64,000 bases of DNA, from positions 2,727,675-2,791,674 of the forward strand of contig NC_087078.1 of the NCBI RefSeq assembly GCF_026151205.1, in the 5' to 3' direction. Source of the stretch: Bolinopsis microptera (taxonomy: Eukaryota > Ctenophora > Tentaculata > Lobata > Bolinopsidae). Position 1 is the stretch's first letter. Each line of letters starts with the position of its first letter. Both the position numbers and the translations under genes were made by a program. Positions 1 to 64,000 of the stretch are shown in pieces. Under the pieces are notes generated by a model, which made no database searches, had not been told where the DNA came from, and saw only the letters and a list, made by a program, of their open reading frames with translations.

Positions 1-936
1 AACGTATGGATATCAAAAATATGATAATGTAAAATTTAAAAATTAATGGTTTGGTATTTATAATTTGATATAATATAACAAATATTTTTTAAACTTTAAA
101 ATAGATACAATTTAAAATTTGAGTGTGAGCTGATGCAATGAATTTAAAGTGGCAATTTAAATGTTAAACGCCGCGCGCTATTTCAAAGAAAAATGAAATT
201 GAGCGCTATTTTACGAGAACATCTATAATTTGGTAAAGAAGCATTTTTAGTAGATTTTGATCGTTTGATTTGGGATCTCGTCAAGTTTATTTATTTATTA
301 TAACAAGAATATTTCTAAGTATAACGCCTTCTATATTCAACCTTAGTCATTGAATATAGTTGATTATCAATCCCAATGCAATAGTTCATAAATTTAGATG
401 GACTCAATGGATAATGACACGGATAATGTCAGTTAAACAAAAATTCAGTAAAACAAAAATTTCAATTTTATGCCATTTATTACAGAGTAAACAAGTTTAC
501 AATAAATCAATTTGATATTTAAAGGAATCCTAATTCAATGTGTAGTATGATTGTCACTCTTTAAATAGATTAGATATAGGTTGACGGGGCAAAGGAGTGT
601 GCGTGCTGTTCGCTATTGCTCACACCAAACGGCAACCTAGTAAATGTTTTGTATGGACACCGGTCTCTATCACGATACAAAATTAGGATTGTAGCATTTA
701 TTGTATAACTTTTAGTGCAGTGGAGGGAGCGGTGTGGTGCATTAATAGAGTGACAGCCTACTGATTTAGAGTTGTTTTTAAGTGAGCATAATGTGTATAT
801 TTTTGGACCTAAAGGCTTTACTATGGCAACTTTAAAATTGGTTCTTTTAATCATTTATTAAATATCACTTTAAAAATATATAAATCTGGTATCGGTTCAC
901 ACTGTGAACCAGTCCTATAAAAAAAAACCCTCTTAA
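1..936. other. AT-rich sequence with no supported gene
   Basis: This stretch is very AT-rich with frequent stops on both strands. I see no splice-flanked exon, RNA gene or transposon terminus. One 94-codon ATG frame on the minus strand (570-854) has no recognisable domain and no intron signals, so I do not call it. Confidence 0.5.
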
Positions 937-2166
937 ATTAAATATTATCTAAATAATAGATACCAGTATGTTAGTGTACTTGGTGAAGAATCAGAGCCTC
1001 TCCCAGTTAAACTAGGCGTACCTCAAGGATCCGTTTTGGGCCCCTTGCTTTTTCTTATCTATATAAATGACATCTATAGATGTAGTACATTAGGAAAATT
1101 TGTACTATTCGCAGATGACACAAACATCTTTGTAGCTGCTGAAACTAAGGAACAAGCATACAAAATAGCGAATGAAATTCTCGACTCTGTGTGCCAATAT
1201 ATGCGCCATAACCTACTGCACATTAATGTTAAAAAATCTTGTTACATGTACTTCTCGCCTACTAAACGTAAGACCATTGATAATACTGAAAATGACTTGA
1301 ATCTAGAAATTGATGGGATCCCGATCAAACAGGTTACTGAAACGAAATTTCTAGGTGTAATTATTGATGACAAACTGAGTTGGACACCTCATATCGAGAA
1401 ACTAACTAAGAAATTAAACAGCATATGTGGCCGCATTTATCGAATAAAAAACTCCCTCCCCAGCCAGCTGTACAAACAGATATACCACACTCTTATTGAA
1501 TCTCATCTAGGATACGGTATAACTGTATGGGGTGGTGTATCAATTAATAAGCTTTCACCACTATTCCTTGCACAGAAGAAATGTGTCCGAATCTTATTTG
1601 GGGACTCGGAAGCATTTAGCGACAAGTTTAAAACTTGTTCTCGTAGCAGGCCAATCCAGTGCAGTATAAACAAGAAAGGTCAAATATCCAATGAATCAAC
1701 TATACCTCACATTAAACCGTGTTCTATATGTATCAGCTTGAGGAAGACTGGTGATAAACAAGCAAGGCCACATCGCTGCCAAATACTTGGGGCAGAATTC
1801 CACTCTAGAGAATCAACAAAACCTATTTTCCAATCTAAGGAACTAATGACAGTACATAACATATATAGATACAGATGCATTACTGAAACAATGAAGATAG
1901 TGAAGAGTCATCAGCCCATATCCATGTATTCTCTCTTTAAGAAGTCTGAGCTCAGAGATGACAGATTTGTGACACCACACTCATCTCACAATTTCGCATA
2001 TAAAGGGGCAAATTTATGGAATAGGTTTCTTGAGCAGTCAAATGCACGTGGTAAAATAGGTTCACTAGGTTCAATTAAATCCCGATTGAAGCTTTCTATC
2101 ATGAAGGCTCAACACCAACCTGACAATATTAACTGGCAGGACTTAAACTTCAACACTTTCCTATGA
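937..2166 (+). mobile_element. 5'-truncated non-LTR retrotransposon (CR1/L2/Jockey-like reverse transcriptase fragment)
   Basis: The frame is open from about 937 (just after an in-frame TAA at 934) to the stop at 2164-2166. It starts inside the reverse transcriptase domain, so no genuine start codon exists. The visible motifs are LGVPQGSVLGPLLFLIYIND (RT block 4/5) and the catalytic FADDTN (about 1108-1125), followed by the thumb-like segment FLGVIIDDKLSW. The C-terminal region has YHTLIESHLGYGITVWGG and ends in the basic tail typical of CR1/L2/Jockey-type LINE ORF2 proteins. The endonuclease, the fingers of the RT and the first catalytic Asp are missing. This is a dead copy, 5'-truncated in the usual way for target-primed insertion. 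I see no poly(A) or clear target duplication; an unrelated inverted-repeat element begins 66 bases downstream. The exact clade is not certain. Confidence 0.85.
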
Positions 2167-2633
2167 AAAGACCCCCATTTATATTTATATATTTTAGATT
2201 TTACACCTGTCACTCACATCATATATGCACCAGGACGTGTTCAAACCTGGTTGGTGGTTTTGTTACATTTCTCCCACTCTTTACTTCTGGGCCCCCAGAT
2301 TGAAATCTGTAACATTTTAAGAAAAACTGAAACTACTGACAAAAACTAGACCCTTTGACTGAGGGCACCCTTGAATCAGTATTTTTTTAACATATTCAGG
2401 TCCTGAGATATAGCAGTTTAGTTGGGGGCCCTGGATATTGAATTTTGTAACACATTTCTATGTTACACTTTTTCAATGAGTTTTTAGAGAAGCTTCTTGA
2501 TAGTTTTTCAAGTTCAGACCAGTTTTTCTAGGTCACAAAGGGTTCCATCAACCATATTCTTGACCAAATTTTGTACTTGGGCCCAAAACATTGAATTCTG
2601 TAACATATTTATGTTTTCACTGCCAAGGTCATA

Positions 2634-4166
2634 TGGTCAAGTTCGGAGACAACCTGTACATTTTTTACTTTTTTAGAAGTGTGTGGTGGAGCCAGCTCAA
2701 CACAGAATGAAACTCCCTGATTATATGGCTGACAAGACATTTTTCAGGACTTTCTCTGAGTAAAAAAAATAAATTAAAAGGTTGAACGGTTGAGCAGATA
2801 CAGGTGGTTTTAAACAAACCCTTAAAAGGTGGAGATTTAAGTGGAGACTGGCTCTGGTTGAAGAAACTTTTGATTAAGGTGGAAAAGGTTATTGGTAACA
2901 CAAACTACATCAAATTTGCAATCTGATGGTTTTATCAATATTTTATTTAAGTGCTCAACCGAGGTGGAGAAATTAAATGCACTTTTCAAAGCTGCTCAAC
3001 CGGGGGTGGAGAAAGGTTTAGAGAATTCTAGGTTAGCTAGAAAGTTGCGTCTCGGTCTTTTCTACTTCCCGTTAAATTTTGTTTTTTCCATTGACGCTCA
3101 ACAGGGTGGAGATCTTTCATTAAGAAACAGTAAAAACCCTGTCAAACATGCCTAAATTCATTGGTTTTATCACTAATTCTAATCTGCTCTGTTAACTGCT
3201 ACTGTAGGGGATCATAAAACTGTTATCCCTTCTGTCTTAAAGCAAAGTGTTCTAGCAAATGAAAAAACTATCAAAGTTGTGAAAAGGTGCTCAACAAGGT
3301 GGGGAAATTGTTGATTAAACATTAAAACATTAAAAAATGCATTAAAACTGGCCCCACCGGGTTGAGTTGAGCTTTGGCAGTTGATTTCTGGAAGAAATAA
3401 CATTGGGTGACCCTTTAGCATGTATACAACTCATCAAACTAGCCATCAACCACTCAACCGCGGTGGAGAACCTTGACATCTGAGGTCAAATTTACGCCAA
3501 AATTTGCCAAATTTGAGTCTCCACCTATGTTGAGTGTACTTTTCAGCAAGGATGCCTGGTAATATGAGTTGGTAGATGATTTAGAATCATTGGTATTGCA
3601 AATGGACTACCACAGTCACTCTACAGCTCCTAAACTACAGAATAACAGATTTTGAACTGCATGTTATGCTGTCTTCACCTCGGTTGAGCCGATTCTGAGG
3701 ATCCTATTCTATGAAATATGATTGGTATAACCCATAATATTAAATATTAGGACTTTGGAGCAATTAAAAAGCATAAGAGGGTTGGTTCTAGTCACTTATA
3801 TTAGCTCATGTAGTCAGTGAGCTGCTCCACCTGTGTTGAGCAGACAAACCTGCTCAACCGGCACTTTTTGAGTACTCACCTGTCTTACGTAACTTTAAAT
3901 TGTGAAATTTGGAGTAAATATTTTTTCATAAGTGATTTACAGCTCCTTTATCTTTGTAATTTTCAGGTGGCCACTGTCTCCACCAAGGTTGAGTTATTTA
4001 AATTTTGAACCCAGATATCATTATAGAAAGGTTAGGAGTATAATATCTGAAGAGCCTGAACCCCTTGGACTGTCAGAGAAATTATAATTAATTTTACCGT
4101 TTATGGCAGTGAAATGAGTGTAATTAGTGACTGATTTTATGTACAGGTTGTCTCCGAACTTGACCA
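2634..4166. mobile_element. Inner terminal-inverted-repeat element (1,533 bp, perfect 28-bp TIRs, TA flanks)
   Basis: Bases 2634-2661 and 4139-4166 are a perfect 28/28 inverted repeat beginning TGGTCAAGTTCGGAGACAAC. TA flanks both sides (2632-2633 and 4167-4168), as expected of a Tc1/mariner-like target duplication. An internal control exists. The host sequence around the insertion matches a second copy of a 318-bp repeat near 4450-4520, and in that copy the sequence runs straight from the left flank to the right flank with no insert. So 2634-4166 behaves as a discrete insertion. No transposase-length frame is present (the longest inside are under 90 codons), so it is non-autonomous. It carries the 18-bp motif array described separately. 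Tc1/mariner affiliation rests on the TA flanks only. Confidence 0.8.
2953..3994. repeat. Array of nine 18-bp motifs RCTCAACCNNGGTGGAGA in two inward-facing halves
   Basis: Forward copies start at 2953, 2994, 3096, 3289 and 3452. Reverse-complement copies lie at about 3518, 3672, 3824 and 3977. All forward copies precede all reverse copies, with the switch near 3490. Degenerate partial copies are seen around 2684, 2780, 2827, 3362 and 3852. Spacing is irregular (41 to 193 bp), so this is not a simple tandem repeat. The half-sites CTCAACC and GGTGGAG are separated by two variable bases, as in a bipartite protein-binding site. The arrangement mirrors the symmetry of the enclosing inverted-repeat element. 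Confidence 0.75.
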
Positions 4167-4170
4167 TATC

Positions 4171-4795
4171 TGGAATATTCAATATATTTTTGTATTGGTA
4201 ACATGGTTTTTAGATTCTCATACAAAATTCTGAAGCAATCCTTATTCATATAATTTGATAAAATGGCTGCGGAACTTGAATTATGTAACATTAGAAATTA
4301 AGTGTATAGAGTATGTACCCTAGTGTGAGGGGTGTTAGGTAAGCTATATTATAGTTTTTGAAGTTCAGACCAGTTTTTCCAGGTCACAAAGGGTTCCATC
4401 AACCATATTCTTGACCAAATTTTGTACTTGGGCCCAAAACATTGAATTTTGTAACATATTTATGTTTTTACTACAAAGCTCATATATTTGGAATGTTCAA
4501 TATATTCTGGTACTGGTAACATGGTTTTTAGATTCTCATACAGAATTGTAAAGCAATCCGTATTCGTATAATTTGATAAAATGGCTGCGGAACTTGAATA
4601 ATGTAACATTAGAAAGTAAATTTATAGAGTATAGTATATAGTATGTATCCTAGTGTGAGGGGTGTTAGGCAAGCTATATTATAGTTTTTGAAGTTCAGAC
4701 CAGTTTGCCTAGGTCATAAAGGGTTCCATCAACCATATTATTGACCATATTTTGTACTTGGGCCCAAAACATTGAATTTTGTAACGTTTTAATGT
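4171..4795 (+). repeat. Two tandem copies of a roughly 318-bp unit within the outer element
   Basis: TGGAATATTCAATATATT at 4171 recurs as TGGAATGTTCAATATATT at 4489, a period of 318 bases. The copies stay alignable through ATGGCTGCGGAACTTGAA, CCTAGTGTGAGGGGTGTTAGG, and AAAGGGTTCCATCAACCATATT to the TGTAAC motif. A partial third copy lies at about 2503-2632, immediately left of the inner insertion. One copy carries a short duplication of GTATAGTATATA near 4630. Confidence 0.8.
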
Positions 4796-5380
4796 TCCGG
4801 TCAAGCATTTTGTACACCAAAATTGTAAAATTTTGTATAAATTACGAGTCAATTGTCACTCTGCCACTTCAGTGGATAAACTCGTGACCTGACATTTTAT
4901 TGTTACAAATTTCAATATATAGGGCCCAATTTCTATTTTCTATACAATTTGATACATAAATTAAACGTTTTTAAATATCCAACCTTTAATCTAATTAGCT
5001 ATATTCATTTGATTAAATTTACCGCGTTCTGTCGTAAATTTAAATTACATTACATTTAAATTGTTACAAAATTCAATAATTTGGTCCCAATTATCATTTT
5101 TTAAATTTGTTAAGTTGTTTCATGTCTTTATTTTAATGCATCAACCAACTTAAAACCAATACTACATCAAACACCTCTGTATAACATACTCATTTGTAAC
5201 CATGTTACGTTATTCAAAGAAATGGGCCTTTTATTGATTATGAGCCATATACCAAGATTGTTGTAATGCCTTTATACAAGAATTGCTGCACTAATAACCT
5301 GGTTTTAGAGTTAAATACATATCCTACACTAGCTGTGGTTGTAACAAACTATAAAGATATCATGAAAACAAGATTTTTCG

Positions 5381-5645
5381 CGGCCAGGTAGCGCAGTTGG
5401 TTAGCCAGCTTTGCAATCGTGAGATTGCGGGTTCAAATCCCACTGCCTGCCTGGTCGTGGGGTGAGTGTCGTTGACATTCAGCTAAGGATCGTGAGTGGT
5501 CTATGCAGCCCCCCGGTCTACTCAGCCGAATACTCGAGAAATCGGGTGTGAGGGTTAAATGAGGAGCTGCACATTGCAGCAAAGTCTCGGGCGAAGAAAG
5601 TATGGTACACACTACCTTAACCGTCACTGGCTAAAAACAAATCCT
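5381..5645 (+). mobile_element. tRNA-derived SINE
   Basis: The head has a perfect A box TAGCGCAGTTGG (5389-5400) and a perfect B box GGTTCAAATCC (5430-5440), 29 bases apart, as in an RNA polymerase III internal promoter. The region does not fold as a working tRNA. The anticodon stem GCAAT/ATTGC would present TGA without the long variable arm of tRNA-Ser, and sequence continues past the acceptor without a 3' end. An unrelated, GC-richer body of about 190 bases follows, ending near GGCTAAAAACAAATCC. It lies inside the outer inverted-repeat element. The 3' limit is approximate and I found no clear target duplication. Confidence 0.7.
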
Positions 5646-6090
5646 TCGGCTTCCTGTAATTGGCTGGTTGCACTTGTGTAACAATATGGCTGTTGGAATA
5701 CTCCGAAGTAAAATAAGTGTCTAGATAAAAAAAAGATGTTACAAAATGTCCATTTTGGGCCTTTTTATGAACTCAAAAGTGGGCCTTTTTTCATTCCGCA
5801 GCTAAGCAAATACCTAAAGTACATTTTTGTGAAGCAAGAATCTTTAGAATTTAATAATTGGCTGAGCCATTGAAAAGTGTAACCAAATGTTACATTTTTC
5901 AATATAACTGGGCCATTTTACAATATTATTCATAGCCGATGACCTGAGACTATTTGTTATGACAATTATAATCATATCTGAAAGTTTCAAGACCATCAAG
6001 TAATTATTAATGGAGTTATTGTAAAAATGAGAAAATCGCCCATTTTGGCAGTGTAACAAAACCACCAACCAGGTTTGAACATGTCCACCA

Positions 6091-7011
6091 CAAAAGAAAA
6101 AAGATTCATTCAATCATTACATTATACACTCACTCCACCACACATGCACACAAAACATTAAAGCAGGTTACACGCGGGTGTAACGTTCACTTTATCCGAA
6201 GGGAAAAATAATACTTTACGTAACGCGCGATTTACGTCTTGGTAGCTAAATTATTCAAGTGCTATTTGTCAGAGCGACACAAATGCGCGAGCGCTTGCGC
6301 GGCTCACCTATCCAACACTCTTGTTTACATCGTATCAGGCAATGATTCAGTTTAATTATGGTAAGGGCACAGCCTGTCAAAAACCCTTTTCGCATGATCC
6401 GTCGACACCGCCTGAAGGTGAATGCATAATAACGGATCATGAACGTACGGAATCAAACGTTAATAAGCTTGCAGCTTCCGATGAAAATGTATTCAACTTT
6501 GTGTCATGCTTGAATTGGTTTTGGACCTCTTCGCAATGCTTTTAATTTATTTATTATTGTTATTTAGTATTATGAGCTGATATGTATATATACATACGGT
6601 ATCTTAAATTAAGCATATAGCGAGCATATTTAACAATTTTTAAGCAATAATGTATTGCGAGCAGCTGTAACTTAAATATCGCATAAAAATCATATAATTA
6701 TAACACAAAACTAAAATTTTATTGGAATCTAGGTTAAACTCAGATAAAATTAATATCAGCCCCTTCGCCACTCTCAGCAGTCAACCAGGGCTCATAAAAG
6801 CTTAACAGCGCCTGGGTCCGTTCACCAACTGTGCTAATGTGAGTGGCGGTGTGGTAAAACCCATTTTAACAGCGTGAATATTTATCAAATATAAGCGCGC
6901 TAGCTGCTAGCATACTTGTATCATTTAATTTTTAATCAAATTTATTCGGATATATATTTATTGATTATGTATTGAATTGGTGATAAATAATAAAATTGTC
7001 TTTTCTCTCTC
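6091..7011. other. Intergenic sequence, no gene supported
   Basis: A moderately GC-rich patch with many CG dinucleotides (about 6165-6310, including GCGCGAGCGCTTGCGCGG) is followed by AT-rich sequence. A short open frame at 6321-6545 has no ATG start and no recognisable content. I see no splice-flanked exon, RNA gene or transposon end. Confidence 0.4.
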
Positions 7012-7019
7012 TTAAAAAC

Positions 7020-7308
7020 CAGTGGCGTAACGAAGGGCCCTGCTGACCCCGCTGTGCAGGGGGGCGCCGTCTTAGGGGGGCGCCAAATCGTCGTTTGAAT
7101 GTGGGACAATTTCGAAAACTTAACTAAAGTACTAGCAAAACTGGGCGTTTTGCTCTAGATACACACTTTTTTAGAGATTTTACCGGCGTATCCTCTTAAA
7201 TCGCCTAATTTGTTCAATTTTAGGGAGGGGCACCAAAAGGAGAGGGGGCGCCAACAGGGCGGCGCTTTTTTCGGCAGGGGGGCGCCAACAGGCAACGTTA
7301 CGCCACTG
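7020..7308. mobile_element. hAT-type MITE (289 bp)
   Basis: Terminal inverted repeats CAGTGGCGTAACG (7020-7032) and CGTTACGCCACTG (7296-7308) are perfect over 13 bases. The 8-bp direct repeat TTAAAAAC flanks the element at 7012-7019 and 7309-7316. An 8-bp target duplication with CAGTG-type termini is the signature of the hAT superfamily. The interior is unusually rich in GGGGGGCGCC-like segments, present several times in both halves, and encodes nothing. The intact target duplication indicates a fairly recent insertion. Confidence 0.9.
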
Positions 7309-7316
7309 TTAAAAAC

Positions 7317-7716
7317 GTCTCAATAATGGAAATAGTCATACAATTAAGAAATGTGGAATGTGCTAGCAAATTTCAAAGGAGTGGGACAATAATGAAGAAA
7401 GGAATCAAAAAGCAGTAGTACCAGTTTCGTTGAGGCCAGTTTGGCCTTAGCACCAAAAAGTTCGGGCCATAGCCACTTCCTACATAGTGTTTGAAACAGA
7501 CATGATCAAAGTAGGTTCAAATCACGAGATTCCCAGGTGAGAATGCTGAGAGGGTGGAGCCTACAAGATTCCCTCTGAATGATCTTCAATTAAGCTCACA
7601 TGTTCTGTCATACCATTCCACAGACATTCCTGAACTCATTAACAATACACTTTTCTTACCGAAAAATAAAACTTCTTAGGGACAGGAGCTTGCACCAAAA
7701 AATAACCAAAAAATAA
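7317..7716. other. Spacer between MITE and LINE, nothing supported
   Basis: No open frame, RNA gene or repeat terminus is recognisable here. It may include the decayed 5' part of the LINE that follows, but I cannot read endonuclease motifs in any frame. Confidence 0.35.
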
Positions 7717-9697
7717 CCTACTTGTAATAGTGTGCAATATCAAACGTCACAAAAATCTGTGGTGATTTTAGAAAGCGTTATCTACAACGAAACTGATAGT
7801 TCTAGAGCATACTTTGCAGCCACTCGCCAACTAGCAGGTATCAAACGTGCTCCAACCATAAGTGTGCATGATGAAAACTCTAACTTCATAGGTACAGACA
7901 CTGGAAAAGCTGCTACACTAAAGAACCACTTTGAAGAGAAGTTCACTGCAAAACATACAGTTGAGCCTATTGACACTTTCTTTGATCAACCTAGTCCTCT
8001 CGCTGACCCTATTACTGCTATTGAAGTTGAGATAGCTGCTAAAGCTTTGAAGAATGGTAGAGCCACTGGGCCTGATGATATCCCAAGTGAATTGATTAAG
8101 TATGCAAACAGAAGTGTATTTCAGAAATATGCAGACTGTATAAATACCGCATTTGAAACAAACACCACCATAACATCTATTGGAAAAGGCAACATTACTC
8201 CACTCCAAAAGCCTAAGAAACCACTTGGTCCAGCAGCAACCATCAGACCTCTCACCCTCTCAAACTGCTCCAGAAAATTACTGTCAATGATTACCCTAAA
8301 ACGTATCCAAGGCAAGCTAGATCAGTACACCGGTCCTACACAAAGTGCTTACAAGAGAGGTAGAAGTTGTGGCGATATAATTTGGTCTCAACGTATGCTA
8401 ACCTCAGTGGTACTTAGAAAGCATTGGAGCTACCACAGAATGAGTATAGACATGTCAAGTGCCTTTGACACCATCAGCAGAGAAACAGTACTCAATGTTC
8501 TTGAAGATGCTGGCTGTACTAGTGATGAAATTAGGATGGTACGGCTCCTACTATCAAACACAGTGTTGAAAGTAAAAGTCAATAATACTGTATCAATTGA
8601 GTTCCAAAGCACAACTGGAGCATTTCAAGGAGATGCACTATCAGGTAATCTATTTACTGTTGTTGAAGCCGCTGCACTTATTCACCTCAGATCTGTACTC
8701 TCCCAAGTATCATCAACACCTTACCCAGTGAATCATCCAATCCCTAATCCTCCTATCTCAGAAGAATTCATGCCACTCGAAACAGGATACTCTGATGATA
8801 TTGACTTTAATAACACTGAACTTGCTCCACTCAAAGAAATGCTTCCTATCGCTAAAGATATATTCCAGCAGTGGGACCTTCATATCAATTCTTCCAAGAC
8901 TGAATTTGTCCATTTTTATTTAGCAGATCCTAAACCCACTGTTAAACGCAAGGTGATTGTTGGAAAAGTGTATAGAGGTGATGAAGAGTGGCGCTCTAAC
9001 AAAACTTTAGGATCGTTGATGTGCACTGTTAAGGATATCAAGAATCGAATATTCCTTGGTAATGTTGCCTTTAGTAAATTTCAGAAAGTTTGGATGAAGA
9101 GCAAGATTTCAGTCCAAAGGAAGATCAAAATCTACGAGGCACAAGTAGTCTCTATTCTACTCTACAACTGCAACTCCTGGGCTGCACCACTAGCTTCGTT
9201 GAATGAACTTGATATTGCTCATCGCAAACACCTCCGAAGAATCCTCAACATCAGATGGCCTACTGGGGTTATTTCTAATGAGGCACTCTATGCTCGTTGT
9301 TATGTCACTCCCTTGTCTGTGAGAGTCTCTAAGTTTCGATGGAGAATGTTAGGACATATCTTAAGAGGACAGGAAGACTCACCAGCATACACCTCTATGT
9401 TATTTGCTATAAATTCTGATATTTTTATGGAAGGGAGACGGGGTAGACCATGTTTAAACTTATTAGATGTTATTAGAAAAGACTTGACTAGTAGAAATCT
9501 TGATATTAGACTTAAGAATTTGACTGATTTCGAAGACCTTAGATTTTTAGCTTTAGATAGGGAGGAGTGGAAGAAGTTAGAAGATGGTTGATGTTTTTGT
9601 TTTCTTTTTTATGCGTTTTGATATCTATAAGGTGCCTAGGATGCTCTTTTAAAGAGATATTTCGTACTTTGAAAGATTTACTACTACTACTACTATC
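7717..9697 (+). mobile_element. Non-LTR retrotransposon with reverse transcriptase and (TAC)n tail, 5'-truncated
   Basis: The frame is open from 7717 (after a TAA) to the TGA at 9589-9591. It encodes about 624 residues with no credible Met start at the 5' end, so the copy is probably truncated. The RT signature runs GRATGPDDIPSELIK, then SIDMSSAFDTISRE (first catalytic Asp), TTGAFQGDALSGNLF and the catalytic TGYSDDIDF. The catalytic box is YSDD instead of the usual Y/FADD, and the QGD block ends in ALSG, where most LINEs have a Pro. The C-terminus has RKHLRRILNIRWP and RVSKFRWRMLGHILRG, seen in RTE/R4-like elements. The 3' untranslated tail ends in TACTACTACTACTAC (about 9677-9697), the simple-repeat tail expected of a target-primed insertion. 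No stop interrupts the RT. The clade is not assigned. Confidence 0.85.
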
Positions 9698-10448
9698 TAC
9701 AGTTGGAGTCACAGCATTTTCAGCCCGCAAAGTTAGCAGAGTTTGTGGAATAAGCAGAATATGACTTCGACAGACTTGGTTCAAAGCATCTATTTGATAG
9801 ACAGTGATTGTGGATTGTGGAAGAGTGGGTCTTGACATAATGAGTGCAGGGTAGTGTCAATGAGGCAGAAAACCATCACTTATATAAGTTGGCTGATCTG
9901 ACAGACTCTGCCAAAAACTTCACGAGTCTGCCTTTTCTATCCACAATCTTTAATCTGTAGTGAACAAGAATAACCTTGACCTTCATATTGTCTGCCTGTG
10001 GCGCCTATATTAATTTATTGTTTGTGTTTCTAAACACAAACATGTACACATGTCCTCTACAAACCACTAACCATCCTACCTACCTGCCGATTTGCAGTAA
10101 TTACAAGTCTTACTACAAACATGCACAGCTTATCAGTTCTATCTGAACATCAGATAGACTGATAAGGTGAACATTTAAAACTTTGCAAAAGCTAGAGTAA
10201 TTCACTGCAACTATTTTAAATTCTTATTTTTCAAGAAACCTGACTCAATCCATTTATCGTTTTCTCACAATCTCATAAAAAATATCTGAAGCATAAAGAG
10301 AGTTACATTGCACTGTACTTTAACCCTTGTAAGAGGGCAGTGAAGGATAACGCTGCTACATCCAGTTCCTGCTAATTTTCACCTTTCTAAACATACCACC
10401 CATATGCCAGATGGAACAAGTATGATGTAGAAGTAAACATACTCAAAC
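9698..10448. other. Upstream region of the unknown six-exon gene
   Basis: No coding exon was found between the LINE tail and the ATG at 10449. It should contain the promoter and 5' untranslated region of the downstream gene, but I see no convincing TATA box or start element. Confidence 0.4.
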
Positions 10449-12570
10449 ATGCCCCTGGTAAAAGGAACGAGATCCCGACTCTTCACAGGGTCCAGTCACC
10501 CTCGTCCTCCCTACATAACAGAAGTGGAGAAACTACAAGATGCTCTGGTGAGGAGTGAGCATGAGGTGCTGAAGATGAGGGAGCAGATGGAATTCCTGGC
10601 ATTCCTTGTCCGGAGGGCGTGGCAGGGTGATAAGGCCGCCATGTCTGATGTTGCTTCAATTGTTGGTTGGTGAAAATATTTTTGAGTAGAACTTTATTTT
10701 AACGTTCACTTTACCGAATCATAGCTGTCAAATCGGAATATATATGTCCAGCAAAATTATCCTCAAGTTTCAACTTATCTTTTTGATCTAGACTTTTGTT
10801 TATAAAATATTATACTTGATTCGAAAATTACAATTTGTTCACAACTTTCCTTTCAGGAAAAAATAATCTTTCAGGTTGTGAAACGTCCTCCGTTCAAGAA
10901 AACCTCGCACTAATTACTGACAAGGACGAATCTGTGAGTCGCCTGTTAAATTATTTAAACTTTTAAGAATGCTTTTTTTCAAATCCAACGTCATGCATCA
11001 TCACTTATGATTTCAAAGCACATTGTTTATCCCTTCAAAGGTCATTGTTTGTGCTTTAAAAATATCGGTTACTCTATCATTATTATCGGCATTCTCGTGT
11101 TGATACTTTAAAACAGTGCCCAATAATGTGACATTGTCCTTACTGAGTATGATAACAACAAACCTTACTTAAAATAAACTTAATAAACTTAATAACGTAA
11201 TATACAGTGTTTATATTATTATGACACTGCACGGCGTTCATCAGAGAATTTATTAGCAGTTAACACAGAATTCGAATCCTACGCGACGGTATTATCAGGA
11301 TAATTAACTCAACTCGACATTTGAGTAGCATTCCTACCTACGGTTGCCATGGTAACAGATACATGCTCAGTGCTCTTACTGTAATATGAACGTAGAGTCC
11401 TCTTTACTCACTCTAATATATCTGAGAACTAATATAATCAGTGATGAATTTGTTTGTAAATGGTCGCCCATTAAAAGACGATTATATCCAAATATTGACA
11501 TGCAATCCTGGCTGATTGTAGTTACAGTGATTAGTGATATATTTTATCTAATACAGTAGATCCTTCCAGTGTCTCATAAAATTACAATTGTTCTCAAGCA
11601 ACGTTGTTCTCAGCTAATTGACTGATGATATCTATCGTATTGAATGTTTTCTGCATAAAATACTGATAATATCATAATACTACTACTAGCGTAACCCCTG
11701 CCTATGGCCGGGACTTCATTATCGCAGTTGAAATGCAAAAGTATAAACCCGCCTATTATATTCTCATATTCGAAAACACACATTACATTTTCGTAGTTAA
11801 AACGGTGCGAAAGTATGAACTCGCTCTGTCCAAACACACCGCAATTTAATTCTGAGTGCCCAAATTACAAATTATTACTACGTATTTTATAGTAATACTT
11901 GATAGGCAATCTTGAAGTCCCCTGTCAAATTACCAAATTATATAGCAAATCTATTATAAGGGGGAGAGAGCGAGAGTGGGAGAGAGGGAGAGTAAGTGAG
12001 ACACTTTAGTATCACATTTGGGTCACAAAATGATCAATTAAACCACTTACCACCGACCGATTTAAAAAACCTTAATCATTTGGCTTGGTCAGAGTTTTGT
12101 CGGCACTATACCGAAAAAATCAGCCCCGTAACTCTTACCGTTTTCTTGATTAAGCCGTTCGGAAATTACACGCCATCGAACGAACGAACGAACACACATC
12201 TAGAGATTATTAGTATAGACTTTAGCAGGGTAGTGTTGGTTATGTGCCTAACCTGGTGAGCACAGTGGATATCCTTGCTGTACGGCTAGTTAAACAAGGA
12301 ATTGAAACTGTGGGGCTCCGTGCAGACCAACCTACCTGTGGCTAAAGCTCTAATATACAAAAACAATACATGATCTGTGACCAAATAAGATCTCTGAGAT
12401 TTGACCACTAAATCATATGATTACATTTGATAACGGAAATACGACTATATCGGATAACAACCTATAATAATTAACTAATTAATTAACTAATTAACTAACT
12501 AATTAACTAACTTATTGACTAACTAACTAATTAACTAACTAATTAACTAGCTAACTAACTAACTAACTAG

Positions 12571-12638
<68 letters not shown>

Positions 12639-15600
12639 TTAATTAAATAATTAATTAACTAATTAACTAACCCTTCCTCAGTGTGACGGTGAGCAGTGGG
12701 CTAACATGGTTGAGAGGATGTTGTGGGTGGAGAGACAGAGAGACGCAGAACAAGTCAGCACAGTCAAACTGGCGGAGCGAGAGTGCATGTTGGAGGGAGA
12801 ACTAGAAAATCATTCCCCGTAAGTAACGACCAGAGGATAGTATCTCTAGTATATCTCAAGATATCATCTTCTGATCTGGTTTCTGAGTGGTAGGATTTAA
12901 GACGCTTAAAGATTTAAGATGATGATTGGCGATCCAATTTTAACAATTGCTGCTGCTTGACATGTGATTTGACAACTAATCTATTGGAAATTATTTTTGC
13001 ACATCAAGATAATTTAAATGTCACGGGGGTGTCCCACTGAAGGGATTTAAACATTTCCTCATCTAATATCCATTGTCAGTTGTCAAGGTATCTGTTCGTT
13101 CTTTTGTTGAGACGATGTTTTTTCGTTAGCTCTTTGTCGATGGTTTGCTCCTAGTCTATACTCTATTTTATAAAAAGGGTCATTTATCATAGAAAACGAC
13201 CGTCATACTTCCCGTTTAGAAATTCTTTGTTTCTTAAGACGACAAGATACTAATTTGACTCTTCTACTCTTAGGGTATTTTCATCGTACCTAAATAAGCC
13301 CCGAGGAAACTTCCGCCAGAAAGCTCGGGCAAAATCAGCCGCACCTTCAAGAAGCAACATACCTCAGATAAAATCAAGTACGAATTTAAATCATAAATTT
13401 TAAGCTAATTTCTCAATTATCTGAAGCTCATTACACTTTATGTTGCATTTGTACACGAAGAGAAACACACAATTAAACTTTAGTTTTACTTAATAAGAAT
13501 GATGTTCACGTGTAATTATATCCTGTTTTCAGGTAACAATCTCATGAGCAAACCCCCGAGTGCCCCCCTGACCACGCCTCGCCAAAGTCCTAGTACCCGT
13601 CCCCGCTCCGCACCTGCTCCTAAGAAGTTAGCAGCCAGCAGTTCCGTCAGTGTTCATGGTAGTGAGGTTATGATAGCCCATACTCCGACCAACAGCAAGG
13701 TTTATATCGTTAATTAATTATTATTTTTCTTATCACATTTATCATCATTTACATTACATTTACAATACATTTACTCGAACAAGCCTTAGACCATGTTTAC
13801 TTGCTTCCCGCTTCTTTGACTCATAAAATGTTGTCTCGTATAAGTAACTGTGTCTTGAATTATACAAGTAACGTTTTTTTTTTTTTTTTTTTTTTTTAAA
13901 GAGAGGCTGGGCCTGGTTGGCCCACGAGAGGATAGCATATGGATGCTTTGCCTACCTCTGGGGTATGGCAGTCCTGTGGGAGGATGCCAGCGGAATCAAG
14001 ATGTGTAATCACGGATGATGGTAAGTGTTGTGGGGTGTGTTATAGATAAACGGTTAGGTGGTGGTTGAGTGTGGAAGAGAGGGGCGAAACAAGACGGCGT
14101 TAAAGTAGTCGCTATGTTACACCTGTCTGGTCCAACTCCTCCGGCACCACTAAGCGTTTAGTGTGGTTTGTAAAGTTGACAATGGTGGAGATGTGTTGGT
14201 TGTCGAATATGTCATTGACAGAGAGGTAGTAGTCCCGGAAATATTGACCTCTTATTTGGGCAATAGCCGGGCACTGTCCGAGAAAGTGTGAGACAGTCTC
14301 CTCTCCGTCGCCGCATTTTGGACAAGCACTTGTGTCTGATTTGTGGATGGTGTGTAGGTGTTTGTTGAGGCCACAATGTCCCGTGATGAGGTGCACTGCA
14401 GTTCTGTAATTTTGTCTGTTGTTGCTGAGTGTAGTGTTGAGATTTTTGATGATGTTGATGTTTTTATGTCCAAGTGTCAGTTTAGTGTGTCTGGGACCAT
14501 TAGTAATCCATGATTCTTGATTAAGTTTTGTGACTTTGTCGTTGATCAGGCGTTTGATGTAAGATTGTGGAATTGGGCAATTCAAAGTGGATTCACTGGT
14601 TGTGCCATTTTTGGCCAGCTCGTCTGCTTTTTCATTACCCCACAATCCGATGTGTGCTGCTATCCATCTGATCTCTAAGGTGTTAGTGGATCCGAGTGTA
14701 TTGAGGGTGTCGTAGCAGTCTCTAGTGGTTCTACTCCTCGTTGAAGGTGAGGATATAGCTTGAATAGAGGAGAGACTGTCTGACCATATGATGATATGTG
14801 TGTTTGTGTAAGTTGATAGATATTTACAAGCTTCGATGATGGCAGTGAGTTCAGTTTGATAAACGGTGCAATAATCAGGAAGCTTGAATGATCTTTCATC
14901 TAGTGTAGTGTTGTTGTTGTCTGTGGTGATAATATAACCAGCCCCGCTACCTGAGTCTGTGCGTGACCCGTCTGTGTAGCAGGTGATGGTTTCACTGGGG
15001 ATGTTGTCGATGGTGTTTTGGAGTGAGCCTCTATATTCAATGTTGTCAGCTCCAGGAGTGGTGACCGTGAAGCGTCGTTCAAGCATCATGGTTGGTATAG
15101 ATAGGTCTCTCTCTGCTTTGGGTGGTATGTTGAGGTCTACCATGAATTGTTTGTTGATAGTGGTGTGAGTTGTGATGGTACCTTTTCTGGGGGCGATAGT
15201 TTCGAGGGTTAGGCTTCCATATGCTTGAAGCCTGGCTGTGCCCTTTGCTGCTTCACCTCTCAGGAAAAGTATGATATCTGGAGCGTTAGTGAGGTGGTTC
15301 AGTGCGATGAAGGGAGTACTAGGCATGGCACCAGACATCATTCTCAATGCCAATGCCTGAACTCGTTTGAACTTCCTCGCGTTGGTGTCTGTTTGGGTTG
15401 CCCTAATCCATATACTACAGCAGTATGATAGAATAGGTCTGATGACAGCGGTGTACATCCATTTGCATGTTTTAGGGCTCATACCCCAAGTGGGGCCGAC
15501 AGCTCTTCTACATTGCATAAGGGATGCCGTAGCTTTTTTGGTGGTATTGGTGATATGTTCATTGAAATTGAGCTTGCTGTCGAGGGTCACTCCTAGGAAT

Positions 15601-18385
15601 TTGGCAGATTTGGATAGACCTATAGTGGTGTTACCCACCACCACAGGTCTAAGTGTCCATTTCTTATTCCAGGTAAACATGACTATTTGTGTTTTGAGTG
15701 CGCTTATGGATAGATCTTTGGTTTGGCACCATTTTTCTATTGTGTTGATGGTTTTGCGTGTTCTGTTCCAGATGATGTCTAAATCATTCCCCTCCGCTAG
15801 AGAAAGCAGATCATCTGCAAAAGCTTGCAGATAACCTGGTATGTCTCTTGCGGTGTAGGCCAGGAGATCATCGACTACCAGGTTCCAAAGGAAAGGGGAA
15901 AGGATGCCACCTTGGGGGCACCCTCTCCGGATCCGAACCCTTTTCGACTTATCCTTATGATTTAATGTGATGAATCTGTTAGTTACCATGTTGATGATCC
16001 ATTGTGCTGTGGCCGGGTCCACTTTCGTGGTCTTGATAGCGTCAGAAATAGCCTTGAAAGAGACATTATCAAAAGCTCCCTCTATATCTAGAAAGACTCC
16101 TAAGACATATCCCTTCTTAGCTATCCTGCGCTCGATGGTGTGAGTAACTTTATGAAGGGCTGCTTCGGTTGAACATCCCTTTTTAAAGCCAAATTGTCGT
16201 TTGTTGATGTCTTTAGCGATATTAAGGTCGTGTTGCATATGCCACAGTATCACCTTCTCCTGTAGTTTTAACATCACAGGAGAAAGGGTGATAGTGCGAA
16301 ATGATTTTGGTTGGTTGTAGTCAGTTTTTCCAGGCTTTGGGAGAAAGATTCCAAGGGATTCTTTCCACAAAGTTGGAATGTGTTGGGTTTCATGATTTTT
16401 TGTCATAATGGTTCTGGTGATGTCTTTGATGTGTGTCCAAGCTTTCTGTATGATGATAGGTTTGAGGGTGTCGGGTCCAGCAGCTTTTAACGGATCAAAG
16501 GATTTAAGAGCCTCCTCGATTCTGTCTGGGCTGTAGATGGTATTGAGTAAGGTGGTGGTGATTGGTAGAGGTCCAGGTGGAGGCACTGGCGGGTCAGTGA
16601 CACTATCCTTGAAGTGGGTTTGTGTCATGACCTCCAGTGTCTCCTCTGCATTTTTGGTGATGTCTCCGTTTGGTTTGTAAACGGCTTCTAGTGTGTGCTT
16701 GTTGTCGTTGCAGGATTTCAGAATCTTGTTCATCCTTCCGGATTCCTTAACAGACTCTGTTTCCTGACAAAAAGTTCTCCAGGCATTACGCTGGGAGTTG
16801 GATATAAGTCTGTTGTATTGTTTGTTGCTCTCTCTAAGAGCGAGCCACAGGGCATCAGTTTTCTTTTTTCGGGCTGTAATCAGTTTTTGTCTTATTCCCC
16901 TCTGTGCTTCCTCTACTTCTCGAGTTAGCCAGGGGGGTATACAAGTAACGTGTCAATAGGTATAGTAGTCAGAATGTGGGACAAAACTTTGATTGGAGTT
17001 GAACACAATAAAACGGTTGTAGAAGCCACATTACACCACAAAATGTGAGCGCTAACTGTGCAGTGCGCTTTTAAAACCACAGTTTTGCAATTTTACTTAG
17101 CAATTCATGCGTTATTCAATTGAAATATGCAGGAGCATTGAATATCCAATTGCAACTACCTATCAATTGTTTGTGGCGTTTCTGCAGAATTGAATATTCA
17201 ACAGTCAATTGCCACAAAATGTGATTCAGCGACCATTAGACGCACATTTAGATGCACTATTGATCATTAGTCTGACGAACAGCTGTGCCAAATATTACAA
17301 TAATTGAACAAACATAATAATAGATAATGGTGGAGACTTGAACCATATTTGTTTTTGACACGTGATCAATAAACAAGTCGGACTTGCGACCAGACTACTC
17401 TCACGAACAGGACCCAATAATTGAGCTCATCATTTTCTAACACGTTGCAGTGAGAAGATGTACTAAAAAATATGATATAGAAATGATAACCAATAGACGA
17501 CGTAAACCGATAATTTCACTGAAAAGTCGGACACGTGATCATTTTTAACCAATAAACTAGTGGGAACTCGGACACGTGATAATTTTTAACCAATAAACAA
17601 GCCGGACGACTAAAAGTAACCAGTAGACAGATTGGTAGGTGTCAGAAACACATCTACAACTGCTCCTGTCCCGTTCTGCGCTACAACCAGGAGGCCGCGT
17701 GGCACACCACCACACGCTTCGGCGTGCCAACCAGCGCTCAACGCTGGGCCGATGAGGGCAATTTGCAGTTTGGAATGCAATTACTTAAAGAGAAAGACCA
17801 GTTAATGGTTGCAATTTTGTGTGCTTCAGGGAAATAATAAGGTCAGATATTTGTCACGTTGCCGGAGCCTGTATAACATTATCAGCTGAAATAAAACCGA
17901 CCGTTTTAAAAACTTCTTAACTGGTTTACGTGGAGTTTTAACATCTGCGTACAGCCTTCAGTCATTATGCGTGTTTTATTGTGTTGATTTTCAATCGAAA
18001 GTTTTGATAAGCGTGTGATGCATGATGTTCGTTCATTAAAATTTGAATATTGCTTGACATATTTGATCTTATTGCTCGTACAGTCTGTAGCAATTACTTA
18101 CGTTCGCATAATACAAGTATCATCAAAGAGCTGCTGTATGGTATTCTTCAAGCTTTATCTTACACTGAATTTCAGCATTATCGTTTAAAAACAGATGAAT
18201 CACGATAAATATGGAACATACATTATCATGTAGTTCTATGTCATTTATTCTGTGCAGCGCACCAAATTGAACAAACTTGATCATTTCAGGTTACACGATC
18301 AAAGTTGGGTGCTAAGCAACTGAGAAAATCATACTACCTCCAGAAGAGACTGGGTATTCCTGATGAGGCTATAGTGCTGTGTTGA
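10449..18385 (+). CDS. Six-exon gene for an unrecognised 265-residue protein
   Basis: Exons: 10449-10665, 10857-10933, 12682-12818, 13274-13377, 13533-13699 and 18290-18385. All junctions are GT/AG, phases agree, and the joined frame (798 nt) ends in TGA at 18383-18385. I do not recognise the protein. The N-terminal 70 residues contain a charged, probably helical segment (EVEKLQDALVRSEHEVLKMR), and exon 3 has another (ERQRDAEQVSTVKLAERE); both could be coiled coils. The middle, about residues 150-230, is basic and rich in Ser, Pro and Arg (PSTRPRSAPAPKK), so it is probably disordered. The C-terminus (about residues 235-265) is basic then hydrophobic. There is no signal peptide or membrane segment, so it is probably intracellular. 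The donor of exon 1 (gttggt) is weak, making that boundary the least certain. Intron 5 (4.6 kb) contains an antisense LINE insertion. Function unknown. Confidence 0.72.
10934..12681 (+). other. Intron 2 of the unknown gene
   Basis: No exon or RNA gene was recognised. It contains a purine-rich run (about 11961-11998) and, at its 3' end, a long TAAC microsatellite that abuts the splice acceptor of exon 3. Confidence 0.5.
12468..12669 (+). repeat. (TAAC)n microsatellite adjoining a splice acceptor
   Basis: About 200 bases of TAAC/TAAT units with occasional interruptions, ending some 12 bases before the AG of the acceptor at 12680-12681. Only CCCTTCCTCAG separates it from exon 3, so the branch-point region of this intron must lie inside the repeat. 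Confidence 0.9.
13874..16937 (-). mobile_element. 5'-truncated LINE with RT and RNase H, antisense in intron 5, with 13-bp target duplication
   Basis: The insertion is bounded by the perfect 13-bp duplication TATACAAGTAACG at 13861-13873 and 16938-16950. On the minus strand the frame is open from the 5' truncation point (16937) to the stop at 14112-14114, about 941 codons, followed by a 3' untranslated region and a poly(A) tail seen as 24 T at 13874-13897. RT motifs: FLDIEGAFDNV, RRGCPQGGILSPFLWNLV and the catalytic AFADDL. An RNase H domain follows with its acidic residues in CYTDGSRTDSG, YQTELTAI, WSDS and GNEKADELAKNG. The C-terminus has a zinc-knuckle-like CPKCGDGEETVSHFLGQC. RT plus RNase H plus a terminal Cys/His motif fits the I/R1/LOA-like group of LINEs. 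The endonuclease is missing. The uninterrupted frame and perfect target duplication indicate a recent insertion. Confidence 0.93.
16951..18289 (+). other. Rest of intron 5, with a 41-bp tandem repeat carrying CACGTG and CCAAT
   Basis: No exon was found. The notable content is a 41-bp tandem duplication (starting 17527 and 17568), each copy reading GGACACGTGAT followed by TTTTTAACCAATAAAC. A degenerate third copy lies near 17357. The combined palindromic E-box and CCAAT could be regulatory, but this is inference from motif alone. Confidence 0.4.
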
Positions 18386-19667
18386 GCTGCACTACAACAC
18401 GTGACGTGACACGTGCTTTACAACAGCACGTTCGTAGCGGCTTCAGGTTGAACTGTGTCTTCGATTGATAACCATCACATCAAGTTGAGTTTTGAAACCT
18501 AGTTTTGCTTTTTAAGGAAAAGGACATTTGAAGAATGCAAAGTGGTTCAGTAGTGGAGAAAAATTATTATTTTCGACTGTTTCGTTTGCGAGAAATTAGC
18601 TATCCAAATCCTTTGAAGTTGTAATCAGAAAATAATTATTTTGATAGGCATGATTTTCTTTTAGTATTACCTGTAATGTGATTCTAAATTTGACTTTTTT
18701 TTTCTATAGATACTTTTATAAAAACTGCTTCTGTTGATATTATACAGCTTTGCCTTATTGGAATTGTATAAATCGTCATAAAAAGGTGCAATAATATCGA
18801 ATCATTTCTAAACTGTGTTACCCGAATTGGAAATATGAAATCTGAATAAACGAAATTAAATTTGATGACTATCGTATTACACATAACGACCATTCACATA
18901 TGTTACCAGGAAGTTGAAAAATTCATCTCATCTTACCTTTTTCCGTCTTGAATTAACAAAGTTTTTTGGGGACCTCCGTTCTCCGGAATGTCAAGTCAGA
19001 AAATGCGCCTCACTATGAGGCGTGCATGTAATGGAAATGGTAGCTACGACTTCAGCAGCCATCGCCAAACGAGAAAGTAGTGATCTACAGAGCGCAATCC
19101 TGTCGCGCGCAGCACGTTGTTTACCATATTTGGGGCATTTCGTGGATACCTTGACAACGCAACCAGGTTTTCTGATCTGGTGGCTGATTCAAAAGTGGGC
19201 TGATTCAAGAGTGACCATTTCAAAGCATTGATCAAATTCAGACTATCCGATATTCATTCTAGCCTTAATCCAAATAAAAATGACGCCATCTTTTTATGCA
19301 GCAAGGTGATTGATCACTTTGTCCGCTGTCACTACTTCTAATTAAACTCTTCCTCTCCCTTCGTGATTAAGTAATAAAGAAATTTGATGTCAGATGTGGG
19401 GTCTGATTTATTTTATTTCTTGTCGTCATAAAATCAAAATAAAACGCATCTTTACAAAGGTTATTTTAGATCTATGTTTAGAATTGACAAGGACAACTTT
19501 ACTTCTTGGCCCACATATATTTTCAACAAGTCACTGTTTAGCCATTTGTCACGGAAACAAAACATTGTGGACCAAAATACGCATAATCAAGGAACAATTT
19601 TCAAAATCGAAATAAAAATAGACTTAAAGTTTCTCTCTTGACAATCCATTCTAAAATGTTTACAGAA
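18386..19667. other. Convergent 3' region between the unknown gene and the mucin gene
   Basis: The 3' untranslated region of the plus-strand gene probably ends after AATAAA at 18845-18850. On the minus strand, AATAAA (TTTATT at 19407-19412) lies about 255 bases past the mucin stop. A pair of overlapping open frames near 19022-19235 has no introns or recognisable content. No RNA gene was seen. Confidence 0.4.
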
Positions 19668-20447
19668 TTACAGTAACAGCATTGTAGCAGCTCGCCCATC
19701 TTGATCAATAATCAGGTTCTCTTCGACTTTTTCCATGCCGGTAGAATCCCCAGTTTCAGCATCACGTGCACACATCATGCAGTTGCAAGATTGTATCTTC
19801 TCGATTGGTATCGTTCGTTTTATGGGGTTCTTGTTATCCACGAAGCAGTCGAATGTTTCGGTTTCTACCGTCTTCAGTTTTGGCAGACAACATTTGCATT
19901 CTGTCTCGATCTGAGGTGGAGGAAATGTTAGTATTCTGTTTTGCAATAATATATAATATATACAATTATATGTGCAGAAAACATTTACGAATCAGATGTT
20001 GCTAATTAATATGATGATGATGAATAAGGATATTAGTTAATTTTGCTAATAGCAAAACCTAAAATTGACTTAAATTAATTTTACCTTTCCGAAGATATCT
20101 CTCCTCTGCATCTTCTTGCATTTTCCCTTTATGTCCCAACAGAACTTGATTGCGATTTCGTTTGTCTGAAAATGAATTGAGTTATAATTAAGTTATTATC
20201 ATTCCTGATAATGAGTCCGAATAAGTTTTATTGCATGAATCATATTATGAAGATTCCTGATCAAAATAGCTAAAATAGGCACCAACTCTGGCTGAAAAAA
20301 ACTAGAACTTACCGATACACACAGAGTACGATCTTCGGGATCGTAATCGTCAGGGTCGACCACCACAGTATCGTTAACAACCCAAACCTTCATCTTTTCA
20401 ATAGGCTCTTTGACCTTAGATTCACAGGCGGGCTCGTACACAACCAT
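19668..20447 (-). CDS. C-terminal cystine-knot exons of the minus-strand mucin
   Basis: Exons 43-45 (20447-20313, 20165-20085, 19910-19668), residues 3505-3656. About ten cysteines follow the CTCK pattern of mucins and von Willebrand factor. The first two exons carry [22 protein letters not shown]; the last carries ETECKCCLP, then [11 protein letters not shown] and QSCNCMMC. In that family the ECxCC...C...SCxCxxC end is diagnostic, and the domain dimerises the protein through disulphides in the endoplasmic reticulum. A short tail of about 35 residues ending in MLLL follows; it is too short for a membrane anchor. All three exons join in phase 0. I regard the domain assignment as sound, although the spacing of the first half is looser than in vertebrate mucins. 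Confidence 0.85.
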
Positions 20448-23400
20448 CTGCAAGTTTTAGGGCGTTAGAGAATCTTAGCAAGGCATGTTTTTTCCCACTA
20501 TTTTAATTAATTAGTGACAGTCACAATAAAAACAAGAGGTATAACAGAAATGTGGGGGGGGGGGGGGGGGGGGGGAGGGGTATAACAGAAGAGTACTTAC
20601 TGGAGTGGTTTGTGTAGCGATACGATCGGTTACTGGCATTGTTGTAGTGATAATCTGGGTAGGAGTGGTCGCTGAAAAGTAGGGGGAGATTATCAAATAA
20701 TCCAGCTGAACTCTATTTCATCAAATCAATTGAGGTTCCGCAGAATATTCTAATCAGGTGCTAAAAATTGGTTTATAGTTTGACTGAAGTGTAACTTACA
20801 AACGATTGTCTTTTGACAGATTGACATCTCAGGGGCGTAATGGTATGGTTCAGTATCGTCATGAGCGTATTGCGGAGTGGATCCTTGGTCATCCTCAGCA
20901 TCGTCTATAAGCACAATACCGTAGTTGTCAACACCACCTTCCTCGATCCAGTCACGCGCCAATTCGTGGATTGGAATCTGGAGGTGATATTAGTCAGGTT
21001 TGGGCATTTAGTTTTTAAAACAGGGATTCAATATATTCGGTATTCAAAACTAAGGGAAAATAGTTAGAAACTTGATTGGTTCCAATATTTAGTTACATGG
21101 ATTGCCATGTAATATGAAATTCACTACATGTGTTTGAAATGAGTAACTTAGTTACTAGAAGTTACTTAGTAACTGTGTTAAACTGAGTAACTTACGGTCA
21201 CTTCAGTTCCTCCGAGTCGGCTCTTCTCGATTATTAGAGAACCGTAAGGCTTATCTTCGTCGAACTCGAGGTTCTCCCAAGTCACATCATCTTCAGTCCA
21301 TGGTGATGTTATCTAAAAAAAGGTTGGATTAATATCACTGTAATTTCTCAGGTTGATTATTTTCTAGGAACACTGACGAAGATTGGATCCTAATTTCGAC
21401 TGAAATAGAAAGCACTAAGTTTGACAGTCGCCCTGATTACCTTGTAAACGCTGACAGTTCTTTGGGTAGGAGAATCCTCGTTAGATGGTCCCAAGTAGTT
21501 CAAATGTACAAACGACTCATCGATCTGGTAAGTCTTGAACTCTAAAAGACAACAATATGTGATGAACGTGTCTTTTGAGATAATTTAGCGATTAAAACCA
21601 TCAAACATTTAGATCAAGTAGCAAGGACTAAAATTCCCAGCACACACTATAGTGTAGTATAAATCTAGCTTATAGACAGTTTGGGTTGTAAACTTCGCCC
21701 TATTCAACCTTACGAGCCGCAGAAAACACTTACTCTCAGAAAATTGCTCCAAGTCGAATTTGAGTACAGTTCTGTACTTTTTGCCATCGTTGTCCTTTCC
21801 GTGGGTTAGAGTTTCGTTGGTCTGGGTTAGAGTTTCGTCACCGTCCTTCACCAGTACGACGCTGGAGACTACATTGGTGACAACCTGAGTGAAAACATGG
21901 TTTTAAACATGGCTTACACATAAAGTGGTGAAAATAAAGCAATAAATTAATCAAGATCGAAATGTAACTGAACAGTTCATAGATTCTCTACATACCTTTC
22001 CGTAATCATCGTTACACTCCTTGATCTCCACCTTTTTGTAACAAACATCGATCCAAGGTAGGAAATCTTCCTCGACCTCAGTATCGTTGGTGAAGCTGTA
22101 ATAACGGACATCCTTGGCGTCCTCCCGCTCGTCAGAGCCGTCAGTGTAGTGACTGACAAGGGCCACGCCGTAGTAATCCTAAACAGAGACGATCAGATCT
22201 AGCAAATTCGTCATAATGGGTAACAGGGGTAATGGGTAACAAGTGAAATAAGAGTTAAATTGGTAACAGGAGTGAAATTGGTAATCTGACAATGCTACGT
22301 TGGACCAACCTTTAATAGCTAATAATGACTCACCTGATTCTTGTTCTTATTGAAGGGACTGATCCACTTTTGGATGGTTTCTGTGAAGTCTGTCCTTATC
22401 TTCTTGTTCCTGTTGATCTCCTTGGTGAGCTCGTTGAACTCTCCAGTGCTTTCCTGAAGTATACAAGATTAACTGCTAATAATACAACATCAAATCAGTT
22501 CAATTAACCAAAATCTCATATAATATCAATAATATGTGAAATTCAACTACACAGCATGGACTGCATAATTCTAGTTAATTAAATATTTTACTCAATATAC
22601 TAACATCGATGTTTTGTTCGGAAGTGAGCTGGCCCACATTAGTGGAGATCTCATCCCACGGTACAGCCACAGGATGAAGCTTCGTGATCTGGGACTTCCA
22701 GGTCTTGCCTTCAGATCCGTCCTTCACGGTCACGAAAATGTTTGACTCGTAGATCCAAATGTTCTGATGAGGGTGTTACTTTGAGATGTAATTGGGGTTA
22801 CTTCGAGGCAAACTAGAGTTGACAGTTGATAAAACGATTAGTTGCTGTAAAGTACAGTGCCCAGTACAGAAATAAACAGATATGAAATATTTAAACACGG
22901 AGTAAAAACGAAGAAATAATCAAACAAAATCAGAAATGGTACCTCTTCTTGTTGATTTTTAATAAGCTCTGACAGATCGAACTTGATGATAGACATCTTC
23001 AGTCCAGTATTGTGCTTTTTGCCGACCACCAACTCATCTGGATTGACATCTCCGTCATCGTCTCCTTCGGTGAAAACGATCGTCTTAGACTCCACGAGAG
23101 TTCCTCTGATCTCCTCTCTGACACCACCTTTGGAATAAATGATTATGGATAGGTTCACGATTCGGGTCTATTAAAGCATATTGATATATGGTTTGGTTCA
23201 TCATAAAACGTTAAAATCATAAAAAAAATAAAATAAAAAGTAAGCAAAATAATAAAATCTTACCTTGCGGAGCATCACACCGAGGGATTGGAGAAGAACT
23301 ACTAGAAGAACTGGAGCTTGATGGAGTTGTTGTGCTCGATGAGCTTGATGGCGTTGTTGTAGAAGATGAAGTTGTGCTTGATGAGCTTGATGGAGTAGTT

Positions 23401-26400
23401 GTAGAAGAGCTTGTGGTACTTGATGAACTTGATGGTGTTGTTGTTGAAGATGAAGTTGTGCTTGATGAGCTTGATGGTGTGGTTGTTGATGATGATGTTG
23501 TGCTTGATGAGCTTGATGGTGTTGTTGTGCTTGATGAGCTTGATGGTGTTGTTGTACTGGAGGAGCTTGATGGTGTTGTTGTTGATGATGATGTTGTGCT
23601 TGATGAACTTGATGGTGTCGTTGTTGAAGATGAAGTTGTGCTGGAAGAGCTTGATGGGGTTGTTGTACTCGAAGAGCTTGATGGTGTCGTTGTAGAAGAT
23701 GAAGTTGTGCTTGACGAACTTGATGGAGTTGTTGTTGATGATGAAGTAGTGCTTGAGGAGCTTGATGGAGTTGTTGTACTGGAGGAGCTTGATGGTGTAG
23801 TTGTGCTAGAAGAACTTGATGGAGTGGTTGTAGAAGATGAGGTTGTGCTTGAGGAACTTGATGGTGTGGTTGTTGATGATGATGTTGTGCTTGACGAGCT
23901 TGATGGTGTTGTTGTTGATGATGATGTTGTGCTTGACGAGCTTGATGGTGTTGTTGTACTGGAGGAGCTTGATGGTGTGGTTGTTGATGATGATGTTGTG
24001 CTTGATGAACTTGATGGAGTTGTTGTGGAAGAGCTTGTTGTTGAAGACGAACTTGATGGTGTAGTTGTTGAAGATGTTGACACTGAAGGTGTTGGTGTTC
24101 TTGAGGTTGTTGAGGACTGTGATGTAGTTGAAGTAGAACTTGTTGATGTTGTTGATGTGGTTGAAGTTTGAGAAGTGGTCGACTCTGTCGGAGTTGTGCT
24201 TGGAGATGATGTAGATGATGTTGATGTGGGTGTTGGTGTTTCATTTGGAGTAGATGTTATTGAAGAACTTGAAGTTGAAGAAGAACTTGATGGTGTTGTT
24301 GTTGACGAAGATGTAGTGCTTGAAGAGCTTGATGGAGTTGTTGTACTCGATGAGCTTGATGGTGTTGTTGTTGAAGATGATGTTGTGCTTGATGAGCTCG
24401 ATGGGGTAGTTGTACTCGAAGAGCTTGATGGGGTTGTTGTTGAAGATGAAGTTGTGCTTGATGAGCTTGATGGAGTAGTTGTTGACGATGAAGTTGTGCT
24501 TGACGAACTTGATGGAGTTGTTGTACTTGATGAGCTTGATGGAGTAGTTGTAGAAGATGAAGTTGTGCTTGATGAGCTTGATGGTGTTGTTGTGCTAGAA
24601 GAGCTTGATGGTGTTGTTGTTGAAGATGATGTTGTGCTTGAAGAACTTGATGGTGTTGTTGTTGATGACGTTGAGACTGAAGGTGTTGGTGTTCTTGAGG
24701 TTGTTGAAGACTGTGATGTAGTTGAAGTAGAACTTGATGATGTTGATGATGTGGTTGAAGTTTGAGAGGTAGTCGATTCTGTTGGAGTTGTACTAGGTGA
24801 GGTCGTGCTTGATGAGCTTGATGGGGTTGTTGTGCTTGATGAGCTTGATGGAGTAGTGGTTGAAGATGAAGTTGTACTTGATGAGCTTGATGGAGTTGTT
24901 GTGCTTGATGAGCTTGATGGGGTTGTTGTACTCGAAGAGCTTGATGGTGTAGTTGTAGAAGATGAAGTTGTACTTGATGAGCTCGATGGAGTTGTTGTTG
25001 AAGATGATGTTGTGCTTGATGAGCTCGATGGGGTAGTTGTACTTGAAGAGCTTGATGGTGTTGTTGTTGAAGATGAAGTTGTGCTTGATGAGCTTGATGG
25101 AGTAGTTGTTGACGATGAAGTTGTGCTTGACGAACTTGATGGAGTTGTTGTACTTGATGAGCTTGATGGAGTAGTTGTAGAAGATGAAGTTGTGCTTGAT
25201 GAGCTTGATGGTGTTGTTGTGCTAGAAGAGCTTGATGGTGTTGTTGTTGAAGATGATGTTGTGCTTGAAGAACTTGATGGAGTTGTTGTTGATGATGATG
25301 TTGTGCTTGAAGAGCTTGATGGTGTTGTTGTTGATGATGTTGAGACTGAGGGTGTTGGTGTTCTTGAGGTTGTTGAAGACTGTGATGTAGTTGAAGTAGA
25401 ACTTGTTGATGTTGATGATGTAGTTGATGTTTGAGAGGTAGTCGACTCTGTTGGAGTTGTACTAGGTGAGGTTGTGCTAGATGAACTTGATGGTGTTGTT
25501 GTTGAAGATGAAGTTGTGCTTGATGAGCTTGATGGAGTAGTTGTTGACGATGAAGTTGTGCTTGACGAACTTGATGGAGTTGTTGTACTTGATGAGCTTG
25601 ATGGAGTAGTTGTAGAAGATGAAGTTGTGCTTGATGAGCTTGATGGTGTTGTTGTGCTAGAAGAGCTTGATGGTGTTGTTGTTGAAGATGATGTTGTGCT
25701 TGAAGAACTTGATGGAGTTGTTGTTGATGATGATGTTGTGCTTGAAGAGCTTGATGGTGTTGTTGTTGATGATGTTGAGACTGAGGGTGTTGGTGTTCTT
25801 GAGGTTGTTGAAGACTGTGATGTAGTTGAAGTAGAACTTGTTGATGTTGATGATGTAGTTGATGTTTGAGAGGTAGTCGACTCTGTTGGAGTTGTACTAG
25901 GTGAGGTTGTGCTAGATGAACTTGATGGAGTAGTGGTTGAAGATGAAGTTGTACTTGAGGAGCTGGATGGTGTTGTTGTAGAGGAGCTTGTGGTACTTGA
26001 TGAGCTTGATGGAGTTGTTGTGCTTGATGAGCTTGATGGGGTTGTTGTACTCGAAGAGCTTGATGGTGTAGTTGTAGAAGATGAAGTTGTACTTGATGAG
26101 CTTGATGGAGTTGTTGTGCTTGATGAGCTTGATGGTGTTGTTGTTGAAGATGAAGTTGTGCTTGACGAGCTTGATGGTGTTGTTGTGCTAGATGAGCTGG
26201 ATGGTGTTGTTGTTGAAGATGAAGTTGTGCTTGACGAACTTGATGGAGTTGTTGTAGAAGATGATGTTGTGCTTGAAGAGCTTGATGGAGTTGTTGTTGA
26301 TGATGATGTTGTGCTTGAAGAGCTTGATGGAGTTGTTGTACTCGAAGAACTTGATGGTGTTGTTGTTGAAGATGAAGTTGTACTCGAAGAGCTTGAAGGA

Positions 26401-29400
26401 GTACTTGTTGACGATGTTGAGATTGAAGGAGTTGGTGTTCTTGTGGATGTCGAAGACTGTGATGTTGTTGAAGTAGAACTTGTTGATGTTGTTGAAGTGG
26501 TTGATGTTTGAGAAGTTGTTGATTCTGTTGGAGTTGTACTTGGAGATGATGTAGATGATGTTGATGTGGGTGTTGGTGTTTCATTTGGGGTAGATGTTAT
26601 TGAAGAGCTTGAAGTTGAAGAAGAACTTGATGGTGTTGTTGTAGATGATGAACTAGATGGAGTTGTTGTTGAAGATGAGGTTGTGCTTGATGAGCTGGAT
26701 GGAGTAGTAGTTGAAGACGATGTAGTACTAGACGAACTTGAAGTTGTTGTTGTGCTTGATGAACTAGATGGAGTTGTTGTTGAAGATGAGGTTGTGCTTG
26801 AAGAGCTTGATGGAGTTGTTGTCGAAGATGAAGTTGTGCTTGATGAGCTTGATGGAGTAGTTGTTGAGGATGATGTTGTGCTTGAAGAGCTTGATGGAGT
26901 TGTTGTACTCGAAGAGCTTGATGGTGTTGTTGTTGAGGAGGAAGTTGTGCTTGATGAGCTTGATGGGGTTGTTGTACTCGAAGAGCTTGATGGTGTCGTT
27001 TTTGAAGATGAGGTTGTGCTCGATGAGCTTGATGGAGTTGTTGTTGATGATGAGGTTGTGCTTGATGAGCTTGATGGAGTTGTTGTTGAGGATGAAGTTT
27101 CTCTTGATGAGCTTGATGGTGTTGTTGTGCTGGAGGAGCTTGATGGGGTCGTTGTTGAAGATGAAGTTGTGCTTGATGAGCTTGATGGAGTAGTTGTTGA
27201 AGATGATGTTGTGCTTGATGAGCTTGATGGAGTTGTTGTTGAGGATGAAGTTTCTCTTGATGAGCTTGATGGTGTTGTTGTGCTTGATGAGCTTGATGGA
27301 GTAGTTGTTGATGATGAGGTTGTGCTTGATGAGCTTGATGGAGTTGTTGTTGAGGATGAAGTTTCTCTTGATGAGCTTGATGGTGTTGTTGTGCTGGAGG
27401 AGCTTGATGGGGTCGTTGTTGAAGATGAAGTTGTGCTTGATGAGCTTGATGGAGTTGTTGTTGATGATGAGGTTGTGCTTGATGAGCTTGATGGGGTCGT
27501 TGTTGAAGATGAAGTTGTGCTTGATGAGCTTGATGGAGTAGTTGTTGAAGATGATGTTGTGCTTGATGAGCTTGATGGAGTTGTTGTTGAGGATGAAGTT
27601 TCTCTTGATGAGCTTGATGGTGTTGTTGTGCTGGAGGAGCTTGATGGGGTCGTTGTTGAAGATGAAGTTGTGCTTGATGAGCTTGATGGAGTAGTTGTTG
27701 AAGATGATGTTGTGCTTGATGAGCTTGATGGAGTTGTTGTTGAGGATGAAGTTTCTATTGATGAGCTTGATGGTGTTGTTGTGCTTGATGAGCTTGATGG
27801 AGTAGTTGTTGAAGATGAGGTTGTGCTTGATGAGCTTGATGGAGTTGTTGTTGAGGATGAAGTTTCTCTTGATGAGCTTGATGGTGTTGTTGTGCTGGAG
27901 GAGCTTGATGGGGTCGTTGTTGAAGATGAAGTTGTGCTTGATGAGCTTGATGGAGTTGTTGTTGATGATGAGGTTGTGCTTGATGAGCTTGATGGGGTCG
28001 TTGTTGAAGATGAAGTTGTGCTTGATGAGCTTGATGGAGTTGTTGTTGAAGATGAGGTTGTGCTTGATGAGCTTGATGGTGTTGTTGTGCTGGAGGAGCT
28101 TGATGGGGTCGTTGTTGAAGATGAAGTTGTGCTTGATGAGCTTGATGGAGTAGTTGTTGAAGATGAGGTTGTGCTTGATGAGCTTGATGGTGTTGTTGTA
28201 CTGGAAGATGATGTAGTGCTTGTTGAAATTGAAGGTGTTGGTGTTCTTGTCGTTGTTGATGACATTGATGTAGTTGAAGTAGAACTGGTTGATGTTGTTG
28301 AAGTGGTTGATGTTTGAGAAGTTGATGATTCTGTTGGAGTTGTACTTGGAGATGATGTAGATGATGTTGATGTGGGTGTTGTTGTGGAAGATACCGTTGT
28401 TGGAGTTGTCGTAGTTGATGTTGAGCTGGATATAGCTGGAAAAATGATATTGTTACTTTTTAGTAAGGGGGAACTTAGAAAGCAAATGTGACCGATTTTT
28501 ATTTTATCAATGATTGTAATAATGTACTTGATCTATTTAAGGAATAGCACTTACTTGAAGACGTGGTAAAGGATGTTGTGAAGGAGGAGGATGAGGGAGA
28601 AGTTGAGCTGGTTGTGGAAGTATGCGAGCTACCTGTTTAATTAGAGTTCATGTCAGACTATTGCCCAGGTTGGGGTTAAGAAGAAGTGTTACCGGTATAA
28701 ATTCAATTCAGGCGTTATAAATTTTTTATTTAAAGATGATTAAATTGCATGCGATTATAACATTAACTATTCGTGAGTGCTTACAATCCATTTCGACACA
28801 CTGTCCAGATTCGTTCTCAACAAGGCCCGCAGGACACGCGCACTGTTCAAAGCACTCGTTGGTTGTGAACGTCTTGCATGTCTTCACTCCACAAATGTCG
28901 TGACAGGCTGGTCCACACTCTACGTACTGCTTTGGCCATTCGCACATGACCTCTGAAGAATAATAACAATTGAATATTATGTATTGGTTGATGATAAGAA
29001 ACTTCCATGAAATTATTAAATCTCATTGTCACGATCAGTTCATAAAATGATTTCCCCAAAATAACAGAAAACTCACGGCACTCATCAGTCTTTACTCTCC
29101 AGTTGATAGTAATACCCCGAGAAGTACACTGTCTTACGTAAGTTTCGATAGCTTCACAGTAACACATGCAGTCACCACCGAGATCACAACCGCAAGCGTC
29201 AAACAGACAGTTCTCGTAGTATGGACCAGGGTTCACGATAGGATGGCAGGCTTCGAATATCTGGTCGTTTATCAGCCTGATTAGATACGGTTAGATTGAA
29301 GATTGCGTTTGAAAATATTTCAAATTGGTATAGGAAAACATTAATTGGGACAGTTAAGATACTTTTGTGAAACGATGGCTTTACGCTATAGGATGCTTTT

Positions 29401-32400
29401 TTTGGTGTTGATTAAGTTGATATTAACATTAAGTAAAAATACAGACACAATTATTATGACAAGCAGAATTGAATACTTTCCATTCAAAAAGATAAGCCAA
29501 CAAATTGAAAACAAATGAATAATAAAATCAGTGTGAGTACGTACCCACACATGGTCTCTGCAAAGGATCTCCGGAGTGGGTTCTTCTCGCATGGTGTTTG
29601 TTCGCTCTTTTCAGCATCAGCACACACCTCCGAAGTTTTCCAGGAGTTGGCAAACGGATACGCAGTTAGTTCTGTAAGTCCGCTCTGCAAAAATGATAAG
29701 GTTAACTTATTGAAATTAAATAACAATCAATAACAATTAATTCTAAAATATAACAATTCTCAAACGTATTCTAAACCCGCCTATAATTCGTTTGTGTAGA
29801 CAAAAACCCAGAGAAAATCAATAATTAGTCGAATGAAAGTACCCAGATTCCAGAAGAATCTTCTAACCTGTAACTTGTAATCATCCTTGGGGTTCTGGTT
29901 GTAGTCACCACAGAGACCCTGGAGCTGACCAGCCCAACCAGAACTTGCTCTCACGTACACCTGGGTTCCTCCGTTCCACAAGACTCGGAGTGATTTGTCT
30001 CCCTGGTCCCATCCGACCATGAGGAAGAAGCCGACCTTATCGATAACCACAGCTGGTGAAAGGGTAGTTTATTATCTTCAGTAATAATTTATAAATCAAG
30101 GCTTACGGTTTTAATTTAACCAAGGGTGCAATTAATGTTCTATTGAATGTTTCAGCTTTAAGCAAAAGTATGAAAAGCGTCGATAAACAGTAGTTTCTGA
30201 GTCAAAATAAAAAATGAAACTTCAAACTCGTGACTCACACATTTCCTTATCATCGAAAGGAATGCTCATGGCTTTGGCAGGTCCATCATTGAAAGTTCGG
30301 GTAATCTCCCGATCCTTCAGCATGGTGTAAGTGATGGTGTTTTCTCGGTTGGTTACACTGACGATGACACTCTTTGTACATGTTACTGGGTGAGATCCAC
30401 ACTGCTGGTTCTCTGTTACAATCTGAGTGGTGAAGTGTTAGGTGTTCAGTCAATCGCAAAAATCTTGAAATTAATGGTGAGAGATTATTTGCTACAATCT
30501 ATAAACCATTAAAAACTGAACATCAATAACAGGGATCTGATAAAATAGTAACCTTGTAAGAAAGTCCATCAACAGGTCTGACAGTCTGTGAGAGCACATA
30601 ACCACAAGATCCCTGGAACTCGAACATTTGTCCGTCAAAGGTCTTGTAATGGGGATCTCCGGAAGCGTGGCACTCTCCGGGGCAGGTATCGTCCGTACAT
30701 TCTATAACTCCTCCGTTACACGTGCACGTGTTGCATTCCTGGAGTGGAGCACATTATTTCCTGATCATTGCAATCAATATTGGATAAAGAGTAAACGACG
30801 TTTAATCAATCCACCTCGTTGACAGTTAATCATGTTCAAGTAAACAAATATTGTCAACTGTCTATTAATTGTGAAGGTATAATTAAGTCTCCAGTCACTC
30901 ACCCTCTTCCAAGACTGTCCGTCTGTGTAGTCGATACCATTGTGGGTGCAAACAGCAGCTCCGGTTAGCTCCCTGAGGCAGTCTAGATCCTTGGTGCATT
31001 CCATGCTTCCGTCGGTACACACACATCTTGTGCATTCACCTTCCAATACCTCACCCGGTTCCTGGATAATTGAACGGTTAGTTAATTGATATAATTACTG
31101 GTTAATTGATATAATTACTGGGTAATGAGTTTTAAGTGAAATAATTAAGTTCTCAGGGAGTTGTTATCTGATGGCATAAAGATGGCTGAGCCGAGTGGAG
31201 ATGAAATTCCAGTGGCTGACCATTGAGAACCCCTCTTATCTGGCTACCACAGAGATCAGATCACCCGACCAGTGACATAATTAGAAACTATGAACCTCGT
31301 TTGGTTACGTCAGTGATGCATATATTCAAAATGTAATGGCTTTGTTGTCCCTCTTTGTTCGAGAAGCTGAATCGATACTATGTGAACAATGATTGAACAA
31401 TACATATAATTCTATCGGCAACCGCTATTGTTTCTACCTATTCTAGTTACATAATAACAGATCAGAGGAGACTTCAGAGAAAGCAGTCTTGATATATTTG
31501 GGCAATTTGGAAATCTAGCTAGGCACACTTGGGGCACACTAGCTCCTAACGTGCTCAGCTAATGGACAAGCAATGATATAATAAATTCCTGAAATACCAG
31601 CGGTTGAAAATTTTAAAAACAACTTCCATAATAGACCGTACCCTCAGTCAGATACAACACCAAAAACATTATCAAGAAATGCTAACTGACTTGATAATGT
31701 TTTCGGTGTTGTATTCGACTTTTCAGATAAATTTCTCAAAGCTTAAACATTGTTTCATTCGTTAATACTACCTTCTTATTTGTCAATTGCTGGTCACAGT
31801 TTAACTGCAGTATAAGACGTCTTACCCCAAATATAATTTCATCGGCAGACAAATTGGGCAGTAAATAAATTGATCATATATGACACTTTTCAATCCATCT
31901 ATCGACCATGTTCCAATGGTTTCTACTTCTCTGGAAGTTCCTAGCTGTGCATAATTCGTATTTATTGGTAGTTAAATGTTTCATTGACGGGTTCCAAATG
32001 GTCCTGGCAGCCAAAAAACTTACGTATTTCTGGTCGTTGTAGACACAAGGACACGAGTCCTCAGGAATACAGACTCCATCAACAGTCGAGTTGTAGAGGG
32101 ATCCAGATGGGCAGTTACATCCCCTGAACAAGTAAACGTCATAATATTTTGTTTTATATTTAACGCAAACCTACATGTTATCCGTGTTCTTTGTATAGTC
32201 GTCAGATAGCCAACAGTGAATTCTAGAGACTTCAAAAAACAACAGTCAGTAAATCGTGATTTTACTTAAAACAACAGTCAGTAAACGCGAAATTTCACTA
32301 ACCGAACACATTTGTAATCACAGACGATCTTGTCCTGGTTGCTCTTATCCTCACAGGTCCTGACACAGGATGTGGCACAAGCTTGGTACTCCTCTCCGGC

Positions 32401-35400
32401 ATCACACTCAGGCTCTGTAGACAGGGGGGACGTTATATTTAGCTGTTAATACTGATGCTTATCTCATCAGGTTGAGATATTGAGAAGTTTGTTGATAACC
32501 AGAATGTTGTGTATGCAAAAAAATAGTAGTGGAGTGGAGTAATTTCACGGTTGTTTTTGTTAAAATAACAATTTAATGATAACACACATACATCCCCATG
32601 TATAACATAAAAGCACTCACGGCAGATGTTAGCATTATCCCTCCAGCTCAGATAAACTCCGTTTTGGAAGCAAGCTGTGTCGTACATATCAAGGGCTTCA
32701 CACTGACAATCCTCCTTGTCTCCAAGACATTTCAACATCGCTGTCTTACAGTTCTGGAGGAAAAATCGTTGGTTACAAAAATTAAACCTTTTTGATTCTT
32801 CTCGTATTATTTTACGGAATAGCATGGTTGCCATATATTTATCTGTATTATATTTTGTTAAATCTCGCACCACATCAGTGAAAGTACACAGTTTAAAGTC
32901 CATTAATTAAACAATTAATTGTTTATTGCTTACTTCGTAGTAACGTGATGGTACAACTGTGGTATGGCACAGTTTGAAGGACTCGTCTTGCATAATGTAA
33001 GCACACGCTCCCTCAGCCTGGCTTATCTGTGAAACTGAGTACGATTTTACGGGGATCTCAATAGTCTCACATTCAGGTTCTTGTCTCCAACTGGAAAATT
33101 GTAAAACTGTTAGGAAAACAGTCGATGGTTTTAGTACGTCATGTGAAAACTGGTAACCTAATTACAAAAGCAAGCACTATTTCAGTTGAATCAAGAACTG
33201 AACAATTCCAACCACCGAACAAACAGGGATCAGATCATAAACTGACCGAATTCCCTCACGAAGTTTCAAATTATTGAAATATTACCTGTTGATGAATGTT
33301 CCCTCTGTAGTGGAGAGAATACTTGTTGAAGGAGCGAAGTCGTTGTTGGGTCGTCCGTCAAAGTCACCACACAGACCACACAGGTTGTCAGCGAGCTGCT
33401 GAGGAGCGTAGACGCGGATCTCACTCTTTGACCAGTCCACCTGGAGGGCAGTGATGGTTAATTATTATTTAATTATTTAAAGACACATTGGCTTTTATTT
33501 TTTACCGCACTCCATTTTATGTCTTGATCTCTCACTTTCTAGGATCTGTTTCTTTCTTGATTGATTATGTCACTGTACTTACCTTTATTATACCTACATG
33601 TATTGTATGGTTTCTGCCTCTATTTAGTTTAGTGTGGTTTACAATAAAAGATGTTTTAATTTTGTCTTTGCCTTAAGATGAGTTATACTTTAGTTCACTT
33701 TTACACATTTGCTCACATCACTCACAGTCAGCCGCTCTGACATGGTTAACCACCTTCCTTGTGTTGTTGGTTAATCATATGAGCGGGATATAAATACCTC
33801 ATTTCATTTCATTTTATTCATAATAAGTAAATTAACTAACGCTTGTGATCGATTATTGTATTCACGCTTCGTAAAATTTCGGCAAAAACGATTAATCGAT
33901 TTGTGTGATAAGTCACGAATAAATCATGTACAAACCTTAAGCCCGAGAGCAGATTCGTGTTTGATCGTCAACTGAACGTTGGAACTTGAAACCCTTCGCA
34001 CTTGGAAGTCGAATGTGGTCCAGGGAAGCTTGATGAATTCTGAAGATTTGGAATAGTTTTAGAGTTTTGTAAAGTGATGGAGTATCTACAGATCAAATAT
34101 AAACTTGAAATGATCACTTATTGAACTTCTGGAAACTTAAGTTATAAAAGCATTCTCGATCTTACCTTCGAACAATCCGTTCTGGTTAACTCGGATGGCA
34201 TTGGAGTTATCAATTGTTATTTTCGTTGTCATGAAGTTTATCTCAACTTCACGGGCCTCGCAGCCTTCGTCGTCACCACAAGTGGCTAGATTCCTGAATG
34301 AATCAAGGGTTAATGAATGCGGAGCAATCAATTGTATTGTGTGCACTGTAGAAAAATTTAAAACACAAAATTTGCCGCCAGAATCCAGGATGATCGTTAT
34401 GTCGAACACATGGTTCCAGGTTCAAGACGCGCACATAAAGTGCGCGTATGCATGTTTATGACGATTGGCGTTCGCGACTGCAGCTCTTGGAGAATTGCAC
34501 ACAAGGCAGGAGTGAGCGAGTGCAGAGGGTCATTATCATGAATATGGAATATAAAAGTGCTCCAAACATTCTCTTCGCATTCTGACTAACCTTCTTGAGA
34601 AAATCTTGAAGAGACTTCCAGTAGATTTAGCGAGGGGACCATCAACACAGTTCTGTGTCATAAGGTATGTGCAGCTCCCGAGGAAGTTGAAATCCTTCTC
34701 GTCAAATGATTTCCAGAAACCCTGACCTCCGACGGAGCAGACTCCACCACATGGCTTGGACTGGCACTTCCATACACCCCATTCACAAGTACTGAAATAA
34801 AGTGGAGAAGTTGAAACACTCAACGTTATTATCTAAAAATAATAAACAGTTTTCAGTTCTGCTGAACACGAGCTATCAAATATGGTATATCTAACAACTT
34901 AGTAGTAGTAGAACAATCACAGCACCATTCGACATTCGAGTAAAAAAACAGTTAAACGTCAATAAAGGACACCTCCCGCCATTTTCAAATTCCATTAATA
35001 AACTATTGTACGTGTAGTTGTAAGCGAGTATGTGTTATCTGATTAGCCAATAGCACATTGTTGTAGATGGTCTGGTTTACAATGTCAAGTCTTAAAATCG
35101 AGTATTGCCCTTTACGTTTTACAGACTACAACAAAATACATATTATATGAAAATTTTATCAGGTAGAGGGCAGGTTGTTTATCACATACATTTTGAATAA
35201 TGCAATACACTGCGAACACAAATAATATCAAGCAATTCCCCAAACTCAGTACATAAGGCAGTGACGACTCTTAAATTCTTTTGTTTTCTAAAACAACTTA
35301 CCATTTCTGGCACTCAGTTGATCGGCCCTCTCCAGGAGCGTAGATGTTGTCGTTATACACACAAGAACACTGATCCTTCTCCACACACTGACCATCAGCG

Positions 35401-38400
35401 TCAAGTACCTACAAAATATGTTACTTTAAACATCAAGTACCTACAAAATATGTTACTTTAAACAAGTACCTACAAAATATGTTACTTTAAACATTTAATT
35501 GCATTTAAACTCGAAATTTAAGCCTTAAATCTATGTAAATATGTAATATGTATAACTTAAACATCATTGGTCCTGGGGGGAAATGTGTAGTGTTCCCGTT
35601 TGCCCAAGAATCATTACTTGAACAATGCTACTAATAAATAATATTCCGATCCGGATATTCCTTTAAACATACATTGACAGTAATACTTGAACACTGGACA
35701 GTAATAATTTACTGCAACTTGAAACATTCGAGTGAATGTTAAGTTAACCTTGTCAGAAGGACAGAAGCAGCCCTCAACACAGGGAAGAGTACAGGCTTTA
35801 GTGGTGAAGTAGTTGCTGCAAGTGGACACGCAAGCTGTACCACAGGAGTTGTACTCCATACCAATGGGACAAGTTTCAGCTGAAATTAACAACAGTGTTA
35901 ATTATACAAGTTGTGTCTGATCGTACACATTCAAATGATTCTTAATGGGTACAGTAAACTGAAGCCAAGAACATTATTGGATTATAGTCATAAATTAATA
36001 TGGTCCAAGTTATTCAGTTATTGCAATAGTATAAGTCACTTACGATAGTCAGTACAGATGGAGCTAGGCTTCCAGTCAAGGTCCAAAGCGTACTCCTCTT
36101 TGCAGTTCATGAAGTAAGCTGAGAGTGATGAGCATGTGCATCGACTAAGGTTGTCTTCAGAACAAGAGCAAACATCAGCAATACACATGTCGTAGTAACC
36201 GTGGTTATCTTCACATTGGTCAGAGTATTGCTGAAATTAGAAATCATTAACAATTATGCAATGATGGAGCCAACAAACATTTTATGAACTATTTAACTGA
36301 ACTTCAAGTCACATACTTTTAGTTACAATATTTTACGATTTATACGATGTTAACTTAGCAAGCGTTTGGTAATAAACGATTAAAGGTTAGTCAGGAAACC
36401 TTGATAAGTTCGCAATCATTCTGAGCTTGTTTCTCTCTATCTCCACTGCAAGTTACTGCTGAGTAAGCTTCAGAGTCACAGGTAGCCTGTAAGAAATTCT
36501 CTGTCAGATAATAAACAAAAAATCGAACACTAACTTTTAAATTTGACAATTTTTCAGCATAAAATATTTATTAAGGCTGAAAAGTGACATGTCAGGCACA
36601 GACTAAGGATGGGGCTAATGCTGAGATGAGGATTTATAAAGAGGGTTAGAGTTAATCAGAATTAAGAGATCATGAAATTAAGGTTCAGGAGTTACTGTTA
36701 TTTGTTTCTCTGACCATCAAACTTGATCCAAAAACAGGATAAATCAGCATCAGCGAAATTAAACTTACATCTGTCTGCCAAGACTTGGCGAATGCGTCGC
36801 CATCATTGAGCTGTGCTCCGAGTTTACTGAGCATGTCGTTAGTTCCGTCTCCGTCAAAGTCACCACAGAGACCTGAAACAATTACACTGTAAAAGACAAA
36901 TGATTGCACCGTTTAGTTCATTTCACCAGGATTGTAGTTATTGGTATTAACGAGAAAGTGGTTAAAGCCTCTCTTAATACGTATCAGCGGTTAACCGATC
37001 AGCTCGCAGTTTCGAGCAATCTAACCGGAGTGCTGTCACGTGTCACAAAACTACACCACTACCCTGCTGTTAGACACAGCAGTGAGATTGTAAACATGAT
37101 AAAGCCACATATATCACCGCCGTAATGCAAGGCACCTAATTCAAAGGCAAATTCAAACTCAAGTAATGTTGATTGACCATGGTCCATGAGTCAAATAGAG
37201 TCATGAATCGCCGAGAGGCTGCGGAGTGAAAATTTTAAATATCGAAATGCGATCGAAACGCTCGATTCAGCGACCGAAAACTCTTGCTCATGTCAACAAC
37301 AACATTTACAAAACATACGCGCGGCGCTTATACAGCCAATATGGAAGTCAAGTAATTTTTCTTCACTGTTTTAAATTTATTTAAAAATAATATGTTTAAC
37401 AATCAAAAATAATTTCAAAGCTAAAAAATTATGAATTTATAATTTACAATTTATATTTAAAAGTTTGTTTCTAATAGGTTACGCCGCGCAGCTAGCGGCT
37501 TCATAAAAAACCCCCTCGCAATATTTTATACTTATACACAATGATTGTCGCGTTGGATTATGAAAATCATATTATTTTCCGAATCCGGTTTGCCGCCAAG
37601 TTTCGTTCTTATCTGTTCTGTTATCTTATTTGTTCGGGTTATGTTAACCCGTCTTCTTTTTAGTATCGATAGCTTTACTTACTAACTACAGAACCTTACC
37701 TGCATATTAGTTAACCATTTTTACAGTTAATTGCCAGGAGGTTTATCAAACATATTCACATTATTGTGATTGTAAATAAAAGATTGTAAATAAAAGATTT
37801 ATTAGTTTAAGTAATTTTAACGATTTAGTGTACAAAGCTCATGATAGACGTTTATGGAGAAGCTATGGGTGAGTCGAGACTACTCGGCCACTCGATTTTA
37901 TGACTTATTTTCTATTATCTTGTGCTTGCATTATATATAGTTGATTAATAATATTCACATTGCATATTATTACGGTTTCATCTTTTCATCGTCCTTTATT
38001 TGAATTTCAGTACTTGGTAGGTACCGGGCTCCTTAAAAACCAATGACGGATTTATGGAAACTGTACAAGCTTGAAGCTGATTCCTGATTCTATTAATCAC
38101 ATGATCACTATGCTACTACACTGCATTAAACACTAAAGAGCTTGATGTAGCGTGTGTGAGCGTGTGTAAGCTTTGCCATGAGTCTATTGTCTGATCGATT
38201 TCAACCTCATCAAATCAATAGAGTCTCGGCAAGTACGGTATAGCGGTTCACCGCTTTGAGCTTTAAGCTTTCAGTACAGAATATGTAGTATGTACTCTCA
38301 TAATATTTGACTCTATTCAAAACCCACTGGATCAGTAATGATAGATGTATTTGTAATCTTACTCCATATTAAACACACACACACATTCTGCACACAAAGA

Positions 38401-41400
38401 TGCTCTTGGAGATGAGAAGAATTCTCCTGCTTTCAAATAAGAAGATAGTTTAGATTTTGAAACCAATAAAACTGGTTAAAACCCACCAAACTATCTTTAT
38501 TATAAATTCATTGAGGTTATACCGTGTGATCCACAATAATTTCACCTAACTTTCTTAGTAATGAAATCGTCAAAATGGGATTGTACGATCACGAGACATT
38601 TTCAATATTGAAAAGGATGTGTTTGAAAGCGAGCAAGTTAGTTATCAGCTATCTAATATTTATGAGGTAAAACATGTAAAAGAAAAGAACAGCTAGAATA
38701 TAATGTTGGTAGGTATGACAAACTAAAGGCCACTTTGTTCAGAGTTCAGAATACTATAAAATATAAACTATAACGATAAACCTCTTGAATTGTCTATTTT
38801 GGTTATATTTGCCACACCATCTACTTTAGCTCTTGGAAGTCTGACTAAATAAGGGTCTAATAGCGTGATGCCTGTTAATTCGCACTTCCCCTGTTCGACT
38901 TATTCCAATTTCTATGAAATGCTGTAGAAAAGATTGGAATATAGTGTGATTCAGGAACTTTATTGAGCTATAATTGTTAATTTTTGGATAACTGCGAAAT
39001 ATTTGTTTGTTTGTTTGTTGCCTCTTCATGTAAAATTTGTGACAGTAAAATTGAATATCAGAATGCATTGTGTGTCATGAAATTACAACAATACAAAGTT
39101 TTAAACCGTTATTTAACCAAAAATCATAGATTAAGTTTTATAGCGGACCAAAATTACTGGCAAAGCTTCAGTTTTGCTCAAATATGTTGCCAAAAGAACT
39201 TTGAAATTTCGTTGCTGTTCATATAATAATATGATGATCATAGGCGTTGTTTCTAAAAAATAACTGTTCATACTCAATCTTATCTTAATTACACTGTTCA
39301 ATTTAGTCGAGATTACTATATATTCTGACGTCAAAAACAGAATAGGGTAAAGTTCCACTTGCAACAGAAGTGCCGTAAGATATAATCTGTTCGTTAAAAT
39401 CTGTTCTAGGACCGACCTTACAAACAATCTGTATTTTAGGGCAAAAAACTACAAAGTGCCGGATTAAGCAATAAGCCTTGTTGACCTCTAGAGACTAGAG
39501 AGTTATGTATTGCTTTGTTGTTTCAGTCATATTCATTATGTACACAATATGTTAAGTATACATTTTCGTATTTGGAAGTAAGGACAACAGAATTTCATGG
39601 GTCAAAATACCGCGAAAACGTCAGGAGTTCATGAATCCGAGATTTTGGAAACATTTTGGAAACATGTGTCAGAATTGTGTCAGAATTGTGTCCGATTTGG
39701 AAACATGCCCTTGTAGCCGCAATTATGCCTGGACTGACTTGAAATCGATCTGGTATGGTAGAGGGACATGTGTACTAACATTTCTAACCACTCAGAAGTG
39801 CGAAATATTGCCCTGGTTCATGGAATGAACGAAATGAACAACAAATGAACATTATCCTAGAATCGCCTAAAATGAGCTGAAACCGATTGGGATCGATTGG
39901 TATTGATACCACAAGTGTCCCAGAGAAGTTTGGTGGGTCTAGCATGTTCAGAAAGGGCTCTGGGGCAATGTTTCCATTTTTGTGTCAGAGTAGTTAAGCT
40001 CGTGGAAACATTTGAGTGGTTAGAAATGTTAGTACACATGTCCTTCTACCACACCAGATCGAATCCAAGTCAGTTCAGGCATAATTGCGGCTACAAGGGC
40101 ATGTTTCCAAATCGGACACAAATGTTTCCATGAGCTCAACTACTCTGACACAAAAATGGAAACATTGCCCCAGAGCCCTTTCTGAACATGGTAGACCCAC
40201 CAAACTTCTCAGGGACACTTGTGGTATCAATACCAATCGATCCCAATTGGTTATAGTTCATTTTAGGCGATTCTAGGATAATGTTCATTTTTTGTTCATT
40301 TCGTTCATTCCATGAACCAGGGCAATATTTCGCACTTTTGAGTGGTTAAAAATGTTAGTACACATGTCTCTCTACCATACCAGATTGAATCCAAGTCAGG
40401 TCAGGCATAATTCCGGCTACAAGGGCATGTTTCCAAATCGGACACAAATGTTTCCACGAGCTCAACTACTCTGACACCAAAATGGAAACATTGCCACAGA
40501 GCCCTTTCTGGACATGCTAGACCCACCAAACTTCTCAGGGACACTTGTGGTATCAATACCAACCTATCCCAATCGCTTTAAGCTCATTTCAGGCGATTCT
40601 AGGATAATGTTCATTTTTTGTTCATTTCGTTCATTCTATGAATCATAGAAATATTTCACAGGAAGCTTAAAATGTTAGTACTCAAGCCACTGTATCATCC
40701 CAGGGTAAATCCAGCTCTGTTTACGGACATATACAGCCAAAAACATGTTTCCAAATCGGACACAAATGTTTCCACGAACTCGGATTCATCTTCTGAACGT
40801 CAGTCAACAGCGGCGACTTTACGGACTATTTGTAATGTGTAAGCATCATATAAACGCGCGTCAGAAACGCGCGTCATATAAACATTTAGCTGGCATTGCA
40901 GCGTGCAGCCCTTATCTTTACCCTGTCTCAATATTGATAATTTTACAACGATTAATTATCAATTATTAACTCACCACAAACGCGTTCAGCCATGTCGCTG
41001 GAGATCTCCAAGTAGACTGTACCGACGGTATCGAATCGCAGTGTGAATTCTGAAATGTTATTTTTATGTTTCTATTTCAAAATGCATTCTACCCTTACCG
41101 AGGAGAAAAGTTAGGTACCATCATATTTTCTATTATACTAACTAATCCATCACTGGTTTATTTGCCTCTTGAGTCTTGAGTGTTGTTGCGAGTATACAAT
41201 AGCCGGTTTTCAAAGAGGTTAAAAACTGGTGAGAATTTTACATTGTCGTTAGTTTCACTATACAATCCAATGTTGGAAAACCAGAATAACTCTTGCTAGA
41301 TCAAGTGTCATCACTGTAATCATGAGCATGTTAGAACATGCAGTTACCTGCAGTGCTGACGAGAATGTAGAATCCTGACTTGAGCACGTATATGCTTCCC

Positions 41401-44400
41401 ACACTGGCCGGGACGGCTGTCGGTGCTCCGTTAGCGTATACATTTCCACCTGGAATGATGTTTGTTACACACTGCTATTGTTTGAGGGAGGAGAGGTGCG
41501 CGTTCTGTGTTATTGGGAAGTATAGAACAATTAGTGTTAGAAGCAAAGACATTGTTCCAAGAGTGAAGGTTAAATTGTGACAAATGTATTCCGGTATTAT
41601 AAAGCATTTCATTATTCATGGTGGGAATGTGGCATACTGGTGGAAATGCAGGGTACTGATGGTTACAGTTTTATGCAATCGTATGGTTGAGAGAATAAGG
41701 GATTTTCAACGAGATTCACATTATCATGGGGTGGTTACAGGAAGATTTTAGTGTTCGATGTGATTTATTTACAAGAATTACTTACCAGTTTTGAGAGAAA
41801 CGATGTTGTCGGAGTATTTTATCTCGATACCAGTGACTGCCGACTGACTTCCACCAAGATTCTCCATCTTTACGGAGATCTGAGAAAATGAAAGAAAATT
41901 TAGCATTATTTCAACAATTCTTTCAAAATTGTGTAAATCTGTGACCAATATTAAAACAGCCACATCTATTAATACTTTAATAGAATACTGTTTTAGAATG
42001 CAACGTTTAAGAAGTGGATTGTTTAAGTACCTCGAAGAGCCTCGAGGAAGAGCAATCCTTGGCGATGACGTAGTCACAAGTTCCCTTAGCTTGGAAAGCC
42101 TTGTTATCGAAGGTGATAAAGTGACCATCTCCGAGAACGGAACAAGCTCCTGAAAGATACATTATGGTAAGAAGTTAATTAGTAGAAATTGTTCCCTGTT
42201 AAGTGTAAAGCTTGTTTTGGGTAATGAAACTGCTTATCGTGATTAAGCAGATTTATTTTTCAGGTTTTGGTTTCTCGGTGGAAATAGACGCTTTAAAGTT
42301 TGAACGAAACTGATATAATTTGGAAAAACAGACAAAATCAACAACAGGTATGCACTGATTTATATATTTTAAACATTTATTTCACGTTTAAAGGGTTCAC
42401 TTACCGTCACAGTCGATGTTAGCACAGGCCCAGGCTCCATTTTGACAGCTGCAGCTGGTACATCCTGACGAGGCTGTCTCTCCGTTGGTACACGCTGGGA
42501 TAGCACCCGTCAGTATTAACAACAATACTAACAACAATATTAACAACAGTAACCATCAATATTAACATGTCATCAGATATACTTTGTCGTCTTTGAAATT
42601 TAAAGTACACAGGATCGTGTCCCAGGTTTTCAATTCGTATTCTACATGCTCAAAGATAGAAGTAGGATTATCGTCTGTTCATATGCCTCAACAAGAAGTT
42701 GTGCAACAGACAAATATACCACTATAAGAGGAACTACTCGTAATATTACATACGTGATCCAACTTCGACGGGGTTGCCGACAACTCCGGAGGTAGCACGC
42801 TTGCTGCGCTCCAAGGAGCGCTCAACTCTTTTCTTGATAAGCTCTTCCATTTCACGGTCAACATATAGCACTGAGGAGTGAGAAATTTAAATTGACATCA
42901 CTTATTTGTTTTAGTTTCCCATAGACTATAGAGTACTCGACAGTTATGCACGATAAATTCAACAGTAGTTTATGTAAAGATATTATGTAAAAATGGTCAA
43001 CAACAACATTTCACATGGGATGTAGACAATGACCTAAAAATAGTCATGATACTAAATCTAATCTAATTTGAAATGTATGGTGTATCCTGTACAATGTATA
43101 TTGTAAGATTTTATCTGTAGATCATGTTCTTTTGCCGAGATTAAGTCGTTGGAAAATGACGGTATGGCTGTTATCAAACCACAATCTTCCAAAAATAATC
43201 CAGGATACGATCAAAAATAGTTGGTCGTAATGTACACATAGAAAACCGTATCTTGGGATACGGCGTTCCATGTGTACACTACAACCAACTAGCTTAACAC
43301 GATGTAAAACTAGAATTATAAGATAACAAGTTATGATAAACTAACCAGCGGCACGTTTCTTGCGCTGGCAACGTGCACCCTCGAATCCCTCCTTGCAGAG
43401 GCACTCTCCGGGAGATTTGCACTCGCCGTCGTTGACACAGCCACCGTCGCACACGGCTGAGAAATACAAAAGTTTAGATAAATACGGGGTTTTCGGCAGT
43501 GAAAATATTGAGAGTTTTTGATAAACTTAGCTGTTGAGTTTTCAGGTTTAACTTGAAGTAGGACAGGCTATTCCAATTTTATCTTTAGCAACAGGAACCA
43601 CACTGTGTTACACTGTGTGTTACACTGTGTGTTATACTGTGTGTTACACTGTGTGTTACACTGTGTGTTACACTGTGTGTTACACTGTGCGTTACACTGT
43701 GTGTTACACTGTGCGTTACACTGTGTGTTACACTGTGTGTTACACTGTGTGTTACACTGTGTGTTACACTGTGTGTTACACTGTGTGTTACACTGTGTGT
43801 TACACTGTGTGTTACACTGTGTGTTACACTGTGTGTTACACTGAAGGGTTCTATGAAAGTTTAACAGTTTCAGTAGAGGACTTACGGACAAGACATTTTC
43901 CGTTGCTGTCCTTACTCCAGCCGGCGCAGCAGTTAGCTACCATCTCAACTACCTCGCGTGTCTTTAGCACTGGTACGTCGATCTCAGACCGCCTGAAACA
44001 TTTCAAGTCATGTACAGATCACGGTTATGAAGTTATTAGTTCAATTGCTTGTAGGGACTGCCAGAATATAGGAAATACGTACTTACTTTGCAACCTATAG
44101 CTTAGTAAGACGGGGTTTTTACACTCACTTGATTCGGCGGCAAGGAGTGGTTGATCCGTCCTCTCCCGCACATCTCTCGACGACGAGGGTCTTGATGGAT
44201 CTCTTTTCTATATCTTCATATTCCTCTGATCGTTTGACTTCCTGGGGAAAGAATGGACATTTAGTTAAGATAAAATAGGACATTTTACTTACTTATTTAC
44301 TCCATGATATAATGTCTACATCTACTTTAGATTAAGCCAACCTTAGAAATCATGAGTTAATTTTAGACTACTACCCGCATTCTTGTGCAGATAAGCATAC

Positions 44401-45058
44401 CTGAAGACAGACGTTGTCTCCGGCGCTTCGCTTAGCTTTCTTTATTGATCTGATCTCATTAGGAAGGGAAAGGTCTTCTGATCTGAAACATAATATTGTG
44501 TCAGGGATTCAACTATCGGTTTAAAATACCAAATTGGTCTGTTTTTTCCCCTTAAAATTATCCAGCAGTGGATATATTGAGATTATAATATTGAGATTTA
44601 TGATATTAAACATTTAAGCTATGTTGAATGATCATAATGATCTTAAGATCATTCAGAATCGGTCATATTTTCAGACATTGGTGAGGCACCTAGTGGCTCA
44701 TATGAGAATAGAGATGGATTCCATTGGAAAGGATTTGGCCAATTTATCCAAGGTTTATAATATCTAATATCATTTTTACTCGATGTCGTTCATGTTATAC
44801 AAGGGTGGAATATCATGGATCTCCATGTTTAATTGAAAATCTCAATACATAATAATTAACACAATTCATTTTATACAATCGTTAAAGCGGGAATACAAAT
44901 TCACACAAAAGTTAGAATTGGTAAAAAAACTAACGAAGTTTAAAGTGATTGATTAGATATCTTAGCTAATTGTAAAAGTAATTTGGAAGGTTTACTCACA
45001 AGGAAAGGTTAGAGGTTAGAAGGATTATCAGAAGAACAGAAATAGGCGCAATTCGCAT
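19668..45058 (-). CDS. Complete 45-exon secreted mucin-like gene (VWD-C8-TIL x3, PTS, DNRLRE-like x2, cystine knot)
   Basis: Joining 45 exons gives 10,971 nt, that is 3,656 residues plus stop, with GT/AG at every junction and consistent phase throughout. Order in residues: signal peptide 1-20; Cys-rich N-terminus to about 120; EGF-like 121-157; three VWD-C8-TIL assemblies about 227-561, 562-925 and 1000-1332; Ser/Thr/Pro domain 1333-3075; two DNRLRE-like modules 3083-3481; Thr-rich linker; C-terminal cystine knot 3505-3656. This is the layout of gel-forming mucins: secreted, disulphide-polymerised through D domains and the cystine knot, and O-glycosylated on the PTS region. The start is the ATG at 45058, chosen because it opens a hydrophobic signal peptide ([20 protein letters not shown]) and ends in a GTGAGT donor. 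A possible acceptor (TTTGTAG) 10-15 bases upstream suggests a spliced 5' untranslated exon. The gene is divergent from a paralogue starting at 49606. Exons are listed under the domain entries. Confidence 0.9.
20553..20580 (+). repeat. Poly-G run in a mucin intron
   Basis: About 23 consecutive G, one A, then GGGG on the plus strand, in the intron between exons 42 and 43 (a C run in the transcript). The length may be an assembly estimate. Confidence 0.85.
20601..23127 (-). CDS. Two DNRLRE/TGF-beta-propeptide-like modules between PTS and cystine knot
   Basis: Exons 34-42: 23127-22943, 22763-22605, 22453-22334, 22178-21996, 21884-21734, 21541-21441, 21312-21196, 20977-20800, 20671-20601. Residues about 3083-3504. 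Two copies share a pattern. Copy 1 has [38 protein letters not shown] and RYYSF. Copy 2 has [49 protein letters not shown] and APEMSIC. The succession KFDL, PW-E--VTW, a W-containing helix, N/DYG-xL and the late YYS/PEM block is what I know from the DNRLRE (CBM96-like) beta-sandwich family and, more distantly, TGF-beta propeptides. The exon 42 segment is a Thr-rich linker. The assignment comes from motifs alone. The modules are few in Cys and acidic, which is unlike the VWD4/VWC region normally found here in mucins. Confidence 0.6.
23264..28435 (-). CDS. Giant single PTS exon of the minus-strand mucin (5,172 nt)
   Basis: Exon 33, phase 1 to phase 1, about 1,724 residues, almost only Ser, Thr and Pro. 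It begins after the acceptor at 28436 and ends at PIPRCDAPQ before the donor at 23263. Two unit lengths alternate: [14 protein letters not shown] (14 residues, 42 nt) and PSSSSSTTT (9 residues, 27 nt). A non-repetitive spacer containing [13 protein letters not shown] and [11 protein letters not shown] recurs about six times (near 24.1, 24.7, 25.4, 25.8, 26.5 and 28.3 kb), giving a higher-order structure. A 435-bp direct duplication covers about 25.0-25.9 kb. Several units in 27.1-27.9 kb replace Ser-Thr with Arg-Glu ([10 protein letters not shown]). Such domains are the substrate for dense O-glycosylation. There is no stop or frameshift over the whole length. Long open frames on the other strand are by-products of the repeat. 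Confidence 0.95.
28555..30738 (-). CDS. VWD3-C8-TIL3 exons and start of the PTS region (minus-strand mucin)
   Basis: Exons 26-32: 30738-30553, 30422-30239, 30052-29868, 29684-29545, 29276-29077, 28952-28785, 28632-28555. Exon 26 starts with a VWC-like [10 protein letters not shown]...C, then the VWD opens with [20 protein letters not shown]. The GDPH tetrapeptide is the motif that undergoes autocatalytic Asp-Pro cleavage in some mucin D domains. The calcium-site/CGxC region is [16 protein letters not shown] in exon 28. The C8 part has [20 protein letters not shown], and TIL3 has [19 protein letters not shown]. Exon 32 is a short Ser/Thr exon. The equivalent exons of the paralogue have similar phases. 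Confidence 0.9.
30903..35408 (-). CDS. VWD2-C8-TIL2 and VWC-like exons (minus-strand mucin)
   Basis: Exons 16-25: 35408-35302, 34791-34591, 34293-34166, 34039-33936, 33440-33286, 33090-32934, 32753-32621, 32414-32303, 32123-32024, 31061-30903. Exon 16 closes TIL1 and opens a VWC-like linker ([14 protein letters not shown]). VWD2 begins [20 protein letters not shown], with no GDPH, and has [17 protein letters not shown] in exon 20. C8 cysteines occur in exons 21-22 ([17 protein letters not shown]). TIL2 is [18 protein letters not shown] in exon 23, followed by [10 protein letters not shown] and CPCVYND. Exon 25 is a Cys-rich VWC-like module ([14 protein letters not shown]). The acceptor of exon 16 lies in a triplicated 30-32 bp sequence. 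Confidence 0.88.
31646..31720 (-). other. Near-perfect 75-nt intronic hairpin
   Basis: Bases 31652-31676 and 31690-31714 are inverted repeats of 25 bases with a single mismatch, separated by a 13-base loop. Three more imperfect pairs extend the stem to 31646/31720. It lies in the intron between exons 24 and 25. The shape resembles a microRNA precursor or a very small foldback element; no homology supports either. Confidence 0.6.
33700..33825 (+). mobile_element. Possible 3' end of a retroelement in a mucin intron
   Basis: GAGCGGGATATAAATACC followed by TCATTTCATTTCATTTTATT (about 33781-33823) looks like the 3' terminus and pentanucleotide tail of a CR1/L2-type LINE or a SINE that borrows it. 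No coding part or target duplication was seen, so this is tentative. Confidence 0.3.
35401..35493 (+). repeat. Triplicated 30-32 bp sequence containing the exon 16 splice acceptor
   Basis: Three tandem copies start at 35401, 35433 and 35465 (AAGTACCTACAAAATATG and following bases). Each contains, on the minus strand, TTTTGTAG/GTACTTG, that is the acceptor and first bases of exon 16. The exon-proximal copy gives the correct phase. Confidence 0.9.
35749..42149 (-). CDS. VWD1-C8-TIL1 exons (minus-strand mucin)
   Basis: Exons 8-15: 42149-42031, 41879-41786, 41449-41348, 41049-40975, 36872-36769, 36486-36400, 36230-36044, 35879-35749. VWD1 opens [19 protein letters not shown] (GDGH, not GDPH) and carries the [16 protein letters not shown] site across the exon 11/12 junction. 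C8 residues are in exons 13-14 ([18 protein letters not shown]). TIL1 in exon 15 is [18 protein letters not shown] and [11 protein letters not shown]. The intron between exons 11 and 12 is 4.1 kb, several times larger than its neighbours, and contains a foldback repeat. Confidence 0.88.
36873..40974 (-). other. Large intron between exons 11 and 12 (4.1 kb)
   Basis: No exon or RNA gene was found on either strand. The 5' two thirds of the plus-strand view (36873-39600) is AT-rich unique sequence with an (AC)n run near 38373 and TTTGTTTGTTTGTTTG at about 39003. The remainder is a foldback/tandem repeat, listed separately. Confidence 0.5.
39692..40780. repeat. Foldback repeat: 323-bp inverted arms plus direct copies with a roughly 320-bp period
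   Basis: 39692-40014 is an imperfect inverted repeat of 40119-40441, with equal 323-bp arms and a 104-base spacer. The unit GGGCATGTTTCCAAATCGG then occurs as direct copies (ATGTTTCCAA at 40101, 40427 and 40745, periods 326 and 318). So there is one copy in one orientation and two to three in the other. The pentamer-rich GGAAACA motif is frequent. No open frame of note. Confidence 0.8.
42405..45058 (-). CDS. Signal peptide, CCxGW region, EGF-like and linker exons (minus-strand mucin)
   Basis: Exons 1-7: 45058-45000, 44482-44401, 44241-44129, 43992-43886, 43456-43346, 42870-42754, 42494-42405. Exon 1 is the signal peptide. Exons 2-4 form a Cys-containing region ending [14 protein letters not shown]; a CCxGW tail is what closes EMI domains, so an EMI-like fold is possible but not certain. 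Exon 5 is one EGF-like module ([19 protein letters not shown] then GFEGARC), flanked by phase-1 introns. It is followed at once by RKKR, a candidate furin-type site; other dibasic sites are KRS, EKRS and SKRA. Exon 6 is a charged linker and exon 7 a VWC-like [13 protein letters not shown]. Confidence 0.87.
43219..43290 (-). other. 72-nt intronic hairpin
   Basis: 34-base arms 43219-43252 and 43257-43290 pair with five mismatches around a TTGG loop. It lies in the intron between exons 5 and 6. Could be a tiny MITE or structured RNA; nothing else supports a function. Confidence 0.55.
43601..43843 (+). repeat. 12-bp minisatellite (TACACTGTGTGT)n in the intron before the EGF exon
   Basis: About twenty near-identical 12-bp units with two GTGC variants. 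The length is a multiple of three, so all frames look open and give spurious Cys/Val/Leu/His proteins. Confidence 0.95.
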
Positions 45059-46158
45059 TGCTTGGAACTCTACAAAGAGAGTTTGGAATCCTTTTCTCTA
45101 CCTTGTATAATTGCAAATCGTAGAACCGGCTATAATGGTCGCAGGTTTTCAATAGCTACTGTAAATATTATTTATGAAATTTAAAAATTAAAAAAAAGTT
45201 ATTTTTATTTTATTATTATTTATTTTTTTAAAAGTTTTTATTTTTTTATTACATAAAATAATGAAAGCCTATTATTAAAAGTTAAAAAGTAGAAAGCAAA
45301 ATTGTGGGTTGCTATATTATAACCGTGCGTTTAAAAATAATGATTAATTTTTTATTCAAAATGTGAATCTGAGATTGGTTTGTTTGTTGGTCGATAGGTT
45401 CAGAATGAAAATTTTGCTGACAGAACTTGCAAAAACTGTGCTGGTGAAATGCTTATTCATCTTTTCTTTACTAACTGCGGAGGAAGATATCTTGGAAAAT
45501 CCATCCATTATTGAGCACAATGCACATGATGATTGATGATGACAGATTCAAAAGGTTAGTGGAAATGAATGCGTTTTATCGATGATGATCCATGGAGGGT
45601 TCGTTGCATTCGGGGTTTTGTGGCTGAAGTGTTCATCGTCCCTCATGATTATGAAAATTCTTATTCAATAGATGGTTGATTGGCAGTATGACTGACTCCC
45701 CGATTGCAACATTTACGTCAAAATGGCTGATCAGCTGAATCCTTCATTCAAAGGGAGAAATCTTGATGAGAAATGTTTATCGTTGATGATAAAATGTCCA
45801 TTGACGAATTTGAAGTTGAACTGATTGAAGTCTTTTGAATTGATGATAATATGGGTGACAACACGCGATTTTAAGTCCATCCTCTTGACTTTTTCCGACA
45901 TAAAATCACTCAATATTACAGTAAGATAACAATAAAACTCGTCAACGAAAATCCCGCTAAAATAGGGACGAAAAATCATGAAAATTGGGCTGTGAACGCG
46001 AGTAGGGAGTGTATAAAATAAATAAATTTACTAACTATAGCATACAAACACCGTGTGAGTCCCTGGAGTGTGGATAATCTAAGCCTCATGGAACGGCGTT
46101 AGTTTTAGCCGGGTAGAGGCTTAGAAAATGGATCAATGTTCTCTGAGGACACGTGCAG

Positions 46159-46168
46159 GTCACGTGAC
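46159..46168. promoter_or_regulatory. GTCACGTGAC palindromic E-box
   Basis: A perfect 10-base palindrome matching the CLEAR/M-box class bound by MITF/TFE bHLH-Zip factors in animals. It lies 1.1 kb upstream of the minus-strand mucin. Function is inferred from the motif only. Confidence 0.35.
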
Positions 46169-47398
46169 ATTACGCAGTGGGCAGCACCTCCCGGGGGAAT
46201 GTCCGTTTAGCGTTCTCACACCTGAGAAATGCTTGCCACCAGCCGACCTGGGAGAATTGTGTGTATACTGTGTGAGGTGTGTACTGTGTGAGGTGTGTAT
46301 GGTGTACACTCGTAGACGGTGGAGGGAGATGGAGAGCTGGAAAAAGCTGGAAATGTTTGCAATCTGATGCTGGGATGGACTTACATCTGATTAATATTAA
46401 TAAGGGAGTGGAATACGTCAGTACTGGAATACATCAGTATTCAGTAGCTAGTATTTCAGGCAATATTCTGTGTTGGTTGGTGAAATTCATGGCGGCCCTA
46501 TTAGAAATGGTAACTTGTAAAAAATATAATGGAATCCTAAACATAAAACAACTGTTAGGACAATGGATCAATGTTGAGAATATAATTTTCCTTAGATTTA
46601 AGTCTTTGCTCCTAGTAAGTTTGTAACGACGAAATAAGATTAATATCGAGCAGTTTCCTTTTTATAATGTACTAGTCAAGAAGCAAGAAGAGTAGCAAAA
46701 GTTTAATTATTGCTGAAATAGGGACGTTTAATACGCAAAATTTCAGTAGTGGAGTGAGTTATGGAAAATAAAAAAGGATTCACGTATTATCAAAACTCCA
46801 ATTAATGGTTAAGATCTTAAAGTTAAACCTTTAATTCATACGCGTTCAACTTCATACCTACAAGTACACGCGCGTTGAATTAAAATTTACTATTTCATAG
46901 TCATACAGGCTGATCGATCCAATTCAGTAATTTATTTGGAATATTGTTTCCTAAACACTCCTGGAGAGTGGACTGTGGAGAGGGATCTTTGCAGTTTAGA
47001 CTAAATACTCAACACTTTTTAAAGATTGACTAATGTGAAATGTCTCAGTGAACACTCTAGTCGCCAGATTTCTATGGTTTACTCTACTTCGTTCCCAACA
47101 TCAGATAAGGCGACCAAAGATTAGGGTTCGTGTGAGCGTCGTTATATTCACGATTGTTACATTACATTAAAAATCTTCGGGGTATTATTTGCTGATGCAT
47201 TTTAACCCCGTTAATCGGGAGTCAGATATTCTAAAAGCGATAAATGTAAATCAGAACCCTGATTTACCGTAATTTTAAAATTAAATGGTTACTGGGCGGC
47301 GTCATATCTTATAATCTTCATTCGGTGTTTATGAACATTAGGCCTGTGATTCCCAGGTAAAGGTTTGGCGGACCGAATTATTAATGAATCCCTACCGC

Positions 47399-47735
47399 TT
47401 ACCCCAACCCTAACCCTAGCCCTAACCCCAACCCTAACCCTAACCCTAGCCCTAACCTTAAGTCTAACCCTAGCTCTAGCCCAAGCCCTAGCTCTAGCCC
47501 CAACCCTAACCCTAACCCTAACCCTAACCCTAACCCTAACCCTAACCCTAACCATAACCATAACCCTAACCCTAACCCTAACCCTAACCCTAACCCTAAC
47601 CCTTTACCCTAACCCTAACCCGATCCCTAACCCTAACCCTAACCCTAACCCTAACCCTAACCCTAACCCTAACCCTAACCCTAACCTTGACCATGACCCT
47701 AACCGTAATAACCCCTAACCCTAACCGTAACCGCA
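47399..47735 (+). repeat. Interstitial telomere-like array (CCCTAA)n
   Basis: About 335 bases of CCCTAA, the complement of the metazoan telomere repeat TTAGGG, with variant units (CCCTAG, CCCCAA, ACCATAA) concentrated in the first third and a near-pure core at 47500-47690. It is internal, lying between the two divergent mucin paralogues. Confidence 0.95.
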
Positions 47736-48370
47736 ACTTACTGCAACTTACTCATACTGCAATGGTCTGAAGTTGAATGTAAATATGAAATAATATGCTC
47801 AGCTCACTCTAAAGTTACCACTTTTGTTTCATACAGAAAAGCATCAAACTCCGTCTGAATTAAAAGTTCAATTCATCTTTAATTAAGAGTGACGTAGCTC
47901 CATTCAGTCATGATGTGCTGTCTCGTAGTTGTATTGAATGGCGCGTACGGTTCAGCTTCAGTATTCAGGCACTGCTAGCGCACCTAGGCACTGCTGTTTT
48001 AACGAAGTATTTGCGTATTATTCGTTGAGTCCCAAAAAAAACTTTAGTTGAAATATAATACGCATGCTTACTGCATGTTTCCTTCCCCTAATACGCCATT
48101 ATAATTGAGACACAACCAGAACTATTAAAGACTAATTTTAAAATTTATTAAAATTCACAGTAATCTTGAAGGCTTATATCCCTTTCTATTTCACAGTTAT
48201 ATCAAGTATATTGTGAGAGTCGTAATTTCATCACACTTCCATCAAACTACCACACTACCACTACCCGGTAGTCATGAGTAATCAGCGAGTTTTTAGGTTG
48301 ACAATATTTTAGTAATTTCATGCGGCTGCAACCAGCACGGGTAAAGACCACTCGTGCACTGGACTCAACT

Positions 48371-48757
48371 TCACGTGAACTTCCTGAACTTTTAACGCAC
48401 CCCAGATCCACACGGCAGTGGAGCCTCTAGTCGGCGTGACCCGTGGTGCACTCAATGTAGGCGTGTCATCACCAGGACAATAACATTAGTATCACGCCCA
48501 CCAGCACAAGCTTTTACTCTCACTCCGGGGTTTGGACGGTGGAATTGAGTGAAATTTTAGAAATCACCCAAAAAGTGGGAGTGTCTCGTTGAGATGGAGG
48601 CATGAATATTGTTAAATATCATGCATGTATACATGTACACAGTCCAGTTACACCCGGCTATAATTTGTTACCGGTATAATTCACCTGCATCCCCGAAAGG
48701 TGTCGCTTTAGATTGTCCGTGTTTGTCCGGATCACGTGACGACAATTATCACGTGAC
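48371..48757. promoter_or_regulatory. Cluster of TCACGTGA E-boxes upstream of the plus-strand mucin
   Basis: TCACGTGA at 48371-48378, and TCACGTGAC at 48732-48740 and 48749-48757 (17 bases apart). They lie 0.85-1.2 kb upstream of the ATG at 49606. A promoter or enhancer role is inferred. Confidence 0.35.
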
Positions 48758-49605
48758 CGGCCCATGACCCCCTCGTGATCTCACAAACGATCTCTCGTAT
48801 TAAACTATAACATAGCCTAACATTGTTCCATGCGGTCCCCTGGATGGCGATATTTTCATGTCGTTTGCGCGACCAGCTTTATGTACTCTTACTCCCGTCA
48901 CCGTCAATTTATAACATCTTTTTAATGTTTTACATTATCAATTTTATTATAGTAACTGTTTTATTAACCGTGGTTGTATTCGTAGATTTTATCTATCGAT
49001 CAGATTTGTAACTGGTCATTAATGTTCATTGAAAATCGTTCTTACCCGTCTTCAAACATCATTCACTCGACCGTTTACCGAATTTCAGTCATCTTCGCTT
49101 TTCTGAAAAGAATATCATCAAAATATCAGAGACCATATCAGAATCAAACCAGGAACCATTGAGCATCTTGAAAACGTTAAATCAGTCGGATTTCAACCTC
49201 ACAAATCACAAATCATGTGATTCAATGAAGAATTTCAAAGACATCTATCTCGACGACTTATCACTCCTCGATCAGTCGGACAATTGTTTTAATGATCACC
49301 TCATAAAGACGGACTATTCAGTTTCCTCTGACCCATCGTTTTGCCGATTTTACATCAAAATCATCTGCTGGAACTCCACTCCTCAAAACTTCAAAGATTC
49401 GTTATCATTGTCATTCAAGGACATCTGAGCATTCAGAGAAATTTAAATTAATTTAATTTATTAAACTAATTAAATTTTCCAATCTACTAATAAATTAATC
49501 GACTAATAAATTATATTTTCCCTCTAGATATTTTAGTAATCCGTACTTGGTATATGATATTACCGAATAGCCATCGAACGCGAATAGAGTAGCGTTATTC
49601 AGGAG

Positions 49606-52070
49606 ATGCGCAATCTTTGCTATCTTATAGCTACTACCCAATTCCTTATCCTCCATGTGGTAGCTAACCTCGAGTGAGTATATTAAATAAGTTTAAATAA
49701 AATACAATAAATTATTTGATAGTAATGAATTTATTAAATAAATAGATAAAATGAATTTTTAAACCGCATGATTATTTTAAATATTTATTTCTTCAACGGT
49801 GTAAGTGATAGATTATGTAAGCAATCATTAGCAATCAAATTTCTCTTATTAAGTTGAGTAATATCTATCAAATAATATTTATTATTAATATCATTTGATC
49901 TCATATATTATCTCTAATATTATGAGATTTAAATAAGTCGTTCAGTTGGTCTATATTATTAACCTTGTGTAGTGATCAACCTAAATCAAAGGGGCACTTG
50001 ATGCCAAATCAGATTAGGTCTAAAATGGTTTAATATTAAAGCTCCTCGATCAAATTCTATTGACCTCACGTACAGTTTTAAATTTAACCAAACTCCAGTC
50101 CGGAATTTGAAAGTCTGTTTTTGGCTGCCATCTTACACTCAAGCGTCTGATATTTTACCCTTTCATTAAGGACTAACATCTTAAGGGCAACGTATTCTAT
50201 CAATGTTACATTGTACATCCGTTACCAATGGTAACCACTGGCAATCACTGGCAATCCTGGTCCTGTGAAATAATATAAGCAGTTAATTTTCATAAGATAA
50301 AGTTTAACTGGCTATTTTACTGGCTGTTTTACTGGCTGTTTTACTGGCTGTACGTGTAAACACGCTCTAAAGATCAGCACCCAGTTGGTTGTTGACGCTT
50401 TGTTCGAAAATTGATGCAAAGACATTGTAAGGACCGCATCTCGTACATTTTTACATGATTGTTTGTGATCAATACACTAGTTACGAAACAAACCCTATTG
50501 AAGAATAGGAGTACCGTTCGTCTGTGTTTAAGAAGCTACTAGTAGACTATCTAAAATGAGCCTGTGCCAGTAATTTATGACAAAAACACTGAGATAAATT
50601 TCCATGTGATTTTGATTGTTTAAAGGAATTCTAATCTACCCAAATTTCAGCCTTAACGACCTAGATCTCCCTTCCGCTTTAAAAGATGAAGAAAGCGACC
50701 TTGCAGTAAGAGTAAAGAGAGAGTTCCTCTCTCAAGAAAAGAGATCGTTAGGTTTGTACTTTGTAGTTTTCATTATAAGATCAGTTTATGTCGAAATGAA
50801 AACTTTTAGATTAGTTAAAACATTATTTTGTTTTATAGCGACCCTCTATTATACTTTGACAAATATTCTAATTTACTGTGATTACACTGTAATTACACTG
50901 TGATTACACTGTGACTACACTGTGACTGTACTGTGACTGCACTGTGACTACACTGTGACTACACTGTGACTACACTGTGACTGCACTGTGACTACACTGT
51001 GACTGCACTGTGACTACACTGTGCATGTGACTGCAGGAGATAATGCTCGTATAACACAGGTGAACATGAGTGCAGAAGCAGAGTAGAAGAGCTGGAGGTA
51101 GTCAAGAAGTCATCAGATCATACGCGGCAAGTAAGAGCCCTCAGGGTTGCTCGTTGTGCTGATCAAGATGGCTCCGGTGACGGTGCCTGCGGCAGACTCA
51201 AGTTAGTAAATTGTTAAACATTCAGATAAAACAGCGCTCGTTATTTACTTGAATCATCACAGAAAACAATCTCGAACTTTCTCTTCTCCCTAAGAACCCT
51301 AAAAAACCTCGTTTAAGCGCTATACCAAGCAATAAAGCAATTTGTACTGATAACTAACACATGACCAATCAGGAGGTCCGAAGAGAGTAAGGAGCTAGAA
51401 TATGTCCGTGTAGTACGTGACGTAGTCGGCTGCTGCCCCGGATGGAACAAAAACGCAGACGGCCTGTGCAAAACCCGTAAGTTTACGCCCGCCCTTATTT
51501 TATTCAGTGTTACTTTGGTTGAACAAATATGTTTTATTCTGATTAAAACTGTCATCTTACTAACATCTAAGTCTTGTCTTAGTCTGATCAAGATTTAAAA
51601 GTTTCGTTATTTAAGTGATGATTTAGTTTGCAGAGTATTGTAAGAATCATTTCAGCCATCTGCGAAGAGGGTTGCGGTGAAGGTACCTGCAATTCTCCAA
51701 ACGAGTGCGCCTGTAACGAGGGCTACACTGGTAACCGCTGTGAGACCAAGATTGTTCAAGGTACTTTATACAATATTACTTTTATTTTTCTTATCAACTT
51801 CAAGATGTTTCTTAATTAATAGTAATACGATAAAGACTAATTGGCCAGCTTCATAAAATAGTTTTCATGATTACGTTTCTTGGCTTTTACGACCTAAATT
51901 TCAGTTCTGACACTGGAACAGAGGCTGAAAGCTGAAGTGCTGGCTGCTGAAAAGAGGTTCCAACCAATTGCAGAGGGTGGTATGTCAATGACTAAGAGAG
52001 ACACATACCTCCTGCCCGAGTGTAATGCTAAGACCGAGGGTGACGTCATGCTGGTTGGCTGCCGATCTTG
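49606..52070 (+). CDS. Signal peptide, CCxGW region, EGF-like and linker exons (plus-strand mucin)
   Basis: Exons: 49606-49673, 50651-50751, 51060-51201, 51373-51476, 51656-51760, 51905-52070. The second exon has dibasic sites (VRVKRE, QEKRS). The fourth ends GCCPGWNKNADGLC, matching NCCAGW in the paralogue. The EGF exon reads CEEGCGEGTCNSPNECAC then GYTGNRC and is flanked by phase-1 introns like its paralogue, but lacks the RKKR site that follows in the minus-strand gene. The last exon is a helical linker (LEQRLKAEVLAAEKRFQ). Confidence 0.85.
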
Positions 52071-55000
52071 GTAAGTGCTAATAAACAGACAAACAGACAA
52101 CTTTACAGACAAACCCAAGCACACAGACTTGGGAATACATACAAACTCACAACCACTTACTTGGAAAATAACCTGAAATTCACATGACAGACACCCACAT
52201 TAACATAGAGAGACTATTTGAAATTTGATGTCAAACACTTTTCAAATACATTGCACCTAGCTCTCACACAGATTTCAGTACACCACCATCTCTAAGCACA
52301 CTCATGCTCTTCACGGTGAACACATACACACAGATTTCTAGACGAACACATTCTCCCGTATTTCCGTGCGCATTGAATCGAATAAAGATTGGTTTAAGAC
52401 ACTGAATGAGCAGCACATGCTCAGCAGCTGATTGAGTGTGACTAATGAGTTGTGAAAGATTCTGACTAACAGTCTGACTAAAGATTCAACACGACATCCA
52501 TGTCGACTTTTCATTCTCCATAGTTAAGCTTGTTGTGAAATTTGACCTACAGTAGATTAAGTAACTGGGTGATTTCATCACGTGATACTATAAGCTTGGT
52601 ATGAAATTGGACCCACTGAGAATTGGGCGAATTGGTTATTATTTACCCTAACAATTAACATGTTGCTCCTCCAGTGAATGCAAGGACGCAAGCTGGCAGT
52701 GCGATGCTATCAACTGCGATGCCCAGTGTTCCGTAGTCGGAAATGGTCACTACAACAGTTTTGACAAGCGAGCATTCACCTACCCAGATATTGACTGTGG
52801 TCACACCCTCGCCAGGGAGTGCTCCACAGAACAGAAGTGGAAAGTTACTGGGTCAGTACTTTCCACACAATGTTTTTTATTAGCTAATAGTTACAGTGAT
52901 AGATCTCAGACCAGGCCATACCTCTAGGTTCTAGGACTCTTCTGTCTGTTACAAGGTACAAACTTTAAAATGGAAGTTTAAAATGCTTATCTAAGCACTG
53001 TACCATGTAACATTTTCTTTTTAGTAAACATCTCACATAAAACCAAATTTCCACCCCAGATACACCAAAGCTGACTCCGCTGAACTGAAGGCTATCACCC
53101 TGACAATGGTCGGATTCGAGGTGTCAGTAGACGCTGATCTCCAGGTTTTCCTGGACAGAGAAGCAGTCTCTCTCCCCAAGACCCACGCTGGACTCACCAT
53201 CAAGATGGCTGGTTTCTTTGTTGTCATGACTGACAGTACTTTCAGCATCAGGTTCAACGGTGCCGGACAGTTCTACCTTGACGTAAGTCGTGGCAAAATA
53301 TTTCATTATATTCGATGTTCCTCATTCTAGATTTGAACCAAAATGTTTACAGAAAGAAATTTAGCTACGAAAAATTTTAGAACCATAGTTTCTGGGACTT
53401 TTTCAAATCTTTCTTTCTCCCAGGTATCAAGCGAGTACTCTAAGGGTCTGTGTGGTATGTGTGGTGACTACAACGACGATCCCGGCAACGACTTCCAGGA
53501 CACCTTCGGAGGTCTCAAGGACACAGTTGAAGCGTTCGGTAAGACTTGGAGACAAGGAAACTGCCCGGACAAGGTACAGTTCTCAGACAACTGTGGCAAC
53601 AACCCAGCCATGCTCAAACTTGCCCAGGACGCCTGTTCTCCAATCAAGAACAGCCAGGAGTGTGTTGATGATGGCGACCAGTTCTTCAACCTTTGTGTAG
53701 CAGACTTCTGTGACGACCCAACTACAACCAACACTCCTTGCAACACCCTGTCGGCTTTCTTCCACGAGTGTGCCGCCACCCAGGCTATCTTCATTGATGA
53801 CTGGAAGACAGGAAGTGACTGCGAGGCTGTACCTGAAAAGTGTGCTGCTGGTAAGAGATTACTATCTTGATTAATTAAGATATTCTTATCTTAATTCGGA
53901 GTTTAGTTACTAAAGATGTGTCTGATAAATCGCCTATTTCCAGTTTATCTATAATTTAATTAGGTTTCGTTATCTAACTCTTATTCCAGGTTTCCAGTAC
54001 AGCACCTGTGCTAGTGCCTGTCAGCTGACATGTAGCAACTACATCATGACGTCAGAAACCTGCGGGCTACCTTGTGTAGAAGGTTGCTTCTGTCCCAGTG
54101 GCAAGGTGTACGACGCTGCCACAGAAACCTGTGTCGAGGCTCAGGTATGTACGCTCTACCATAATAACCAAGACACTGGAAAGTGGAAATTTACAATTGA
54201 TTTATTACTAGTTATCTCTTGTTGCAGAAGCTTTTAGCTCAATCCATGCCACTGCGAGGAATCTGTGTTGAGAGTTCCACTAATATTACCTTTCTCAGCA
54301 ATGTTCCTGTGAGTATGGTGGCCAGTACTACAACGCTGGAGACGCCCTCTCCAAGGACTGCGAGAGCTGGTCAGTAACACTCTCTGTCACGTGTTTTGCA
54401 GCAGTTGTATATTTTGTCACGTGGCCTGTTTGTTTATTCACGTGATTTGATTATTTGGTCAGGTGGTAGTTTATCGTTTTGAAACTTTACACCTCTAACA
54501 ACAATCAACTGTTTGTTCGATTTGTTGGTGATTTTAAAGGTTGTAGCTGATGCTTCACCTCATTAAAGTTTTATTATTACAGTATTATCTGACTCAACAC
54601 AAAACACGCAAAATAACTTTGCCAAGGTTCCGGCAATAAATCGAAGAAAAGTTGTCTAAATTAAGAAAAGCACACCGATTGACAACGCGCAATAACTTCT
54701 AATAATAGTTATACTGTATAAAGTTTGACCCTGCCCCTCCAACAGCACCTGTGCCGACGGAAAGTGGGAATGCTCCCAGAAGGAAGACTGTACTGACGTC
54801 TGTTACGCTAATGGTTTCGGAAACATGTGGACCTTTGACGACACCGAGTACAACTTCTACGGAGCTTGTCAGTACACAATGGTAAGTTTGATCCAAGATG
54901 AAAACTATCCTCAGTCCAACTAGCATGTTTATTTCAGATGTCTTTACCAAGTGATTCTAGTAAGTATACTCAGGTTCCCACTATAACATGATACTTCCTA

Positions 55001-58000
55001 CAGGTTGAGAACTGTCCATCAAACGACCCCACATCACCTGCTGCTGGCAGCAAGGTCAAGGTCTCCTCATCTCGATCTCTCACTGGCTGCACTGAAGATG
55101 CCTTCTGTTACCGTAAAGTCATAGTATGTACCCGTTATTAATACAAATTTTTGAATGTGTAACTTTTTATCTGGGTTTAGAGTCGTTAGAATACCACAGC
55201 GCACCTAACAATAACCATCATGAATCATGATCCCATGTGGGAAGCGGTGAGAGTAGCTGGTTATAAAACTCAATAAACAACCTACAACTACAGGTAAGAG
55301 TCATGGACTGGACAATCGAATCAATTGATGACAACATGGTCAAGATCAGCCATCCAACCTTCCGAACCGGAGTTGGAAACATGGCTCTGCCTTACATGTC
55401 CGATACATTCGATGTCCTGAGATACTCAAGCATGTAAGAAAAAAATCATATTGATCTTGCCGAAATTATTTCCTTATACCCAGGATTCCCAGAAATGGGG
55501 GTTCGCTGAACGTCGACTTATACCAGAACAGCTAATAGGTAGAATGTATCCAGATTATTAATATTACGAGCCAAACGTACTAGCATGGCATCGGCCGTGC
55601 ACATCAGAATCTAGCCGCTATAAACTTCCACTAACCCGCAATCTGTGCAGGATAATCCGACTGAATGTGAAGATAACAGGATACTCAGGACTGAGTGTGA
55701 TCTGGGATAACGAGCAACTTGTTCAGATCATCGCACCAGGAGCTCTCAAGAACGCATTGTGCGGTCTTTGCGGTACTTTCAACGACAGAGCTGCTGATGA
55801 TTTCGTGCCCAAGAACAGCAAAGTGTACGAGGATGATTCCAACATCTTCGCACTCTCATGGCAGGTAGGATCACTAAGACTATCTTTCAAAGAAGCGAAA
55901 CTTTGAATTATCCTAGCAGAGCTCTCCTGAAAACCAGTGATTATCTTCCTCAATCCCACAATTATTATTAAATTTGGCAGTATAACCACTTTCTAACATG
56001 GTCACCTTGTCAGGAAGACAAAGGAACATGTGACGACAGTGACAACACTCTGCCCATCAACCAGTCACCTTGTGACCGTAACCCAATCGGAATGGTCCTT
56101 GCCGAGGAGAACTGCAACGTCCTGAAAACAAGTCCCCACTTCACCAAGTGCCACTCTGCTGTGGATGTTGGACCCTACTACTCCAAGTGTGTCCAGGACA
56201 TGTGTCACTGTCCCGGTACCCCTAATCCTAACCCAGAGGTGTGCATGTGTGAAGCTCTTGCTAACTACGCCAGACAGTGTGCTCTCAAGAGTGTTTACAT
56301 TGACTGGAGGACACCCAACCTTTGCCGTAAGTAGAACTGTTGTTTTAAGCGGTTTTGGAAGCTTTTATTAAAATAAATGCTTTGAAGGTTAAGAACAACA
56401 TTTTATAATCGAACAAGCTTTTGAAGAGTTAAACACAGTCTTGATGATCCCAAGTTAGCACTTAAAGTTTCCAATCTTCTGAATGTTACCCTGGTATAAC
56501 CTCAAACTAACCCTCTTTCTAACCTCAAACTAACCCTCTTTTTCCTCCCCAGCTGCCGACTGCTCAGCTGGACAATCCTACGCTGCTTGCGGTAATGCCT
56601 GTATCCACACCTGTGCTGATCTGTCTTCAGACATTGACTGCACCAGAGACTGTGTCGAAGGCTGCAGTTGCCCTGATGGCCAGATCCTTGATAAGGTATG
56701 TTTTACCTTATTGTGTGAATTTTATCGAAAAGTTTCTATAAAGTTTTTACCATAGAGTTTCGAATTTGAGTATACATTTTCCCGTTACGACATCAAATGA
56801 CACATTTATTTAACATTGAGACGGGTTCCGTGCGGGTGTAGATGTTGCAAAAATAATGGTTAAACTTAATAAGTATTGATCTCATAGTTAAGTAGTTCCA
56901 GAGAATTAAATCATGTGACATGGGCGTTTTAGTTACGTAATTTGCAACTTTCACAAATATTATCATATACAATACAGCAATTAGCAATAATATGAAAGAT
57001 GAAAACAACATCATGAAGCATTAGAATATATATCCCCATTTAAAGGTCCTTTAAACACGCTTATATAATCCCGTTCATAAACCCTGGTTCCCTCAGACCG
57101 ACGGAGAGTGTATCCCAGTGGAGCAATGTTCCTGTCACGATGATAAGGGAGTTGAGTACCAGCCCGGCGACATTATCCCCGACGACTGCAACAACTGTAC
57201 CTGTACCAACGGTGTCTTCGTCTGCACTGAAGAAACTTGCCGTGAGTTAATTTTGATATTCTTATTTTGTCTGTTTTGTGGGAATTTCTTTGCTAACCTC
57301 TCATCAGGCACTGAATTTATCAGTTTGTGCCCCTTTAAAGCTGTAAAGTTTGTGCCAATTTTTCGATTGCAAGTTTTCCTTCAGCTGGAGTTGACGTAAT
57401 GTGTGAGTTCTACGACTACCAGTACACGCAAGGGCAGTACATCATGAACGAGTGCAACAGATGTACATGTACCTCCAACGGCTGGAAGTGTGAAGATAAC
57501 GACTGTCCAGGTATGCGATTTGATATAATTAAATAGCTTGAGCATGTAAAATAAGTGCAGGTTGAATATGTTTGGGTTTCAGTTTGTAGGTACACTCTGG
57601 ATCAAAATTAAGGCCCGGTCAGGGCTCATGGTATTGGTACAAAAACACCCTCCCTTTGTTATCTTAGAACGAAAGCTCGCTACACGTTGCGTGTAGCGAG
57701 CTGTATACACATTAACCACTGTGCCCGCCCTGTATAGCACTGTGTAAGTGCCGTTTCTCAGAGAGTGTTTCATCATCACTCTCGTAGGGGCGCTATGTTT
57801 GCCCTCTTAGAGTCACGGCTGTATACACGGAAGGAGAGGGAGAGGGAGAGCTGGAAACTTTGCTCCAGGCTAATTATCAACTCTCTAATAAGAAAGCTTA
57901 ATTTATGCGGTACATTGTATTATGTGTCTCCAATTTGATTTTTGGAGGTTTTGGATAACATTATACTAACTCAAATAAACTAAGAACTATAAGAATGAGA

Positions 58001-61000
58001 TACTTCGTGTTTACCTGATGAGGGATAAGAATAAAATGCTGAATAAGTTTCTATAGCGAAATAGTCATGTGCTCAATATTCTCCTCTTCCAGAGTTATTA
58101 CATAACATCGGAGAGTACAGTCAGCCTTATAAAGTTGACAATATTGTATGTGATTAAAGAGTGGCTCAACTGGTCACATCTTAGGTTTAAGTAGAGAACC
58201 TAAACCTTAGTCACATCTAACTCTCGATACTTAGCTGAAATACTCATATGAATTACTCACCAAACCACGTGTGTCCCAGGAGAGTGCCTGGCTTATGGTG
58301 ACCCTCATTACCTGACATACGACGGACAGTTCTACGAGTTCCAGGGCGAGTGTGAGTACACACTCTCCGAGTCAGACAGATGGAGCGTGAGTTCAATTTA
58401 GTTATTTAGTTATTTAGTTATTTAGTTATTTAGTTAGAATTTAGTTATTTAGTTAGAATTTAGTTATTTAGTTAGAATTTAGTTATCTAGTTAGAATTTA
58501 GTTATTTAGTTACATTTGTAGAGCACAGCTCTCTAATATATTTAGTAATCTCAGTTCTCTGATATATCAAGTTATTTTAATTTTTGGCATTTTCGGTTGG
58601 CATACTCTATTACCTTATTACCAGGGTCGAATGTAAATCAAACTCGCTTGCCCCTCAGTTTTGTTAACTTGTAAAGACTCATGAACTATTACTAGTAACA
58701 TTAACTATTACTAACTTTAACGTCCTTTTTTAGGTAACTGTAGAGAACGTACCTTGTGGCAGCACTGGTGTAACTTGTGCCAAGTCTGTTATTGTCAACA
58801 TCGACGGTGACATTATCAAGCTCATGAAGGACGGACAAGTAGAGACCAACGGAAAGACGTTCAACTGGCCTGGAATCTTCAGAGGCAAAAATCACGATGA
58901 GGGTACGTAAAACTTTGTTAATTTTGTTTTTAGTTCTTGCCTATTTTAGCCAGATTGTTATTTATTATTACCTTACTATGTAGTTTGGTCTTTGACTTAG
59001 TCGCGTAAAACAACACATTTTCCAGATATCATGATCGATGAGATCGGTTTCTTCATTATGGTGGCGTCTCCAATCGGTCTCAGGGTTATGTGGAACGGAG
59101 CTACTCACGTCCATATCAAGGTTATTAACCACTTTCTCTTTCTTTTAATAGGACCCAATTTTACAAATTGTGAATATGAATTGGTTTAATAACTACATAG
59201 TCAGTTTATAAACAAGTCAGAATAATTGAGCGATGAAGTAAAATCAAAACTAACATCGGAATTCACAGATCCAACCACAATGGCAAGGACAAGTGCGAGG
59301 TCTTTGCGGTAATTTCAACGGAAAACCTGGCGACGATTACCAGACTCCATCTGGAATCACCGTGTCATCCCCCTACGCATTCGGTATGTAGCACAATGTA
59401 CAGTGTATTATATACATTTTATAACACATGTATAATGTATATTATACATCTGTTATGATATTTCATATTTATTGAATTTGATAAGTTAACATTCGCTTTA
59501 TTTCCATCAAATACATAGCCATCAAATGTGAATATCACAGCAATTATTAGATATTATTGATTCAAAAGCTGATTTAAAAAAATCTTGATTTACACTAATG
59601 TCAGGTAACTCGTGGAAGGAAAGGCAGGATTGTCCCGATGCTGTATACAACCCAGAGGGACCTTGTTCTGTCCATGAAGTAAGAGCCGACTACGCTAAGA
59701 CCATGTGCAGCATCCTTGCTGATGAGTCCATATTCGGAGCTTGTCACAGGTAAAGAGACATTTGGTTATTTTATTGCTTCTTAGATATCATGGGGATATC
59801 ATTGAAATTGTCGAAAAACTAAAGAAAGATACTAACAGTAACCTAAATCAATAATATTCGTCACCGTCACCACATAAATAAATATACAAATGTATAAATG
59901 TATAAATGTATGAATGTACAAATGTATAAATGTACCACCTTAGGTTTGTACCTTATGAAGAGTACCAGGCAGCCTGTGAGTACGATGTCTGTGGTTGTGA
60001 TATGGGTGGCGATTGTCTCTGTTATTGTGAAGCTATCTACGCTTACGTCAAGCTGTGTATGAACAACAATGTCGTCATCAACTGGAGAGTGAAGATGCCC
60101 GAATGCCGTAAGTGAAAATGTGTTCTTCAAAGCACGGTTACGTAGCATTAAGTCGAATGTTGACGGTAATGCTGTTTCATCTTTAAAGTTATTTCATTCT
60201 AAAACATTATAGTACCCAGTTACATCCCCATCTCAGTGCAAATTCCGTAAATGTGAGTAATGACGGGAACCTATTTCAGAGGTTATGTGCGAGTGGCCAA
60301 AGGAGTACATCCCCGCTGCACCCGCCTGTCACGACATCTGTGGAGAAAAGACTTGCAAAAACTACACAACCAACGAGGCTTTCGAGACTTGCGAGTGTCC
60401 TCCTGGCACAGTTCCTCCAGACTGTAAGGTCTTGGAGTGCTCTTGTAAGTATAAGTTGTTTGATTAAACAATTAATTAACTGCTTGTAAAATAATAAATA
60501 TTTATATGGTGTAAATAGGATTATTTTTAATGGAAAAAAATTCAACACTCAACAACCATTAAATCGATTACCTTCTGATGCACCGCGTCCTACCACATCT
60601 TTATACTTATCTGTTTGTTTCAGCGTCCACTTCGACAACAAGTCCAACAACTCCAACCCCAACCACTTCATACTCAACGAGTTCAACTGAGAGTTATTCA
60701 ACAAGCTCCACTGTGACCACGTCTTCTTCGTCTTCAACGTCGAGAATCACTACTACGCCGTCAACTTTCACACCAAGTAAATCAAATTCTTTGTTCTTGG
60801 TAGAGAGCCATTTTTCAAAGTACCAAATTGAACATTTTTTTCATGAACACATGCGACAAATATATTGAGTCCAATAGCAATAATATTAATTTGTCAACTC
60901 ATTTCAGCATCAGTGACGTCGACTTCCAGTCCGACAACATCAAGTTCATCATACTCGACGTCCTCGCCAAGTACAACACCAACAGAATCCTCTACATCTC

Positions 61001-64000
61001 ACACTTCCACAACATCAACCACCTCCACAAGCTCCACGTCAACAACATCAATGTCTTCAACCACTACACGAACTCCTACTCCATCGATTTCAACAACATC
61101 ATCATCAACCACAACACCCTCTAGCTCGTCCAGTACAACAACTCCATCAAGCTCCTCGAGTACGACATCATCTTCAACAACAACCCCATCAAGTTCTTCA
61201 AGTACAACATCATCATCAACAACAACCCCATCAAGCTCATCTAGCACAACATCATCTTCAACAACTACACCTTCAAGCTCCTCAAGTACAACATCATCAT
61301 CAACAACAACTCCATCAAGCTCCTCCAGCACAACAACACCTTCTAGCTCATCTAGCACTACATCATCATCAACAACAACACCATCAAGCTCCTCAAGTAC
61401 AACAACGCCATCAAGCTCATCTAGCACAACATCATCATCAACAACAACTCCATCAAGCTCATCAAGCACAACAACACCATCGAGTTCATCAAGCACAACA
61501 TCTTCATCTACAACAACCCCATCAAGCTCCTCTAGTACAACAACACCATCAAGCTCATCTAGCACAACATCATCATCAACAACTACACCTTCAAGCTCCT
61601 CAAGTACAACAACACCATCAAGTTCTTCAAGCACAACTTCGTCCTCTACAACTACACCTTCAAGCTCGTCTAGCACAACAACACCATCAAGCTCCTCCAG
61701 CACAACAACACCTTCTAGCTCATCTAGCACTACATCATCATCAACTACAACACCATCAAGCTCCTCAAGTACAACAACGCCATCAAGCTCATCTAGCACA
61801 ACATCATCATCAACAACTACACCTTCAAGCTCTTCAAGTACAACATCGTCCTCAACTACAACCCCATCAAGCTCCTCCAGCACAACATCATCATCAACAA
61901 CAACTCCATCAAGCTCATCAAGCACAACAACACCATCAAGTTCATCTAGTACAACTTCATCATCAACAACTACACCTTCAAGCTCCTCAAGTACAACATC
62001 ATCATCAACAACAACCCCATCAAGCTCCTCCAGTACAACAACACCATCAAGTTCATCTAGCACAACATCATCATCAACAACAACCCCATCAAGCTCGTCA
62101 AGTACAACATCATCATCAACAACAACACCATCAAGCTCGTCAAGCACTACTTCATCTTCAACAACAACACCATCAAGCTCATCTTCAACAACAACCCCAT
62201 CAAGCTCGTCAAGTACAACTTCATCTTCAACAACAACACCATCAAGCTCATCAAGTACAACTTCATCTTCAACAACAACCCCATCAAGCTCATCAAGTAC
62301 AACTTCATCTTCGACAACAACACCATCAAGCTCATCGAGCACTACTTCATCTTCAACAACAACACCATCAAGCTCATCGAGCACAACGACCCCGTCAAGC
62401 TCATCGAGTACAACATCGTCCTCAACCACAACCCCATCAAGTTCGTCAAGTACAACAACCCCATCAAGCTCATCAAGTACAACTTCGTCTTCTACAACTA
62501 CACCATCAAGCTCATCAAGCACAACAACCCCGTCAAGCTCATCGAGTACAACATCGTCCTCAACCACAACCCCATCGAGCTCATCGAGCACAACAACCCC
62601 ATCAAGCTCATCGAGTACAACTTCGTCTTCTACAACTACACCATCAAGCACAACATCATCATCAACAACAACACCATCAAGCTCCTCCAGCACAACAACA
62701 CCTTCTAGCTCATCTAGCACTACATCATCATCAACTACAACACCATCAAGCTCCTCCAGTACAACAACACCATCAAGCTCCTCAAGTACAACATCATCAT
62801 CAACAACAACTCCATCAAGCTCATCAAGCACAACAACCCCATCAAGTTCATCAAGCACAACAACACCATCAAGTTCTTCAAGCACAACTTCATCCTCTAC
62901 AACTACACCTTCAAGCTCGTCTAGCACAACAACACCTTCTAGCTCATCTAGCACTACATCATCATCAACTACAACACCATCAAGCTCCTCAAGTACAACA
63001 ACACCATCAAGCTCATCTAGCACAACATCATCATCAACAACTACACCTTCAAGCTCTTCAAGTACAACATCGTCCTCAACTACAACCCCATCAAGCTCCT
63101 CCAGCACAACATCATCATCAACAACAACTCCATCAAGCTCATCAAGCACAACAACACCATCAAGTTCATCTAGTACAACTTCATCATCAACAACTACACC
63201 TTCAAGCTCCTCAAGTACAACATCATCATCAACAACAACCCCATCAAGCTCCTCCAGTACAACAACACCATCAAGTTCATCTAGCACAACATCATCATCA
63301 ACAACAACCCCATCAAGCTCGTCAAGTACAACATCATCATCAACAACAACACCATCAAGCTCGTCAAGCACTACTTCATCTTCAACAACAACACCATCAA
63401 GCTCATCTTCAACAACAACCCCATCAAGCTCGTCAAGTACAACTTCATCTTCAACAACAACACCATCAAGCTCATCAAGTACAACTTCATCTTCAACAAC
63501 AACCCCATCAAGCTCATCAAGTACAACTTCATCTTCGACAACAACACCATCAAGCTCATCGAGCACTACTTCATCTTCAACAACAACACCATCAAGCTCA
63601 TCGAGCACAACGACCCCGTCAAGCTCATCGAGTACAACATCGTCCTCAACCACAACCCCATCAAGCTCATCAAGTACAACTTCGTCTTCTACAACTACAC
63701 CATCAAGCTCATCAAGCACAACAACCCCGTCAAGCTCATCGAGTACAACATCGTCCTCAACCACAACCCCATCGAGCTCATCGAGCACAACAACCCCATC
63801 AAGCTCATCAAGTACAACTTCGTCTTCTACAACTACACCATCAAGCTCATCGAGCACAACAACCCCATCAAGCTCATCTAGTACAACATCGTCCTCGACC
63901 ACAACTCCATCAAGCTCTTCAAGCACAACTTCATCGTCAACAACAACCCCATCAAGCTCTTCGAGTACCTCTTCATCTTCTATAACATCCACTCCTAATG
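49606..64000 (+). CDS. Second mucin-like gene (VWD-C8-TIL x3 then PTS), 3' end beyond the window
   Basis: Twenty-eight exons were assembled, 7,282 coding nt and at least 2,427 residues, all with GT/AG and consistent phase. The start is the ATG at 49606: it opens a signal peptide (MRNLCYLIATTQFLILHVVA) and the exon ends phase 2 at a GTGAGT donor, exactly the phase needed by the next exon and the same as exon 1 of the minus-strand paralogue. TTATTCAG just upstream may be an acceptor of a 5' untranslated intron. Order: signal peptide; CCxGW region to about 138; EGF-like 139-173; linker; VWD1-C8-TIL1 about 240-580; VWD2-C8-TIL2 about 600-935; two VWC-like exons to 1025; VWD3-C8-TIL3 1026-1345; PTS from 1346 to the window edge. 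Expected to be a secreted, polymerising, O-glycosylated mucin. Whether it shares the DNRLRE-like and cystine-knot end of its paralogue cannot be seen here. Confidence 0.9.
50877..51022 (+). repeat. 11-bp minisatellite (ACTACACTGTG)n in an intron
   Basis: About thirteen units of an 11-bp repeat containing TACACTGTG, in the intron before the third exon of the plus-strand mucin. The core resembles the 12-bp minisatellite in the intron before the EGF exon of the paralogue. Confidence 0.9.
52675..54144 (+). CDS. VWD1-C8-TIL1 exons (plus-strand mucin)
   Basis: Exons: 52675-52851, 53060-53282, 53424-53850, 53990-54144. The first starts with a VWC-like ECKDASWQCDAINCDAQC and then VWD1 (VVGNGHYNSFDKRAFTY, no GDPH). 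The third exon holds GLCGMCGDYNDDPGNDF and a full C8 domain (CVADFCDD, CNTLSAFFHECAAT) in one 427-nt exon, where the paralogue has separate exons. TIL1 is YSTCASACQLTC and [11 protein letters not shown]. Confidence 0.9.
54299..56695 (+). CDS. VWD2-C8-TIL2 exons (plus-strand mucin)
   Basis: Exons: 54299-54369, 54746-54881, 55004-55123, 55294-55433, 55651-55864, 56014-56326, 56553-56695. A short VWC-like linker (CSCEYGGQYYNAGD) leads into VWD2 (CYANGFGNMWTFDDTEYNF). The CGxC site is ALCGLCGTFNDRAADDF. C8 residues are CNVLKTSPHFTKC, CVQDMCHC and CMCEALANYARQC. TIL2 is CSAGQSYAACGNACIHTC and CVEGCSCPDG. VWD2 lacks GDPH. Confidence 0.9.
57097..60444 (+). CDS. VWC-like exons and VWD3-C8-TIL3 (plus-strand mucin)
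   Basis: Exons: 57097-57241, 57385-57510, 58280-58386, 58734-58902, 59026-59120, 59269-59383, 59605-59749, 59944-60107, 60280-60444. Two consecutive VWC-like exons (CNNCTCTNGVFVC; CNRCTCTSNGWKC) are followed by VWD3 with CLAYGDPHYLTYDGQFYEFQ, again with GDPH. The CGxC site is VRGLCGNFNGKPGDDY. C8: CEYDVCGCDMGGDCLCYC, almost the same spacing as the paralogue. TIL3: [19 protein letters not shown] and CECPPG. The intron between the second and third exons holds a short perfect hairpin. Confidence 0.9.
57674..57702 (+). other. Short perfect hairpin in a mucin intron
   Basis: AGCTCGCTACACG (57674-57686) and CGTGTAGCGAGCT (57690-57702) are 13-base perfect inverted repeats around a TTG loop. There is no following U-run and the context is an intron, so it is not a bacterial-type terminator. 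Confidence 0.6.
58396..58513 (+). repeat. Minisatellite of TTATTTAG / AATTTAG units in an intron
   Basis: Tandem AGTTATTT units (four to five) are followed by AGTTAGAATTTAGTTATTT units (about four). Located directly after the first VWD3 exon of the plus-strand mucin. Confidence 0.85.
60624..64000 (+). CDS. PTS exons of the plus-strand mucin, open at the window edge
   Basis: Exon 60624-60776 is a short Ser/Thr exon, then exon 60908 onwards stays open for 3,093 nt to the end. Repeat units are the same [14 protein letters not shown] and PSSSSSTTT as in the minus-strand gene. A direct duplication with an exact 1,224-bp spacing is visible: sequence at about 61710-62933 recurs from 62934. The last residues (SSSITSTPN) match the start of a spacer also found in the paralogue, so the exon probably continues with the same higher-order organisation. 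Confidence 0.93.

Follow-up and report, generated by a model that had tools for sequence, protein, structure and literature searches.

What does a ctenophore gel-forming mucin carry between its glycosylated rod and its C-terminal cystine knot? The C-terminus of MUC2 is described as VWCN-VWD4-VWC-CK, with a VWC tail that forms an extended stalk; MUC6 is without VWD4 and VWC, and the accessible text of the same paper mentions no substitute for them (PMC10082768). The question is raised here by a gene on the minus strand of a 64,000-nucleotide stretch of Bolinopsis microptera DNA (hereafter the window), in which an earlier note had placed a pair of modules resembling both DNRLRE domains and TGF-beta propeptides directly before a mucin cystine knot. 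Judged from sequence, these modules are most likely glycan-binding or spacer elements standing in place of VWD4/VWC.

The tail of the window gene consists of 12 exon pieces, namely the end of the PTS exon, eight module exons, a linker and two C-terminal exons (Table 1). Spliced at eleven GT-AG introns of compatible phases, these give a single open frame, 555 residues long and closed by a stop; the model is predicted from the sequence, with the exons joined by eye at GT-AG borders. Within this frame the two modules, of 216 and 182 residues, follow one another between the PTS domain and the Cys-rich C-terminus, as had been proposed, and the limits given earlier for the region (20601 and 23127) are exon borders, the end of E10 and the start of E2. 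Together the modules comprise 398 residues, against 399 under the earlier numbering (3083-3481). The motifs first listed for the pair need some adjustment: KFDL, the W-helix (IQKWI, ARDWI) and YGxxL (DYYGVAL, DNYGIVL) are found in both modules, but PWxExxVTW is complete in module 2 only, module 1 having PWDE without VTW, and YYS is confined to module 1.

Table 1. Exons and domains of the window gene and its neighbour, in window positions.
Feature	Position	Strand	Basis
End of PTS exon	border at 23264	-	GT-AG exon joining
E2, start of DNRLRE module 1, KFDL motif	22943..23127	-	exon joining, NF033679 match
E3, module 1, PWDE motif	22605..22763	-	exon joining
E4, module 1, W-helix IQKWI	22334..22453	-	exon joining
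E5, end of module 1, DYYGVAL, RYYSF, conserved Cys	21996..22178	-	exon joining, alignment
E6, start of DNRLRE module 2, KFDL	21734..21884	-	exon joining, NF033679 and CBM96 matches
E7, module 2	21441..21541	-	exon joining
E8, module 2, PWTEDDVTW	21196..21312	-	exon joining
E9, end of module 2, ARDWI helix, DNYGIVL, conserved Cys	20800..20977	-	exon joining, alignment
E10, short Thr/Pro-rich linker, without R-x-x-R	20601..20671	-	exon joining
E11, first half of CTCK-like C-terminus	20313..20447	-	exon joining
E12, second half of CTCK-like C-terminus, CKCC ... CNCMMC, stop	19668..19910	-	exon joining
Open frame with PTS (mucin) domain, Ser/Thr/Pro repeats (28532 is the 5' limit of the open frame, not a fixed 5' end of the exon)	23264..28532	-	ORF, tandem repeats
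VWD, C8 and TIL pieces, N-terminal mucin assemblies, same gene	28729..36236	-	Pfam, separate unjoined frames
Divergent neighbouring mucin, VWD/C8 then PTS	53337..63999	+	frames, Pfam

Upstream of the PTS domain, Pfam matches above cut-off identify VWD (34539-34832 and 30526-30753), C8 (36039-36236, 32442-32906 and 28850-29290) and TIL (35617-35901 and 28729-29022), so that the predicted gene has the VWD-C8-TIL pieces ahead of a PTS domain that characterise gel-forming mucins. A VWC-like frame also lies upstream of the PTS domain (30777-31094), scoring 20.9 bits, under the cut-off of 27.6. The 555-residue tail, by contrast with the upstream pieces, gives no VWD or VWC match in Pfam at E ≤ 10, and a VWD4/VWC reading of the module region was rejected on this ground. 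The pair thus does sit, as suggested earlier, where gel-forming mucins have VWD4/VWC, with neither found between PTS domain and knot. Compared with vertebrate MUC2, MUC5AC and MUC5B, the ctenophore mucin is alike in its N-terminal VWD/C8/TIL pieces, its long PTS domain and, apparently, its cystine-knot-like end, but differs in having one or more DNRLRE pairs and no detectable VWD4/VWC.

The C-terminal domain of the window gene has nine cysteines, arranged C...C...C-x-CC...C...C-x-C-x2-C, and that of the neighbouring mucin has 11. Neither domain has a knot match in Pfam. Against the PDB, the only sequence matches at E ≤ 10 for the window domain are two NBL1 chains, both weak (E 0.27 and 0.43), and the only one for the 11-Cys domain is VWF, also weak (E 0.18). 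NBL1 is a CTCK protein, and the C-terminus of the window gene appears CTCK-like, or at least cystine-knot-like, in its sequence. Since it has two cysteines fewer than its neighbour, dimerisation through the usual tail-to-tail bonds cannot be taken for granted in this gene.

The family of the modules is clearest for module 2, which matches NCBIfam NF033679 with 67.7 bits (E 1.2e-18, profile positions 16-163 of 164; cut-off 34). Pfam CBM96 (PF24517, gathering score 26 bits) matches the same module with 31.5 bits when it is taken alone and 35.2 bits in the spliced tail, the match covering only positions 25-108 of the 164 in the profile. Module 1 scores 32.3 bits with NF033679 (E 9.1e-8, profile 18-141 of 164), just under the cut-off, and has no match to Pfam CBM96. 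When module 2 alone was compared with the PDB by phmmer, the DNRLRE protein 8wab (E 0.0086), chondroitin sulfate-binding according to its PDB title, and the alginate-binding module 7vbo (E 0.089) came first.

The design is not confined to one gene. A search of the same genome with the 398 module residues gave 25 matches: eight in the window gene, eight at C7:2806913-2810881, three at C7:11664246-11665760 and six weak ones (E 2.0-4.6, all on one query stretch, in long open frames on several contigs) that were taken for chance. The second group belongs to the neighbouring mucin. This gene begins inside the window, on the plus strand, with VWD/C8 and a PTS domain, and has its DNRLRE pairs and putative CTCK beyond it (C7:2806913-2817290); there PTS frames are followed by three pairs (A, B and C) and then by the 11-Cys, knot-like domain. 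The third locus, at 11.66 Mb on the same chromosome, has PTS frames, a single pair (T1 and T2) and Cys-rich exons in which C-x-CC...C and C-x-C-x-x-C can be recognised by eye. In the gene models, then, the order PTS domain, pair or pairs, Cys-rich C-terminus recurs in three loci, a lower bound as the searches were made exon by exon. Searched in the same exon-wise manner, the genome returned nothing with the CBM96 profile and one sub-cut-off exon with NF033679, in the neighbouring mucin. A query from the third locus recovers itself and the window gene; one from pair C recovers itself and 71 weak matches, all on one short stretch that represents a dispersed repeat.

Naming the modules by locus or pair (W for the window gene, A, B and C for the neighbour, T for the third locus) and by their order in the pair (1 or 2), the second modules are again those that NF033679 recognises. 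In a scan that took in the A, C and T modules, T2 (49.7 bits) and C2 (52.3 bits; 47.7 in its first model) scored above the cut-off of 34 and A2 (26.0 bits) under it, whilst A1, C1 and T1 gave no NCBIfam match at E ≤ 10. These three are assigned as modules because of their alignment to W1, with identities of 37% (A1), 39% (T1) and 21% (C1), and their position. An intron follows the FDL strand in phase 0 in W1, A1 and T1 and in phase 1 in W2, A2, C2 and T2; the exception is C1, whose first intron is in phase 2 and lies further on. The shared phases argue for common descent of the seven modules other than C1. Pairs A and B are near-identical: of 1230 coding bases 17 differ, and the count of five synonymous and 12 non-synonymous differences (pS 0.019, pN 0.012) is uninformative on purifying selection.

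Taken together as a profile, the eight modules, all from this genome and without any bacterial sequence, find 7vbo (E 1.7e-5) and 8wab (E 0.0026) as their best two matches in the PDB, the sole further match at E ≤ 10 being unrelated (E 1.2). Aligned by hhalign with a profile of bacterial DNRLRE segments (21 of the 24 extracted), the mucin-module profile gives a probability of 98 and an E of 1.7e-13 over 152 columns. Module 2 of the window gene scores 63.8 against the bacterial profile, where the best of 100 shuffles reaches 16.1, and module 1 scores 24.8, where the best of 100 reaches 20.4. In the eight-module alignments and profiles, including the hhalign and PDB profile runs, the first model of C2 carried 23 residues of the dispersed repeat; the corrected version was used for the 52.3-bit NF033679 score and for the charge counts given below. 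NF033679, CBM96, the PDB profile search and the profile-profile comparison all agree with the DNRLRE/CBM96 assignment made earlier, which we regard as almost certain; by these scores membership is firm for module 2, with module 1 best described as a divergent sister.

Like the known DNRLRE/CBM96 domains (7vbo and 8wab among them), the mucin modules have the FDL, WxE, W-helix and N-x-G motifs, and module 2 follows the family over nearly the full profile. They differ from these relatives in lying paired inside a mucin, in an intron-rich animal gene, and in having an invariant Cys near their end and alginate-recognition residues out of place. A scan of genome contigs found no close bacterial relative of module 2 and a tblastn search of plasmids gave one weak match (E 0.1), so that at this depth of search there is no sign of a recent transfer.

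Whether such modules might bind sugar can be approached through the CBM96 of TM6-N4 (7vbo), which binds alginate and for which Lys27 and Arg36 are reported, in the accessible part of the source, as key to alginate recognition (PMC9971899). With the TM6-N4 numbering mapped onto our alignment through Phe42 and Trp84, the Lys27 column holds Gly in all eight mucin modules; the Arg36 column holds Arg in none and Lys in five, and in each of the four second modules an Arg stands at the next position after it. Alginate-type binding therefore finds no support in the known ligand residues, which are not kept in the aligned columns; glycan binding in general, also suggested in the earlier note, may still apply. 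In the bacterial rows of the same alignment, however, Lys27 is found in only 2/21 and Arg36 in 6/21. The calcium-site Asp82 has no Asp counterpart in any mucin module, which carries little weight as the same is true of 20/21 bacterial rows. Near the module end a Cys column is invariant in the eight aligned mucin modules, whereas none of the 24 bacterial segments has a Cys in its last 16 residues. Net charge is between -13 and -27 in seven of the eight modules (T1 is at -2); 7vbo is itself acidic, with a net charge of -12 over the 174 residues printed, and the acidity of the modules thus does not decide between binding and spacing.

The likeness to TGF-beta propeptides that was first noted for the modules has a different standing. 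In a published Dali comparison the CBM96 structure matches BMP9 (4YCG, Z 10.7) and pro-activin A (5HLY, Z 9.9); the table available there labels 4YCG as a growth factor domain (PMC9971899), and we infer that the matching part in both is the prodomain. A bacteria-only DNRLRE profile run against 177,635 PDB sequences places GDF8 (E 0.023, 0.023 and 0.12) and the TGF-beta2 proprotein (E 0.025) third to sixth, directly after 7vbo and 8wab, with matches that centre on the W-helix; the next match is unrelated (E 1.2). A mixed profile shows the same pattern (E 0.027-0.26). Singly these E-values are not significant, and it is the ranking order that appears to carry the signal. For a structural comparison we used a model of a bacterial DNRLRE domain, a weak single-sequence prediction (pLDDT 57.4, pTM 0.60), with which Foldseek puts 8wab and 7vbo in the first three places and latent TGF-beta1 in places 4-7 (E 2.0e-3 to 3.8e-3), unrelated chains following from E 4.3e-3 on. 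VIA-align with the same weak model scores 7vbo at Z 7.8, in the midst of many sandwiches of unrelated proteins (Z 7.4-8.7), and has no TGF-beta among its best 50 rows.

For the mucin modules themselves, the TGF-beta propeptide family PF00688 gives no match at E ≤ 10 in any of the eight scanned, and the PDB matches of the mucin-only profile at E ≤ 10 include no TGF-beta chain. There is no furin-type R-x-x-R site in the window and neighbour linkers, and PF00019 does not match the C-terminal domain behind the modules in either gene. The possibility that the modules are TGF-beta propeptides was rejected on the absence of PF00688, of R-x-x-R in the two linkers and of PF00019. What stands of the earlier comparison is the part shared by the whole fold: there does seem to be a genuine TGF-beta likeness, but it is a property of DNRLRE folds in general, and the mucin modules are, on these profiles, plain DNRLRE relatives. 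In respect of TGF-beta proproteins, they are alike in fold and in having a knot-like domain directly after them, but differ in lacking a propeptide family match and a furin-type site in the linkers examined, and in their CTCK-like knot, mucin context and tandem pairing.

The genome also encodes TGF-beta ligands, with 15 PF00019 matches, 14 of them above cut-off and some duplicated. A PF00688 search of it gives nothing at E ≤ 1, and as the profile is silent in control genomes too, this is uninformative on absence. Six ctenophore TGF-beta pieces match neither PF00688 nor CBM96 in Pfam, and five give nothing in NCBIfam. We compared seven TGF-beta prodomain fragments from six loci of this genome, near-duplicate loci being left out, with 20 iGluR windows as controls. 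Against the bacterial DNRLRE profile two fragments, L021 and L023, score 20.0 and 21.6, where the controls reach at most 14.4; the other five score 11.0-14.7, about control level. With the mucin profile L021 alone stands out, the other five giving 9.9-11.6 and the controls at most 15.6. The score of L021 was reached by none of 150 shuffles with either profile, although this fragment had been chosen by eye. The probability that hhalign itself assigns is only 3-4% for L021 and 11% for L023, and a phmmer search of the PDB with the L021 prodomain finds no TGF-beta chain.

Our preferred reading of these results, to which we give a probability of roughly 0.53, is that one or more DNRLRE pairs in the mucin stalk act as glycan binders. 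The knot would join two mucin chains tail to tail, and the paired sandwiches would stand between it and the O-glycosylated rod as a compact stalk, acidic for the most part. As candidate glycan-binding modules, the sandwiches could anchor the mucus on glycans of mucins or of the matrix, or on the surfaces of prey and microbes, and the Cys conserved close to each module's end may provide a covalent lock for the pair. The glycan-binding step, taken on its own, we put forward tentatively, at somewhat less than even odds.

The most serious competitor accepts the DNRLRE sandwiches but has sugar binding lost, leaving a structural spacer or stalk that replaces VWC and sets how far, and how flexibly, the knot is held from the glycosylated rod. 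It would account for the strong acidity of seven of the eight modules, for the want of either alginate-recognition residue in its column in all eight, for a copy number that varies, as in spacers, between one pair and three, and for the invariant Cys, which suggests covalent bracing; the extended VWC stalk described for MUC2 offers a precedent, as far as the accessible text goes (PMC10082768). However, the solved alginate-binding CBM96 is acidic too, and the rarity of Lys27 and Arg36 among bacterial family members means that their loss leaves another ligand possible. We consider a pure spacer doubtful but well worth keeping in mind. Far less probable, in our view, is that the pair acts as a TGF-beta prodomain does, covering or chaperoning the adjacent knot until secretion and then releasing the knot or a ligand. 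The published Dali scores (PMC9971899), the third to sixth ranks of GDF8 and TGF-beta2 proproteins with the bacteria-only profile, the Foldseek ranks of latent TGF-beta1, the two of seven own-genome fragments that exceed every iGluR window and the position of the pair just before a knot-like domain are all in keeping with it. Yet the propeptide family, the furin-type site and PF00019 are missing as set out above, no TGF-beta chain is found with the mucin profile, the probabilities for L021 and L023 are low, five fragments do no better than about control level, and only L021 stands out once the mucin profile is used.

Another objection is that E2-E10 were wrongly joined or are part of a different gene, with the mucin ending elsewhere. 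The exons were indeed joined by eye from genomic sequence, and one exon of the neighbour model needed later revision; but in the window gene every one of the 11 junctions is in phase, and the same order is found in two further loci, and we regard this as very improbable indeed. The arrangement itself has a possible further implication for the TGF-beta family. TGF-beta proproteins might have arisen when a DNRLRE-type sandwich, originally glycan-binding in secreted proteins, was placed before a cystine knot, in which case ctenophore mucins would preserve or independently repeat that arrangement. We think this origin unlikely; were it true, the DNRLRE pair and CTCK would be a structural cousin of prodomain and growth factor.

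Mucins are expected in ctenophores. Mucin-like genes of tentacles and colloblasts have been reported, among them ML14246a and ML14247a, with MUC2 and MUC5B as best UniProt matches (PMC6278862). These two have consecutive names, like the adjacent head-to-head pair described here, and may be its orthologues; the accessible text of that paper says nothing about how these proteins end. It is the C-terminal design that seems new. Among titles and abstract openings, with most subscription papers outside this coverage, we found no description of a DNRLRE domain in an animal mucin, and the earlier remark that no mucin is known with this combination of module pair and knot holds within the same bounds. 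By title, no related work on a TGF-beta prodomain together with a carbohydrate-binding module was found.

Ctenophores are held to be the sister group of all other animals, according to the accessible text of PMC11797021. In them, the C-terminus of a gel-forming mucin can depart from the vertebrate form, with a tail that uses a family otherwise described, in the parts of the literature found, only from bacteria and archaea. For the mucus or adhesive of ctenophores, the modules are candidate glycan binders that can be put to the test. A DNRLRE sandwich beside a knot-like domain in an animal also makes the origin of the TGF-beta prodomain approachable by sequence and not by fold alone, and the mucin design may bear on how the hormones of the TGF-beta family arose.

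The PTS region of the third mucin, near C7:11.66 Mb, lies in the extracted locus L012 (C7:11657190-11663400, extending to L012:6400), where dozens of units follow one another at a spacing of 111 bases and their translations are identical in one frame. A tandem repeat search of the window gene also recovered an array with a 111-base period, with 67% matches; the array of the third mucin, of equal period, is by far the more regular.

Elsewhere, the sequence preceding exon C5 of the neighbouring mucin (C7:2815246-2815314) is part of a dispersed repeat, for which a search of the animal's own genome gave 71 weak matches, spread over many contigs. The TGF-beta ligand genes of B. microptera are present as near-identical copies, those of L022 and L020 being apparently divided among frames.

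Features of the window and TGF-beta ligand loci
Feature	Position or loci	Strand or contig
Reverse-transcriptase ORF, retroelement	937-2163	+
Reverse-transcriptase ORF, retroelement	7717-9588	+
Reverse-transcriptase ORF with RNase H, retroelement	14115-16952	-
Mucin gene 1	end at 19668	-
Tandem array, 12-base unit, 20 copies, 97% matches	43604-43843	
Mucin gene 2	VWD by 53337	+
Near-identical TGF-beta ligand copies	L016, L017, L018, L022	C3
Near-identical TGF-beta ligand copies	L019, L020	C12

The two mucin genes of the window apparently share one kind of PTS repeat and are arranged head to head, with positions 44000-53000 as the interval concerned. A promoter region common to both is possible, the 5' ends of the genes being putative.
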